Of a stretch of DNA of 64,000 nucleotides, positions 1 through 64,000 are shown piece after piece. Each line of letters opens with the position of its first letter. Within the stretch, counting starts at the first letter, position 1. The notes under the pieces are model-generated. The model was not told the DNA's origin. It worked only from the letters and a program-made list of their open reading frames with translations, and searched no databases. Position numbers and translations under genes: made by a program. Origin of the DNA: Cladocopium goreaui (taxonomy: Eukaryota > Sar > Dinophyceae > Suessiales > Symbiodiniaceae); assembly GCA_947184155.2 (NCBI GenBank), contig CAMXCT020006632.1, positions 191,001-255,000 on the forward strand. Direction: 5' to 3'.

Positions 1-3000
1 TCATGCAATTCATGCATGCACAGTTCTTAGCCAATGCGTTGATTTTTCACGCCGATCCTCTGAACCGCAAGCTTTTACTCAACATAAAGTCATGCAGCAG
101 CAAAACCTTCAAACACATCACCGCTTTGATCGCCCATTACAAAGGAGGCACACAAATAAACCTTCTGAAGAAAGCCATCCGGAGCCTTGCTCAACCCTGC
201 ATGTTTTCGATGGATGGCTGTAAACTGAACATGAGCTTGATGTTTTTTTCCTAAAGAACCAATCATATCTATAATCATGGCCATTGGATTTCACAAGATG
301 TCACAAGCTACGTGTATCGTCTAGACATGCACGAGTTGGACTTATTGGTTCCTCGAACAAAAACATCCCCATGCTCAAGCTTACCAATGTCCTCTAGCTC
401 TGGCATCCGCCGCCGAAATGTTGAGTCCTTAGCACAGGCTCTAAGTGCTTTTAGTACTCACTGTCCAGTGACAGAAATGCACAGGTCTCTCCCTGATGCT
501 ACGACTTGAGGTTCCTGCAGCAACTGAGTCCGATACCTTTTCGACCTCCAGTGCGCTGGACACGCTCAAACGGTTTGATGTCTACAACAAGGTGGGCTGC
601 GCTTCGCTTTCCATTTGGTTTGCATTGTTTGCTCAACAAATGCAATCTTTGCCTGGAGGACTAGAACGTTTTCATTACCCCTTGTTTTTGATGTCTCTTT
701 GGATTTATATAATATGATTTAATTAATGATTTAAATACAAGCTTGTAGGCGAAGCAGTCGAAGAGTGCTGTAGTCTCACAAACAGGGCCAAAGCGACAAC
801 AAATTCCTTGCAGGTCCACGATGACTTTATGCAGAAAAGACAGACTGGTGGAATTGTCACCTTGGTCACTGCAATCATTTTGGCCATGCTCTTCTATTGT
901 CCCTTGACGGACATGGGCGAAGATTTGTGAAGTTTGAAAGCTAGGCTCCGGTGTATGGCACTGATTTTCTAATGAGTTGGCCAAATGCTGAGAGCAAATG
1001 CAATGTGCTTGGAAGATATCTCAGCCATTTTGATTAACGGTGCAACCCAGGCGAAGTGGCAGAATTCTTCTCTGTTGAGATTTTGCACAGCATCACGGTG
1101 CTTGGACAGAAGGGGAAGTGTTGGGAAGACCGGGAGCAGATGTGGCAGCGACGCATGACGCACTCAATGAGTTGTTGCAAGGTTGATACCAACATCGACC
1201 GGAAGTTGCCCATCTCTCTAGACATTACTTTTCCTCACATGCGGTGCTCGGAGGCGCTGCTTTCTATTTAGAACATGCAACTGCTGACGACTTCCCTGAT
1301 TTATGTTTGGGCTGAATCAATCACTGGATAACTGAAAACATCTGAAGACTGAGTCAGACTCTCCATCAAAGCTCTCCACCTGTATCACTGAAGATCAGAA
1401 AAATGCAGCTGAAACACCTCTTTGAGCCCACACATGGAGCTCTCAGTAGCTTCCTTTGACCGGACTCTAACAGCATTTCCCTTGTCTGGTTGGCCTCGAG
1501 TAAATCACGCACTTTCCTTACGCATCACAAATGCAGGTGTCGGTGGACACAGTCGACTCCGCTGGTGACACTCAGGTCAGACTGTCAGACTGTCAGACTG
1601 AGTCAGACTGTGTTTGTGGTACTCCAGATCAGTCCAGATCAGTCCATTGTACTTGGCTTGCCAAGTGGTTTGCAGTTCTGATTCGGGTCTCAATGGATCT
1701 CAATGGATCTCAATGGTCTTTAAATATTTTGAATGATGGAAACACGGTGGCCTCAAGGTCAGGAGTCATTTCTTGGATTGCCAAATTGATCCAAATGTCC
1801 TCGGCAGGTGGACGCCCACGGCGGCCTGCAGATGCACAACTTAGATGCGCAGGGAAGAGTTTCCCCTGGTCGGAGTCCTGGTTGTCAACAGCGAAAGTCA
1901 GTGATGATCAGCCATGATCAACCTGAACAACATAACAAACATAATACTGATACTGTTACTATAAGACACTAATCATAAATATTCATAAATCATCATCATC
2001 TTCCTGCATTAGATGGGATCGATGTGCATTTTAAAATTTTCTTGCTGGTTTCTAGTTGTGCATCTGAGGTGACCCAGTGGCTGGTCCTGAGGATTGCTGG
2101 TCATGCATGGAAGCAGCTGATGCCAAGCACAAGTGATCTGCTTCAAATCAGCTGCCATGGGCCTTGGGAGTGGCTGGGGACATTGGGGACAGCATAGAAA
2201 AGGCACGTCATGGCACGTCCAAAGAACCAGTAGGCTTGATATGATAAATATGGGGTGACGATATTATACGATATTGACAGCTACCTGGACGGCTACCTGG
2301 CCAAGAAGTTACTCGTACTAGTTGTTCGTTTTGACCAACACATCTGTGGCCACGCAGCCATACCTCTCGAAGCAACTTCTTAGTTGCAAGATGTTGCCTG
2401 ATGCCCTGAGGTGTTGCAACAGTTGCCAAGAGCTGAAGAAAGCCTACAACGACCAGGTCCACAAGTTGGGTCACTCCTGTGTCATTCTGATACGTGTCGC
2501 AATGAAACTTGGACAATAAAATCGTGAAGGCGCAGCATATCCAAACAGACCCCAAAACAGAATTGGACATTTCAGCGGTCGGATTTGTTCACCTGAAAAA
2601 TCAGAGTGGACAGACTAAGATTGAATTTCAAACTTCCGATCCAACCTGCAGAATGCTATGAAGTCCTCCCAGACATACAACAAACCAGAAATGGCTGATT
2701 AGCTTCACTGTGGTCAGATTCAGAAACGAGAGAGAGAGGGGGAGAAAAAAAGCTAAACTCTGCCTCCAGTAGGCCGTACAGCCCATCTCGATGAATAGCA
2801 ATGCTCAGTTCGTGATAGCCATGACATCCATGTGGAGGAGCTTCCATATTTCCATGTGCTGGACAAAGCCATGCAGTGCAAAAATTCCATTGGATGCAAG
2901 ATCAAGGGCAAGGTCACTGTGAACAAGGTGCGAAAATCTGACACCTGGGTGGCCCACATCAAAGAGACCGCAGGGCCGCAGGGACAACAAGACTGATCTA

Positions 3001-4265
3001 TAGCATGTGATATGGTATGAATCAACATACCAGGAACATCCAGGGCCATCAACTGCATACATTTACAGTTTATCGAATACGACGATGGTAATGTGTAGCA
3101 TTCATGGATTAACTCGACAAGTCCACTGCATGGTTGTATTTTCTTAGATGTCCGTACTAGTAGGGAGATCACACAGAACATACGGTAGCGACATTTAAGT
3201 ATGTGGAGGGCGGGCCAGACCGCGAGGCCCCGGACATAGTATGAAATACCAGTTCGTATACTTAAATGATTTTAAATGTAGTTACAGTAGATAAAATTGA
3301 CGGTTGTAGTCGTAGTTCAAGTAAACACAAATCATAGATGTTGTATGATGTTGTCTATTATATATACGTACATAATTTATATGTATGTATATGTATGTAT
3401 ATTAATATATTAATATATATATATATCAGTTTATTCTGTACTGTAGCGGTCAACGTTCATCAATTTTCTACATATGCCTGATTTGATGGGTGTGCATTCA
3501 TTCCTGATCCTTTTTCTTTGTCTCTGCGGAACCCTTGCACCAAAAAGAGAGGTGAGCGGCAACGTTCATGTTGCTCTTGGAAAATCAGTTCAGCGAGATG
3601 GAAAATTGGTTCATGAGTTCAACATCGAAGATATTGGTTGCGAGACGGCACTCAAGCAGTTCCTTTGGGTTTTTGGCTGCATGGTGCAGCAGAATGTTTC
3701 TGAAAAACAAATCAAACATTCTACTGGCAATAAAAAAACGCATCCATAATCCAAAAAGTGTTTGTTAAGTTTGTCAAGAGTGATTTCTTCAATTGTGAAA
3801 AAGAACAAGGATGTTACACTTGTACATCTTGGACTGTTTCTTCATTGCCAGGGTTGTAAGTTCTTCCGCTGTCAACGACTCGAACGGCCAGGGAACTGGC
3901 CGGGTTTCTGCTTAGGTGATGGCTTCAACACGTCACACTACATCGACTCCATCACTTTTGGAGACTTGGTGATGTCATTGGAGTCATGCCATTCATGCCA
4001 TGTGACATCATGTGACCCATGTAGCTACTTTGTATATCTTTGTATGCTGTTTCAATATATTTCAATGTTTCCCTACCAAAAACTGAGGAGAGTATGTGGA
4101 AGGGCTTCAATCTCCTCTGGCTGGGACACGGAAAATTGCCCTCGCCTCAATATCTTGAAATCTCTGACCGAAACAGATTTGCACTGTTGTGGTCTGTTGT
4201 GGTTGAGTGGATACTGGATACATCTGGATACTGTTGATGTTAACAGTACAAACAACCGAACCGAC
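1..4265. other. Unassigned region, no recognisable gene
   Basis: No protein family was recognised. The longest open frame (3762-4277, +, 171 codons) has no motif I can name and looks like a chance frame. The stretch holds a short decamer duplication (CAATGGATCT, 1691-1717) and an AT-rich microsatellite at 3366-3426. Small unrecognised exons cannot be excluded, because real exons in this window are often under 60 nt. Confidence 0.5.
3366..3426. repeat. AT-rich TATG/TA microsatellite
   Basis: Alternating TATG and TA dinucleotide/tetranucleotide runs, directly visible. No function is implied. Confidence 0.8.
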
Positions 4266-4316
4266 CCGATGAAATGATATGAAATGATATGAAATGATAT
4301 GAAATGATATGAAATG
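4266..4316. repeat. Decamer tandem repeat (GAAATGATAT) about 5 copies
   Basis: Five consecutive copies of a 10-bp unit are visible without mismatches. It is one of many period-10 tandem duplications in this window. Confidence 0.9.
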
Positions 4317-7260
4317 CGTGCTTAATGACTCGGTGAAAGATTGTGAAAAAGATTGTACCAAAAGAGATACTGTACTCAGGCGGGTCCTGGGTCTTGGATG
4401 TCCGATTCTTAGTTTGCCTAGTTGCGATGTCCACCTTCAGATTCTCATGCTGGTCTCGTTGACCTTAGCTAGGTCAAGGGTCAAGACATTTGCAATGGCA
4501 GTGTTTTCAGGGCGGCACCCCTGAAGGTATCACTACTACATCAAGTTGGTTCCCACCATCTATGTGAATCGCTGGGGCACTAAAACCTACACCAACCAGT
4601 ATTCCGTTACCGACAGCTGCTTGCTCAAAATTTTGACAGATTGAGACTGAGACTACGATCTCACAAACATAATGGCAACAATCCATTGTTCTGCTTCATT
4701 CCAGTGAAGAGTTTGGCCGTAAGTGCCTTGGGCCCACGAATGCCCACGGGCTAGGTGCGAGAAATGTCCAAGTGAAGGAGGGTGAGTTGTCTGGCTTACC
4801 TGGAGTATTCCTCGTTTACGACTTCAGTCCCTTCTTGATGAAGCAAACTGAGCAGGCCAGGAATCCAGGGATGATGATCCCAATATATCCCAATGCCAAT
4901 GGTCATATGATGTCATATGGGTACCCATATCATGGTTTTTCATGGTTTTTCAGGGAGGTGAATCCATGTGAATCCACTCACCTCTCTCCAGACGTGTTGG
5001 CGAGGTGAAACCCTGGTCCTACGTCTTCACCTCGATTTGTGCAATAATTGGTGGCGCCTTTTCAGTTGCAACCCTGGTCTGGACCTGAGAGCCAAGCATA
5101 AAAAATCATAAAAACTTGAGGTTGAAAGACCTGTTTAGGTGTTTCTTAGATTTGGATTGGATTGGTTTTAATAAGTTTTAACGCATTTACACGGAAAGAA
5201 AAGGAACGACATAGCTTGGGCTACTGTAGGGTGCCTTGGGCCGCTACAGTAGGCCGAACTCCACCTTTGCATCGCAGGTTGAGATGGCGCTCAGCAGCAT
5301 GGTGAGTTGCTTGTGACGATTGATCCCGAAAAAGGTGTGCGGGAGCATGCTGGAGCTCATGGATTTGATGATGTAAAATGATAGGTTTCCTAAAATAGGG
5401 GTACCTCCAAATCATCCAGTTTAAGAGGATTTTTCAGCGTAAAGCCTAAACCAAACATTTTTGGGTACCTCCATTTTAGGAAACCCCCATATTGTCATTG
5501 GGCTCAAGGAGTCCTCATTCCAGCACTTGAGGAGTCATGGTGCCATGCCAGCACCAAGTGGTTAAAGAACACCACGGGCGTGAAATGTTCTAAGGCCAGA
5601 GAGGAGCCGGAGCTGGATGTCATCGAGTTCTATGGACTCGTTACTGAAAAGTTGCAGGATTGGGCAAATCACATGCTTGCTTTTTACTGTAAGTGGTCAT
5701 ATAGGAATAGTTGGTCGACCACCGAGACCTATGCTTTGGCATTTTGACACATGGGATATTTTGATGTGCTTTCCCAACAGAGTTGGGGAGTGATGATATA
5801 CTAACTTGCTTCCTGCCGGAAAGATTTGCCAATTCTCACGAAGGTAAACAGATGGGATAGCAGAAAAGGATAGACAAGGATATCTTAGAGATTTTGCTTC
5901 AAAAGATTTGCCCCAAGAGGTAGGCACCTCAAACAGACATAAACAAACTAGGTCCGCGGCCTTTAGACGGCCGCTTGTTTCTTTGATATTTTGACGTCAC
6001 TGGGGCTTTGGCATGCTTGAATTCCAATACGTTTTATAGCATTTCAAGGAATTTGTGTTTTGCATTCGCAATTCCAGGGGGAAAGTGTCAAACTGATGAT
6101 TTCGCCTCAGCAAAACAACAATTTTGACCATTTAGGCAAACCCCCAAATTAACGGTTTCTGTCCATTCTTTTGCGTTTCTTGAAAACATTGTCATTCAAG
6201 TTTCGTCAGGTATCGGTCACCATGTTCCAACCGAGGCCATTTCCCAACGATCCAAGGGGATATCCACAAAGCCAGGGAGCCGTGATGATTGTAGACATCA
6301 TAGGTTCTCAACAATACACCATTTGACTCGAACGCAATCAACCTGTAATTGCATGATGAGCCACGCACGCATTGACTTCGCCTTAGCCCCGCAATGTGGA
6401 GCCCCCGGCCCGTGTGGGTTCCTTAATTGACAAGCATTGCGTGGTTGGGGCTTAGAACAGGGGGTAAAATGTAGTAAACATGTGAGCCCAAGAATGCAGG
6501 TCACATTGAAAGTAGTTTAAATCCTCTCCCAATTGAACAAACCAATTGAAAAAGTCATTGAAGAATTGTTCATATCCTAAGAAAAAGGGTCTATCAAATC
6601 AAGAGCGCACAGCATTTAAAAAAACTGCCCTTTCGCTTTCTTCAACTGCTTGGATCATGGTCAAAAGCAACTTAAACAGCTGGCAGTTTAACGCCATCAG
6701 AGCCTCTGGCACAGGCTCCAGCAGCACCTCAGCACATCTCAGAACTATCCGCCCGGATTACCACCCCACCAGCGCTTCGGCACCACTTCGCCACCAACAT
6801 CAGTGACTTATCAGCACTTCGGCGTGCTTCGGCCGCCTCCCACTGCTCAGACCATAATCGTACCGCTACTTCAGCCATCTTCAGCCATTGTCCATCATTT
6901 AAACGTGTATGCTTACCACATCTTACTACTGCACAACACTGTACAACACTGTACATATCGCTGTACTTCCCGCTATGCCACTACATTTACCATTCACACG
7001 CATGTTCGAATTTAAAGTAGCTAGCATTAGCTAGTGACAAATAGTCGTGCAAGTGCCCATAAACTTCAAGCAGCGTCGTACCAAACGAGCGTGCACGTGC
7101 AAACTAGTTTCGAGTACCCTAGCATCAAGCAAGTGCAAGGGCATTATTAGCCCCCACCCCGCCCCATGCACATCGTAGCATCATTCACATGCACAAACGC
7201 AAGTGAACTGCGCGCGCCGTGGCGTCATGCGCGTGTGTTGCATTTTGCCAATACGTGCAT
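4317..7260. other. Unassigned region
   Basis: No gene recognised. Contains two small period-10 duplications: CATGGTTTTT at 4931-4950 and ACAACACTGT near 6933-6953. Open frames are short and show no family motif. Confidence 0.5.
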
Positions 7261-7430
7261 CAGACATCATCAGGCATCATCAGGCATCATCAGGCATCAT
7301 CAGGCATCATCAGGCATCATCAGGCATCATCAGGCATCATCAGGCATCATCAGGCATCATCAGGCATCATCAGGCATCAGCAGGCATCATCAGGCATCAT
7401 CAGGCATCATCAGGCATCATCAGGCATCAG
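7261..7430. repeat. Decamer tandem array (CAGGCATCAT), 17 units
   Basis: Seventeen head-to-tail 10-bp units. The first is CAGACATCAT, two end in CAG instead of CAT, the rest are identical. Because 10 is not a multiple of 3, all three + frames stay open and give spurious His/Ala/Ser-rich peptides, which I do not annotate as genes. Confidence 0.97.
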
Positions 7431-9116
7431 TATTAGTCACGCAAGTCAATCGGTCAGATTAAACAAACCATAATATTTAATATCACACAATAAACATCAA
7501 TAAACCCACATACGCCATTAGCCCCCTGCCACCTCCCCTCACCCGCCCACTCAACCCCGTGTTTACAAAAAAGATCAAAAAAGCACGGCCTTCTAAAAGC
7601 CGCGGACTTGGGTTAGTAAATGGCAGTTGTATTCATCCCAGTTTGCTGTCGCAGGAACTGAAAATCAATCCAGACTTCCTCAACCGAAATGTGAATGAAG
7701 GTGGAAGTGGTTCGCGCTTGCTGTTGAAATTTGATCGTTCATACTCATTGATCGAAACCGTTCATCTTGATTTGTAGTCCAGATGACAAACCCTTGGAGG
7801 TTTCAGCGGCGGAGAGCGCAAGAGGACAGCTACATGTGTTTCGTTTGATTTATATTGTAGAATTTGATTGAAAAATAGTCAGCAACGAAACACTTAGCAG
7901 CCTGACGTTCGCTCTCTCATGATAGAAGAGGGCGGAAAGCATTTTGTTAGGAATGAGATGCTACAGATGGCCATATTGCAGCCCAAGTTAGCGATCTTAG
8001 ACGAGAAACTTGACTGCATGGCAATTCTATGGAGATGCACACTTTCAATGATATCCTCAGAGGCAAAATTGAGCAATTGATGGTCTAGTTTTGTAGGTGA
8101 AACATGGTCAAACCACCCTAGATCCTTGCCACAGGGCCCTTTTCCGTGAGCCAAGGAACCTAAACCGCCCTTCAAAAATTCTCAAGCTTTGCAGTGGTTT
8201 CATGATTCATGTGGTTTCCATAGACAAATGATGACAAGTGGCACTTTTTATCATTGTCTCCTCATGTCTCATCGGCACTTGGCGTCGAAGGCGATTATAT
8301 AAATCAATCAAATCCACGAGTCCTGGTGTTTGTGCAGAGTGCGGAACTCCTTCCATTCGGGACCATCCCCTCGGGAAAAAATGTGGATGCCGGAACATGA
8401 TAGGAGATCGTTTATTGAGATGGAAAGAACTTTCTTGAGAAGCACAAGTTATTTGTTATTTCATGTCATTTCAATGTAATTATTCCCATAGCTATAAAGA
8501 GGAAGTTGCCGTTGTCTTGAGTTCAGCGCAGCTTGCATTCGGCCAAGGATAGACTCGGGACTAGACATTGATGCTTTGAAGGCCGGCATTTCTGTTGGTA
8601 AGGCCTAGGTCCCTAGGTTGTCCACGCCGTAGATGTCTGCTGAAATCCGCGTTTGATTGCGTAACAGGATGTCGCAGAAGCGATTCGGCGTGTCCGGGAA
8701 CAGGATCCCAAGCGTTCAATGCTGGTTCTCCTCCCAGATATCAAGACAGATGTTTGGAAAAGAGAGTGAACAAAGCAGAAAAGCATGAAAAAGGCGTCGT
8801 CAGTTCAGGTGGTGACACATTTTGAGCGATTCTTGCGATACATCGAAGCCGACCACGTGTTCTCAACTCAGAATATCCAAAAAGAGCTGTTTCTTCCCTG
8901 TAAGCTGCTTGATCCATTCGGACTTGAGACCTTGTGAATTCCCGCTGGTAGCGATAGTAGTCTATTGCCTGTGAATGTGCCTCACAAATCCTCACAATAC
9001 AAACAATGTCAAAGAATGCTTTATTTTTTTTCAAACAATCTCTTTGCTTTCAAATTTGAAAAGTGTTGCCATCAACTTGGATCAGCAGTTTTCCTCTGTT
9101 AAAACGGTGCCTTCAC
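7431..9116. other. Unassigned region
   Basis: Nothing recognised; short unassigned frames only. Confidence 0.45.
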
Positions 9117-9332
9117 TGGCGTGGGAGGCATGTGATGTACCAGGGCCGTATCCTGAAAAGTGGTGGCAAAGAACTTGCGGACAAGCTAGATCAGGCTATT
9201 ACCTGTTGCCTGACTGCTGGTTTTGGTCTCGGTGTCGTCATGGTTGTGGCGGTGGTTGTTGCCTTTGCTGTTGTCGCGATTGTAACAAATACCCACGCTA
9301 GCTCGCACAACTTACTTGGGTTTTCTGAATGA
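9117..9332 (+). CDS. Possible exon with a membrane-spanning segment
   Basis: This part of an open + frame reads as a hydrophilic stretch (GRILKSGGKELADKLDQ) followed by about 25 hydrophobic residues rich in Val, Ala and Gly, as in a membrane helix, then a stop at 9330-9332. I do not recognise the protein. The hydrophilic part has a faint ubiquitin-like look, but that is only an impression. AG|G acceptors and GC donors nearby would allow it to be an exon. It may equally be a chance open frame. Confidence 0.2.
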   Translation, partial: WRGRHVMYQGRILKSGGKELADKLDQAITCCLTAGFGLGVVMVVAVVVAFAVVAIVTNTHASSHNLLGFSE

Positions 9333-10610
9333 CTCAGAACTCAGCCAGGAGGGCTACGACTGGATTTTAAAGACTGCAGCCTGAAGCCCATGACCAGCAA
9401 GTTCCAGGTTTCTTGCATGATTCACAAAGTTGAGGAGGGACTTGGTGAGAGACGGCATAGTGGTGAGAGCGTTTTTAAGTAGCATTGGAACATATTGGAA
9501 CTTGCTGATATCATTTTTCACCGCAAGAGTTGCTACGCTGCTCAAACCCTAAGCTTGTGCAAAAGTGTTCTTGCCAATTGCGATTTGTAATCTGATAGTA
9601 CACCATGGTCTCTTGGAAATCAGCTTGTTGGACTATGATTCGCTCGAAGCCTCAGGATCAAATGCAGCACACATGTTATCCATAGCAATGCTCGTCGGAG
9701 ATTGTACAGAACAGAGACACAAGCAGGCCACAAAGTCACCTAGCCTTGTTAGCTGATGTCAGCTGTACAAAGCGCACATGAAATCTTGCTACATAGAGAT
9801 ACCACAGCCAATCTCTACAAGATTTGATGAATCACTACCTTAAATGCAACCGATCCAGACAGTCTTCTATGTGAAGGATTGAGTCATGTGGCCCTTTCCA
9901 TGATCGTGCTCAATGTCCGAGGCCACTCCTTATCCAAACCTACATGCTCTACGCATGTTTGCAAGTTCCAATCCCCATTCGTTGAGCTACTTGAGTTGTT
10001 TGGAGTGACTCCCAGTCTAGTCCAGAATTTCTCTGAAAATTCAATTGAAGATAATTGAAGTAATTGAAGATTGCCAGGCCGGAGGTTTGTCATGGTTTGT
10101 CGTATATTGTCGTGTAGAATGCCCACATATGCCCACTGCAGTATTTGTGGTACCCGACATCCATGCAGATCCTTGCAGGCCTCCATTCCTCGATCCGGTG
10201 GTTTCGTGGAGGATCCAAAATGTGCACGTGATGTGAGAAATGACACTATAGTAATATGGCTATGGACTATGGATCAATACCTATTAATACCATTTTTAGT
10301 GGGATGAACATCCATTTACCAGCTATTTTGATGTTCACCAGGGGTACAAGGTTTTGACACACTGCCATATATCGTAATACATTGTATCATACTGTATCAT
10401 ACTGTATCTGAATCTTCATGAATGTTCAACATTCCAGATTTCCAAGGCACTTTTGCAGCCTGAATTTGGTGTTTGGCAGGACCACTTCCAAGATGCCAAC
10501 TGCTTGGCACAAGCGAGCCATTGCTTCAGCGAGGCTGGTGAAGACTCCATGAGACTCGATGCTCCGACATATCCGACATATCCGACCTCAACCAGCAGTA
10601 GATATCAGTA
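9333..10610. other. Unassigned region
   Basis: No gene recognised. A period-10 duplication (TATCATACTG) lies at 10383-10408. Confidence 0.45.
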
Positions 10611-11917
10611 GCATCCAATGGATTCCAATGGATTCCAATGAATTCCAATGGATTCCAATGGATTCCAATGGATTCCAATGGATTCCAATGGATTCCAATG
10701 GATTCCAATGAATTCCAATGAATTCCAATGGATTCCAATGGATTCCAATGGATTCCAATGGATTCCAATGAATTCCAATGAATTCCAATGGATTCCAATG
10801 GATTCCAATGAATTCCAATGGATTCCAATGAATTCCAATGGATTCCAATGGATTCCAATGGATTCCAATGAATTCCAATGAATTCCAATGGATTCCAATG
10901 GATTCCAATGAATTCCAATGAATTCCAATGGATTCCAATGGATTCCAATGGATTCCAATGGATTCCAATGAATTCCAATGGATTCCAATGAATTCCAATG
11001 GATTCCAATGGATTCCAATGGATTCCAATGAATTCCAATGGATTCCAATGGATTCCAATGAATTCCAATGAATTCCAATGGATTCCAATGGATTCCAATG
11101 GATTCCAATGAATTCCAATGGATTCCAATGGATTCCAATGGATTCCAATGAATTCCAATGGATTCCAATGGATTCCAATGAATTCCAATGGATTCCAATG
11201 GATTCCAATGAATTCCAATGATTCCAATGGATTCCAATGGATTCCAATGAATTCCAATGGATTCCAATGAATTCCAATGGATTCCAATGGATTCCAATGG
11301 ATTCCAATGATTCCAATGAATTCCAATGGATTCCAATGGATTCCAATGAATTCCAATGAATTCCAATGGATTCCAATGGATTCCAATGGATTCCAATGGA
11401 TTCCAATGAATTCCAATGGATTCCAATGAATTCCAATGGATTCCAATGGATTCCAATGGATTCCAATGAATTCCAATGGATTCCAATGGATTCCAATGAA
11501 TTCCAATGAATTCCAATGGATTCCAATGGATTCCAATGGATTCCAATGAATTCCAATGGATTCCAATGGATTCCAATGGATTCCAATGAATTCCAATGGA
11601 TTCCAATGGATTCCAATGATTCCAATGAATTCCAATGGATTCCAATGGATTCCAATGGATTCCAATGAATTCCAATGGATTCCAATGGATTCCAATGGAT
11701 TCCAATGAATTCCAATGGATTCCAATGAATTCCAATGGATTCCAATGGATTCCAATGGATTCCAATGAATTCCAATGGATTCCAATGGATTCCAATGAAT
11801 TCCAATGAATTCCAATGGATTCCAATGGATTCCAATGGATTCCAATGGATTCCAATGGATTCCAATGGATTCCAATGGATTCCAATGGATTCCAATGGAT
11901 TCCAATGGATTCCAATA
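10611..11917. repeat. Long decamer satellite array, about 130 units of RATTCCAATG
   Basis: About 130 head-to-tail 10-bp units. Units differ almost only at the first base (G or A). Three units lack that base (9 bp, starting at 11221, 11310 and 11619). The order of G and A units is not random: a 27-unit pattern starting at 10911 recurs at 11349, an offset of 438 bp, so the array has a higher-order repeat. Open frames of 435-474 codons on the minus strand (repeating GIHWNPLESI) exist in all three phases only because the unit lacks stops; I do not annotate them as genes. Confidence 0.97.
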
Positions 11918-13066
11918 GCATTGATTCAGCCATTGGTGAATTGACTTCACACTTCAACGACTGCGCCAGCCTTTCAGTGTTCCAGGTCTACCTGGCACAT
12001 CCTGCTGAAGTCTTCTCGGGAAGCAAGGTACTTCCAGCATGCTGAAGTATTCCGGCCAAAAACCGTGGCTAACCAAGGAGAAGAATCAGACTATCATACA
12101 ACCCAAGACTGAAATGGAATGGAATACTATTTTCGGCTAGATGTTTGTTTTAAACACCTGTTGATACATATATTGTCTAGGATATTTGAAACATTTCGAA
12201 ACAATGTCAAATCATGAAAGCAAGGCGACCTGTCAGCAGCAGGTCTTACTGCATGTCTACGAGCTCGTGGAGTACTACCCCAAGTGCAGAGAGCTTTTAA
12301 AGCACTTGAACATGAAAGATTCAAGGAAAAAATGGTCTTGTTAGAGTCTTGTTGCCTTTTTGACAATCAGCATGCTTCCACGTTAGGTTCGTCCGGATGA
12401 ACAAGATTCTCGCGCAGCGCCCTTGCTTGCCACTGTTTTTACAGGAACTATCTTCATTTTTGTGGCCTAGAAACTAGAAACTGAGTAATACAACAAACTT
12501 TAAGGAAAGCATCACTTGAAATGGTGCAAGAACTCCACTTCACAGTGCCTTGCAACCTTTCTTTAGCGAAACCCACCTCTTCGAGGTGTAGTTGTGGTGA
12601 GAGTTGGGTTTGACAGCGGAGACTTCTCAATTTTCTGTAGGTCAGAACTACTGCCCGTCGGTGGAGCGCTTCACGCTGGGGTAGAGGTGGGACAGAATGT
12701 GGCAAAGGATGGAGAGTCACGTAACAACCCTTGACGTATAATTACAATTAATGAGAGAGATAACATCAAGTAAGCAGCAAATAGTGATAAATAGTGGAGG
12801 ATTGTGGGGGTATACGCGGCTGAAATTCAGGCTCAATAAACTTGGCGCAGAGATGTGCAGGGGTTTAATTCGTTCTCGATCATGCGATAGTATGCTCATA
12901 TTAATAAAGCCAGGCATGAGTAGCGCAGCTGTAGAGTTGAGGTAGAAAAGTAAAAACAGTGCGAAAGCAATGCTCATTCTGACTCCTCAGTTTTTGTTGA
13001 GCTCTCTTTCCTGCAAACGATTGTACCCAATACAGACAAAGACTCAAAGATCGCATTGATATCAAG
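11918..13066. other. Unassigned region
   Basis: No gene recognised. It may include upstream exons of the PPPDE-like gene that follows, but none could be identified. Confidence 0.4.
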
Positions 13067-14320
13067 GCGTGCTTCATTTTGCTGTGTTTCAGGCTGTTGT
13101 TTCCTTGAACTAATGCTTGATCATTTGTCGTTCAGCAAATGTTCCTATCCTCCAGGTCTATGGAAGAGAATGGAGTTACGGAGGTTCGTCAGGCGGAGCT
13201 GGGATCCGGCCTCAGAATCGGCGCTGGCAACGCATCGAGCATCCTTCAGGTAGTCGGAAGACAGGAATCGTTTGCGAAGTTCCACGCACAAACCAAAAGC
13301 ATAGGTGCGGCATGGTGCGGCTTTGGTGTTGCATTGAATTTTCAAATCCTTGCACTCAAGACATGGGGTGATTTTTAATATGTTTTTGTGCCACGGTCAA
13401 AACATGATGTGTTTTTCCACGCAAGGGGACGGTCACCCACGCATTAAGAGGGTTTAATATACCCATAAGGATTCCCAATATGGGATGGATGACCATAGCC
13501 CATAGCCCATATGCCATATACAATGTTTTGACCATGGCACATGTAGTTTCGCTGTGGTATTAGCTTTTAACATTTTGGCTGCACGTCAAACACCTCAACT
13601 TGCGGCCAATGTATTTTGATAAAGACGATGAAGCACCTGAGATTCGAAACGTTTCGGCTGGAACGAATGAACAGTTACATACAATTACAACAGTTGTTTG
13701 GAAGATTTGGGGAGGTACCGGGAGTCTATTTCTCTGGGCTTCACACGCCTCAGCAAGGCAGAGGCAAGATTGGCATGAACCGAACGCTTTTTGCATTCCC
13801 ACTTGCAGACACTTACAGCAGGGTTTGGGTTTTTCACGGTCCAAAAAGATGGTGGTTACCCCACCCTTTGGTCTCTCACCCCAAAACACCCCAAAGCCAT
13901 CGGCTTCCTTCCTTGCTGTGAGTTGAAATATGTTGAAATAGACTGGTGGATTTGAGGGGATCCTCAAGGTTTTGGAAGCACATCCTATCGTGAAAAGACA
14001 AGGCAAATCATCAGTGTTCATCAGGTAGCACTGGTGCTTGGAGATCTTGTGGAACTTTGGCTTGCAGAGGTTTGCATGCTGCTATTGTAAAGACTGGCAA
14101 AACAATTCCTGATTGGCCAGATTTTGTTGAGCCTGTACAACCAACACGTATTTGCACGGGCTGATTTGGAGGACTATCATTGGCTGAACAACAACTGCTT
14201 GTCGTTCGCTAACGACTTCTGCCGCAAGTTAGGCGCTTCAGAGTGCAAGTCGTCATGTGGAGCTGAGTGGTAATTCCAGTGAAGCTCCACTTGCAGAGGT
14301 GTTGGTGGAATTCCAGCATG
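13067..14320 (+). CDS. PPPDE-type (DESI-like) peptidase gene, partial exon set
   Basis: Several small exons together look like a PPPDE-fold thiol peptidase, a family of deubiquitinating/deSUMOylating isopeptidases. A segment from about 13067 reads GVLHFAV and carries the expected catalytic His. An exon starting at 13156 after AG|G reads VYGREWSYGG, the conserved strand after that His. An exon at 14172 reads DYHWLNNNCLSFANDFC, matching the Cys block (Cys codon 14196-14198). It ends with a GC donor leaving one base, and joins an exon at 14299-14320 so that the frame continues as RKLGVGGIPAW, fitting the family's IPxW ending. Middle, 5' and 3' exons are not resolved; GMNRT near 13775 may belong to one. 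The phase-consistent join supports a real gene. Assignment to a subfamily is not possible. Confidence 0.5.
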
Positions 14321-16534
14321 GCCTGCAGCTCGGAGTTTGATTTTGACTTGGACATGGGACACATTTGGAATCATTTGGACATATTTTGCATCTGCAAACT
14401 TCTGCAAACACCGATCGTTCACCAAGGGTCGACCGACTGCCGCGAGGAGTCTCGGCGGTGAACCAGGGTCACCTGCTGAGATCACTGCGTGGTGCGTGGC
14501 ACATCTGCACATCCTCCGTGGCTCGCCATGGCTCGCCTTGAGGAATGCAGAGCCTGGCCGAGACCATGCGGCATCTGGCGGATGGCACTCTGGAAGTGGT
14601 TCACGTGCAGTACCCAGAAGTTCCAGAAGCAAATGTTTATTTATGGTTTGTTATTAGTCATATTTAGTCATGTACTGCCTCAACTTGGACAAGTGATCTC
14701 AAACAGTTTGACGCCCTTGTGTTATATTGTGTTGGGCTTATCTCATCTCACCTTTGTCCAGCGATCAGAGGCCATTGTTGGAGCTGGAGGCTAGTTTTGA
14801 TGTTTGTAGCAGCATTGTAGCAGCATTGTAGCAGCATTGTAGCACATGTTCAAGCTGAGTGCAGATTAACACGGAGAGACGTGCTTCAAAAGGTTGCCGC
14901 TTCCAACCCTAGCTTTGTCCGTACACTCACTGATCGGAACTTCGCAGCTGTGTCAGTGCTATCAGGCAAAGGTTGTATTGCAATGTATTGCCCAAGCGAG
15001 CTGAATCAAACTAACAACAGAGCACATGTTCAAAGTTTATAAATTCATATAAAATCTCTTCAAACATCTTCAAACGCTTTAATCGCTTCTGGTGTGTTGG
15101 AGGACAACTAGACTGTGCTCGCTGTCGTCCAGCTCCATCGTTTGTTTCGTCGTTTGGAACGCTCTTCGGATTAATTTTGGTGCACGCTTAGCTTGTTTAT
15201 CGGTGAGTGGATGCGTGTGGCATTTTGGAACAGATATGATTCACTGACAGATGTGACAGATATGATTCGCTGTTGGTCCTTGTTGCGTTCTTTTATTTGT
15301 TGGTATTCGTTTGGTGTGTTCAATGTCTTTTGGACAGTGGGATTCCATTATCCCATGCTAATCAAGCAGCATTGAAGAAGCACTGCCAAGGCAGAGTGTT
15401 GCTGGAAGCTTTGTCTTAACGCTCTAAGCCCAGCTTGAGCTTCGCAAAAGACACAACACAGGGGAGCTCATCTCGGGACCAACTCTACCACTGGGATACT
15501 GTCAACATCTGTCATCCCTGAAACATTGAAAGTAGTGGCGCAGATTTGTCCTCCCCAAAGACTTGGCTTCCTGAGGCCTGCTTACGGAGCAAGCTTCATG
15601 CCACTGGGGCAAGGAAGTATGGAAGCCTGGCCTAGCAGTCAAGACTGTGCAGTCTTGAGTGTTTATACCCAACTCACGCTGGCCAAGACGGTCTGGATGG
15701 AACAATGACAGGTAGCCGAGAAATGGCCTCAGTCTCATTGCGTGAAGACGCCCGCCACTTAACGAAGATCAACTTGTTCCAGAGATTTCCAGAGAATCAT
15801 AGATATTTCATGATATTTTCATGATATTTTCTACAAAGAATGTCAGACCAAATCATTGCAACCTGAAATTCCACAAGCAGCTGAAATTCTTCTAAAAGAT
15901 GGAAGGCAGCCGTCGATAAAGAACAGTTCACCGCAGGTTCTTGCCGTTCATTTCATGAAAACGGACTCGTGCATAATCTTGACTCGTGCATCAAGATCAT
16001 CAAGACTCGGCACTCAGGCTGTTCGGATCCAGCCTAGGCCACCATCCTGCATGCCTTGGCAATCCTCAGCACATCACATCATGCCAGACAGTTTACATAA
16101 ACGTGTGTGTACTATCTTGTACTCGGTACTCGCAGAAGTGGATAATGAAAAGTTCAGATTAGTTGAAAGATGTTGAAAGCTTCAGAGCAATTTGTGAAAG
16201 TCTTCGGGGCGTGGAACTGCTACTCTTTTTTGCCAGTTCTGTGAACCCGCAGCTGTAGTGCAATGAAATGATGCTAACAGGGCGATGTTCAGGGCAAGTT
16301 TTCGTGATGTGTCTACATACGCAAAAACATTTGCGTGATTGTGTGTGTGAGAGAGTGCGTACATTATTGGTAAAGTGCCTTAAGATGCCTTGACTATCTT
16401 CAACTTGCAGCATGTCATGATTGCACCAGTTGGCCATTTAGTCAATGCTGGATAGTTCAATCCGTTGATGTATAGTTCCATGATATTCTGTGCCATGGTA
16501 CTTCCTAATGTTGTCCAGCCAATAGTGATCTCTT
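14321..16534. other. Unassigned region
   Basis: May contain the last exons of the PPPDE-like gene. An 11-bp tandem repeat (TAGCAGCATTG, about 3 copies) lies at 14806-14843. Nothing else recognised. Confidence 0.4.
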
Positions 16535-16630
16535 GTCAATAGTAGAAACATTTTTCCGCAACTCCAATTTTTCTCCAATACTAAAAGTCAATTAGCTCAT
16601 ATTAGCTCTATTTACTTTTAGTATTGCCAA
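16535..16630. repeat. Fold-back repeat, copy 1
   Basis: First copy of a roughly 95-bp sequence found again at 16687-16771. Its core is a perfect 12-bp inverted repeat, AATACTAAAAGT (16577-16588) and ACTTTTAGTATT (16614-16625). The short spacer could form a hairpin. It resembles a miniature fold-back element, but no target-site duplication was identified. Confidence 0.7.
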
Positions 16631-16686
16631 AAGAGTCATGTTCAGACCTTGTCCAGAGGGCATGGCCAATAGTGGACCCAACATGG

Positions 16687-16771
16687 CAATAGTGGAAACT
16701 TTTTTCCCAACTACAATTTTTTCTCCAATACTAAAAGTCAATTAGCTCCATTTACTTTTAGTATTGCCAAA
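16687..16771. repeat. Fold-back repeat, copy 2
   Basis: Second copy of the 16535 repeat. The inverted arms are identical (16727-16738 and 16754-16765) and the spacer is shorter than in copy 1. A third, partial copy lacking the inverted repeat lies at about 16970-17010. Confidence 0.7.
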
Positions 16772-17010
16772 AGAGTCAAGTAAAGCAAATCCTTTTCAAA
16801 GCAGCCTTCACTTTTGATTAGCAAAAGCTTAGATTCCAGAAATCTGATCCAATTACCAAACAGCTGATTTCCTTATAAAACCCTTATTAAAAAAAGCAAG
16901 AAAACAGGTCCACAAAGGGTACCCCCTTTGCAAGCCCCAGAATAGCAATAACAAACCTGCACCAGGCATGGCAATAGTGGAAACTTTTTTCCGCAACTCC
17001 AATTTTGTTG

Positions 17011-20000
17011 TCCTCCTTCTTCTCCTTCTTCTCCTCCTCCTCCTCGTCCTCCTCCTTCGCCTCCATCCCAGCCATAAGGTTCCAAGACTTTACTATTGGA
17101 ATGCTGACCCCCCCTGGATTTTCCTCCAAAATTATTTTATTTAGGGGGGGCGGGGGGTTTACTATTATGCAGCTAACATTAATAGCGATGGTGGCTGGCT
17201 CTTCTCAAATCTTTGCGTCGACAAGTGGGGCTGCATTGCAAGGCATGTTCCGCAGCATCCAGTGCTTTCCCGCGTGGAAGAGGATAATGAATGGAGCTGA
17301 CACAACCCAGCTTCATCGCTTGCGAGCACAAAGGAATGCTTGCATTATCTTGTATATTCTTGTATTATATTTGATTTTTTAGCCATGTCTGCATCGACGG
17401 ATGCATGAAGACCATTGCATGCTGTACTTGATCCGTTGATGCTCCTGAGCTTTGGCAAGCTTGCCACAGCTCAATTGTAACGGATGGAGTACTTTGCCGG
17501 CGATTTATAGGTCCGTTAATTCAATGCTTAATCAAAGCTTCGCGCTCTGTCACAGACTCGACGGAAGTCGATCAAACATGTTGAGAAAAGCATCAGAACA
17601 TTTTCCTGGTGACGGACTTGTGATCGTACTCTTTGCACCAAAGTTGAACATGGCCAAAGCGCTTGGTCAGGATCAATTGAAACTGTATCGGATATCAATT
17701 CAGACTTTGCAACCTGTGCAGAACAATGTACGATTGGAATTGATGTTGATTGAATACATGCAATACATATTTTGTAAGTAATAGTCTGCAACAATTTAAT
17801 TGATTAATTATTATGACATGTGTTTCAGGCAACTGTTGCAACACATCGACATGCACAGACAATGCCAGATTTTGCCGACGCTGTCTCGTCAGCATGCTTG
17901 CCCGTGCAAGCAGTAGTGGGAACTTGGCTGTTTGGGGTTGATCATGTGGAGACGCAAATGGCCATGGAAGGAAATCTCAAGGCTTCTTCACTTGCTACTG
18001 AACGTTTTGACTGCTGGAGATCAGCAACATTGTGAACCTTTCAAGGAGTCCAGAAACAGAAGCCAAGATTGTTACTTGTAGGAGTGGACGTGCATTTATG
18101 AAATGTAGCAGAACGTGTTTCCATGTTTTCCGACCTTTTCAACTTTGTAAAGTCCTGAAAAATTCTGCATGCCGCTTCAATGAAGCGCTTGGCAAGCAGA
18201 TGTGCTACACTGCGCCACGTAAACCGGCAGGCTTGGTTCATCTTGGTTCACAATGGCAATATAAATTGTGCGAGCCAGTGAGGTTTGCCATGATTTTCGT
18301 GGTGAAACTGCCTGAGTGAGTCTGCTTGGGTTTTTGGTCGAGGTCCGCGATGGCCGCCTTGCATTTAGGCGCTCTGCTGTGACGACATGTCATCGTTTCG
18401 GGTGACTGGAGTCGAACGTCTTTTTCTTGATGACAGATCCCTGGTCCCTGAACCATACCATCCAAACACAAAGTTTTTTGAAAATGCTGACCAGACGTGA
18501 TCAGACATACCAGTAGTTAAACTGTGAGTATCCTGTAGTATCGTAGTATCCTGAGTTCTGAAAGAAACTAGCAGCAAAACATGCTAGCATATTTTAGATT
18601 ATTTTAGCATATTCTATAACAACTTGACTTTACAATGAGCCAAGTGATAATATGAGGCCGTTTTCGTGTGCGACAACTTTTTCGGCGGTGCGAACATCGC
18701 ACAGTTTCACTCCTCGTTCACTGATGCCTGGCACAGTAGAGGCCTGGACACCTGCGTAGATTCGTGGAACCTTTGTCGTTGATCAGGGATGGACTACCAC
18801 CACAGTCACTGCGATGCCAGAGAATCAAGAGCGTTTCAAGCCTTTCTAGATGGAAGAACTTGTGCAGAATTGCATGATAGCACGATGGACCACTTTTTGA
18901 CACAAGTTGCTGTCACACAGGATGCCATGCACTTTGCTTGAAAGTTTCAAGGTGTCCAAGCAGCGATTTGAAGAGCTTTTGGAGTCTGAGATGGTGCATT
19001 TCGCACGGGCTCTACGGCCACATCCCGTTTGCCCGCCATGTTTCCATATGTTTTGCTTGTTTTTAAAGACGTTGCTTCATTGATGGTGTTCGTATGCCAC
19101 TGCTGCATCTGCTGCATCTGCTGCTTGAGCCGCAGATGACACTTCAACAAATCCTGCATCTCACGGATCCCGCTGCCCTGCGGACCTTTCTTTTGGAGGC
19201 ATGGAGAACAGATTCTCATGGATTGTCATCGTCATGTGATTAGCATATAATGATTTCCAGCTGATTCCAAGTGTTTACAGTTGTTTCATGACTTTTCATG
19301 GTGTTTCTGATTCCAAATGATCCAACTGTTCCCTACGATGCCAGTTGAACAGTTGGAAGGATCGTTGTTTAATCCTTTTTTCATGGCTCTTTAAAGGGTG
19401 AAAATGGTGAGATGGCCTGGCTGCAGGAGCTGCCAATTCGGTATGCTCGACGTGTTCAGCTGGTTGAGGTGCAATTTTTACAGTAAACCTCTATACTTGG
19501 CGGTAAAATTCATGGGTTCCTACCCCAAACATCCCCAAACCATTGATTTATTGAGAAGTTGAGCACATCACATCTACAAATGGCGCGCAGACCTGGACAT
19601 GTCGAGTGAAACCCCGCCCTGCTTCTGATCGTTGACTCTTGATGCCAGTCTCTGCCCAACTGGAAAAGCTACCCCTCTATGCGGATGATTCGTGCCTTGG
19701 ATTTGGGCCAAAGAGCCTGATGTGATTAGTCATGATTAGTCTGATCTTCACAAAATTGACATAGTTTGATATTTTTGATATCATTCTAGGTTTTATAGTA
19801 TTCTACTGGTAGTTCTTTCTGGCTGCTGTAGATGCTGAGCCAAACCTTTGATATATAAACTATGTAATGACTAAGTGTTCCAAGGTCAGGCATTCTGAAG
19901 ACGCATTCAAGAATCAGCCAATCAACCAATGTATTTTTCTTGCTTAATTACCGCACAAAGACACACTCAGATAATCTCAGATGCATGCTGTGATTTCTCC

Positions 20001-20598
20001 CAGGTTCATTGTATGCCGAAGCTTTCCGTCGCCTTCGAGCTTTGACTCAAGACGACAATGAGGACCAGTGTCCAAATCATGAACTGGAATCAACTGCGTA
20101 TGGCTCAAACTGGTTGAGCACAAAAGGATTGAAAAGGTGTGTCTCCCGGTCGTGAAAACAAGTATAGCACCACTTTGTTGAATCATGTTATGTTGAATCT
20201 TTGGTACAGTATCTCTCAGTATATTTGAATGTATTCGGATGTATTTGGTATTTTTGTGCCACATCATGACATCCAAATCATCTCATGGTCTGGCGAACAA
20301 TAACGACCAATCCGGTTGGCTTGGCCATTTGCTGGGCAGGACACCTTTCGAAGGACACTTCAGGATATCAAGAGGAAGAATGCCAACATGCTGTTTCATG
20401 TCGTCAGGACTGCTGCTTTGCCGTATTTTGGTTACTTTTCTCATAGAGTAGACAGTTGAACGACTCATACTGTACATATTTAAGCGAGCTTGAAGTTCTC
20501 AGGGGTGCCCGTGCAGTGCGGACGAACAAGTCTTTCACTGACGACCAGGTCTGGAGCTTTGGATGCCAACAGATTTCCAAGAAGGATTCATATGTTTC
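17011..20598. other. Unassigned region
   Basis: Contains a CTT/CTC polypyrimidine run at about 17013-17065. No gene family was recognised in either strand. Confidence 0.45.
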
Positions 20599-20640
20599 CA
20601 ATATTTTCCAATATTTTCCAATATTTTCCAATATTTTCCA
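20599..20640. repeat. Decamer repeat (CCAATATTTT), about 4 copies
   Basis: Four direct 10-bp copies, visible without mismatch. Confidence 0.9.
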
Positions 20641-22639
20641 TAATTCTTTCAATTCTATCAAATCCTACACTGAGTGCATGCAATGAAGCACACACGCTCA
20701 CCTTGCTTGGCGCAAGGTGAATAGATTTCTGGACGAGTTTTTGACTGCCCGTATTGGGACAGACATCCTGTCTTCGCAGTACCTGTCGATTACAAGGCAC
20801 GGGAGCGACCAAAAACTGCCAAATCGTGTCGGATTTACGAGGGCATCTCTTGTGCTTCCCATCCTGGTCAGACTGACGGGATGCTTTACAACAGCATAGA
20901 GTTTCATAGAACCAAGAATCAATGCACTCTAATTGATCGGGAAAAGGTTCAACTGTACTGGTACTCGTAGCTGGTTCTGTAGTCTCAATATTTTTTTCAG
21001 CAGCGGTATGCAGCTAACAAGGAACTACACGTCCGCAGCAGCATTCCTTCGGTATTTGGGAGAAGTCTGAAAACAAAAGAGCGCATTAAATCCAGAAAAG
21101 GAGTCACTGAGCTTCCGGATATGGTGCTAACCAGCACCTGATACACGGGACCCAGTGGAATGAGCTAGCAGCTACAGGTGGGTGGAACCCAAACCACCGA
21201 AAAAAAAAGAGCCAATGATCGCCAATGAATATCAATGAATATAAAAGATGAGAATGACACCAGAAGGAGAAAGGTCCCGTGACGCACTGCAGGGTTCGTG
21301 CCCACTATATAGTTTCGCTCTGGAGAAAAGTTGAATTCAAAAGAGAAGTAAGTAGGCATTCAAGAGTGACCGTGGTCTCCTGGCACATCATTGGCGACCC
21401 TGTCGAACTTTAGCTTTAGCTGGTCCTTGATGGAGTTGATTTGACCGGTAAGAAAGACTGCAGTTGCCCCTGCAATTTCGAGTGAAGAAATGATGTTCCA
21501 GCAAAAAAATGGAGAATGCATGGTAGTAGATGATGTGCAAGACGTCCCTCATAGTCTTGAGCCTGGTGTAGAGTGTGCAAAAATCCAGAATCTTGAAGAA
21601 GGAGTCGGTGCCAAGGAAAAGAAGTAAATTGCCGGAGAAGCATCGTTGAACTGGAGCAAGTCGCCAAAAGTTGACCAGGAAGGAGATAATTGATCCTGCA
21701 CTGGGGCCATCAGTACAGAGCAACGAAGAAGAAAAATGTATCGTTCCAGCGAAACCAAGGAGCAGAAGAGGTAGGAGATGAAGTACCAGACTTCCCGCAT
21801 AGTCTCAAGCTTGCAGATGAATATGACTATGACAATAACAATGCAGCAATGATCTTGAAAATGGAGCCGAGGTCGCATTGGCTGCAAACGCAGCAGGAGC
21901 AAAAATTGATAAAAATTGTATCCGAATCAAGCCACGATGTCGACAAAGTAGAAGAGCTCTAGGTACTCAGTCTTCGATGCCCCCAAGACTTCAATGGATG
22001 TTGCTTCAACAAAATGTGCCTTCACTTGGTGTAGCTTCAATACAGGTGACTATGGCGCGAAAAGTAGTTGTTTCCTTAAAAGATGCATCCTAATAAAGAC
22101 GGGGCAACAGATGCAACAGTCAGCAAGCAGAAAGGAGGGTAGCTAAAGCTTGTGCCGTGCCTATGGTCTCAAGATATCATATAATATAATTGATATTATG
22201 TGAGCATAAGCTCCAAACATCATGTTGCTTGCAGCAGATGCGAAATGTTTGGGAGTAGCGCTGCATGGAGGTATATAGTATATAGTGTGTCTCAACAAGA
22301 AACCAGTCGGCAAATCCGTAGTAAGATACGAGTGATGATAAGGTTGGAAAGGAATACCAATACAAATCTTTGTCTTATAGTCTAGTATCTTATAGTATCT
22401 TATAGTATTATACTTGACAGTTTCATCGGTTGAGCGTCCTTTACTGTCTTTACCCATGCCTAGGCTTTTTAGCGGAGGTTGTTTCAAGAACCGAGCGCCT
22501 TTTATACTAGTACCACACAACGCGGTGGAGGAAGTTTCCAAGATAGGAAGGAAACCTATAGGAGAGTTTGGTTGTTGCGGCACCTGGCTGGCAGAGCGAA
22601 CTGTAGCTGATGGACCAAACGAAAGGTGGCAGAGGCTCT
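20641..22639. other. Unassigned region
   Basis: No gene recognised. A short period-10 repeat (TATAGTATCT) lies at about 22376-22409. Confidence 0.4.
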
Positions 22640-23475
22640 GAGTCTCCCTCTCTATCTGTCTTTGTCTTCTTCTCTCTGTGTCTCCCTGTCTCTCTCTCTC
22701 TCTCTCTCGCGCGCTCTATCTCTCTATCTATCGATCGATCGATCCATCGATCGATCTATCTATCTATCAATCTAATCTACTCTAATCTTATCTTAGCTAA
22801 TCTTAGCTAATCTTATCTAATCCTATCTAATCTTATCTAATCTTATCTAATCCTAATCTTATCTAATCCTAATCTTATCTAATCCTAATCTTATCTAATC
22901 CTAATCTTATCTAATCCTAATCTTATCTAATCCTAATCTTATCTAATCCTAATCTTATCTAATCCTAATCTTATCTAATCCTAATCTAATCCTATCTAAT
23001 CTAATCTTATCTAATCTTATCTAATCCTATCTTATCTAATCCTAATCTTATCTAATCCTAATCTTATCTAATCTTATCTCATCTTTTCCTATATTTTCTA
23101 TCCTTTTCTATCCTTTTCTATCTATCCTTTTCTATCTATCCTTTTCTATCTATCCTTTTCTATCTATCCTTTTCTATCTATCCTTTTCTATCTATCCTTT
23201 TCTATCTATCCTTTTCTATCAATCCTTTTCTATCTATCCTTTTCTATCTATCCTTTTCTATCAATCCTTTTCTATCTATCCTTTTCTATCTATCCTTTTC
23301 TATCTATCCTTTTCTATCTATCCTTTTCTATCTATCCTTTTCTATCTATCCTTTTCTATCGTTCTATCTATCTATCGATCTATCTGTCTATCTGTCTATC
23401 TCTCTATCTCTCTATCGATCTATCGATCTACCTACCTACCTACCTATCTATCTATCTACCTACCTACCTACCTAC

Positions 23476-23540
<65 letters not shown>

Positions 23541-23560
23541 CGTCTGTCTATCCATCCATC
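22640..23560. repeat. Compound pyrimidine-rich micro/minisatellite field
   Basis: Successive blocks: CT-rich (about 22640-22715), CTAT/CGAT tetranucleotides, a 16-bp unit CCTAATCTTATCTAAT (about 22840-23080), a 14-bp unit CCTTTTCTATCTAT (about 23100-23360), then CTAT/CTAC/CTGT tetranucleotides up to about 23550. The + strand has no G at all from 22807 to 23360 (554 nt). The blocks look like stepwise derivatives of TCTATC-type sequence. Confidence 0.95.
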
Positions 23561-26500
23561 TGAAACGAAGAAACTCTGCGAGGCTTCTTTCAAAAGTGAT
23601 AGTTGACGGGTCCAAAACTCGAAGCAATTCTGCGAGACTTCCTTCGAAAATGGGAAGTTGAGTGCAGAGCTGACGGCCTCGTACCAATGCGTTTTGCAAT
23701 TCTCCCACTCCATCTATCCAAACTGCGCCTGCCGTGAAAAAGTGAGGACAGGTCACACGAATTTTGGACTTGTCACGCAAAATCATCTTATCAAACCTGA
23801 AGATCTGATGCTCCAAAATGCAACCGTTCTCAGGAAATCAGCGCCCTGGCCTCCTAACATCTCTGATGAAGATGTCTCTTGTGCTGCGCCTGCCACATCC
23901 TTCGTACATCTTCTTCAAATGTCCCATGCCTGCCATCGTTTTTGAACATGGTACAAAACCCACACGTTTGACTCGCTTTTGACAAGGTGCAAAAATCCAT
24001 TGCGCCTTCCACGCAAAGCGACGCCTGAACGTGCAAAAGTGGTCCGAACGCGGTGTGCTTTTCGCATTTTGACTTCGAAATGTGCTTCGCGCCACACCGC
24101 CGTGCAGTTTTTCCACATCTCAACTTCCAAAAGTGCTCCGAACATGTCTGCTTCGTGCGTTTTGACTTCCAAATTTGATAAATTTGCTTCGCGTCGCAAC
24201 CGCAGCAATTTTTCAGATCTCCTCTCCCCAGATGGCTCCGCACCCGCCGCTTTAGCGAGCCTGCTTTTCGATCCTCCGGAGCCACAAAACCATGCTTCGC
24301 GACTTTTCTACAAGCACCTTTTCACGCACTTTGATCTTTGTAATTCTGACTCTTTATCTTCTCTGATCTCCTTCTTCTCTTCTCTTCTCTGACTCTTCCC
24401 ACCTCTGCTGCCTCATCTGTCCATATTGTCGGAAGTTTGATTTCTACACTTCCTTCTTCGGCAAGCACAAATCATGTGTGCATTAGGCAATGGCGTTTTA
24501 TTGTTCGAAGCGGTTTGGGGCCTATGCGTTCCAGGCCTGATTCGCCGACTTCAATTATCAATCCAGAGTGTGATCCGGTCAAGCGCTCGGAGTTTCAGCC
24601 TTTTGCACTGCTACTGCGCTGCTACTCTGTATTTTCCAGGACGGCCAATAGATAGATGTCAAAAATGTCCAAGAGTAGCCACATGTTGCACCCAGGATGA
24701 ATCGCATGAGAACTAGACGCAGTAGCAGCAACAACTGGCATTGTCCACACTGAGGTTACCGTTGTGCGAGCCGCTGCTAATGATGCAGCCACACTTTGCA
24801 GGTGGCGCTTGGATGAGTATGTGCCAATGCTAATATGTACCTCAAAGTCCCATAAAACTAAAACTTGAGAACCTGCAGGGAAACTGCTGGAAACTACCAC
24901 AGTTTGCTTTTGGTCTCATTTGTTGGAAAACCATGGAAACCATGCAGTGGGTTAGCCATCCAAGGCATCACTATGGCTGGAGCCCGCCAATTGATATTGT
25001 AGACGTCGGGCAGGCGACGTGGAGATTGGGGGAGAACTTGTAGAAAAAATCTGAATTGCATTTGAATGCATTTGATTGCTACGTCTACACGTGTAGATAC
25101 CCTGAGAAATCATACACGGAGATGGAGAGTAATACAATTGTAATATACTTGAATATCATTGGCATTTGGCATGTCATTGTGTTGCGGGCGAGTGGATTGT
25201 AACCTAGTGTAGATCCGTTTCGAATCAGGGAACTATCAGTTCCATTCCCAGGTTCGTTTTCCCTTTATCTCCCAGTACTTGAACTACATAATGTTCGGGA
25301 CTCAGACGTTTCTGAAACAAACATCCCTGTCAAGCTCTGGTCGGTGTGGACATCAAAACATGACCTGATGGGTGACTGGCAATTCAGTTGGTTTGGGTCA
25401 CGCTGGTGGCAAATCAAAGATGCATGGGCCAGTCAACATTCTTCTGACTTGAGGTTCGAGTTGCTAAAGAATTCGTTGCGAGCCGTTGTAGAGAGGCAAG
25501 GATTGTGATTTCATTATAGATTTTAGGTTATCTAAATTTAATCTACTTGTTCACAATATAATATCATTATCATTGATGCCATGAATCATAGATTAATGTA
25601 TTAGAATGTATTAGATACTGTATTTTACCATTTGAATCCATTTGATATTGTACCAAATTCCAAAACTGCTCAAGCACTTGCTGTGGCACCACCTTGCCGA
25701 AAGGCTGACAAGGGTTGCCGCACAGGTATGGCTCGAGGCAAGCTGCCGAGGCATACCCCATTCGCCAGACAGCTCAGCTGATGTTGGCTAGGTTCAACCA
25801 CCAAAACAATGGTTTCACCATCAACAATCGGCACGTATCATCATGTACATACTATTGTCCTCTTGACTTTGCGATTTGTTCATTTTTCTTGCATTCTGGG
25901 AAGAAGACCAGTCCGACTGATTCAATGACATAGAGATACAAAGAGATCAAAGAGGGCAATGTCAGTGTAGATCAGAGTGATGTTTCAGGATAGGCCATGT
26001 TTACTTGTGTAGTTCCATCAAGCCAAAGGCCCCACAAAGCAAATGCATGGAGGTGCAAAATCACCACGAAGTGTCCACAGAGTACCCAGGCGTTGTGATT
26101 TGTGGAGATCAAGACACCGTTGTGCTGCGCGTGTAGCTGCACCCAATGCGGGCTTGGCAAGGGAAGGAGGATTGGTTCGATTGTGAGAGAGAGAAGTTCA
26201 GACTGGCCAGACGTAGAATTTGCAAACGAGATCAAACGAGCATGGATGTGGTGCGCATGGATTTGATCACAGCGCACTGATGGCCAAAACGCGAGGTCAG
26301 ACTGTGGAGGAGGTCAGCAACTCAGTGGTGGGAAATATGTGACCTCCCCACATTGCCTGAAGTGTGGCAGGTATCCCCTTGGCTGATATGGATCAGGCAT
26401 GGTCTTTGAATGACTGATGACATTTGATGACACAATTCTTCTCAAATTTGAGCAGTCCAAACATTTGTTCCTGCTTTGACCTTTGACCGTAGACTGACTG

Positions 26501-26902
26501 GCACAAGCCATTGCGTTCGGATGTATGAGAACTCTCGATGTGATACTTCAATGCGATAGCATGCTGTGCCAGGCTGTATCTCTCTAGCTTCGAGCAATAC
26601 AAAAGGAGAGTCTTTGATCCCGTGGCAGGTATGGTCCTACATGTTCACCACCGCGAAACCAGCCTGCGAGGAGACTTCCCCAGTGAGCACAGTTCATGCG
26701 GATGGTACCAAGTAAATGTATGTATGTGAATATTGCATGTTGGCAGGTGTCAATTTCCAGTCTGCAGCAGACATGTTGGCAACACTCAGCCAATTTATGC
26801 TATGGTTTCCATCCAACAAAAAACATGAAATCAAGACAGGTGTTTGCTGCCTACTTGGATGCATGTGCACCTCGACAACGTAGCCTGCAACTTCGTTGAT
26901 TT
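23561..26902. other. Unassigned region
   Basis: No gene recognised. Diverged short repeats built around TTTTGACTTCSAAA and CTTCGCG occur between 23560 and 24220. Confidence 0.4.
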
Positions 26903-27004
26903 TGGAAGGAGGTGGCAGCTGCAAATTCAGCAAGCAGTGAGAGCGACGATGAGGATTCTGACGATGATGGAGTGGCGCCAGATACCTGGAAGGTTTGCAA
27001 GTGA
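26903..27004 (+). CDS. Possible exon, acidic Ser/Asp-rich segment
   Basis: Open + frame reading an Ala/Ser-rich then Asp/Glu-rich peptide (SSESDDEDSDDDGVAPDTWK) before a possible splice point near 26998. Acidic linkers like this are common in eukaryotic nuclear proteins, and the codon pattern is not simple-sequence. No domain is visible and no partner exon was joined, so this is a weak call. Confidence 0.25.
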   Translation, partial: WKEVAAANSASSESDDEDSDDDGVAPDTWKVCK

Positions 27005-28657
27005 GGTGGCAATTTGGGACGTTTAATTAGTATATCTGACATTGACGGATTATGAATTAAACTAACCTCATTGCTGACTTTTGCTGACCAGGCTGCAGCA
27101 ACGTAGCTGAGGCCGTTGGCTGGTTTTGGCTGTGGCTTGCCATTGAGCAGGCCAGACGACTAGTGCTTTGCCAGGTGGCTAGTGGAAGGCAACCTGTTTG
27201 GCAGCGCAGCACTATGGAGTTGGCTTCTGATTCATGAGACTTTGAATGATTGCTCTCTGCTGAGCAGGAACTATGCGCTCGAAGCCCAGCACTTGCCGAC
27301 CAGAATTCAAGCAAGAGCAGCCCATTTCAGTATGTGCACTAGATTGGATAGGCGGAGGCCTTTTTGAGCACAGACCACCAGCCACAGCACATCGAGGGAT
27401 CTATATAGAAAGATGATGAAAGATGTAGTGATGTGATGTGATAGTCTGTGGCAGTGGCTGGTGTCAAACAAAGTCAACGTTGAAGCCTGGTTGGGCCAAG
27501 GTGCTATGTCGGTGGATGGCTGGAACTGAATTCCATTCCAGAGTTTGGAACAGATGCGCAAGCCACTCAAGCCTTCTGCCACAGGGGTAAGATCAGCACC
27601 GTTTCATTTGGTGATGAAGAACAAAAAGTACAGTGTTTGAATGCAAAACGATTCTCCTGATCCTGATGATGATGATGATGATGAGGATGAGGATGAGGAG
27701 GAGGAGGAATTCATCCTTGCATCACCATATGACTACTACTGTTTCTTCATGTCAAGCACCATCAGTGGACGATCAGCGCAGCCGGATGTTTTCAGGTATC
27801 TGTACCTGAATCGCTCGGGGAACGGGCAGGAAGCCTTGAGAACTGACATTGCTGCCAGCACCTCAAGTTCAATATCTCAAGATAGTTCACTTCGAGAGCA
27901 ACATGATTGGCAGATTCAGATTCGGGATGATATGGCGTTGAAGATTGTAGCCATAAGAGCCAAGGACACTGTGTCATTGTTGGTTCATTTGGTTCATTTT
28001 GGTTCCATTTGTTCTGGACTCTCAGGAATTGCCAGTGCCAGAGTCGCTGCTGGCAAACGGCAACTCTTGCGATGCTGGTGGTGGGGCACCGCTAGCTGCA
28101 GAATTGTGACGAACAAAAAGTGAAATCACAGCCACATACAGCCATCAAGTGAGGCAGAGGCAACAGAACACTCACGGCATTCAGTGGAGAGACAGCTTTT
28201 TGTTGACTGTCATAGGTTAGAATATGTTGAGATTTGGCAATGTTGTGCAAAGAGTGTTTGTTTGACACCGCAGCTTTTAACATATCAAACATCACAGACG
28301 GTACTCGGAGAAATACATGTAAAGCCGCCCAAAGTTAATCATAGCCGGTGAATGGGTGTGCAAGGCTTGGGACTGAGTGCAAGGTCTCAATGCAAAGGTT
28401 GTTGCATGTTGAGTACTTTGTTGAGTCTGATTTCAAAGACTGGGACAGAGAAGAAAGAAGTGGTCAGATGACGGTCAGAGTCTGCATTTTCAGAGTTCTT
28501 GGTTTGCTGAGGATACCTTCCGACGAGTCCAGAGAGTAGGATCTATTCCAATCCAACTGCGCTTGCTGGCCCCTGAGAGACTGGCTTGTAAGTATGCAAA
28601 GCGGAGGTTTGTGCCTGACCACATAGCTCGGCATTCCAGGGAACCGTACATCAATTT
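27005..28657. other. Unassigned region with an acidic-repeat open frame
   Basis: An open + frame at 27641-28123 (160 codons) begins with a GAT/GAG run encoding about 19 Asp/Glu. The remainder has no recognised motif. It could be a second acidic exon of the gene suggested at 26903, or simple sequence. Confidence 0.3.
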
Positions 28658-28737
28658 AATGCCTGCCATGTGTAATTACAAGTTCTGAAAGAGACCGAAT
28701 GCCTGCCATGTGTAATTACAAGTTCTGAAAGAGACCG
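28658..28737. repeat. Exact 40-bp tandem duplication
   Basis: The 40-bp sequence at 28658-28697 is repeated base for base at 28698-28737, which suggests a recent duplication. Its length is four times ten, in line with the period-10 duplications elsewhere in the window. Confidence 0.95.
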
Positions 28738-28846
28738 GCTCAGGGTAAGCGGCCCCTTTTGAAAAGCCTTCAGAGTCCGAAGCTTAGTTCTATGCAATCT
28801 GCTTGGACGTTGCAGATACATTCAGATTTTTAATGATTTTTAGGGA

Positions 28847-29038
28847 TTGGTGGAATCGTACCCAGATTCGGCATTGCTGGACAATTCAAACGTTGCCTAC
28901 TGCGGCCCAGACAATGGCGAGCCAGTAGTTTTCCAGCGCAGCCCTTGTCGTTTTGCCCTCAGCCGTGGTTCACGGGCCTATGTCAAGCGGGTGTCCCAGA
29001 ATGAGGGTCGATACCTTAAAGTTCATTGGTTTTGCTGA
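28847..29038 (+). CDS. Possible exon(s), unknown protein
   Basis: Open + frame of 63 codons with varied, non-repetitive amino-acid content, including CGPDNGEPVVFQRSPCRF and SRGSRAYVKRVSQNEGRY. It follows an AG|G acceptor near 28843 and ends at a stop at 29036-29038. I do not recognise the family. The composition looks like real coding sequence more than most neighbouring frames do, but without a homologue or transcript this is tentative. Confidence 0.3.
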   Translation: MVESYPDSALLDNSNVAYCGPDNGEPVVFQRSPCRFALSRGSRAYVKRVSQNEGRYLKVHWFC

Positions 29039-29162
29039 CATATCTGACATGGGTATAGCTGGATATAGCCATGATATAGCCATGATATAGTTGGATCATT
29101 TTTTGTTTTGATCAGCACAGTTCACGAAGGAAATTGGGTCCCCAAGATTCAGATCAGCTCAG

Positions 29163-29255
29163 GTAGCGTTGCTTTGGCTGTGGGAGGAGGGCTCAGCCTG
29201 AGCGTGGCGTCCTTGGAGCATCTTGAAATCGGCGTTTCAACAGATGTTATGCACA
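29163..29255 (+). CDS. Possible exon, unknown protein
   Basis: After a CAG|G acceptor the + frame reads GSVALAVGGGLSLSVASLEH and continues for another ten or so residues. It is Gly/Ser/Leu-rich and could be a packed strand or helix. It may belong to the same gene as the 28847 segment, about 130 bp upstream. Unrecognised. Confidence 0.25.
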
Positions 29256-29490
29256 AGATCAAGAACAAACTACAAAAATGATCTAGAAATCGTCAAAGGT
29301 CATCAAACATGCAGTTTTCAAAACGTGCATTTTGAGATTTGTGACCAGGCATTTACATTGAATTGGCTTGGACGAAAGAGTCGACGCCCACAACGAAGCA
29401 TTACGAGGCCAACAACCCTCGAATGGAAAGGCAAAAGCCTGTGATTCTGATTTTGTGTGTCAAAAAAACAGATCCCGATCTTGCAAACTG

Positions 29491-29551
29491 TTCATTTGGT
29501 TTCATTTGGTGTCATTTGGTTTCATTTGGTGTCATTTGGTTTCATTTGGTC
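29491..29551. repeat. Decamer repeat (TTTCATTTGG/TGTCATTTGG), about 6 copies
   Basis: Six 10-bp units alternating at one base, lying about 95 bp upstream of retroelement 1. Confidence 0.9.
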
Positions 29552-29643
29552 AGTGGCATTTGATTGGTCAGTGGCATTTGATCAATTCCTGCAATAATTT
29601 GTAATTATTGGTATATCTATGTATTATAATATCATATGATACA

Positions 29644-29766
29644 TACCCATGCATTGAGTTTGGCAGGCTTGGGTGTGCATGTATCCTCTTTAAGTGTTTC
29701 AATGAATGCTATCATTTTGGCTCAAGTAAACTTGAACCAAAATAGCATTCATTGCTGTTTTCTTTC
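29644..29766 (+). repeat. Left split direct repeat A1 with spliced-leader-like palindrome
   Basis: Outer left repeat of element 1. Positions 29701-29753 form a long imperfect palindrome: left arm 29701-29727, right arm 29730-29753, two-base spacer. The left arm contains TCATTTTGGCTCAAG (29712-29726), one base different from the last 15 nt of the dinoflagellate spliced leader. It reads in the sense of the element and lies about 55 nt upstream of ORF1. Similarity to A2 ends sharply after 29766. Confidence 0.9.
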
Positions 29767-29773
29767 TTGGTCT

Positions 29774-29794
29774 TGGTAAGGGGTGACCTTTCCA
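29774..29794 (+). repeat. GGYGA-loop hairpin 1 (loop GGTGA, non-coding)
   Basis: Stem TGGTAAGG/CCTTTCCA with 7 of 8 pairs. It lies between A1 and ORF1. Confidence 0.8.
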
Positions 29795-30676
29795 GACCTT
29801 GATTGGGTGGTTCAAACTATCTACAAGGGGCGACCTTGTATGCAGCGCAAACTCCCAGGAATCGATATCCCGGCAGCCACTGAGGCGAAGATCCTTCATG
29901 CTGCTGCTTTCCTGGAGTTCAAGAGCCACGTGGAAAGGCTGGCGCGGGAGGGCTCTGATGCTGCAGCATACACATGCTGGATGCATGGTATTGAAGTGTT
30001 GCATTCCCCCTACGTCATCACGACTGGGACAGATTCAGAACTTTTGCCCCCTCTGCCGAAGCTACCCTGTTGCCTTGATGACTGCCAGCGTTGCGCAGCT
30101 CATGTGGGGGGGTTCAAGTTCCCGTGGCTCGGCTTGTGGAACAGCCGTGGCGTTGTGTTGCCCGACGATGTGGCGCCTGCGGATGCTTGGGCGTACTACT
30201 ACCAGCACCAGGACCCAATGGACCTACTGCTGGTCGCCGCCTACAGGAAGCTCAAAGTGGCCGCTGACATCGTGCCCCAGGATCTCTACGGGCTGCAGCT
30301 CAGGTGCTCAGCGGGCGACGCTGGGCAACTGGGCTTGGGGGAGCTGTTCGATCAATGGAGGAGCTGGCTCAGATGCACAGGCCCTCACGAGCTCTTGCCG
30401 GTCTTCCTCGAGCCGCGGCATTTCCCCAGAGCACCTAGGGGGCGACCCTGGGTGGCCTGGGGGAGAGAAGGCGCCAGGGCACATCGAGCGCTATGTGGAT
30501 GGCTGGAATGCCAGGATGCAGGCATGCTTCAGCTGGGCACCGCCTGCACAGAGTGCGGAGATCCCACCAGGCGCGTGTGCTGGGCATGCTGCGTCGGGAT
30601 GTGTAGCGATTGCTTCACCTGGCGCGAGCCATGCAGCACTTGTGGAGGACGTAAGAAGATGTTTGCTGCAGGTTGA
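29783..30676 (+). CDS. Element 1 ORF1, cysteine-rich protein of unknown function
   Basis: Frame open from 29780. The first ATG is 29840; a GTG at 29783 is the only earlier start-like codon. Up to 297 residues with Trp/Tyr-rich middle parts and a C-terminal Cys cluster in CxxC pairs (CTECGDPTRRVCWACCVGMC followed by CSDC- and CSTC-type pairs). This suggests one or two zinc-binding sites of RING or B-box-like spacing, but I cannot name the family. The stop is 4 nt before the ATG of the recombinase frame at 30681, so the two may be translated from one transcript. Two GGYGA hairpins lie in the reading frame (29822 and 30432), both as GGG CGA codons. A nucleic-acid-binding accessory role is plausible but unproven. 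The 601-codon frame that overlaps it in another phase is a shadow up to 30680. Confidence 0.7.
   Translation: MTFPDLDWVVQTIYKGRPCMQRKLPGIDIPAATEAKILHAAAFLEFKSHVERLAREGSDAAAYTCWMHGIEVLHSPYVITTGTDSELLPPLPKLPCCLDDCQRCAAHVGGFKFPWLGLWNSRGVVLPDDVAPADAWAYYYQHQDPMDLLLVAAYRKLKVAADIVPQDLYGLQLRCSAGDAGQLGLGELFDQWRSWLRCTGPHELLPVFLEPRHFPRAPRGRPWVAWGREGARAHRALCGWLECQDAGMLQLGTACTECGDPTRRVCWACCVGMCSDCFTWREPCSTCGGRKKMFAAG
29822..29840 (+). repeat. GGYGA-loop hairpin 2 (loop GGCGA, coding)
   Basis: Perfect 7-bp stem TACAAGG/CCTTGTA. Read in ORF1 as Lys-Gly-Arg-Pro; T at the variable loop base would give UGA. Confidence 0.9.
30432..30454 (+). repeat. GGYGA-loop hairpin 3 (loop GGCGA, coding)
   Basis: 9-bp stem CACCTAGGG/CCCTGGGTG with one G-T pair. 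Read in ORF1 as Arg-Gly-Arg-Pro; T in the loop would give UGA. Confidence 0.9.
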
Positions 30677-30815
30677 TTTTATGACAGAGGAGGCACCTCT
30701 GAAGTCACCGCAGCATCTTTTTGCTCTCCGCACCTTAGCAATCTTGTTAGGGTGCAGCGCCATGGCATCAGGCGGCAAAGGCTACTATGCAGCGCAAGCG
30801 GCAGCCTCGTCCTCG

Positions 30816-30832
30816 TCAGGGGGTGACCCTGA
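30816..30832 (+). repeat. GGYGA-loop hairpin 4 (loop GGTGA, coding)
   Basis: Perfect 6-bp stem TCAGGG/CCCTGA. Read as Gly-Gly-Asp-Pro, a phase in which T is harmless. Confidence 0.85.
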
Positions 30833-31354
30833 ACCGGGATGGAGAGCAGCCGACTCCTTGATGATGATAGCTGCACAGCGGGCGCGTCAATGGAGGGAGA
30901 ATGAAGGCCTCCTGGACGACAACGACTTCGCCTATGCCTACACCGACTACGATCAAGTCGTTGGACTAGCTGGCCATCACGTAGCGGATGACTGGCTGCA
31001 GACAAGAGCAAGGGTGGAAGAGCACCTCCTTGCTGCTGGGGCCAAAGTCGTGGAGGACAACCCCAAGGGTTCCGTCACTCTGCGCCCTGTGCGCAAGACA
31101 ATCTACAAGAAAAAGCCCAAGGCCGTCAACGTCACCAAGAACCTGGATGAGGCCGTCCAAAAGCGGGTGAACGGCTTGGTGTCGATGTTTGTCGGAATGG
31201 GCGCATACAAACCAGCTGGCATCTTGACAGATACCCTCAAGGCCGAATGGAAACAAACGTGCAAGAGGATCGCCGAGAAGAAGGTGAAGGACGCTGAGAA
31301 GGCGACCATTGACCGAGTGGTCAACACCTGGTTGGAGCTGAGGGCCTTCTTGGA

Positions 31355-31374
31355 GAGTCGGGGGCGACCCGCTC
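31355..31374 (+). repeat. GGYGA-loop hairpin 5 (loop GGCGA, coding)
   Basis: Stem CGGG/CCCG continued by GAG/CTC across one bulged T. Read as Arg-Gly-Arg-Pro; T in the loop would give UGA. Confidence 0.75.
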
Positions 31375-31584
31375 CTCCTGGAATGGTCGACCTGGATCAG
31401 TTCCTCAACCATACCCAGGCGCCAGCACGAGCACTCCAAGCCTTGAAGTGGATGAACAAGAATGCCGACCAAGACATGGAGCTGGGAAACTTGCAAGTGC
31501 CTACAACACCCAGGGCGACTGGGCAGCGTGGGCAAGCACCAGTGGTGGAGCCGCCATTAGTGCAGGCCTTGGAGGACCACAGAG

Positions 31585-33687
31585 TTGCACGCGGTCGGCG
31601 ATGAGAGGTGGTCAGTTCTTCTGGCTCCTTGGATCATGTCGTTTGGCTGTTTGAGGTATGCGCACATCGCGCGGTCAGAACCTCGGCGCCTCACCGCTGC
31701 ATTCCTCCATTGCAGGTGCCCTAAGGGAAAACAAAAGCATGCCCGCGAAGGTTTCGACTTTGCGGTGCCGGCCACATTCGCCAACGGCTTCTTTTGGGCC
31801 AAGGAAGTGCTGGAGGCATACAGGACGCTGGCACCAGCAAGGCAGAGACTTGCAGGCCTCTGTTTTTCGGACGAAGGGCGCCCATGGACGATCCTAGAAG
31901 TGCAAGAGACGATGCAATAGGAAATGTCCGTGTTCCTCGACAATCCAGAAGACCTGACCACCTACAGCTGGAGGAGGCTTGCACCCACGGTGGCCCAGTT
32001 GTTAGGATGCAGGCCTGAAGAAATGGCAGCCCTGGGTGACTGGCAAAATAAGAGTGAGCAACCAGAGGTGGGGGCAATGGCATTTCACTATTCTTCGGCA
32101 AAATACGCCGCGTCGGTCAAGGTGAAATCCCTGATCTGGGGCGCTACGGCCAAGCTCGCTAGCAACCTGCTGTGGGAGGCAATCCCGCAGGCAGAGCTAG
32201 ATGCAGCCCGAGCTCATGGCCTGACTGAAGCCGACAGGTTGCTGCGACAAGACCGCCAACCTATCTGGGCCTCTGCACACAGCTTCCAGGACGTGAAGAA
32301 GAGGCTCAAGTTGTCACAGCAGTTCGTTGAAGCGGCACAGCAAGCCCGGCAAGAGGCCGAAGCCGCACCGGCACCTCAGATGCCTGATCAACTCAATGGC
32401 AAGGTGCTGACGGCCACTTTGAAGAATGGTAAGGCCATTTGCCCGGAGTTCCAGACGAACGAGTGCCCGAATCCGGCAGACTCCTGCCCCTTCGGAGTGC
32501 ACTTGTGTGCCATCCTACAAAAGTCAGGACGGGCATGTGGTGGCAAGCACGGCGCAGGCGTCTGCAACATCAAGCGGGCGGTGTTGGCCGCAACAGCAGT
32601 GCCAGCGGCACCCAAGCCATCGGCCACCTTGGTGCCGGCAGCCGTGGGGGAGAAGGCCACTTTTGGCCGGAAGAGAACCGCGGCGAGCGGTGCCACTGAC
32701 GACGAGATGGCCGAGGTGATGCGCACAGCTGTCAGGAAAGCCCGAGGTCAGGCTGCACCCAAGACTCCGCCTAAGGCGCCAGCCATTGCAGCCCCCAAGA
32801 CACCTCCGAAGGCTGCCGCTGCTACACCCAAGCCACCGGCCACAGCTGCGCAGTCCAGGGCTACAACCACAACGCCGAAGCGCTTGGCCGCTCCTGGGAA
32901 GCCACAGATCAAGGCCATGCCAAAGAAAGGCCGTGGCAAAGCAGCAGGAGACACCTTGGATCTCCACTTGGAGCGGTTGGGTGTGGGCTCAGGGACAGCC
33001 CAAGCCCCGACTTGCATCTGGACATCCCGGAAGGGTGGTGGCATCTACCTGGCAGGACTTCCAATGAGGCAGACGGTGGACAAGTTCCCCAAGACAGCGT
33101 TGCAGATCTGCTGCTTCCCGAATGGCCCTGAGAGCCGGGGGGGGGTGACCCTCCCGGGAGCTCAGTTGATGACCTTCGCGGCGGCATACAGCCAGGAACG
33201 CAACGAACAGTGGACAGACGTGTGGCCGGCCGTCAAGAACACTGTTTGGCACGGCGACAACGTCGTGGTGCACTGTATCAAGGGGCGACACCGGGGTGCT
33301 TTCTTAGGCATCCTTTGCCGGGCATTGCTGGCCGGTGAGTCCATTGAGGATGCCAACCACTACGTGGAGAGCCGCAGGGATACAGAGCTGAACAAGGTCA
33401 TTCGCGACCAAGGCATGCGGAAGTGGCTGCACAAGACCTTCCAGGACACCGCGGTGGGAACACAGCACCCTGAGCCGCAGGGATATGCAGCTACGGAGAG
33501 GTCCAGCACCCATGTCACGGTCGAGGACGGCATCACCTTGTGCCAGCATAAGCAGGCCGATGGGAAGGCGAAGCGCCTGGTGAACCCATACATGTCCACG
33601 GACGTCTTTGAAGCTCTGGCATGGGAGCGCCCCTGGTGTGACCAGTGCCTCCGTCGAGCGCCAGCGTCATGGTGGCCGCCTGCCTAA
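31585..33687 (+). pseudogene. Element 1 YR catalytic domain fused to zinc finger and phosphatase-like domain
   Basis: One frame broken by TAG at 31918-31920. Before the stop lies the first catalytic-Arg box (CLRYAHIARSEPRRL, Arg codon 31654). After it comes TYSWRRLAPT (31963 on), equivalent to HxxR with Tyr for His, then GDW and the likely nucleophile in FHYSSAKYA (Tyr codon 32089). Numbering residues from the ATG at 31924: a Cys/His zinc finger spans 173-214 (C173, C181, C188, H193, C195, C205, H209, C214), a Pro/Ala/Lys linker about 225-330, and a domain at about 355-490 with HCIKGRHRG, the CX5R signature of cysteine phosphatases (C451, R457). I know of no phosphatase on a YR retrotransposon. 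An RNA or protein phosphatase role is inference from that signature alone. Confidence 0.7.
33135..33157 (+). repeat. GGYGA-loop hairpin 6 (loop GGTGA, coding)
   Basis: 9-bp GC-rich stem with one G-T pair. Read as Gly-Val-Thr, so T is harmless. Confidence 0.8.
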
Positions 33688-34206
33688 GCTGCCCAAGCCG
33701 AATTTTTGGCCTTTGCGCTGATCAGCAGCACTGGCCCGTTCCGGCCATGGAGAGCCGAATTCATCAGCTCGGGGCTTGGATAAGAGCTTCAATCCAGCCT
33801 GCATGACCGCCCCCAGCAGTAACATCATGTGCGAGAGGAAAATAGTAGAGCCAGGTGACTTTCAGTAGGGTGCCCACTGAGCAAGTGCCGTGCTCTCATG
33901 TTTTTCGTTGTGTTTTCAAGTTTTTCCTTTCATGACAACGCACAAGACCGTCTGGGAGGGGGACCTCAGATAGTCCAGTGTACCACAGCTCTGTGGCGGC
34001 ATGAAGGTGATGTCATGTGAGGTCGCAACATAGCTGTGCGTTGTACACATGTCCAGATTTCACACCAGTGTATGTCAGGGTTCAGTTATTTCATGCCACG
34101 CCAGGCTGTTCCAGCACAACGCACGGGGGAGACCCGAGGCGCAGTTTTCAGTCAAAGGGAGGGGATCCCTGGGCCTTAGCTAGAGGGGTGTCCTCGAGAA
34201 TAGGCC
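33688..34206 (+). other. Internal non-coding spacer of element 1
   Basis: No credible coding. The motif ACAACGCAC occurs twice (near 33936 and 34115), each time followed by a G-rich hairpin-like stretch. It separates the ORF1-YR module from the Gag-RT module and may hold a 3' end, a splice acceptor or a second promoter, none of which can be shown from sequence. Confidence 0.5.
34180..34198 (+). repeat. Variant hairpin with GGTGT loop
   Basis: Stem CTAGAGG/CCTCGAG with 6 of 7 pairs and loop GGTGT, 8 nt upstream of the Gag-like ATG at 34207. Probably a diverged member of the GGYGA family. Confidence 0.5.
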
Positions 34207-35402
34207 ATGGAGACTGATAAAGTCCCACTGGAAAAGGGTTCCCCGGAGGAAATCCTAAGGAAGTTGGGTGACAACTTCTCGTTGGATGATGGGGTAATTA
34301 CAGCCCTGCTCCGGCTGGGCGTCGAAAGTTTGCAAGAGTTTCGTTTCCTCTGGGCATCGGAGCAAGCCATTGAGCCCTGGGTTGCTAAGCTGGGCCTGGG
34401 GGATAAGGCACTGCTGATGACGGCTCGAGTCCGCAGAGCATGGGCCGCAGTGGGACTCTACTATCGTCAGGTGGAGCAGGATCGATCCAAGATTGCACTG
34501 TCGGACTTGGACACCATGCTTGGGGAGACCGAGCTGCGCGACACCAAGCAGCAGTTTTGGAGACGCTACAAGATGCGCTTCCCCCCAGAGATCCACCCAG
34601 CAGACACCACCATCTCCAGAGTCGCCAGAGAGATGCAGAAGCGCATGCTTTGCGTGTACAACATATGGAGAGTGAAAACCCTTCAATTCCAGCTCACTAC
34701 ATCGCAGAAGAAGCGCAAACTCAGCGAAGGACTGTTCTTGGAAGATGGCGACGATGAGGAGGTGGTCACCCATGATGTTGACAACTACCTGGACAGGTTG
34801 TTCACCCTGATGTTGGCTTATGCCATGGCAGGGTGCTCTGGGGTGACCGGAGCACCAGATGCCGCGCAAGAGCTCAACTTAGGAGCCGATACAGTCAAGT
34901 TAACGTCCCCATGGACATCGTCTACAAGTACTACTTCAGAGCCAAGCGCAGTGTGGCAGGTCTGCCCACCTCACAGCGCATGCAATGGCTCCAGGCCAAA
35001 GATGTGGAGGAACGTAGTGAGTGGGTGTCCAAATTTCGTGAGTCTACGATGAGCCTGGGACAGGTGATCAGCGAGATCTACACGTCCAGGGACGCACATT
35101 GGTCTGCACCAGGGCCCGCTACCCCGGACAGGAAGAATGCAGCCCCCACTGCAGCCTCTACTGCAAGTCCATCTAAGGTGCCGCCAAGCACATCACCCTT
35201 GAAGTTGGGCAAACCGATCAATGGCAAACCCGTGGCGACGGCAATGAAGGATGGTACCAAACTTTGCCCGCAATTTCAACGCGGAGGCTGTAAGGCCAAA
35301 CCATGTCCTCAAGGAGCCCATCGATGCGGAGCAGTTATCAGAAAAGATCGGGTATGTGGAGCGTTCAACCACGGTGCAGCCAATTGCACTGGTAAGCGTT
35401 GA
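34207..35402 (+). pseudogene. Element 1 Gag-like zinc-finger protein (one frameshift)
   Basis: Two overlapping frames (34207-35052 and 34833-35402) together make one Gag-like protein of about 398 residues. The switch fits a single missing base near 34892, where ...LGADTV must join VNVPMDIVYKYYFRAKR. The N-terminal part is helical and charged; a linker of Pro/Ala/Ser precedes a C-terminal zinc finger (LCPQFQRGGCKAKPCPQGAH, then RCG, a VCG turn and NHGAANC). That finger is clearly homologous to the one on the recombinase ORF. Stop UGA at 35400-35402, in the same frame as the following methyltransferase-like ORF, so the two were probably one Gag-Pol frame: CGA to UGA is a single C-to-T change. 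A capsid or RNA-binding role is inferred from position and finger type. Confidence 0.7.
34832..34856 (+). repeat. GGYGA-loop hairpin 7 (loop GGTGA, coding)
   Basis: Longest stem of the set: GGTGCTCTGG/CCGGAGCACC, 10 pairs with one G-T. Read as Gly-Val-Thr. Confidence 0.9.
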
Positions 35403-35453
35403 CACGCCCCAGAAGAGGAGGCGGCTGCCTCTTTTGGGTCAGATGAGCTAGAG

Positions 35454-35478
35454 CCGCAAGAGGGGCGACCTCTTATGG
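35454..35478 (+). repeat. GGYGA-loop hairpin 8 (loop GGCGA, coding)
   Basis: Stem AAGAGG/CCTCTT, extended outward by three further pairs. Read as Glu-Gly-Arg-Pro in the open stretch between the Gag UGA and the next ATG, which lies in its 3' arm; T in the loop would give UGA. Confidence 0.9.
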
Positions 35479-37025
35479 CAGATCTGATGGCAGGTCCCAA
35501 CGCACCCCTCACCAAAGCATTCATCAGTTGCGGGTGGCAATGCATTACAGTGGATTGGTTGTTGGATGACAGCCATGACCTGTCAGATGAGCGCCGGCAA
35601 CACTCCCTGAGCAAACAGCTTGAAGAGGTGATCTTCATAGCGGCAGCTATCGACTGTTCGACAAAGAGTAGGGCCAGGGAGATCCCCAGGAAATTTGAAG
35701 ACGGGCGGCCAGCCCCTGGTCCTCTTCGATCCGAGGTCTACCCTGATGGCCTGCCTCACCTCAACAGCCGGGATGCCCAAAGAGTTGACCTTGACAACAA
35801 AGCCTGCAACTATGTCTTGGGCGAAATTCAGAAGTTGCGGGATAGGGGGGGAGGCAGTGTGCGTGAAAACCCTGCCCGCTCCTTGCACTGGTGGACGTCC
35901 ACAGAGGTGACTATGTGGGAATCGGGACAATGGTTCGACACAGCCTACGCGGCATGTACTTTGGGTGGGGCGCGTTGCAAGCATCAAGTGCTACGGCACA
36001 ATGTGGAGGAGATCCAACGCTGGCCCCCAGCCAATTGCCACCATGTACACGACCCACAGGAATGGACCCCCTACACCTCCGACGGCCAGCGGTTCTACCC
36101 ATCCAAAGAAGAGGCAGAGTACACAGCAGTCCTTGCCTTTGCGATTGCAGTGTCGGCTAGTTGGTGGGCAGTGCGCACAGGTCTAGCCGTCCTGCATGTC
36201 CCACGCATGCCCACGTTCATGTCAGTCGGACGCCGTGAACATTGGCTGGATATGGACCCGCGCGCAATGCGGGAGTGGGCAATGGCACCACTGGCGGTGA
36301 CGCTGGGCCTCACAGAATCCTTGAGGGCTGAACGATCGGGGTTACCGGTCCGAAGGCTCGTCAAAGAGGTGATGATCGAGAACAACAAGCTACCACGCAA
36401 TACCATCTACGTTGGCCGAGGCAGCTTTCATCATCGCCTATCGACGACCAAGTGGAAATCGCCATGGACACCAGGCCACAACTGCGAAGCCGGTGAATGG
36501 CCGGCCAGGTACATCGTCCATATTCGAACATCACCTTTGTGGGACGCCTTGCATGAGCTTAGCAATATGGAGCTGGCGTGCGACTGCCCCATGGAGCACC
36601 TGTGCGAAGCGGACATGCTCATTGGCCTCTTCTTCGATGCCACCGCCCCTGGGGGTGACCCAATGCAGCGGGGCACCGATGGCCGATGGAGTAGGACTGT
36701 GGCATTGTTGCAAGGGATCCAGGCTATTCCCAGGGGGGTAGCCCTACCCATGATGAGCCAAGAAGCACTGGTATTGGCATTCCAAAAGCTTTTCCCCGAG
36801 CACTGGTTCAAGAACTACAAGTTTGCAATGATTGAAGACCTCATCAACAGCCCGCCCTTCTGCTCATATGCCGCTTGGCTTGCAGAGCGAGGAGAAGCTT
36901 GGGACGGGCCCCTAGTCCCGCAGGTCAGTGAGGCAGCTTGCACGGATTGGGGACGGGTGCCAAGTGGGTGCGATGACACACCGTGCCGCTTTGCCCCCAC
37001 TGCTGCCGTTCAACTTGGATCCTGA
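35475..37025 (+). CDS. Element 1 methyltransferase-like plus DUF4326-like protein
   Basis: 516 residues from the first ATG; the frame is open back to 35403. Residues 15-175 follow the motif order of cytosine-C5-type methyltransferases in degenerate form: FISCGWQCITVD (motif I position), AAIDCSTKSRAREIP at 57-71 (motif IV position, Cys61, but DCS instead of PCQ), RENPARSLHWW at 130-140 (ENP for ENV), GGARCKH at 164-170 (motif VIII position). Catalysis is uncertain given the changed motif IV. Residues about 308-386 (NTIYVGRGSF, then ACDCP and LCEADMLIG) resemble DUF4326, a small Cys-containing domain of unknown function. The C-terminal end is lost to a +1 shift: one extra A at 36962-36963 moves the reading frame into the RT ORF (VGAMTHRAALPP). 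It lies between Gag and RT as part of Pol. Confidence 0.55.
   Translation: MADLMAGPNAPLTKAFISCGWQCITVDWLLDDSHDLSDERRQHSLSKQLEEVIFIAAAIDCSTKSRAREIPRKFEDGRPAPGPLRSEVYPDGLPHLNSRDAQRVDLDNKACNYVLGEIQKLRDRGGGSVRENPARSLHWWTSTEVTMWESGQWFDTAYAACTLGGARCKHQVLRHNVEEIQRWPPANCHHVHDPQEWTPYTSDGQRFYPSKEEAEYTAVLAFAIAVSASWWAVRTGLAVLHVPRMPTFMSVGRREHWLDMDPRAMREWAMAPLAVTLGLTESLRAERSGLPVRRLVKEVMIENNKLPRNTIYVGRGSFHHRLSTTKWKSPWTPGHNCEAGEWPARYIVHIRTSPLWDALHELSNMELACDCPMEHLCEADMLIGLFFDATAPGGDPMQRGTDGRWSRTVALLQGIQAIPRGVALPMMSQEALVLAFQKLFPEHWFKNYKFAMIEDLINSPPFCSYAAWLAERGEAWDGPLVPQVSEAACTDWGRVPSGCDDTPCRFAPTAAVQLGS
36650..36662 (+). repeat. GGYGA-loop hairpin 9 (loop GGTGA, coding)
   Basis: Shortest stem, TGGG/CCCA. Read as Gly-Gly-Asp-Pro. 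Confidence 0.6.
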
Positions 37026-38712
37026 GGACCACTTCAACCAAGCAGTCCAACGAGCCCAGCAACCGTTGCCCTACGAAGACCTCCCAGTCGTCGACTTAGA
37101 CCTGGAGTTCGTAGCAGATGCATATGTGGCACATGGCCAGCAGTTGCGCCCGTGGCGGCAGCAGGCAGTCGGGGCCATGCGAGAGCTGAAGAGACGCTGG
37201 GAGGGGGTGACCCTCCACTTGCGCTCCTTCCAAGAGCCGGCCATCCAACAGGTCACACGGCACCGCGATGTGGGGCTCATCGCATTGCTGATGCTGCTGA
37301 CATCATGGGCAGACACCAGCTTTCCCTATGGTCTGATCCGTGGGCTGCCTGCAGTGGGCTACGCACCACCTTATGGGATATTCCCCCAACAGCCAGCTGA
37401 GGTGATCAGCATGGCGGATGTGTTGGAGGGATGGCAGGAACACAATCAGCACATCTTGGGCCAGCTGAGAGCAGGCAAGGACGATGAGTTCCTCCTGCAG
37501 CAGTCATTGGAGGACGCAGCGAATGGCTTCTGCACAGAGCCCTTGCGACGGACAGATTTCCTGCGGGCCATTGGCAACAAGGCCCATCGATTGATCCCGC
37601 GTTGCGTGATCACACAGAGCTCAGGCAAGCAGCGTGTGATCGACAATGGAGACACCGGAGGACAATCAGCCTTGTCATCTGATGCTAACAAGCTCACATT
37701 GTGCAGTCCATTGCGTCCTGCCCAGCACATTCGCCTTGCAATGCATCGTTGGACAGAGGATGAGATGGCCGATTTCTTCGCGAACGATGCCTGGGAAACA
37801 GGACAAGAAGATCTGCCTTCAGCATACAGGTATTGCCCTATGGCATTGCAGGAAAGTCTGGGCTGCGTGGTGTGGTACCATCACGAATGGCAAACCCCTG
37901 CATACCAAGTCTACGCTGGGCTACTCTTCGGACTGCCACTGGCGGTTACATCATTCAACCGTTTTTCCAGACTATTGGAGGCACTTGCCAGGCGTTTTTG
38001 CCGAGTTTTGACATCCCTGTACTTTGATGATGCAACCATTACAGACTTGCGATCCTCAAAAGGGTCAGGCCAATGGGCCATGAATCAATTGTGTTCTCTC
38101 ATCGGATCCCCCTTCGCAGAGGACAAGAAACAACCAATGCAGAGCACCGGAACCTTTTTGGGATTGACTCATGATCTTAGCTCCATCAACGAAACAGGGC
38201 ATGTACAGTTTTGGGCTCGAGAACGGCTCCATGACAAAGTACGTGACATGTTGGCAACAGCCAGGGTGACTGGCCATTTTAGCCGAGGGGCAGCATCGAA
38301 GCTGTACGGCTTGGCCAACTTCCTGGAACAGGGCATCTACGGTCGAGTGGGATATGGTGGCCTTATGGCCATCAAAGCCAGGCAAGACGAGACAACCTCG
38401 ACCATCACTCCCGAGATTGAAGCATGCTTCGAGGTGATCGAAGCGGTTATGCGCTTTCAGCCAAAACGGGAATTTCCCGTTCTGCACCTGGATCATCTGC
38501 GCTTTTTGGCAGCCTCCGACGCAGCTGTCGAAGCAGACAATCCTGGTTCAGGAGGTTTTCACCTGATCTTTTTCCAGCCTGACGGATCACAAATTCGTCA
38601 CAGTTTTGTCGCGACCAAATGCAGAACTACGAGCACTTTGGCAACCTGCAGGGACGCATATCGCCCAATTGGAACTATCTATGGTGCTCTACGCCCTTGT
38701 CGAAAGGCCTGA
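36928..38712 (+). CDS. Element 1 reverse transcriptase with start of RNase H
   Basis: RNA-dependent DNA polymerase of the YR-retrotransposon type. Homology begins at about 36964 (VGAMTHRAALPPLLPFNL), after the shift out of the preceding ORF; the listed ATG is only the first one in frame. A thumb/fingers region is followed by QEDLPSAYRYCP (motif A), LLFGLPLAVTSFNRF (motif B) and SLYFDDATITD (motif C, catalytic YFDD). Around 38500 it reads FLAASDAAVEADNPGSGGFH, the first strand of RNase H with its catalytic Asp. The frame then goes wrong: a +1 shift within the T run at 38604-38607 moves the rest of RNase H to the next frame. The polymerase domain itself is intact. It would copy element RNA using a YR-type circular route rather than an integrase. 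Confidence 0.88.
   Translation: MRQLARIGDGCQVGAMTHRAALPPLLPFNLDPEDHFNQAVQRAQQPLPYEDLPVVDLDLEFVADAYVAHGQQLRPWRQQAVGAMRELKRRWEGVTLHLRSFQEPAIQQVTRHRDVGLIALLMLLTSWADTSFPYGLIRGLPAVGYAPPYGIFPQQPAEVISMADVLEGWQEHNQHILGQLRAGKDDEFLLQQSLEDAANGFCTEPLRRTDFLRAIGNKAHRLIPRCVITQSSGKQRVIDNGDTGGQSALSSDANKLTLCSPLRPAQHIRLAMHRWTEDEMADFFANDAWETGQEDLPSAYRYCPMALQESLGCVVWYHHEWQTPAYQVYAGLLFGLPLAVTSFNRFSRLLEALARRFCRVLTSLYFDDATITDLRSSKGSGQWAMNQLCSLIGSPFAEDKKQPMQSTGTFLGLTHDLSSINETGHVQFWARERLHDKVRDMLATARVTGHFSRGAASKLYGLANFLEQGIYGRVGYGGLMAIKARQDETTSTITPEIEACFEVIEAVMRFQPKREFPVLHLDHLRFLAASDAAVEADNPGSGGFHLIFFQPDGSQIRHSFVATKCRTTSTLATCRDAYRPIGTIYGALRPCRKA
37199..37217 (+). repeat. GGYGA-loop hairpin 10 (loop GGTGA, coding)
   Basis: Perfect 7-bp stem TGGAGGG/CCCTCCA. 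Read as Gly-Val-Thr. Confidence 0.9.
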
Positions 38713-39028
38713 TCTGTTTCGAAATCGACACGGCCTATGGTTTTTGGACAACGTAGCAGCCGTCATGACGCTAGTGAGAGGACGTTCTAGCAATGCCGAC
38801 TTAGCGAAGCTAGGTCATTTGATCCATCTAGCTCTGTTTGCACTGCGAGCCCAAGGATATTGGGAGTACGTCCAGAGCAAGAGCAACTGGGCTGACGATA
38901 TCAGCCGCCTTGGCGTCAATGATCCATGGTGGCGATGCCATGGTTTTGAATTTTACTCGTCGTACCTCCCTACAATCTTGTTCCAGCTACCCTTTGCAGC
39001 TGTCATTCTCACCTTCGAATACCTTTAG
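38606..39028 (+). pseudogene. Element 1 RNase H, C-terminal part (frame-shifted)
   Basis: Continues the RNase H fold begun in the RT frame. IAQLELSMVLYAL supplies the helix with catalytic Glu, LWFLDNVAAVMTLVRG the second Asp, and SNWADDISRLG the last Asp with the family's N-x-A-D-x-x-S-R ending. A one-base excess in TTTT at 38604-38607 separates it from the first Asp. It ends at 39028, 22 nt before B1. Without that indel the RT-RNase H protein would be complete. Confidence 0.85.
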
Positions 39029-39049
39029 TGCTTTGGGAATTGAGTGCAT

Positions 39050-39262
39050 TGGGTGATTCCTGCAGAGCAGGTTCCAGCCTGGGTTGCCAGGCAGCTGACC
39101 AGTGGCGAAACTGGTCTGGGGCTATGTACGTGTCACATCGTGACAACCCAAAGCAAACCTGAGGATTGCAGGTGAAATTGACTGAGCATAGGCATAGCTG
39201 TGGAAAAAGAAAGCTGCGGGAGCGCGAGACAGTATCTGTTTCATATGACACTTTGAGATGTA
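39050..39262 (+). repeat. Internal split direct repeat B1
   Basis: 213 bp, one mismatch to B2 (T39189 versus G39670). Shares its last two bases (TA) with the start of A2. Confidence 0.95.
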
Positions 39263-39383
39263 CCCATGCATTGAGTTTGGCAGGCTTGGGTGTGCATGTA
39301 TCATCTTTAAGTGTTTCAATGAATGCTACCATTTTGGCTCAAGTAAACTTGAACCAAAATAGCATTCATTGCTGTTTTCTTTC
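39261..39383 (+). repeat. Internal split direct repeat A2 with spliced-leader-like palindrome
   Basis: 123 bp, two mismatches to A1. Here the leader-like stretch is exact over CCATTTTGGCTCAAG (39329-39343). The palindrome spans 39318-39370. Confidence 0.95.
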
Positions 39384-39530
39384 CCCACCCTCCCAACCCT
39401 AAGAGCCGACCTCCCGTGGAGATGTCCGCCTAGGTTAGGGGAGCCTGCACGGCAGGCGAGTACATAGCCTCTATCGGGGATCCTCTCTTGGGGCGACCAA
39501 GAGAGACTTTCCCTCCCTTAGGTTAAGGGA
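39384..39530 (+). other. Spacer between A2 and B2
   Basis: 147 bp not present next to A1 or B1. It contains inverted repeat GCCTG/CAGGC (around 39448-39462), hairpin 11, and a repeated CTTAGGTTA/CCTAGGTTA element. In circular-intermediate models this region lies between the two copied ends and may hold the priming signal; that is inference. Confidence 0.6.
39483..39505 (+). repeat. GGYGA-loop hairpin 11 (loop GGCGA, non-coding)
   Basis: Perfect 9-bp stem CTCTCTTGG/CCAAGAGAG between A2 and B2. Confidence 0.95.
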
Positions 39531-39743
39531 TGGGTGATTCCTGCAGAGCAGGTTCCAGCCTGGGTTGCCAGGCAGCTGACCAGTGGCGAAACTGGTCTGG
39601 GGCTATGTACGTGTCACATCGTGACAACCCAAAGCAAACCTGAGGATTGCAGGTGAAATTGACTGAGCAGAGGCATAGCTGTGGAAAAAGAAAGCTGCGG
39701 GAGCGCGAGACAGTATCTGTTTCATATGACACTTTGAGATGTA
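39531..39743 (+). repeat. Right split direct repeat B2
   Basis: Outer right end of element 1. The match to B1 stops exactly at GATGTA, after which host AT-rich DNA begins. Confidence 0.95.
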
Positions 39744-41872
39744 TAAATATACATAGAATATCTCAATCTATTGTTACATCATGTTACATCTATGAAATTC
39801 CTTTGATTGCTATGTGTATATATATATAGATACATCTATAAATAATATGAATATATATATAACATATTATAACATATCTATTGGTATGTCCTGGTATGTC
39901 CAATGTCTTTTGCCCAGTGTTGCACCAGGCCGGCCAACTCCACTGTGGCCTCACCTGCAAGATCCACGGCTTCGAAGCAGTTCCAGGTGAAGGGGAGCAA
40001 ACTGGGAACCTCAAAAGATCATATTATTATATATATAATATATATTACATAACATATATGAGATAATTAGAATTAGTTAATTAGAATTAATGCATCTATT
40101 AACTATGCTTCAGTTCGATTAGACACATATGGACACACAGAGATTGAGTTTGGTCGGTCATGCATTCAATCCTCCATTGCCTATCCAGCCATTGTGTGAT
40201 GCTCAGGCTCTAGACGCAAGTTCCTGTTTGTCCTGCCCCAGCCTTGGTGTTTGCGTCGAAGTAGCGCTTTAGCCTTTGTCAACTGGCTGATGTGAAGCAC
40301 AAAATGCATCAGATGATATCAGATGTCTTAATAGTATTTTCTAGTGACTCAATGTGACTCAGGTCTAGACAAGAGGCAGAAGTCCATCTTGGATGTTCAC
40401 TATCTTTATGTTGGCGCCTCGGGACGTCATCGCTGACATCATCGCCATGTAAAACAAAGCGCTCCAGGCGACCCCGATCCTGCGGCCTGGAAGCTCTGAA
40501 CGGCTGCCAGCACTGCGGTGGCAGGTCCGGAGCCTGGAGTGTGGAAAATGTTGGCAAGATTTGGCAAGTAATTGCAGTACTGTACTAGAAGATGAAAGAT
40601 GATGAATAGAAAGTGGATGGATTCTGTATGATTCGGTCGATTCCGGTTTCATCTCGTTTTGTTGTCTTCTATGTGGAAAATATATGAAAATGTGATAAAA
40701 TATGTTGGAGCCGAATGTGACTAGGGTCGTGTATGTTCTGATCATTTAAGTAGAAACACCAAGGAAGAAGTTGCAGCTGTCCGAGATGCCTTGGAGATTG
40801 ACATAAACGTTGATTCAGGTGCTTTTACTGGCATTTCACACCATGGTCAGATATGCAGCATTGCAGCGTTGCCAACAGTCAAGATGGGAGATGACTGAGA
40901 ATGCTGAGAGGTTCATCGGTGGAAAGGGACGGCACACCTTTATCTGCCTCTTCCTTGGTACTTGATTGGTACTTGATGCTCAGAAGAGAAAGAGAGAGAG
41001 AGAGAGGCAGAGAGCTGGCAGAGAGTTTCTTTCAATTTGTACACTGTCACGGTCAGGTATCTACAAGCAGCTGTCCCAGCAGCGGAACAGCACGTATGCA
41101 AGTACTGGTTGCAACAGCATGAAGCTTAATGCAGCACCATGCGTCGAGCTATACCTTATTTGATGAGATTGCCCGTTAGCCATCTAGAGTGTGGTGTCTA
41201 CAGATGGTTTCCTTTATAGTATTTTTGTGGTACTGTTTGGACTGCGCTTTATGTCCATTGATAAGGTCAACACTTTATCTCGTCTTGCTGCAAACTGTTC
41301 CCCTTCAGGCGCCTTTTGAAATCCGTGGGAATTGAGAGAAGAGTTTACAGGTTTTGCTATTTTTGCTTGGCCCTTTCACACACGATTGATTCATCTAGCT
41401 CCAGCCAGCATCAGGCCATAGTTGCACTGAGAACAGACCACAATTCATTCACGTGCTCCATATTCAGCTTGGTTCAAGTGTGTATCATGGAATGGCACAT
41501 GGCAGCATTGCTGTCAAGGTTGCAAATCTGAAATCTCATGTCCGCAAGTGTTTGAGGTGGAAGATATGTTGCTCTTGGATAGAGAGGAAGCGCTTAATTG
41601 CACTGATAGACTCAACATATACGGAGGGATGATCGTACGTGCAATTTATTTATGGCGGTTGGAGTCATAGAGCTTGAAGGATCTTACTGGAGATGTCAAC
41701 CGAGATGTCAACCGAGATATGGGTCGATGCAAAGTGGGATTGAAAAAGAGAAGCAGTGGAGAAGAGCATACTGAGATATACTGAGCATGGACTCACTGAA
41801 GTCAGTGGCTTCCCATCGGACGGAGAAACTGTATGAAACTGTAGGCTTCAGCTTTTGTAGCCAGCTGTAGCC
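39744..41872. other. Unassigned region between element 1 and SDR gene A
   Basis: AT-rich microsatellite-like stretches at about 39744-39890 and 40021-40065, a GC-richer island at 39895-40015, and a GA run near 40986-41012. No gene recognised; the promoter of SDR gene A would lie at the right end but shows no motif I can support. Confidence 0.4.
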
Positions 41873-44800
41873 ATGGCGGTAAGTTCTTCCAAGACTTCGG
41901 CCAATCGGATGGCCAAGATCAAAGCAATTTTCAGCTGCATGCCGAAGCCTCACCCTTTGAGACAAGCTGTATCAAGCTGTCAAAGATTGGTGAACATCAA
42001 TGCATTTGGAAACATTGGCATCGTTCACTTGGCCTTACAAGATCTTGAAAGTTTCAAGGTGTGTGCCCTACTTGGTCGCTGCAATAGCAGCCTGGAGCTT
42101 AGAGATACTGCAATTGGATGCAATTGGCCTCATGGTTCTTCAGAATCAACACTTCATAATCAAATTTGTGTTTGCCCCCAAGTCTTGGGCAGGAAGACGA
42201 GCAATATGCTGTATCATGTGCCATCACTTGAAGCGCGAAGTGTCCACTGGAAACGATTTCCTGGAAAGTTCTGCCCGTCCAACCAGACCGCCAAATATTC
42301 TGAAGACCAAACATTGAACCAAACCTAAACGCCCCCACATGTGTAAGATCTGGGGCATGGGCCTGTCATCTTGTCAAAGCATGACATGACATAGCAGTTT
42401 ATGGCATGTGATTGGTGTATGCATGTGTATGCTATGTGCTAGATAAGTAGCTTTCATGATCAGAGCGCAAGAAAAAAACACTGTTGTGGAGTTGTGGAAT
42501 GTTCACAGAGAATGACATTGTCACCAGTTACCATTTGCAAAAACGGCACATGAACGATGTCCGCGTAACCTGTTTGCGGTGACACTGTGCAGCCCGTTCC
42601 AACTTGCCAGATCCATCAGATCCATCAGACCCTGAGGGCCCTTGTTGGCTTACTCATGCTACGCTGCTAGCTGTAGAATAAGAAAGAACCCGGGTATGAA
42701 CGAAGGGGATTGAAGGGGGTTAAACATGGTTAAACCTATCCTGAAGCACCCCCATGAATTCTGGTGATGGTCCTTGTTTGAAAAAAGATCAATAACTACG
42801 CCAACTACGCCAAGTGCCTGCGATGCTCTCAGGTCGCTTGGCAGGCCACAACAACCCCAGCTTTGGGAGAGCTCCAAGAAGTCGACATGCGAGGGAAGCG
42901 GGTGCTGATAACCGGCGCCACCAGAGGACTTGGTCTTTGGCAAGCAGAGGCTGCATCACGCTGCTTTGCAAACCAGAGTCTTGTCGCAATGCCGACACCT
43001 CGTGCTCAAATCAAACATTAGTTTCTTCATGTTTCTTCAAAATTATTCCAAAATGTTGCGTCACTACTTTAGAGTATGTCTTCATTGGCAACTTGCTCGC
43101 ATCCACATATATTATTTTAATGACTATTCTCATTATGCAGCCATTGCAGAGGCACGCTTTCAAGATTTTGGCTCATCGCTGAATCGCTACGTCTTTTGTA
43201 TTCAACCTCTCTCTCAACACCTCTGAAAGGCACTGGCCGCGTGGAATGCAACCTTGATTCTCCCCGCCATGGCCTGAGTCAGGCACACGAATCTTCAGCA
43301 ATGGCCAAGTTTGATACGAGAACCAAAAGGATCCAAAAGGTGCAGGTACTTGATGGTACTTGTACCAACCTTTTGGCATCGATGGTTCTGTACACCAACA
43401 GGGCACTGGTCATGAGGGTAATACCTTGTGCTTGAGATGTTGTTCAATGACTGTGGAAGTGCAGGAATGATACTGGTACTAGTAGCTGGCACCGGTACCT
43501 CCAGTAAGGTGCGGGATATGAAGAAGGGGAAAGCTTTGGAAGCGAGGTTCAAGAAGGCCTGGTTTGGTGTCCATTGTCCCCCAACCTGCCATCAGCTTTG
43601 TTTGATTTTAATGTGCATTTACCCTCTTCAAGATGTTACAGGAGCACCCAAACGCGCCTCCACCAGCCTCTCGTCTTGCCATGGCTGTCCAGCTGCCATG
43701 CTTGGATTTGCTCAGTCATCCCTGACTCATCTGATTCAGATTGACTCAGGTGATTGTGGAAATGGATCTAGCGTCTCTGCAAAGCGTCCGAGATTTCGCA
43801 GAGCAGTACAAAGGGCCAGTTGCCTGCTGCTCAGATCTGCTCAGTCCGTCAAACGGATACGGGCCAGGCGGCTAGGAATTTGTGGTCCCAAGCCGAGGAT
43901 GTGTTGGTGCACAATGCCGCTGTTTTGGGTACTGGAGACCTCATCCGTACTCAGGACAGTCGATGCTGCTGACCCATGGTTTCTCAAGACGGTCATAGTT
44001 ACATAATGTTACATTCAATTACTTTCAAAGCACATGAACCTGAAGTGTAAGTTTTCTTCCATTTAGATGTGTTTGCTCTTCCGTGCGATTGATTAATCGT
44101 ACCAAGATAGTGTTGAGTCCTACTATTCTCTGTCCTATTGTGTTTGTTTCTGCAGGATGGTTTCGAAGAGTGTTTGCAGGCCGACAGCTCTTAGTTGACA
44201 ATGCGTTCATACACAGATACTATTGTGCAAAATGCAAGATATCAATGATGCTAGCAGAGGACACCTTTAACATTGCATACATTGCCTTTATTTTCTGGAC
44301 AGGTCAATTACCTTTCAACGCCAATGCCTGAGATGTATATTCTGTATATTGTAAACATTGTAAACTGGTAGCCTATGGTAGGCCTTTAGAATGGAAGGCC
44401 ATGGACTGCCATGGACCAATGATTCTGCCACGGCCACGGGCTGAGGTTTTTGCTCACATCGCTGTTGCTTCCTCGGTTGGAGCAAAGCTCTGAGGCACGC
44501 ATCGTACACGTCTCGGCCAAGGCCCATGAGTCATTTACTCAGAGAACGAGGCGAGTAACGAGTCACAGTGAGTCGGACAAACAAGTGTCGTCATTTGAGG
44601 CTAGTGTTCTTACGTTTTCTTTGTTGTTGATTCCTGTCTTTAAAGTAAGTTGTTTTTTGAGCTTTGCCACATTTTGCCACATCTGCCACTGAGGTGGGGA
44701 AACATCAATATAGAGGCGCTGACTTCCAAGTTAAAGCTTCAACCACACTGAACGTTTCACACGCCAGGATTTGAGGACCAGGAAAGTGCTGGATTTGGAT

Positions 44801-46389
44801 TTTCCAAAAAGGCCTGGTCAGATTCCTGTCGGAATCCTCGGTGGTTGCTTGAAAAAAGCACCCCGAACCCGAGGAAAATGCGAATGATGGGGAACCTTGG
44901 TGGCTCCTACGCCGATTCTAAGCTAGCGCAGGTGCAAAGAGCTCCATGAGAAAAGACAGCAGAAGGATGCACAATGAAGTTTCAAAACGTTTCAGAAGGT
45001 ATGGGTTGTAGAAAGTAATATTTTTTGGAAAAGGCTGGAAACATGACGAGGTGAAAAGAACAGAAATCATATGAAATCATGTTCATGGCTGGCAATTCGC
45101 CTTTTACAACTGGATCTCAATGGCACCAACGCTCTGACCACAACGTTTAGCCGCTTTAGCCACCATCTAATGCAACAGCTGCCAGCATTTCTTTTGCTTG
45201 CAGGTGCTGTTTACACTCGCCTTAGCAAGACGTTTGGCTCCAAACGTGGCGGGCTTATGATCGAAGGACATTTACTTGGCAACTGGAAGTGATCCATCAA
45301 TTGAAGCAATGTGGGCTCTTGAGACTGTGGTTCAGCGTTTGTGGCTCCAAGCGAAATTCTAAAAGCGGTAACACGTCGATACAGAGAATCAACATGATAC
45401 CACAATCAGCCAAACTCATCACTTTGGTGCAGACGTAAATGCTCAGGTTGTCACCCACAGCTTGCACCCTGCAATTGTTCCGCAGTTGCCTTAAACTCTT
45501 AAACTGTGGATGTTGGAATTACAGTTGCTTGTGTTTTCAACTCGAGTGTATTTGATGCTGATGTAACACGCAGGAAGCTGAAGTAACATGCAGTAACATC
45601 CGTTAAGGACTGGTTTGCTTCCTCATGAATCCTTTGGAGGGCTGGAGAGGTGCCTAAGCCTACTCAGCCCACATCATGTCACGGGTTGGGAAGGCTCGGT
45701 GGTACGCATCCGGGCTTGTTGCCGGGCTTCAGGTACTTGCATGCCTACATCATGACGCCTGTTGCCAGATGGGTTGGCTTCATGCAGTCAGAGGACACTC
45801 TTCAAGACTCTTCAAGATCTTCAAGATCTTCAAGATATGTCCAATATTTCAAGATCGACTGTCAGAGTTGTCAGACATGGGTGCCTTTCAACGTGCACTG
45901 CGAGGAGGATGGTCCAAAGACTCAAATCCATGTGTCTACACATCCTTCCGTGCAGGATGGGCACCGCTGAGCTGAGTTGTACTTTCTAGCATTTCTATCC
46001 GCATCCTTGCTGTTCAAGTTTACGATGTGCTACAAGAGAGCAATGTTTGACCAATCTCGCCATCTTGCTCTGCTCAGGCGGCATCAGGACGCTATTACTC
46101 AGCACTGTCACCTCCTTTGGTGAATTGCGGCATGCAGGCCGGTCTAAAATCAGAAGATTTTTCGCCGATATCAGCAGTTGCCATGCTGCTGTTGAGACGG
46201 TCGGACAATTTCAGGAATGGTTTCAGTTTTTCTACCCTTTCAGTCTCCGTCACACGTAGAAATCATCCATTTGGTGCGAAAACAAGCAGCACAAGCCACA
46301 ACTCCAGGCGGAAGACTGTGGAGTGGCGAGCGTTTCAGCCACTGCTTCCAACCGCCTCTTGCAAGAGGACAGTCTATACGTATGTATAC

Positions 46390-46424
<35 letters not shown>

Positions 46425-46670
46425 TATAGAGTCATACAGATCATATATCAAACTAGTATTTAATTTCTTTTGAAGAACAAGCATGTAAGTGTGTGTGTGG
46501 CCCCTCATCAACACATTATTCAATTGATGCATGCACTGTGATGCAATCAGAATAACTAGCGTTGATGGCCTTCTTTCGCTGGCATTTGTGTAGAGAGATT
46601 GAGCCAGGAACTCTTTGAAGCATCGTGTGAACTACTTGGCTTGACAGACGGTCTTTGCAGCGAAGCATGA
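41873..46670 (+). CDS. Short-chain dehydrogenase/reductase gene A (about 20 small exons)
   Basis: NAD(P)-dependent oxidoreductase of the classical SDR fold, retinol-dehydrogenase-like; substrate unknown. Tentative first exons start at 41873 (ATG) and 42059. Firm exons: 42833-42949, 43230-43265, 43509-43556, 43750-43821, 43898-43954, 44156-44179, 44303-44319, 44446-44529, 44694-44715, 44768-44811, 44874-44931, 45204-45248, 45447-45481, 45733-45793, 45905-45955, 46078-46137, 46308-46367, 46608-46670 (317 residues, no stop or phase error). Visible motifs: VLITGATRGLG (cofactor loop), [22 protein letters not shown] (NAG motif), RIVHVSA (active-site Ser), SYADSKLAQ (YxxxK), SLHPAI, and C-terminal ELFEASCELLGL. 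Acceptors are all AG|G; donors are 11 GC, 4 GA, 2 GT. Exon lengths and phases match gene B, which makes the model robust. Confidence 0.9.
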
Positions 46671-47069
46671 AAGCTGGTGCTTCGCAGATCTTCGTCCGGA
46701 ACCGCTGCTGCAAACGCAGTGGCAGTTAGCTTAGCAGCTTGCGTTGTACCGCGAAAGCACCAATTGATTGAGTTCAAAAGCTCAGCACATGCGCCTCGGC
46801 AGGGGTCCGCAAAGCCAATGCTTGCTGATTCTGGCTCTGTTGCAGCTTGAATCCATCGTAGTTGCTTGAGCCTCGCACATGATCAACCATGCGTTGTAGC
46901 CACAATGTCAAGGCTTTCCAAGGGCTAGATCCACCTATGTTGAAGTATGCAATGGGAGCTGTCTTTTAGCAGGAAAGAAGGCTTTGTCATTTGAAATGTG
47001 CAAAACAAAGCCCGCCTCAGTTTGATAGAATGACGTGTCTGTCATAAGTAGCGTCTCATTGGTGCTGCC
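46671..47069. other. Spacer between SDR genes A and B
   Basis: About 400 bp. Its first part (46671-46750) resembles DNA after the stop of gene B (58766-58830), so the tandem duplication included 3' flanking sequence. Confidence 0.6.
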
Positions 47070-50000
47070 ATGGTGGCATCTTCCAAAACGCCGGCCAATG
47101 GCATGACCACGACCAAAACCATTTTCAGCTGCATGCGCCAGCCCCAGGCTTTGAGACACTGTTTTTTTCAACAAGTCGCTGGTCAACAGATCTTAAGAGT
47201 TTCAAGGTGTGTGCCGTTCCTGGTTGCTGCCATAGCAGCCGCAAGCTCATCAGAGACAGGAGATGACACGAGCATTTCAGAGCCTATTCAAATTCGACAC
47301 CTGACTTGTTTGCCACCATTTTCCACCGTCATTGTGGCTGGCGGTGAACCAGATTGCAACCTCAATCCTGAGGTCGCTTGGCAGGCTGCAAGAACCCCAC
47401 CTTTGGGCGAGCTGGAAGAAGTCGACATGCGAGGGAAGCGGGTGCTCATAACGGGCGCTACTTCTGGCCTTGGTTTGATGCAAGCGAAGGCCAGGGCCCG
47501 ATGACCCGATGTCACACAGCCCCAAGATTTGTTGTTTAAATTGTTGCAACACACCCAAGAAAATGGATGAACATGGCACATGAATATGTACGTGAAGTGA
47601 ACATCCCAACATTTTGAACCCGATCTGTGACAAGATGGCAGCGATGTGTTTTGTTTGCTTACGGAGGGTTGTTCTGTTGTAGAATTTAACTGCGGATTGA
47701 ACTAGTTATAAAACTAGTTGTCAACTGGATTGTTCATTCTCCAAAGCAATTTGGGTCCGAATGATATTCCATGAAAATGTGAGAGGTTGGAAATCATATG
47801 AAATCATCTTTGGGGTGCCTGGACACACTATTTTTTGCTCTTCTGTTTCTTATTGTTTCTTTACTTTCCTGCGAAATTACCATTTGGGTTATCTTGAGGT
47901 TGTTTGACCCACTTGAAAAAGGCTTCCCTCGACATTCCCTTGGCAGTAAGGCAGGGATATTCCATACAGTGCATGGTTGCAAGCCATGTGATTGTTTCTT
48001 CATGCGAGTCTCAACAGTCCCTGAGAATCATGTGATTTATGGGGAACCATGTCCATCATGTCCCAATTCAATCAAGATTATATTCGATCCCGGCCTGGCA
48101 ATTGGGGGATTGGCAGAGTAGGTGCTGGCTGGATGGAATGCAACTTTAATTCTCCCTGCCGTGCCCTGAGTTTGTTGGACATATCAAATACCCATGTTGC
48201 AAACTCCACCTAAGCAGACCTATGTAACCCATTTCGAACAGCCTTAGTAGTATATTACAACATGTTTCAACTCATGCTGCGACTGCTTTGACTGATATGA
48301 TCTGATATGATTTATATTTATAATATATATATATATATATATTGATTTATACAGTCTTATATGGAAATAGCAGTCCTAATAGTCATACAATCTGGCTGGC
48401 CGCAGTGACTGGAGTTTTTCCCTTTGTATATTTTGCTGTTTGGTACATTGCGTTGCTTGTTGTGGGATTTCAGCTTAGGGATTGCAGACAATGTGTCATG
48501 TACAAAAGCACCGACATCCTTCAAGTTTGTGTCTCGTATGTCCACTGATTTGAGGATCCGATAATATCTTCAGGACTCTTCCGTGATGACTTTAGAAGTG
48601 CAAGTTCGGGTCTTTGAGGTGCGCGATATGAAGAAGGGAAAAGCCCTGGAAGTGAGGTTAAAGAAGGCCTTGGTTGGTGTCGACATCCCTGCCAATCTGA
48701 TCCAATTCCCAATTTGCTCACTGTTTTTGCATTTCACCTCGTCAAGATTCAACAGGAGCACCCAAGCGCGCCTCCACCAGTCTCCTGTCTAATAGTCTAG
48801 CGCGGTCTGTCACCGGAAGGAAAGATTTGACATTGCTGTCAGCATGGATATCTTCCAATTTACATAGATTACATAGCTTGTTTGTGTGGCATCATTGACA
48901 TCTTCGACTCAGGTGATTATGGAAATGGATCTTGCGTCTCTGCAAAGCGTCAGAGATTTTACAGAGCAGTACAAAGGGCCACTTGTTGGCCTCTCAGGCA
49001 CTAAAGCCGGTGCATGGCAGGCATCAGTCGCATTCTTGTCCTTTTGGCTTTGAGCTAAGGATGTGTTGGTGCACAACGCAGCTATTTTGGGTACTGAAGA
49101 CACCATCCGTACTCAGGACCTTCAATGCAGTGAAGGGTTGGAGAAATGCTACTGAACAGTGGTTTCCTAACACTGCAAATTGTGATCATGTCAATTCCTA
49201 TCACTGCCAGTTTGGTTAACGCAACGCAATTCAAGCTTTGCACAGACCTTGGTAGTCCTTCTACTACTCGGTTCTTTGCTGACTCTTGCTACAAACACAA
49301 CTGTCCAAGAATATTTGTAGGACGGCTTCGAAGAGTGTTTGCAGGCACGAGAAATCTAGCTTGTCATGCAACGCATGGATCGACATCACCATACCCATGC
49401 AATATAATGCAAGGTAACAATCTACGTCAACTGATGCTAAAGGCAGTTTCTACTTGTCAAACATGTTTGAATGCCTTGATTTGTATTGATTTGTTGTGTA
49501 GGTCAATTACCTTTCAACGCCAGTGCCTAAGATGTTGCCCAAGGGGTGATCCTCAAACTTACTTTGATTGATTTGAAGATTCTGGATTGACTGTTCCTCG
49601 AGAAAGTGGAATGTGATATCAGGATTCAAGAGAAAATTAGAAAAATAGCTGGACAACCGAACCAATGCATAGAGTGCCGATTCCTCAATCAACTACCTTC
49701 AGATATCAGTTTACTGAATTGATATACATTCTAATATAATATATATATATACTGTAGGTACTTTTATTGCAGCTCATCGTATTTGTTGTTTTTTACTTGT
49801 ACTCTATATCGATAAATACATAAGATGAATATGATTTGCCTTCATCATCATATATTGTATACATATATATATATATATGCGCCATATGTACATATGCAAT
49901 CTATATGCCATCATTTGGAGTTTAAGTATTCTGCAATAGCACATATGTATATGTGTATATGTGTGTGTATAATTAGTGTATGTGTATATTTGTATATGTA

Positions 50001-53000
50001 TATATGTTTGTATGTATATTTGTATATATGTATATGTGTATACTACTAGTATATGTGTATATGTGTTTATGTATTATATATATATGAAACGTATATATAT
50101 ATATATTATGTATATGTACATATATATATGTATATACATATGTGTATATATGTATATATATGTATATATATATACACATATATATATACATGTGTATATG
50201 ATGAATCCTGTAGGAGGGTTATGCACGAGCACCCGGCATGCGGAGTTTCGGCTCACAGTGGAAGGGTCGAAGCTGGGCACAGCCTCCTCAGGGAGGTGTG
50301 CCCTTGGAGTGGGGCATGGATGCCCTGAAGCAATATGGGAAGGAGCTGGGTCTGACCGTGGATGAGGTGGACCTGGCCCTTCGACTTGAGAGGCCGGCAA
50401 GTGATGCCTCTTGGGTCACTGCGGCTGATCTGGGCCCTGAGGCCCTGCGCATAGCGGTAGAGACCATGGAGTCTGGCCGCTACGTGGAATATGCCTGCTA
50501 TGATGACCGCGGCAATCCACAAGGAAGGGCCATCATCAAGCTACGAAGCTGGGAGGATCAAGTGCAAGGACTCCTGACAGCTGAGCATGGTGAGGCCTCA
50601 GACGAGTACTACCAATGGTACGCTGACAACACGCTGGCAGCTGGTGCAGTCTACCACATATGCAGTGGTGAGCAAAAGCGCTGCCGAATGAAGCTGGCGA
50701 GGGGTGACAAGCGTGAGATGGTCCATTTGGATCATTGGAGGCTGTTGAGTCCTGCGGCCATGATGAATGCGGCCTACCTGCGCCCGCTGGGTGAGCGGCT
50801 GGGCCGAAAGCAGCTTGAGGCCAAGGCTCAAGCCAAGATGGCAGCACCAGTGGTAGACCCTCCAGGGGGAACCGGCTTGGAAGCTGCAGTGGAAGCCGCT
50901 AGGAAGGCGGTTGAGAGCATTGGACCGGCACAAGGTCAGGCTAGAGAGCGCAGCCCGAGGCGAAGGCACTCTCAGTCACCCAGTGAAAAGAGGGGAAGGA
51001 CGAGGAGTTTGGATGAGCATCTCCGAAAGGGGATTGAGAGGACCAAGGAGCTTGAAAGGTCCAGGTCAAAGAAACGTGGCAGGACAGACAAGACGGACAG
51101 ACGAGAGAGGTCCAGTGACTCCAGTCGGTCCAGTGGGAGCTCGCATTTTCGGAAAACCTCAGCTCGGGGAGGGGACCTTTGGCGAGTTGCCCAAAAGAAG
51201 CCCGGGCACCTGGCGGTCAGATCTCTCAACGAGATGACTCGCTATTTATCAGAGCGGACCGATTGGGCCGAGGACGAGAACGCCTGGAGCGGGCAAAAGG
51301 TGATGGCGTACTTGAATCAGGTCGTCCTTGTGAATCACCAGCCCGCAAAGATAGGAGTCCGGTCCCACAGAGAGCTGGTGACACTAGCCATGGCTCTAGA
51401 CGCCATTCTGGCGGGCCAATTAAAGCAGAGCCTGGATCTGCTCATGCAGCGCTTCAAGGCGGTCGAGGCATCCTTCCAGGAAGGGGGATGGAATACCGCG
51501 AAGCATCTGGAGATCATTCCCCCCTCGGCGGCATCGCTCACGAGGGAGGACGAGCGCCACATGGCCGCCAGGTCAGAACTCCAAGCAGTCAAGCTGAGAG
51601 AGAGTCTGGCAAAGCTGCAAAGACCGAAATAGGGAGTCGGCAGCGGGCTAGACCCGGGGACGGGGAAGTCCGTGAGTCGTCACCCCCACGTCCAAGAAGC
51701 TCCGGCCGAGCGGCGCCCAAGCGCTTGGAGGACCGGCCCAGAGAAGCAAGGGACAAGAGTCCATTTCGAGGAAAGGCGCCGGCAGGATTCCCGACAAGAG
51801 GGCCACCCCTTGACGTCCTTGACGATCGGCCACAAGTCAGATCCCGAAAAAGAAGGGCCGCCTCCGAGCCCAAGGAACTCTACAGGGAGCGAGACAGGAG
51901 GCAATCCAGTGAGCCCCGGAAGAAGAGCAGAAAGGCGAAAGCAGTGGATACAGAAGCAAAAGGAAAGGAGGAAGAACTTCCGAAAAGCCGGAAGGCCAGA
52001 CGCCGACGACGGGAAGAATCGGAGGAATGTGACCTTGACTTGAATGCGGCGGCCAGCTCCCTTTTGAGGGAGTGGCTGTCAGACAATCCCCCCAAAGGGT
52101 TATCCTCCGCTCAGTTGGTGAAACACCTGGCCTTGCAGTTGATGGCAGTTGAAGGCCCCCTGAAGGAATACTTCCTTTGGTCTCTGCAATCCCCGTCACC
52201 GAGAGAGGGGAGGATGCAGAATCTCTTTCCTCTCCCGTTGTGGTATGATGGAAGGGAGGCCTTGAATGAAATTTTAGATGAGATGAAGGTTAAAGATGAG
52301 CCGGGTGACTGGCGAAAGCGAGGGGATACAAAAGGTCGAGCCTCCAAGGTTTTGAGAGGCCAGGGTCTCCGGGCGTGGCATGGCCTTGTTGTCGTGATGC
52401 TGAATTTTATGTATGGTGACAGGGCAGTGGGGACAAGGCCTACGCCCAGTGGTCAGGCCACGGCCCCACAGGAGAGGGCCCTTGAAACCTTGTGGGAGCT
52501 GGTCCGGGTTTTCATTGATGAGAAGGAGGCCAATGGGGTACCGCGGACGTCAATGGAAGACTGGGACGTGGCCATTGACTCACTTAGGGTGAGCTATACC
52601 GGTGAGGTGATTGAAAAGGCGGTCCCCCTCACCCTGAATCAGGTTTTGCCGGGCTTGCCCTCTCCGGAGCATGGTGGCCTGGTAGACATCCTTGCGGTGT
52701 TGCCAGAAGAGCTCCAGGAGACAGTGAAGCACCCGGAGAAACTGGTGCTGAGCCCTCCACAAGGGTTACCACCACGTCCAAAGGTTCATGCATCCAGTGC
52801 AGAGTGGAACAAGATAGCTAAAGCCCTCTACGAGAGAGGTTTGGTTAGGCCAGTCCGCAGGTGCCCTGAAATGGAGGGCGTCAAGCTCCTCAACGGGGCC
52901 TTTGGGGTTCCAAAGCCTGGAAAGGTGACACCAGAGGGGGACCCCGTCCTTCGTTTTATCATAGACCTCCGCAGCACCAATTTCTTCATGGCCCAGATCC

Positions 53001-56000
53001 AGGGCGACACCGGGCTATTGACGGGTGCTGCATCTTTTCAGAGGCTGATCATTGAGGACCAGCATGAGCTTTTGGTTTCTGGCGAAGACCTCACCTCAGC
53101 CTTCTATCTCTTCCGTTTGCCTGAGGCTTGGGCTGACTACATGGTGATAGAAAAGGAGGTGCCACTGGAGGCGCTGGACCTCGAAGGCAGTGGCATGACC
53201 CGTTTAGGGGTATGCGTACTGCCGATGGGCTGGGCCTCAGCAGTTGGCCTCATGCAGGCCGCACACCGGCAGATCGCCCTGAGAAGCAGGGCCCTTGGAG
53301 GCGCTGGTCTGAGCGCCCTGGCCGAAATTTCGAGGGCAGCAGTTTTTCCAGACCTGAGCGAGATGCCGGCTTGGAACATCTACTTGGACGACACGACAGT
53401 GATCGAACAAGTTGAGAAGTGTGTGGTCGCTGAGTTGGAAGGAAAGCCGGCTGAAGAGCAAGAGCAGTTGCGGAAGGCGTATGCCTGGTGGGGCATACCT
53501 GTCAATGCGGAAAAGGCATTGAAGCGGGTGAGAGAAGCTGAACGCCTTGGCTCATTGATAGATGGAAAGAATGGAGTGCTGAGGACCAAGGCAAAGCGGA
53601 GCCTAGATCTGTACGGATTGGGTTCTTGGATCAGATCTCTCAAGAAGGTCCCAAGAAAGGCCTTGCAGGTGTACGCTGGAAAGGCGGTCCACATTCTGCA
53701 GTTTCGGAGATGTTTATTTTCTGTGATGGAGGTGATTTTTGTGGAAATTGCAAGGGGTGCTGAGGAGATTGTGATCAGCGGTGCGCTGCAGCAAGAAATG
53801 CTTTTGCTAGAGGCTATGCTGCCTCTTGCTCAGTTTGACCTGAAGGCGCGGGTGGACCCTGTGGTGACCTGCAGTGATGCCTGTGAGACCGGGGGAGGAA
53901 TGTGCATTTCCTCGAGGCTCACACGGGCTGGGCAAGAGGAAGCCATGCGCCTGGCCGATCATGGGATCCAGACGCCACCCTCGGGGTCACAAGAAGGAAA
54001 GCTGGAAAATCAAAGCTACTTGTCATAGACCGACCAGGACGTTTCCGTCAGGTTTCCAACCTTCACGCGGGCAATTCCGCGCAAGAAACCGCCACCATCA
54101 CCAGCCGGCTTGAGCGGAACTGACGAGGTGGCGAAGCAACGTTGGGTGGAAGACAAGTTCCGCTACCCGCCGTACACCTATGCTGAAGTCTACATGGTGA
54201 AACAAGATGGGATTCTGAGACCGCTGAAAGCCCTTGAAAGGGAGGTCCTCATGGGGTTTCCAAGGGGCTACACGGCAGCTCTGTCAAAGAAAACCCCTCA
54301 AGGGGAAGATGAAGTACAAGCAGCAGAAGATATGCGCTGCGCTGCACTGGGAAATTCGTTTCACACAAACACGGTGGCCAGTCTCATTGACCTGGCGCTT
54401 TTCAAGATGGGTTTGAAACCCTTGATCGGGGCAAAGCAGATCGTGGCTGCATTTGTCCGGTCGGCCCAGCAGCCAGCTGAACCAGAGGCGCCAGTCAAAG
54501 ATGACCTCTCAGACACCGAGCAGGTGGAGAGAGGCCGTGAGGATGATGAAGTGACGGTGGCCGGTGAGTTGGAGATGACCGCCATTCAAGAAGTGTCAGA
54601 ACAATTTCCAACGGATGAAGAATTACTTGAAAAGGAACGGAAGCTGAGTTCCAAGCTGGTGGCAGCTTTTGTCAGAAGACAAGAGTTCCGTGGATCAGAT
54701 GTGCGGCTGGATTTGGGAAGTTTGTTCCGGCCGGATTCCTTCCCCCGCGGAAGCATCGATCCATCAAGATGGCTGTGGCATCCGGCTCAAGCCTACCCCT
54801 TTGAGCGCTCAGAGCACATAAATGTGTTGGAGCTTAGAGCGCTGATCCACTCCTTCGAATGGAGGGTAAGATCAAGCCAGTTTTCTCGTTGCAGGGCACT
54901 ACACCTGACCGACTCCATGGTGGCGTTGGCGGTGGTCGTCAAGGGACGTTCCAGTGCCAAAGTGCTCAATCGACTTCTGCGAAGGTTTGCCGCCCTACAA
55001 CTGGCGGCGGGTATTTACCCCGTCTGTGGCTGGGTTGAATCAGAAGACAACCCAGCAGACGAACCTTCCAGACGCTATGCCTACGAGGGTACTTGAAGGT
55101 CATAGGACCAAAGAGTCGAGAGCACAAGCAAGGAGAGAACTGGGAAAACTTAGCCATCAGGTGTTGGGGCAAAAGACAGAAAGGAGGTACCACGAATGTT
55201 TCACGGCATTTTGCCGGTTTCACCAACTGCAACGCAATTTTGTGTTACCTCAATTTGAGGATTTTGATGAAATGGTTGCTGAGTATGTGGAAGTCCTTTG
55301 GGAATCCGGTGAGGCCAAGTCCTTGGCAAATTACACTTTGGCCGCCATACAACATTTTAAGCCACAGTCAAAGCAACACATCCCATGGAGTTGGAAGCTG
55401 GTAAAGGTATGGAATCAAGTGGAGCTTCCCAACCGTGCCACACCTATGTCACCGCAAATGGTGTTGGCTTTTGCGGGTGTAGGCCTAAAATGGAAACACC
55501 CTAGGTTTGCTTGGCTGGTGATCGTGGCTTTTGCACTCTTCCTGAGGACAGGCGAATTGCTCTCCTTGGGCCCAAAGGACATCACTTTTGGCAACAATAA
55601 AGCTGTTGTCTTTATATCCAGTTCCAAAGGAACCAAGAAGGCGTTCTTACCTCTAGAACGCCTGGAGTTGACAGAGCCGTCAGCCCTGCATGCGCTCAGG
55701 GAACTGATGAAGCTGTCAAAGCAATCACCCGTGTTTTGGGTTGAGTCTAGGAGATCTTTTATGGATACCTGGCACTCAGTGGTTGCTGACCTCGGCCTCC
55801 CAGAAGGGTTTTATAAGCCCTACTCTCTTAGGAGAGGTGGTGCCACCAGTGCATATAAAAATGGTGCATCACTAGATGAGCTGGTGACAAAAGGCCGATG
55901 GCAGCACATCCACACTGCCAGAATTTACCTAGACACTGGCCTACAGGCACTGGCCACTTTACAAATCCCCACAGCCGCCCACCCTCGCATCCAAAGTGCC

Positions 56001-58765
56001 ACACGACATTACTTGTCTGTGAGCCAGCAGGGGGCGCGTGGAAGGGGATGATACCCTAGCCTGGGTTGTCCTCCACATGCGAGGCTAGCCTGGGTTTGGT
56101 ATCCTGGTGTGGCTTTGGATGCCTTTATCAAAGGGCACGGTGATTGCAGAGAAAAAGGTGGCGCTAGCACCGTGTGTCGAAGCAGAAGGGTGTCTGAGTG
56201 CATATATATATATATACATGTGTATATGTGTAGTACGCAAATATTACATTGTATAATATATATGCATGCATGCATGCATGCATCCATCCATCCATACATA
56301 CATACATACATATATATATATATTCACAAATAACCATTATGGTTTACTGGTATCCTGTAGTTGATAGCAGTTTCTGCCCCAGTCTTTGCATTTCTGAGGT
56401 TCTTGCTCACACTGCTTTTGCTTCCTCACCTGGAGGAAAGCCCTGCGGGGCGTATCGTATATGTTTCTGCAAAGGCACATGAGCCAAGGACTCAGTCGGC
56501 GTGTGCAAAGGGGGTCAGTACCGTTTTGACGGTTGATGATGTTCACCGAATGATTTTAAGACTTCCTTTCGACTGAGGTGGGGGAACATCAGCATAGAGG
56601 CGCTTTCTGAAACTTCCTGATTGATTGCAAGCCAGGTACAGTACATGCTGAAGTTTCAACCACGCGTGGCAAAAGTTGTATGCATCAGGATTTGAAGAGC
56701 AGAAAAGTGCTGGATTTGGATTTTCCAAAAAGGCCAGCGTCCGGGGATTATATGCATTTGGCAGTGACATTCTCGATTGCCGTGGAAGAAACCTGCAATG
56801 CACAGGAAAATGCCAATGCTCGGCAATCTCGCTGGCTCTTATGCCGATTCCAAGTTAGCGCAGGCCAGGGGAGCAGTAAAACAACTGCGCGACGAAAAGG
56901 TGCAAAAAGTCCGAAAAGGTAATTGCAAAATGTTGCAAATTGACACCTTGGGAAGCAATGACAAAACGGCGACAAGACTTGAAGTAGTTGAAGCATGTAA
57001 AGACCAAACAATATATAGTGTGTAAATATCCGTTTGAAAGTGATACCAGTACTATGGGACTATCTAGCGTAGCTAAGACTAGTAAGTACATCATACAGTC
57101 ATACCCTATTTGATTAAGGGCCTGCAAATTGACAGGCTGTTGGTTTTTCAGAAAATGCAAACTGTGCAGTTGTCGGCTTTTCAGAATTGATTTCGCTTCC
57201 AGGTGCTGTTTACACTTGCCTTAGCTAGACGTTTGCCTCCACATGCAGTGGCCTTATGACCAAGTATTTTCGCTTGGACGACTGGAACAAGTGGAAGACA
57301 TCTGAGAGAAATCAATCAGTAGTGTTGAAAAACAGATATTATGATATAAAAAGAGTCTTCCAGATCTTCCAGTCCTACAAGACCTGTGTGAACTGTTTTT
57401 TTTTTGAGACTTGGTCGGAAGCAGAAAAGCTGTGACAAGCAGACGGACCTTTGCGAGGTCGTCATCCATAGTTTGCACCCCGCCATTGCTCAGCGGTTGC
57501 CTCAAGCTGTTGTTGCGATCATAGGTGATGAATGGTGATGACAGCTCTTGCTCCTTAGCTTGCTGGATTGGTTCAGATATGTTCAGATATTTGTCTTGAT
57601 GCTGAGGACTCAGGAAAAACATGAAAGGTTTGAAGGGCCTCAAAAGTGCCTCCGCTTGCTTTCTGAGCCTACATGCTTAGTTGGGAAGTGCTGGTTTCAA
57701 AGGTACTTGTTCACCTACATCCTGCAGCCTCTCGCAAAATTGCTTGGTTTTATGCAGTCCGAGGAGACACTTCCAGGTCAAACATGGTCAAATCAGATCA
57801 AGTCGCATTGATATTGTCCTATGATGTCGTATGATGTCGTATGATGTCATGTGTCTTGCCATTCAACACGCTTGCTCTGCCAGGAGGATGCGCCAAAGAC
57901 GCAAATTCACGTGTCTACACATCCTTCTGTGCAGGACAGTGATATCAAGAAGTTGGAGATGGTGGAGTGATCGGTATATTTAATGGCATACTTCTACATA
58001 CTTCTCCCACGTTCCTGAAACATTTCATTTGATCCACAGACACAAACATCAAACTTCTCTGATACTATAAAAGTCAAGTCCGTATATATGATGTATCGAA
58101 ACCAGGGCAGGGACCAAGACTGTTTCAAAGCCACTTGAATGCTGGCCTTGCTTCAGGCGGTATCAGGCCGCTACTACTCATCGCTGTCACCTCCTTTGGT
58201 GAAGTGCGGCAAGCAGGCTAGTTGGGAACGGGACATGGTGCTGTTCAGACAAGATAGTTTGACATTGTTTGACTATGTGTGACTGCATTCAGATGGGTCA
58301 GTAGTATGTTCGGTTGCTTTCTACTTTCACTCTGCTTCTCTTAGATTTTGACAATTGAGTGTGAGAATTGTATCCGATCAAGCCGACACAGCATGACGCT
58401 CAGCACGGTACATCTTGAGGCGGAGGACTGTGGAGTGGCCAGCGTTTCTGCTACTGCTTCCAACCGCCTCTTGCAAGAGGACAGTCGAAGTTTCGGGTTG
58501 GAGATTGTTGGAGGATGGAGGATTGACGGCCTTTCAAAAGGAGATTGGTGGCTGGAATAAAGTGGGACAGTGTTTCTTGGAGAAGTTTCACCAGGACACA
58601 CACACACACACCCGACATGACAGATCGTGCAGAAACTGGGCGGTAGACAGGCACTGAAGTACACTTACACGAATGATCCTTCATACAAAGCAGCGTGAGG
58701 AACTATTCACAGCATCCTGTGAACTGCTTGACTTAACAGACGGTCCCTGTGCTCGCGAAGCATGA
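47070..58765 (+). CDS. Short-chain dehydrogenase/reductase gene B (about 20 small exons, interrupted by a retrotransposon in an intron)
   Basis: Tandem paralogue of gene A, same strand. Tentative 5' part from ATG 47070 and 47207. Firm exons: 47373-47489, 48122-48157, 48619-48666, 48913-48984, 49060-49116, 49321-49344, 49502-49518, 56399-56482, 56578-56599, 56689-56732, 56806-56863, 57203-57250, 57458-57492, 57703-57763, 57884-57934, 58157-58216, 58420-58479, 58700-58765 (319 residues, frame intact). Motifs: [59 protein letters not shown]. Donors are 12 GC, 4 GA, 1 GT. All catalytic residues are kept, so it looks functional. The intron after the 17-nt exon is 6.9 kb because it holds retroelement 2; the same intron in gene A is 126 bp. 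Whether that intron is still spliced needs transcript data. Confidence 0.9.
48313..48345. repeat. TA microsatellite in an SDR B intron
   Basis: Short run of TA repeats. Confidence 0.8.
49743..50200. repeat. TATG/TGTATA microsatellite left of element 2
   Basis: Mixed TA, TATG and GTAT repeats over about 450 bp, interrupted by some unique sequence. The last 24 bp (from 50177) recur with two extra TA units at 56201-56228, right of element 2. Confidence 0.85.
50238..51632 (+). CDS. Element 2 Gag-like protein
   Basis: 464 residues from the first ATG, 37 bp inside the element. Residues about 20-185 are globular and acidic ([48 protein letters not shown]). The middle (about 230-300) is very Arg/Ser/Lys-rich ([20 protein letters not shown]), a likely nucleic-acid-binding or SR-like segment. 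The C-terminal 150 residues form helices ([20 protein letters not shown]). No CCHC knuckle is present. Position upstream of RT and the basic segment suggest the Gag role; no homology could be checked. It overlaps the Pol frame, which lies in the -1 phase. Confidence 0.65.
51179..54028 (+). CDS. Element 2 Pol: reverse transcriptase and first part of RNase H
   Basis: Open frame of 949 codons. Its first 450 nt overlap Gag and are probably a shadow; real translation likely enters from Gag by a -1 shift or re-initiation near 51600. After a basic linker ([18 protein letters not shown]), the RT domain begins around 52800: [35 protein letters not shown] (motif A), [14 protein letters not shown] (motif B), [11 protein letters not shown] (motif C, Tyr codon 53381, catalytic YLDD). 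At about 53865-53915 [16 protein letters not shown] is the first RNase H strand with its Asp. The frame ends at TAG 54026-54028 about 110 bases later, at or near a deletion junction. RT looks intact. Confidence 0.85.
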   Translation: MASCPKEARAPGGQISQRDDSLFIRADRLGRGRERLERAKGDGVLESGRPCESPARKDRSPVPQRAGDTSHGSRRHSGGPIKAEPGSAHAALQGGRGILPGRGMEYREASGDHSPLGGIAHEGGRAPHGRQVRTPSSQAERESGKAAKTEIGSRQRARPGDGEVRESSPPRPRSSGRAAPKRLEDRPREARDKSPFRGKAPAGFPTRGPPLDVLDDRPQVRSRKRRAASEPKELYRERDRRQSSEPRKKSRKAKAVDTEAKGKEEELPKSRKARRRRREESEECDLDLNAAASSLLREWLSDNPPKGLSSAQLVKHLALQLMAVEGPLKEYFLWSLQSPSPREGRMQNLFPLPLWYDGREALNEILDEMKVKDEPGDWRKRGDTKGRASKVLRGQGLRAWHGLVVVMLNFMYGDRAVGTRPTPSGQATAPQERALETLWELVRVFIDEKEANGVPRTSMEDWDVAIDSLRVSYTGEVIEKAVPLTLNQVLPGLPSPEHGGLVDILAVLPEELQETVKHPEKLVLSPPQGLPPRPKVHASSAEWNKIAKALYERGLVRPVRRCPEMEGVKLLNGAFGVPKPGKVTPEGDPVLRFIIDLRSTNFFMAQIQGDTGLLTGAASFQRLIIEDQHELLVSGEDLTSAFYLFRLPEAWADYMVIEKEVPLEALDLEGSGMTRLGVCVLPMGWASAVGLMQAAHRQIALRSRALGGAGLSALAEISRAAVFPDLSEMPAWNIYLDDTTVIEQVEKCVVAELEGKPAEEQEQLRKAYAWWGIPVNAEKALKRVREAERLGSLIDGKNGVLRTKAKRSLDLYGLGSWIRSLKKVPRKALQVYAGKAVHILQFRRCLFSVMEVIFVEIARGAEEIVISGALQQEMLLLEAMLPLAQFDLKARVDPVVTCSDACETGGGMCISSRLTRAGQEEAMRLADHGIQTPPSGSQEGKLENQSYLS
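54110..55096 (+). CDS. Element 2 cytosine-C5 methyltransferase C-terminal remnant plus second part of RNase H
   Basis: Homology starts before the ATG, at about 54044 ([16 protein letters not shown]). [32 protein letters not shown] and [18 protein letters not shown] match motif IX/X and the C-terminal helix of DNA cytosine-C5 methyltransferases. The cofactor and catalytic half (motifs I, IV, VI and VIII) is missing, so no methylation activity is expected. An acidic linker follows, then the rest of RNase [16 protein letters not shown] (Glu), [20 protein letters not shown] (Asp), [12 protein letters not shown] (last Asp). The methyltransferase was therefore placed between the first strand and the Glu helix of RNase H. 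The frame overlaps the YR ATG by 20 nt. Confidence 0.8.
   Translation: MSGTDEVAKQRWVEDKFRYPPYTYAEVYMVKQDGILRPLKALEREVLMGFPRGYTAALSKKTPQGEDEVQAAEDMRCAALGNSFHTNTVASLIDLALFKMGLKPLIGAKQIVAAFVRSAQQPAEPEAPVKDDLSDTEQVERGREDDEVTVAGELEMTAIQEVSEQFPTDEELLEKERKLSSKLVAAFVRRQEFRGSDVRLDLGSLFRPDSFPRGSIDPSRWLWHPAQAYPFERSEHINVLELRALIHSFEWRVRSSQFSRCRALHLTDSMVALAVVVKGRSSAKVLNRLLRRFAALQLAAGIYPVCGWVESEDNPADEPSRRYAYEGT
55077..56051 (+). CDS. Element 2 tyrosine recombinase
   Basis: 324 residues from ATG 55077; a longer frame from 54954 only shadows RNase H. The N-terminal helical core-binding domain (about 10-120) is followed by the catalytic domain. [13 protein letters not shown] contains the first Arg (R157), [11 protein letters not shown] the Lys turn, [13 protein letters not shown] the HxxR box with Tyr for His (Y249, R252), [16 protein letters not shown] the nucleophile Tyr284. 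All expected residues are present and the frame is intact. It would integrate circular element DNA by strand exchange, leaving no target duplication. The ATG overlaps the end of the RNase H frame, suggesting re-initiation. Confidence 0.92.
   Translation: MPTRVLEGHRTKESRAQARRELGKLSHQVLGQKTERRYHECFTAFCRFHQLQRNFVLPQFEDFDEMVAEYVEVLWESGEAKSLANYTLAAIQHFKPQSKQHIPWSWKLVKVWNQVELPNRATPMSPQMVLAFAGVGLKWKHPRFAWLVIVAFALFLRTGELLSLGPKDITFGNNKAVVFISSSKGTKKAFLPLERLELTEPSALHALRELMKLSKQSPVFWVESRRSFMDTWHSVVADLGLPEGFYKPYSLRRGGATSAYKNGASLDELVTKGRWQHIHTARIYLDTGLQALATLQIPTAAHPRIQSATRHYLSVSQQGARGRG
56201..56320. repeat. Microsatellite right of element 2
   Basis: TA repeat, then GCAT, CCAT and CATA tetranucleotides. 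The first 28 bp are near-identical to the end of the left flank. Confidence 0.85.
57821..57850. repeat. Decamer repeat (ATGATGTCGT), 3 copies
   Basis: Three 10-bp copies in an SDR B intron, the last with one change. Confidence 0.9.
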
Positions 58766-61142
58766 AACATTGGTACTTCGTAGTGTCTGGACGGAATAAT
58801 CACTGCAAAGGCGGTGGCAGTTCCAACGCTTCTGTTGCCAAAAACAGCGCCGTGTGAAACACAACGCGGTCGGAGCCGAGCCGAGTTTTAAGTTTGCTGA
58901 TTCTGACACATCCTACCACCACAATCGTCCATGCCTCTGCCAGCACTTAACCATCCATTGATGGAGTTGGTGACATTGATGGAAATTGCATAATGATGCA
59001 TATTGATCATATTGTTGCTTCCCATCGTTTGCCTCCCAATTCAAAACATGTTAAAACTATAGAGCTTGCAGGTCCTAGCTGGTGGCACATCGCTGCTCAG
59101 CGAACCTGGCGGCACTGGTCGTTTGATTCTTGAGGATGATGACACGGGGCACACGCTTCACGTATTTCATATTGATTCAGCTGTCAATGCCAAATAGTCA
59201 AATAGTTCAACGGGAGTTCGTTGAGCAGACACTATTTTAGCCTGCTGGCTCATTCTGCGTCATAGTCCATCAGCCAGAATTGTAAGATTGCTATTGGGAT
59301 GTATTGGGTACAAGTGATGTGCAAGGGCTTGACAGTATCCTGAGATATCCTGAGTGATTATTCCCACCAGGTTGAATTTGTGCATACATGTTCCATCATG
59401 TTCCCGTAAAATGCGTAGCATTCTCAAGAGGCTTTGGGTGAGGGTCAGAGTGCAGGACGAGGATGGTGCTCCTCAAGTAGTATCGATGTCAGTTCCAGTC
59501 TCAACGTCTCACCAGCTCCAAAGACTTCTGCGGATTTCGAGAGGTCAGATCATCAGATCAGCTCAGTCTTCAAAGTTGGCCTTGAGGATCCATCATGGCC
59601 AAAACCCTGAGGCCCTTTTCGAGTGCCAAACACCGCCGCTTGGTGTTTCGGTCCTGGCTTGCGATGGGGAGCAGGCGAGATCACAGTGTGAATTGTTTTC
59701 ATAGACTTTGATGTTTTTTTTTACATGTTTTTTACATGTTTTTTACATCCTGTGGGGTGTTGCAGGCTCAGCAAACCTATCTCTGGGCATGCAACAGCTG
59801 CACCTCTTGGCAGGCTGGCCGTGCACTTCTTGATGCTGGAGCATCCTTTGCAATCGTTGCCACGGGACAACTGCGTCAGAACCCTCAGTGATGAAAAATG
59901 ATGGAAAAAGTGGTGGGATCGTGGGATCTCGCAAAGTCTTACAAGGTTCCAAACTCAAGATCTTTCCGTTTGAGCTCCAGCAAAAAAAGTGATCTAGGGT
60001 CTAGGGATATCTAGGGTTGAATGTGTTTGCAGTTTGCATTCAATGCTATACCGATCTATACTGTAAACCACCCATCCAATAATATCCAACAAGCGACGCG
60101 CGGAAATAGTGACTGTTACAGTAAAGTAAATGGTGTGCGTGGAGCAGTGCTGACAAAGCTAAGGTGATTCGACCGCCCGCATGTTTGCATCCCACTTTTA
60201 TCGGAGACTTCACTGTGCTTGCAGAGGGCTAGAGTGCTGGACTTACGGCAGTGAGTTGCAGTGCTAAACATCGAAATAGATCGAAATGCAGAACGTGGAA
60301 AGCTTGAGAAATCGAGTTTGCCAAGGACATCCAACTTCTTGCCCGAAGGCGAAAGGGATCAAAAAGGATAGAATCTGCAGAGTCCGCGGAGAATACACAA
60401 ATATACATAAATATGTTTTTTGAAAAAATATACACAACAACGAAAAATGATCGAAAATTAGGATACTTTTAGAGGCACTCGTGAAGTATGTGAAGTCTTA
60501 GGCAGCAAACTTCAGAAAGCTGGCAGTCAGCGTCGTTGATCCTGTCACATGTCACATCCTGGCCAGGTTTTGCATCTCGAGTGCAATTAGCTTTCAGAGC
60601 TGCCAAAGAGGTGCCACAGCCCAGGGCCAGTTCTACGCCATCCTCCCATTGTGCAAGTCCAAGTGATCCAAGTGTTCAGGCTTTGAAGATTTCTGCGAAT
60701 GCAGCAATCCGCGCAGATGCACCCCAGTTGATTCTTCTAGAAAAAGGCCCGAGAAGTTTCATAGCGTGCCTGTTTGTCTCTGAGGACCAAGACACAATAC
60801 ACTTTGCATCACTTTACCATTACTAGATGCGACGTATCCGTTTCATATGTTTCCATACTGCAGTTCGTTTTCATTGCACTGGCTGTCAGTGATTGCTGTT
60901 CCGCTGTCGCAGGTTCGCTTCCGCCTGCTCCGCTGGGAAGGATTTCGGATGATTTCGGACTCGCACAATCTCACAGTGTTCCACGATGTTCCACGATTGT
61001 TCAGACGGTTGGAAGTATCTACAGTGAAAAACAAAGACCGTGACCATCGAGGAGCTGCAATTTGTGGGTGCCAGTTGCTATATCTCCTGAGACCCGAGGC
61101 AGGTTCATTGCTAATGGTATGGCATTGGTCATTTCACATCAT
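58766..61142. other. Unassigned region downstream of SDR gene B
   Basis: Begins with likely 3' flanking DNA of SDR B, similar to 46671-46750. Period-10 duplications GATTTCGGAT (60941-60960) and GTTCCACGAT (60978-60998). Open frames at 59354-59704 and 60536-60826 have no recognised motif. Confidence 0.4.
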
Positions 61143-61284
61143 TTTACAACATGTCACAGCATTTTACAACATGTCACAGCATTTTACAACATTTTACAAC
61201 ATTTTACATCATTTTACATCATTTTACATCATTTTACAACATTTTACAACATTTTACAACATTTTACAACATTTTACAACATTT
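61143..61284. repeat. Decamer array (CATTTTACAA/CATTTTACAT), about 14 units
   Basis: Tandem 10-bp units with variation at one or two positions. CATGTCACAG units interrupt the start. Confidence 0.95.
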
Positions 61285-62996
61285 GGCCATATGTGCTGTC
61301 CCAACTGATCTCACTGCTTTGGTTGATGTTGATTCAATCCAGCAGGCTCAGCCCAGCAAGGAGTGGTCGCAGGTGACGTCGAGGCACACATTCCTCAGCC
61401 TATGTTACGCTACACATACGCTACACATTGCTTGGCCAGCCGTGTACCAATGTAGAAGCTATGACCAATATGTATCAATATGTACTGTACCAGTACATTT
61501 CCTGATTTTCCTGAAACCATCAAAGGAACAGCCATGGCCCATTTGTCGACTATGGCAGCGGGACGATCCAATACCCGTTCCAGCGCTGCCTGTGAGTACC
61601 TCTAGCAGAAGCCTTCCAGAGGACAATAGCGTTGTAACATGTTGTAACATGGCCCAAGTCATCCAAGTCCTGGTGAGTTCCTTCCAGGAACTTCCATGTC
61701 TTTGGATGGAAGATTTCTTTGGTATCCTCGATGTCCCTAGGCCCTAGATGCCTGAAAAAGATATCTCTGTTCTTATCTCTTGTAGTTCTTTCCTAAACCT
61801 ATCTAAATCTCTAGCTTGAAATTGTTACATACTGTATCATACTGTTACATGTCCAATATGATAACAACAATAAAACAACATGACACAACCCTGGTGCCAG
61901 GATTGTGAGGACTTTCTGGGGCGAGGTTCTGACCTTCAAAGGCTTCTGCAACAACTTGGGGCGCCAAGAGGTGAGCGCGCCCTCCCTTTCTTTTTTCGCT
62001 GGTCCAACTGATCGCTGAAAAGTTGGATTATGTGTGATTATATGATATTATTATAACATTTATAACATATGATATGGTGGGTATAATGGTTATTTACGGT
62101 TATACCAACATGAATTGATATGATGATAACTGGTTGATGTATGGATTATATGGATTGATATGGCAATGGATTATAACTGGTTTTGTGCCCACATATTGTC
62201 AATCATGATGGATGTTCTTACCAATATTAGTAGGAGATTACAGTATAGGAAATTAGAATGGCCAATCAGGTTTTCTAATGGGATTACTTTAACCCATGTC
62301 ATATGCAATGTTTTGACGATGGCATAATAATGCATAATATGTATATATATATATTTATTCATATGAATATCCATAAAACTGTAGACTTCAAAATAGTTTG
62401 CTGATGTTTGTTAGAACAGATGCGGAAAGACAAGAGCTTTGAATATTGTAGGAGTCATGTAGTGTCTTGGCCAGATGTTTTTCCATCGAAGTTGACATCG
62501 TTTGGCAACTGAAGGTCGGCGTGTGATCGTCCTGCATGGACCCTGCGGAATCGGGAAGAGTGCGATCAGACTTGGCCTCAGTGCTTCTTCCAACAAGTTC
62601 CAACAAGTTCCAACATGTCAAACACTTGCTCTGAGAGCCCAGGGGAGGAAAGATGGACTAAGTTCTTCAATATGACGGAGATACCTTAGACATCCTTAGA
62701 CATCCTTGGACCTGCCTCATGCACATTCCTGCAGCTTCAAAGTCTAAGAAACGTGTTCTGCCCTGATTTGTTTTCGTGTATTTGATTGAAATTTATTGGA
62801 TACAAGAACCCTTACGCCTGAAACGCGAGTTGACCACAGGCGCAGAACTTTGCCGCTTTGCAACTGCTCCTGGGCGCAGATTTGCACCGGTGTGGAGCAC
62901 AGCAGAAAGACAGCAGTAAAACTACATAATTTTGCTGCGCCTGATTGTGTGTAAAGATGTGTTGCACCATGTTGCTCCGTTTGCAAGAGAAAGAGA

Positions 62997-63036
<40 letters not shown>

Positions 63037-63827
63037 TAGATAGAGAACAATTGGTTGGAGGAGAGTCAGGTTTTCTTCAGACCTTGAACGTGCCAGAGAA
63101 GGCACTTCATTTTGTTTTGCGATTCAAAGGTCAAGGGCAGGCACCGGTTGGCTTACGTGCATGGCGCTGAGCAACTTCAAAGGGAATGCATTTTGCTGAG
63201 AGAGCAATAAAGCATGAAGAGCAGTACAAAGACCAACATAGACCAACAAAACATAAACACCCATAACAAAAAAACACTACATTTACAAGGAAGAGGCAGC
63301 AAAGAGCAGTACAGCGTCAACTGCGCCACGAGGTCCTTGCAAAATTCATCGATGGATTCGGAGACAGGCTGCAATGCTGAGACATGAGTTTGACTTTCAG
63401 ATTTTAAGGGTATGTTTAGAATTTTCTAGAGATCTCCAACTTCTGCTGGCACAGGCACAGAGGCTTGCGCCCACTTATCAATTTTCGCTGCTGCGGCTTG
63501 GTTTGCCAAAGCTCTTAAGTTCACAGAGCCAGAGCAAACTCGGTTGAAAGATCCTGTTGTAACAACCAACCAATTCATCGGCTCCATCTGGGCCTAGGCT
63601 GCTGGGCTTGCCTCCAATGGACGAGCATGTGCGATGCCCTGCTGATGTTGCATGTGTGGCTTGGGTTTTTGATGAATGGTGTGTTGCTTATCATTGTGAT
63701 TATGATTATGATCATTTATGATCGATTGTTTGTCAACAGCGGCATTCTCAATCATAAAACCAATATTGATTTTCCCTGAAACTTGATGGATGTATCTACT
63801 GTTGTGGTATTGTTCAATGCTGTTCAG
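61285..63827. other. Unassigned region
   Basis: Period-10 duplications at 62588-62618 (TTCCAACAAG) and 62684-62707 (CTTAGACATC), a TA run near 62341-62353, and a TAGA/CAGA tetranucleotide run at 62996-63045. A segment near 61885-61970 could be an exon (CQDCEDFLGRGSDLQ) but is not recognised. Confidence 0.4.
62996..63045. repeat. TAGA/CAGA tetranucleotide repeat
   Basis: Directly visible run of about twelve tetranucleotides. Confidence 0.9.
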
Positions 63828-64000
63828 GCCCAGCAAGACATTGCTCATCCTTTTGGCTGTGCAGCCGCCTTCAGAGACAACAACTGTTCAGGTTTGCTGA
63901 TCGATCGTGCGGAGAAGCAGTTTGGTTGGTGGGGACACTTGGGAAACTCTGCGGGTCTGGAAATTGACTCAGCCAGAGCAATGGGCAAAACGGCACAGCT
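63828..64000 (+). CDS. Possible exon open to the end of the window, unknown protein
   Basis: After TTCAG|G at 63827 the + frame stays open for 57 codons to the last base (HPFGCAAAFRDNN, KQFGWWGHLGNSAGLEIDSA). Composition is varied and not repeat-derived, which favours real coding sequence. There is no ATG at the start, consistent with an internal exon, or with two exons if CAG|GT at about 63893 is a splice site. No family recognised. Confidence 0.3.

Follow-up and report, generated by a model that had tools for sequence, protein, structure and literature searches.

Dispersed GGYGA-loop hairpins in a dinoflagellate DIRS-type retrotransposon as candidate protein-binding RNA signals with a family-specific loop

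To our knowledge, the selection of own RNA has been worked out for only a few retroelements, and the signal is usually a single local one. In retroviruses, GGNG loops are bound by the zinc knuckles of the nucleocapsid, and proteins of the Smaug and CsrA type read a short loop whatever the stem beneath it. As far as the available portions of the papers cited here go, the packaging signals of small RNA viruses and hepatitis B virus (HBV) are many stem-loops spread over the genome with a common short motif, which for HBV is RGAG in the loop (PMC6281560, PMC7612645, PMC7793301, PMC3593212), while those of Ty1 are placed at the 5' end (PMC4974528, PMC5454406). SymbioDIRS, also found in dinoflagellates, combine A-coding-B-A-B repeats with a divergent reverse transcriptase and a tyrosine-recombinase ORF, and SymbioDIRS-Dnmt3 carry a DNMT domain (PMC5890265). 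The main text of the latter paper does not use the word "hairpin" at all. Titles and abstract openings found for DIRS or dinoflagellate elements mention no hairpins of the kind described below; subscription papers mostly lay outside this coverage, and absence in print is unproven.

The window analysed here (the whole 64-kb stretch of DNA) contains a 10.1-kb DIRS-type retrotransposon of family F1 (Table 1). It resembles SymbioDIRS, as described in the available parts of that paper, in its dinoflagellate host, its split direct repeats of the order A-coding-B-A-B and its divergent reverse transcriptase, which is akin to those of dinoflagellate elements as judged by protein matches. The reverse transcriptase had 202 protein matches at E ≤ 0.001, and among the 120 matches listed some have a precomputed PF00078 assignment and some are named Symbiodinium or Polarella. 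The RVT_1 match in F1 Pol scored 18.9 bits, which is below the curated Pfam cut-off of 29.6. The region 37600-38700 was matched at 88-100% by 40 scored places in the genome (185 candidates), and no relative was confirmed among IMG/VR and GTDB contigs. For the ORF at 35475-37022, Pfam returned DUF4326 (PF14216) and no C5 DNA methyltransferase (PF00145). Unlike SymbioDIRS-Dnmt3, the element thus has no DNMT domain by Pfam and falls outside that group in the strict sense. A tyrosine recombinase was not matched by Pfam in the window ORFs, in P0128 or in ORF1 of the elements L026, L028 and L031; one ORF1 segment resembles such an enzyme, by eye only. No RNA-binding or capsid domain exceeded the Pfam cut-off in the ORFs scanned, and PDB sequence searches gave no credible match. 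A structure model of the Gag-like protein (pLDDT 75.7) had no PDB match at E < 0.001, and the AlphaFold model of ORF1 (pLDDT 35.7) was too poor for use. The base composition is GC-rich, and frame damage in the window copy shifts some ORF borders.

Table 1. Features of the F1 element in window coordinates
Feature	Position	Strand	Basis or remark
DIRS-type retrotransposon, family F1, order A1 - coding - B1 - A2 - B2	29620..39743	+	direct repeats, homologous proteins, genome copies
Repeat A1	29620..29766	+	91% to A2
Repeat B1	39050..39262	+	100% to B2
Repeat A2	39237..39383	+	direct repeat search
Repeat B2	39531..39743	+	direct repeat search
CCCH zinc-finger module, ORF1 protein	32398..32578	+	window sequence; limits by eye
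Gag-like ORF, split over two frames in window copy	34207..35402	+	homologous proteins
CCCH zinc-finger module, Gag-like ORF	35207..35402	+	window sequence, relatives; limits by eye
Reverse transcriptase part of Pol	36928..38712	+	RVT_1, E 0.0013, protein relatives
GGTGA hairpin, 8 pairs incl. one T.T	29774..29794	+	
GGCGA hairpin, 7 bp	29822..29840	+	
GGCGA hairpin, 9 bp, one G-U	30305..30327	+	also in blind pentaloop list
GGCGA hairpin, 9 bp, one G-U	30432..30454	+	
GGTGA hairpin, 6 bp	30816..30832	+	
GGCGA hairpin, 4 bp	31359..31371	+	
GGCGA hairpin, 5 bp	31509..31523	+	
GGCGA hairpin, 5 bp, C-G closing pair	32677..32691	+	
GGTGA hairpin, 9 bp, one G-U	33135..33157	+	
GGTGA hairpin, 7 bp	34260..34278	+	
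GGTGA hairpin, 10 bp, one G-U	34832..34856	+	
GGCGA hairpin, 6 bp	35458..35474	+	
GGTGA hairpin, 6 bp, A-T closing pair	35621..35637	+	
GGTGA hairpin, 4 bp	36650..36662	+	
GGTGA hairpin, 6 bp	37200..37216	+	
GGTGA hairpin, 5 bp, A-T closing pair	37396..37410	+	
GGTGA hairpin, 5 bp	38260..38274	+	
GGTGA hairpin, 7 bp, A-T closing pair	38426..38444	+	
GGCGA hairpin, 9 bp, non-coding	39483..39505	+	between A2 and B2
Possible variant hairpin, loop GGAGA, 4 bp	34124..34136	+	
Possible variant hairpin, loop GGGGA, 5 bp	34156..34170	+	absent in L028
Possible variant hairpin, loop GGAGA, 4 bp	36004..36016	+	
Possible variant hairpin, loop GGATA, 5 bp	38850..38864	+	
Possible variant hairpin, 6-nt loop GGCGAA, 7 bp	39097..39116	+	in B1
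Second copy of GGCGAA variant	39578-39597	+	in B2

The original prediction had described eleven copies of GGGGYGACC in the element, each the centre of a hairpin with a constant GGYGA loop and constant flanking pairs on otherwise differing arms. The 64-kb window has 11 copies in all, every one on the + strand within 29,780-39,498 and at the centre of a hairpin with 4 or more pairs if G-U is counted. Their number exceeds chance, since shuffles gave a mean of 0.53 and a maximum of 2 (100 shuffles). The count is real but an underestimate, as the element holds 17 GGYGA hairpins with at least 4 Watson-Crick pairs and 19 when G-U is counted, all on the sense strand. Only the loop is constant, not the flanking pairs, and the arms, which do differ within the element, are each mostly conserved across its copies. 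As had been stated, non-coding parts as well as several ORFs contain sites, and relative to the window ORFs as they stand every codon phase (0, 1 and 2) is represented. The hairpins are spread along the 10 kb with a mean spacing of 539 and an SD of 362.

Dinucleotide shuffling (n = 500) yielded a mean of 0.076 GGYGA hairpins compared with the 17 real ones. Within ORFs, 14 are present, whereas 1000 synonymous-codon shuffles averaged 0.55 and never exceeded 4; as these shuffles do not yield the hairpins, selection acts on the nucleic acid. Stems of 4 and 5 pairs were found at 17/50 and 13/50 GGYGA words of the element, respectively, and at 9/320 and 1/320 loops that differ from GGYGA by one letter. 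None of the 103 GGYGA words in the rest of the window has a stem of at least 4 pairs. When all pentaloop hairpins of the element with 5 or more Watson-Crick pairs were listed blindly, 13 of the 26 had the GGYGA loop. No clear excess of the peptide signature of the DNA word was seen in the reverse transcriptase protein set (GVT 44 versus 38.8), and the signature was left out of the argument. In the ORF1 protein set GGDP and GRP are in excess, with homologous positions counted many times over.

Folding gave the closing pair a probability above 0.5 at 14 of the 19 hairpin sites, compared with 0/31 other GGYGA words in the element and 1/103 outside it; five of the 19 hairpins are not favoured by folding. 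Interior non-Watson-Crick pairs, counted in one copy per family (window, L026 and L033), comprised 12 G-U, 0 C-A and 10 others. Arms that admit G-U but no C-A point to the sense RNA rather than to its complement. Rfam returned two matches only, both far under the gathering score and neither overlapping the GGYGA hairpins.

Conservation was assessed in 15 copies, in which 241 of 285 site-by-copy cells were usable. The four fixed loop letters were changed in 5/964 cells and Y in 22/241, while the arms were changed in 65/2982 and the flanks in 305/5766; copies in the same genome mostly retain the loop and the inner stem. In L028, which has 81% DNA identity to the window element, most sites are at homologous places. 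Three hairpins, at 32682, 37206 and 38265, are missing from it, each lost without a length change; the variant at 34161 is missing too, and at 39492 this copy is wholly different. All five inner pairs are kept between the window and L028 in 10/12 hairpins with the loop word versus 17/44 other hairpins, and between L026 and L029 in 13/16 versus 14/30. Changed inner pairs are still paired in 5/7 (other hairpins 13/58) and 1/6 (other hairpins 15/42) cases in the same two comparisons, L028 and L029 both being near 80% identity. Double-sided kept changes are few. One is a pair of the GGATA variant that differs on both sides and is still paired in L028, and two AGNN(N)A hairpins, introduced below, also show them (L027 versus the other three copies, and L027 versus L029). 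Because such changes are present in other hairpins too, covariation was dropped as proof of pairing, and the case rests on conservation, strand and shuffles. The original suggestion of selection for RNA or DNA hairpins is supported, and it is narrowed to sense-strand RNA by the synonymous-codon shuffles, the occurrence of G-U without C-A, and the slowness with which the loop and the inner arms change. That RNA hairpins are under selection is well supported. Nothing was found in favour of recoding or recombinase binding as hairpin roles.

The hairpins had been assigned to one retrotransposon, where they are real, but this proved too narrow. Two other families with about 51% Pol identity have no GGYGA hairpins and instead carry 10-18 hairpins per copy with the loop AGNN(N)A, 16 sense and 0 antisense in L026 and 15 sense and 1 antisense in L033, while about 1 per copy is expected by chance for the loop form AG..A in these two. 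Neither a common loop nor any GGYGA hairpin was found in E2, the second element of the window, or in the more distant family F3, and in both a loop word search in hairpins of at least 6 pairs gave only simple AT repeats. A pattern scan for CCCH modules covered L028, L026, L033, L031, L032 and E2. An extra (second) CCCH module is present in ORF1 of F1, F2 and F4, which are the three hairpin-bearing families, and absent in F3 and E2; this link is based on four families and E2, with F3 and E2 more distant in general.

We propose, with a probability of roughly 0.58, that these RNA hairpins are dispersed sites for protein binding, each family having its own loop, and that they probably serve packaging or self-recognition of the element RNA. 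They would be elements of the sense transcript retained by selection, about 19-25 sites strewn along the RNA, at which a protein reads the loop, GGYGA in F1 and AGNN(N)A in the sister families. The stem would merely display the loop, so that many different stems of 4-10 bp could suffice. Packaging is the most likely use by analogy with the dispersed packaging signals of some RNA viruses: an element-encoded protein may bind its own RNA at many sites and thereby bring it into the replication particle. A loop word differing by family could allow a family to pick its own RNA among many relatives. We regard the ORF1 CCCH module as the foremost candidate for the reader, possibly acting with that of the Gag-like ORF. 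No description of particles of these elements was found in the available parts of the literature.

As in the viral systems, many stem-loops of one strand are spread along the RNA and a common short loop motif is set on unlike stems. F1 differs from them in being an algal retrotransposon with many perfect stems and with a second word in sister families. Retroviral and Ty1/Ty3 signals are likewise retroelement RNA structures that mark RNA for packaging, but many copies of one loop along the whole RNA are not described for Ty1 in the available parts of the papers. In contrast to Smaug and CsrA, which regulate many host mRNAs, the sites here are concentrated in one element family.

The evidence for selected sense RNA hairpins would suit any loop-binding protein, and the hairpins occur in coding and non-coding parts alike. 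The step that they serve could thus be another one: the several ORFs may need them for translation, or they may govern how stable the RNA is, its export or its retention in the nucleus, or recruit a host protein. We consider this less likely, as a host reader would have no obvious need for a loop word differing by family, and sites over the whole 10 kb fit many-copy binding better than control at a single place. Nor was a link between hairpins and frame borders established, the borders in the window copy being partly due to damage. A role at the DNA level, with hairpins of single-stranded cDNA used by a recombinase or in circular cDNA formation, appears improbable. The integration route proposed for elements with split direct repeats runs through circular DNA, and integrons hold single-strand sites that are read by structure. 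However, the G-U pairs without C-A point to sense RNA, nineteen sites, many of them coding, have no obvious place in one-site integration, and the loop is constant between sites while the arms are not.

One element with a constant core and unrelated arms is also what would be expected of mobile mini-hairpins, or of the fold-back error put forward originally, in which inverted flank copies are inserted round a GGYGA core. This is highly improbable: at the four hairpins in the reverse transcriptase ORF only 2/86, 7/103, 3/91 and 2/79 protein relatives are gapped, the copies hold the sites in place with mainly point changes, and the hairpins have a single orientation and are found nowhere else in the window. 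Aligning homologous sites with and without a hairpin gave no presence or absence of a whole unit, the three L028 losses having left the length unchanged, and an origin by insertion was rejected on the mostly ungapped relatives, the in-place sites and these losses. The chance that the hairpins are accidental, or merely follow from codon use or from the encoded proteins, is negligible; the GC-rich composition alone speaks for it. It is refuted by both kinds of shuffle, and GGYGA hairpins are absent from E2 and F3.

A bolder form of the packaging and self-recognition proposal, which we hold tentatively and at slightly less than even odds, is that a clade of dinoflagellate DIRS elements carries some twenty copies of a family-specific loop word along its RNA, and that its own CCCH protein reads the word to distinguish this RNA from the transcripts of other families present in that nucleus. 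The word would be a repeated address that shifts with family divergence and co-evolves with the reader. With dense, countable hairpins and a loop word that differs by family, the choice of own RNA becomes directly testable, and the blind tally of hairpin loops offers a search method for other elements and viruses. If true, the proposal would carry the concept of dispersed packaging signals beyond RNA viruses into cellular retrotransposons, here in a genome with two diverged loop words.

The DIRS-type retrotransposon of family F1 carries many sense-strand hairpins, in which the loop is fixed and the stem is free to differ between sites. As claimed in the original prediction, GGGGYGACC was found in 11 copies in the 64-kb window, 11/11 inside the F1 element and none elsewhere; 11/11 were on the + strand. 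The prediction had also held two flanking pairs constant, but only the loop stood, the invariant part being GGYGA alone. When pentaloops with at least 5 Watson-Crick pairs were collected with no loop preset, 13 of the 26 hairpins in the element had the loop GGYGA. At thresholds of at least 4, 5, and 6 pairs, the element contained 17, 13, and 8 GGYGA hairpins, respectively, against means of 0.076, 0.02, and 0.006 and maxima of 2, 1, and 1 in 500 dinucleotide shuffles. Hairpins with the reverse-complement loop TCRCC were absent from the element, and inclusion of G-U pairs raised the number of GGYGA hairpins of four or more pairs to 19. Four pairs were formed at 17 and five at 13 of the 50 GGYGA of the element, at 9 (three being GGRGA) and 1 (GGGGA) of its 320 one-letter neighbours, and four at none of the 103 GGYGA in the rest of the window. 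In 150-nt folds, the closing-pair probability exceeded 0.5 at 14 of the 19 hairpin sites (the five below being 29782, 32682, 33144, 38265, and 38433), at none of the element's remaining 31 GGYGA and at 1/103 outside it.

A blind tally of loops by their first two and last letters gave GG..A as the top class of the window element, with 18 hairpins vs. 1.23 expected and none of the classes above 6 in 40 shuffles. The same class was on top in the F1 copy L028 (19), and AG..A in the F2 copy L026 (16). The top classes of other window stretches held 4 to 11 hairpins (11 on the reverse strand of E2, the second element of the window, 10 at 40.7-50 kb, and 8 at 10-20 kb). Several of them exceeded their own shuffles, and those inspected, though not each was, were simple repeats.

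Selection beyond that on the encoded proteins maintains the hairpins. In 1000 synonymous-codon shuffles of the window ORFs as they stand, the mean numbers of GGYGA hairpins at the same three thresholds (4, 5, and 6 pairs) were 0.55, 0.23, and 0.16 (maxima 4, 2, and 2), while the real ORFs contain 14, 11, and 6; the difference between 14 and 0.55 rules out an effect of the encoded proteins. With at least 5 pairs and 200 shuffles each, hairpins with the family's shared loop (code hairpins) numbered 9 vs. 0.24 in L028 and 10 vs. 0.25 in L013 (F1), 13 vs. 0.9 in L026 and 8 vs. 0.35 in L029 (F2), and 11 vs. 0.47 in L033 (F4), with shuffle maxima of 2 to 5. The F3 copy L031, scored for the AG code, had 1 vs. 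0.29.

In each of 15 F1 copies (L009-L023; RT-region identity 88-98%), 12-18 GGYGA formed hairpins of four or more pairs, and TCRCC hairpins were found in none of these copies. The lowest counts were those of L017 and L018, both of which match the F1 element only from about 30960-30977 onward. From a site-by-copy table of 285 cells, 44 were excluded (gaps or more than 40% difference) and 241 were used. The loop Y was altered in 22/241 cells and the other four loop letters in 5/964, with 65/2982 arm changes and 305/5766 flanking-base changes. Among 21 distinct arm changes, 15 broke a pair. Breaks in pairs 1 to 5 occurred in single copies each and those recurring in more than one copy were confined to pairs 6 to 9, which suggests that 4-6 inner pairs suffice. 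In L028 (81% identity), 15 of 46 GGYGA formed hairpins with at least 4 pairs. Most sites were kept there; hairpins 32682, 37206, and 38265 and the variant 34161 (loop GGGGA) were missing, site 39492 was wholly different, and extra hairpins of its own occurred elsewhere. The partial copies L024 and L025, whose coding pieces match at 74-81%, had hairpins at 6/19 and 4/24 GGYGA.

Hairpins with gaps, less than 50% identity or AT-only arms were left out when inner pairs were compared. From the window to L028, all five inner pairs were kept in 10/12 code-loop hairpins vs. 17/44 others, with 0.058 vs. 0.157 arm changes per base, and from L026 to L029 in 13/16 vs. 14/30, with 0.037 vs. 0.157. In the covariation check, changed inner pairs were still paired in 5/7 cases vs. 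13/58 in other hairpins for the first comparison and in 1/6 vs. 15/42 for the second, and double-sided kept changes were also present in hairpins without a code loop. Two pairs of a hairpin of another kind (35567-35585, loop CCATGAC) differ on both sides between the window and L028 and remain paired.

Pairing selected in the sense RNA would tolerate G-U and not C-A, and the reverse would hold for the complementary strand. The interior arm pairs of the window's 19 hairpins included 4 G-U, 0 C-A, and 2 other mismatches, at near equal chance rates of 0.120 (G-U) and 0.125 (C-A) per pair. Under a uniform rule with one copy per family (window, L026, and L033 pooled), 12 G-U, 0 C-A, and 10 others were counted, and C-A was also 0 in L028, L029, and L030. 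These counts suggest that the hairpins are elements of the sense-strand RNA, which is the reading adopted here. Antisense code loops numbered 0 in L026, L027, L028, and L029, 1 each in L030 and L033, and 6 vs. 10 sense in L034, where some 3.9 kb of the interior (L034:2063-6003) runs in the opposite orientation to L033.

A fold-back origin, copying flanking sequence in inverted form, had been one of the two readings first suggested. Relatives aligned at the four RT hairpins were mostly gap-free, with gaps in 2/86 at 37206, 7/103 at 37401, 3/91 at 38265, and 2/79 at 38433, which argues strongly against an insertion origin. Gaps were present in 19/39 relatives at 36654, in a variable linker, and at the remaining sites covered in 0/15 (30314), 1/15 (30441), 4/30 (30822), 2/26 (31363), 4/21 (31514), 3/9 (32682), 0/5 (33144), 0/1 (34267), 0/2 (34842), and 0/6 (35627).

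Two loop words occur among the related families. GGYGA hairpins were absent from the F2 copies L026, L027, L029, and L030, which carry many hairpins with a loop of AG, two or three free letters, and A. At least 5 pairs were formed by 16 such hairpins in L026 and 19 in L027 (1.03 expected; at most 5 and 4, respectively, in 60 shuffles). The motif was picked after inspection of these two copies, and the others served as later checks: L029, about 80% identical to L026, had 18 (one a second copy in repeat B), L030 had 19 (two being such second copies), and in F4, L033 had 20 vs. 1.27 expected (all signatures at most 6 in 40 shuffles) and L034 10 vs. 0.9 (at most 7). The closing pair was G-C in 18/19 in L026 vs. 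10/22 in L033. The positions between AG and A were freely variable in F2 loops with a G-C closing pair. Simple AT repeats aside, no common loop was found in F3 (L031, L032) or E2 (50.1-56.05 kb). Pol identity was 51% between L028 and L033 (1200 aa), 51% between L028 and L029 (600 aa), and 54% between L029 and L033 (589 aa); F3 (L031) had 38-41% to each of F1, F2, and F4. One loop form is common to F2 and F4 and another belongs to F1, so the word is not distinct in every family, as judged from four families and E2 of one genome. In E2 (50100-56051), ORF 54954-56048 matches Phage_integrase, and the ends of four of the RT proteins align weakly by tblastn to about 54.8-55.1 kb.

The F1 element is 10.1 kb long, in the order A1 - coding - B1 - A2 - B2, and ten-base tandem repeats (TCATTTGGTN) lie immediately before it (29492-29551). 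Its Pol has 202 relatives at E ≤ 0.001, some of the 120 listed being named Symbiodinium or Polarella, and its RT region was matched at 88-100% in 40 scored places, of 185 candidates, in the 1.17-Gb assembly containing the window. A tyrosine recombinase is usual in DIRS elements; Pfam confirmed none in the F1 window ORFs or ORF1 of L026, L028, and L031. The predicted Gag-like model had no PDB match at E below 0.001. Compared with related proteins, the window copy is frame-shifted and has an in-frame stop (31570-31925 and 34840-34910); open frames are longer in other copies. DUF4326 (PF14216) lies in Pol upstream of the reverse transcriptase (35475-37022), likewise in F3, and below cut-off in F2. 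An HCxxGxxR motif of ORF1, resembling dual-specificity phosphatases, was present in the three families scanned (F1, F2, and F3); Pfam DSPc on L028 ORF1 reached only E 0.037, below cut-off. In the A repeats (29700-29760 and 39317-39377), a piece resembling the dinoflagellate spliced leader is an arm of a hairpin, and the F2 A repeat has a similar one, TTTGGCTCA - AGTC - TGAGCCAAA (L026:95-116 and 9677-9698). The published dinoflagellate group SymbioDIRS is like the F1 element in its A-coding-B-A-B repeat order and its host (PMC5890265).

Repeats of the F1 element and the ORF1 motif
Feature	Window position	Residue in other copies
Repeat A1	29620-29766	
Repeat B1	39050-39262	
Repeat A2	39237-39383	
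Repeat B2	39531-39743	
HCxxGxxR motif of ORF1	33260-33300	L028 796; L026 1138; L031 684

In a simple pattern scan, all four families had a Gag-like ORF ending in a CCCH zinc-finger module. A second module was found in ORF1 of F1 (L028), F2 (L026), and F4 (L033), while F3 (L031, L032) had CCCH in the Gag-like ORF only and the same scan found none in the four ORFs of E2. The second module thus goes with the hairpins, and this correlation, in few cases (four families and E2), makes it a possible candidate reader.

We propose that the loop would be read by a protein encoded by the element, at many places of one RNA simultaneously, and that the element's own RNA would thereby be chosen for packaging or reverse transcription. 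The main rival is that the hairpins serve another RNA-level use, e.g., translation or stability. Published work describes dispersed packaging signals in RNA viruses (PMC6281560) and gives RGAG as the loop motif of the HBV packaging signals (PMC7612645). These dispersed signals are the nearest known system, and the hairpins would act in a similar way if the proposed choice of the element's own RNA is right.
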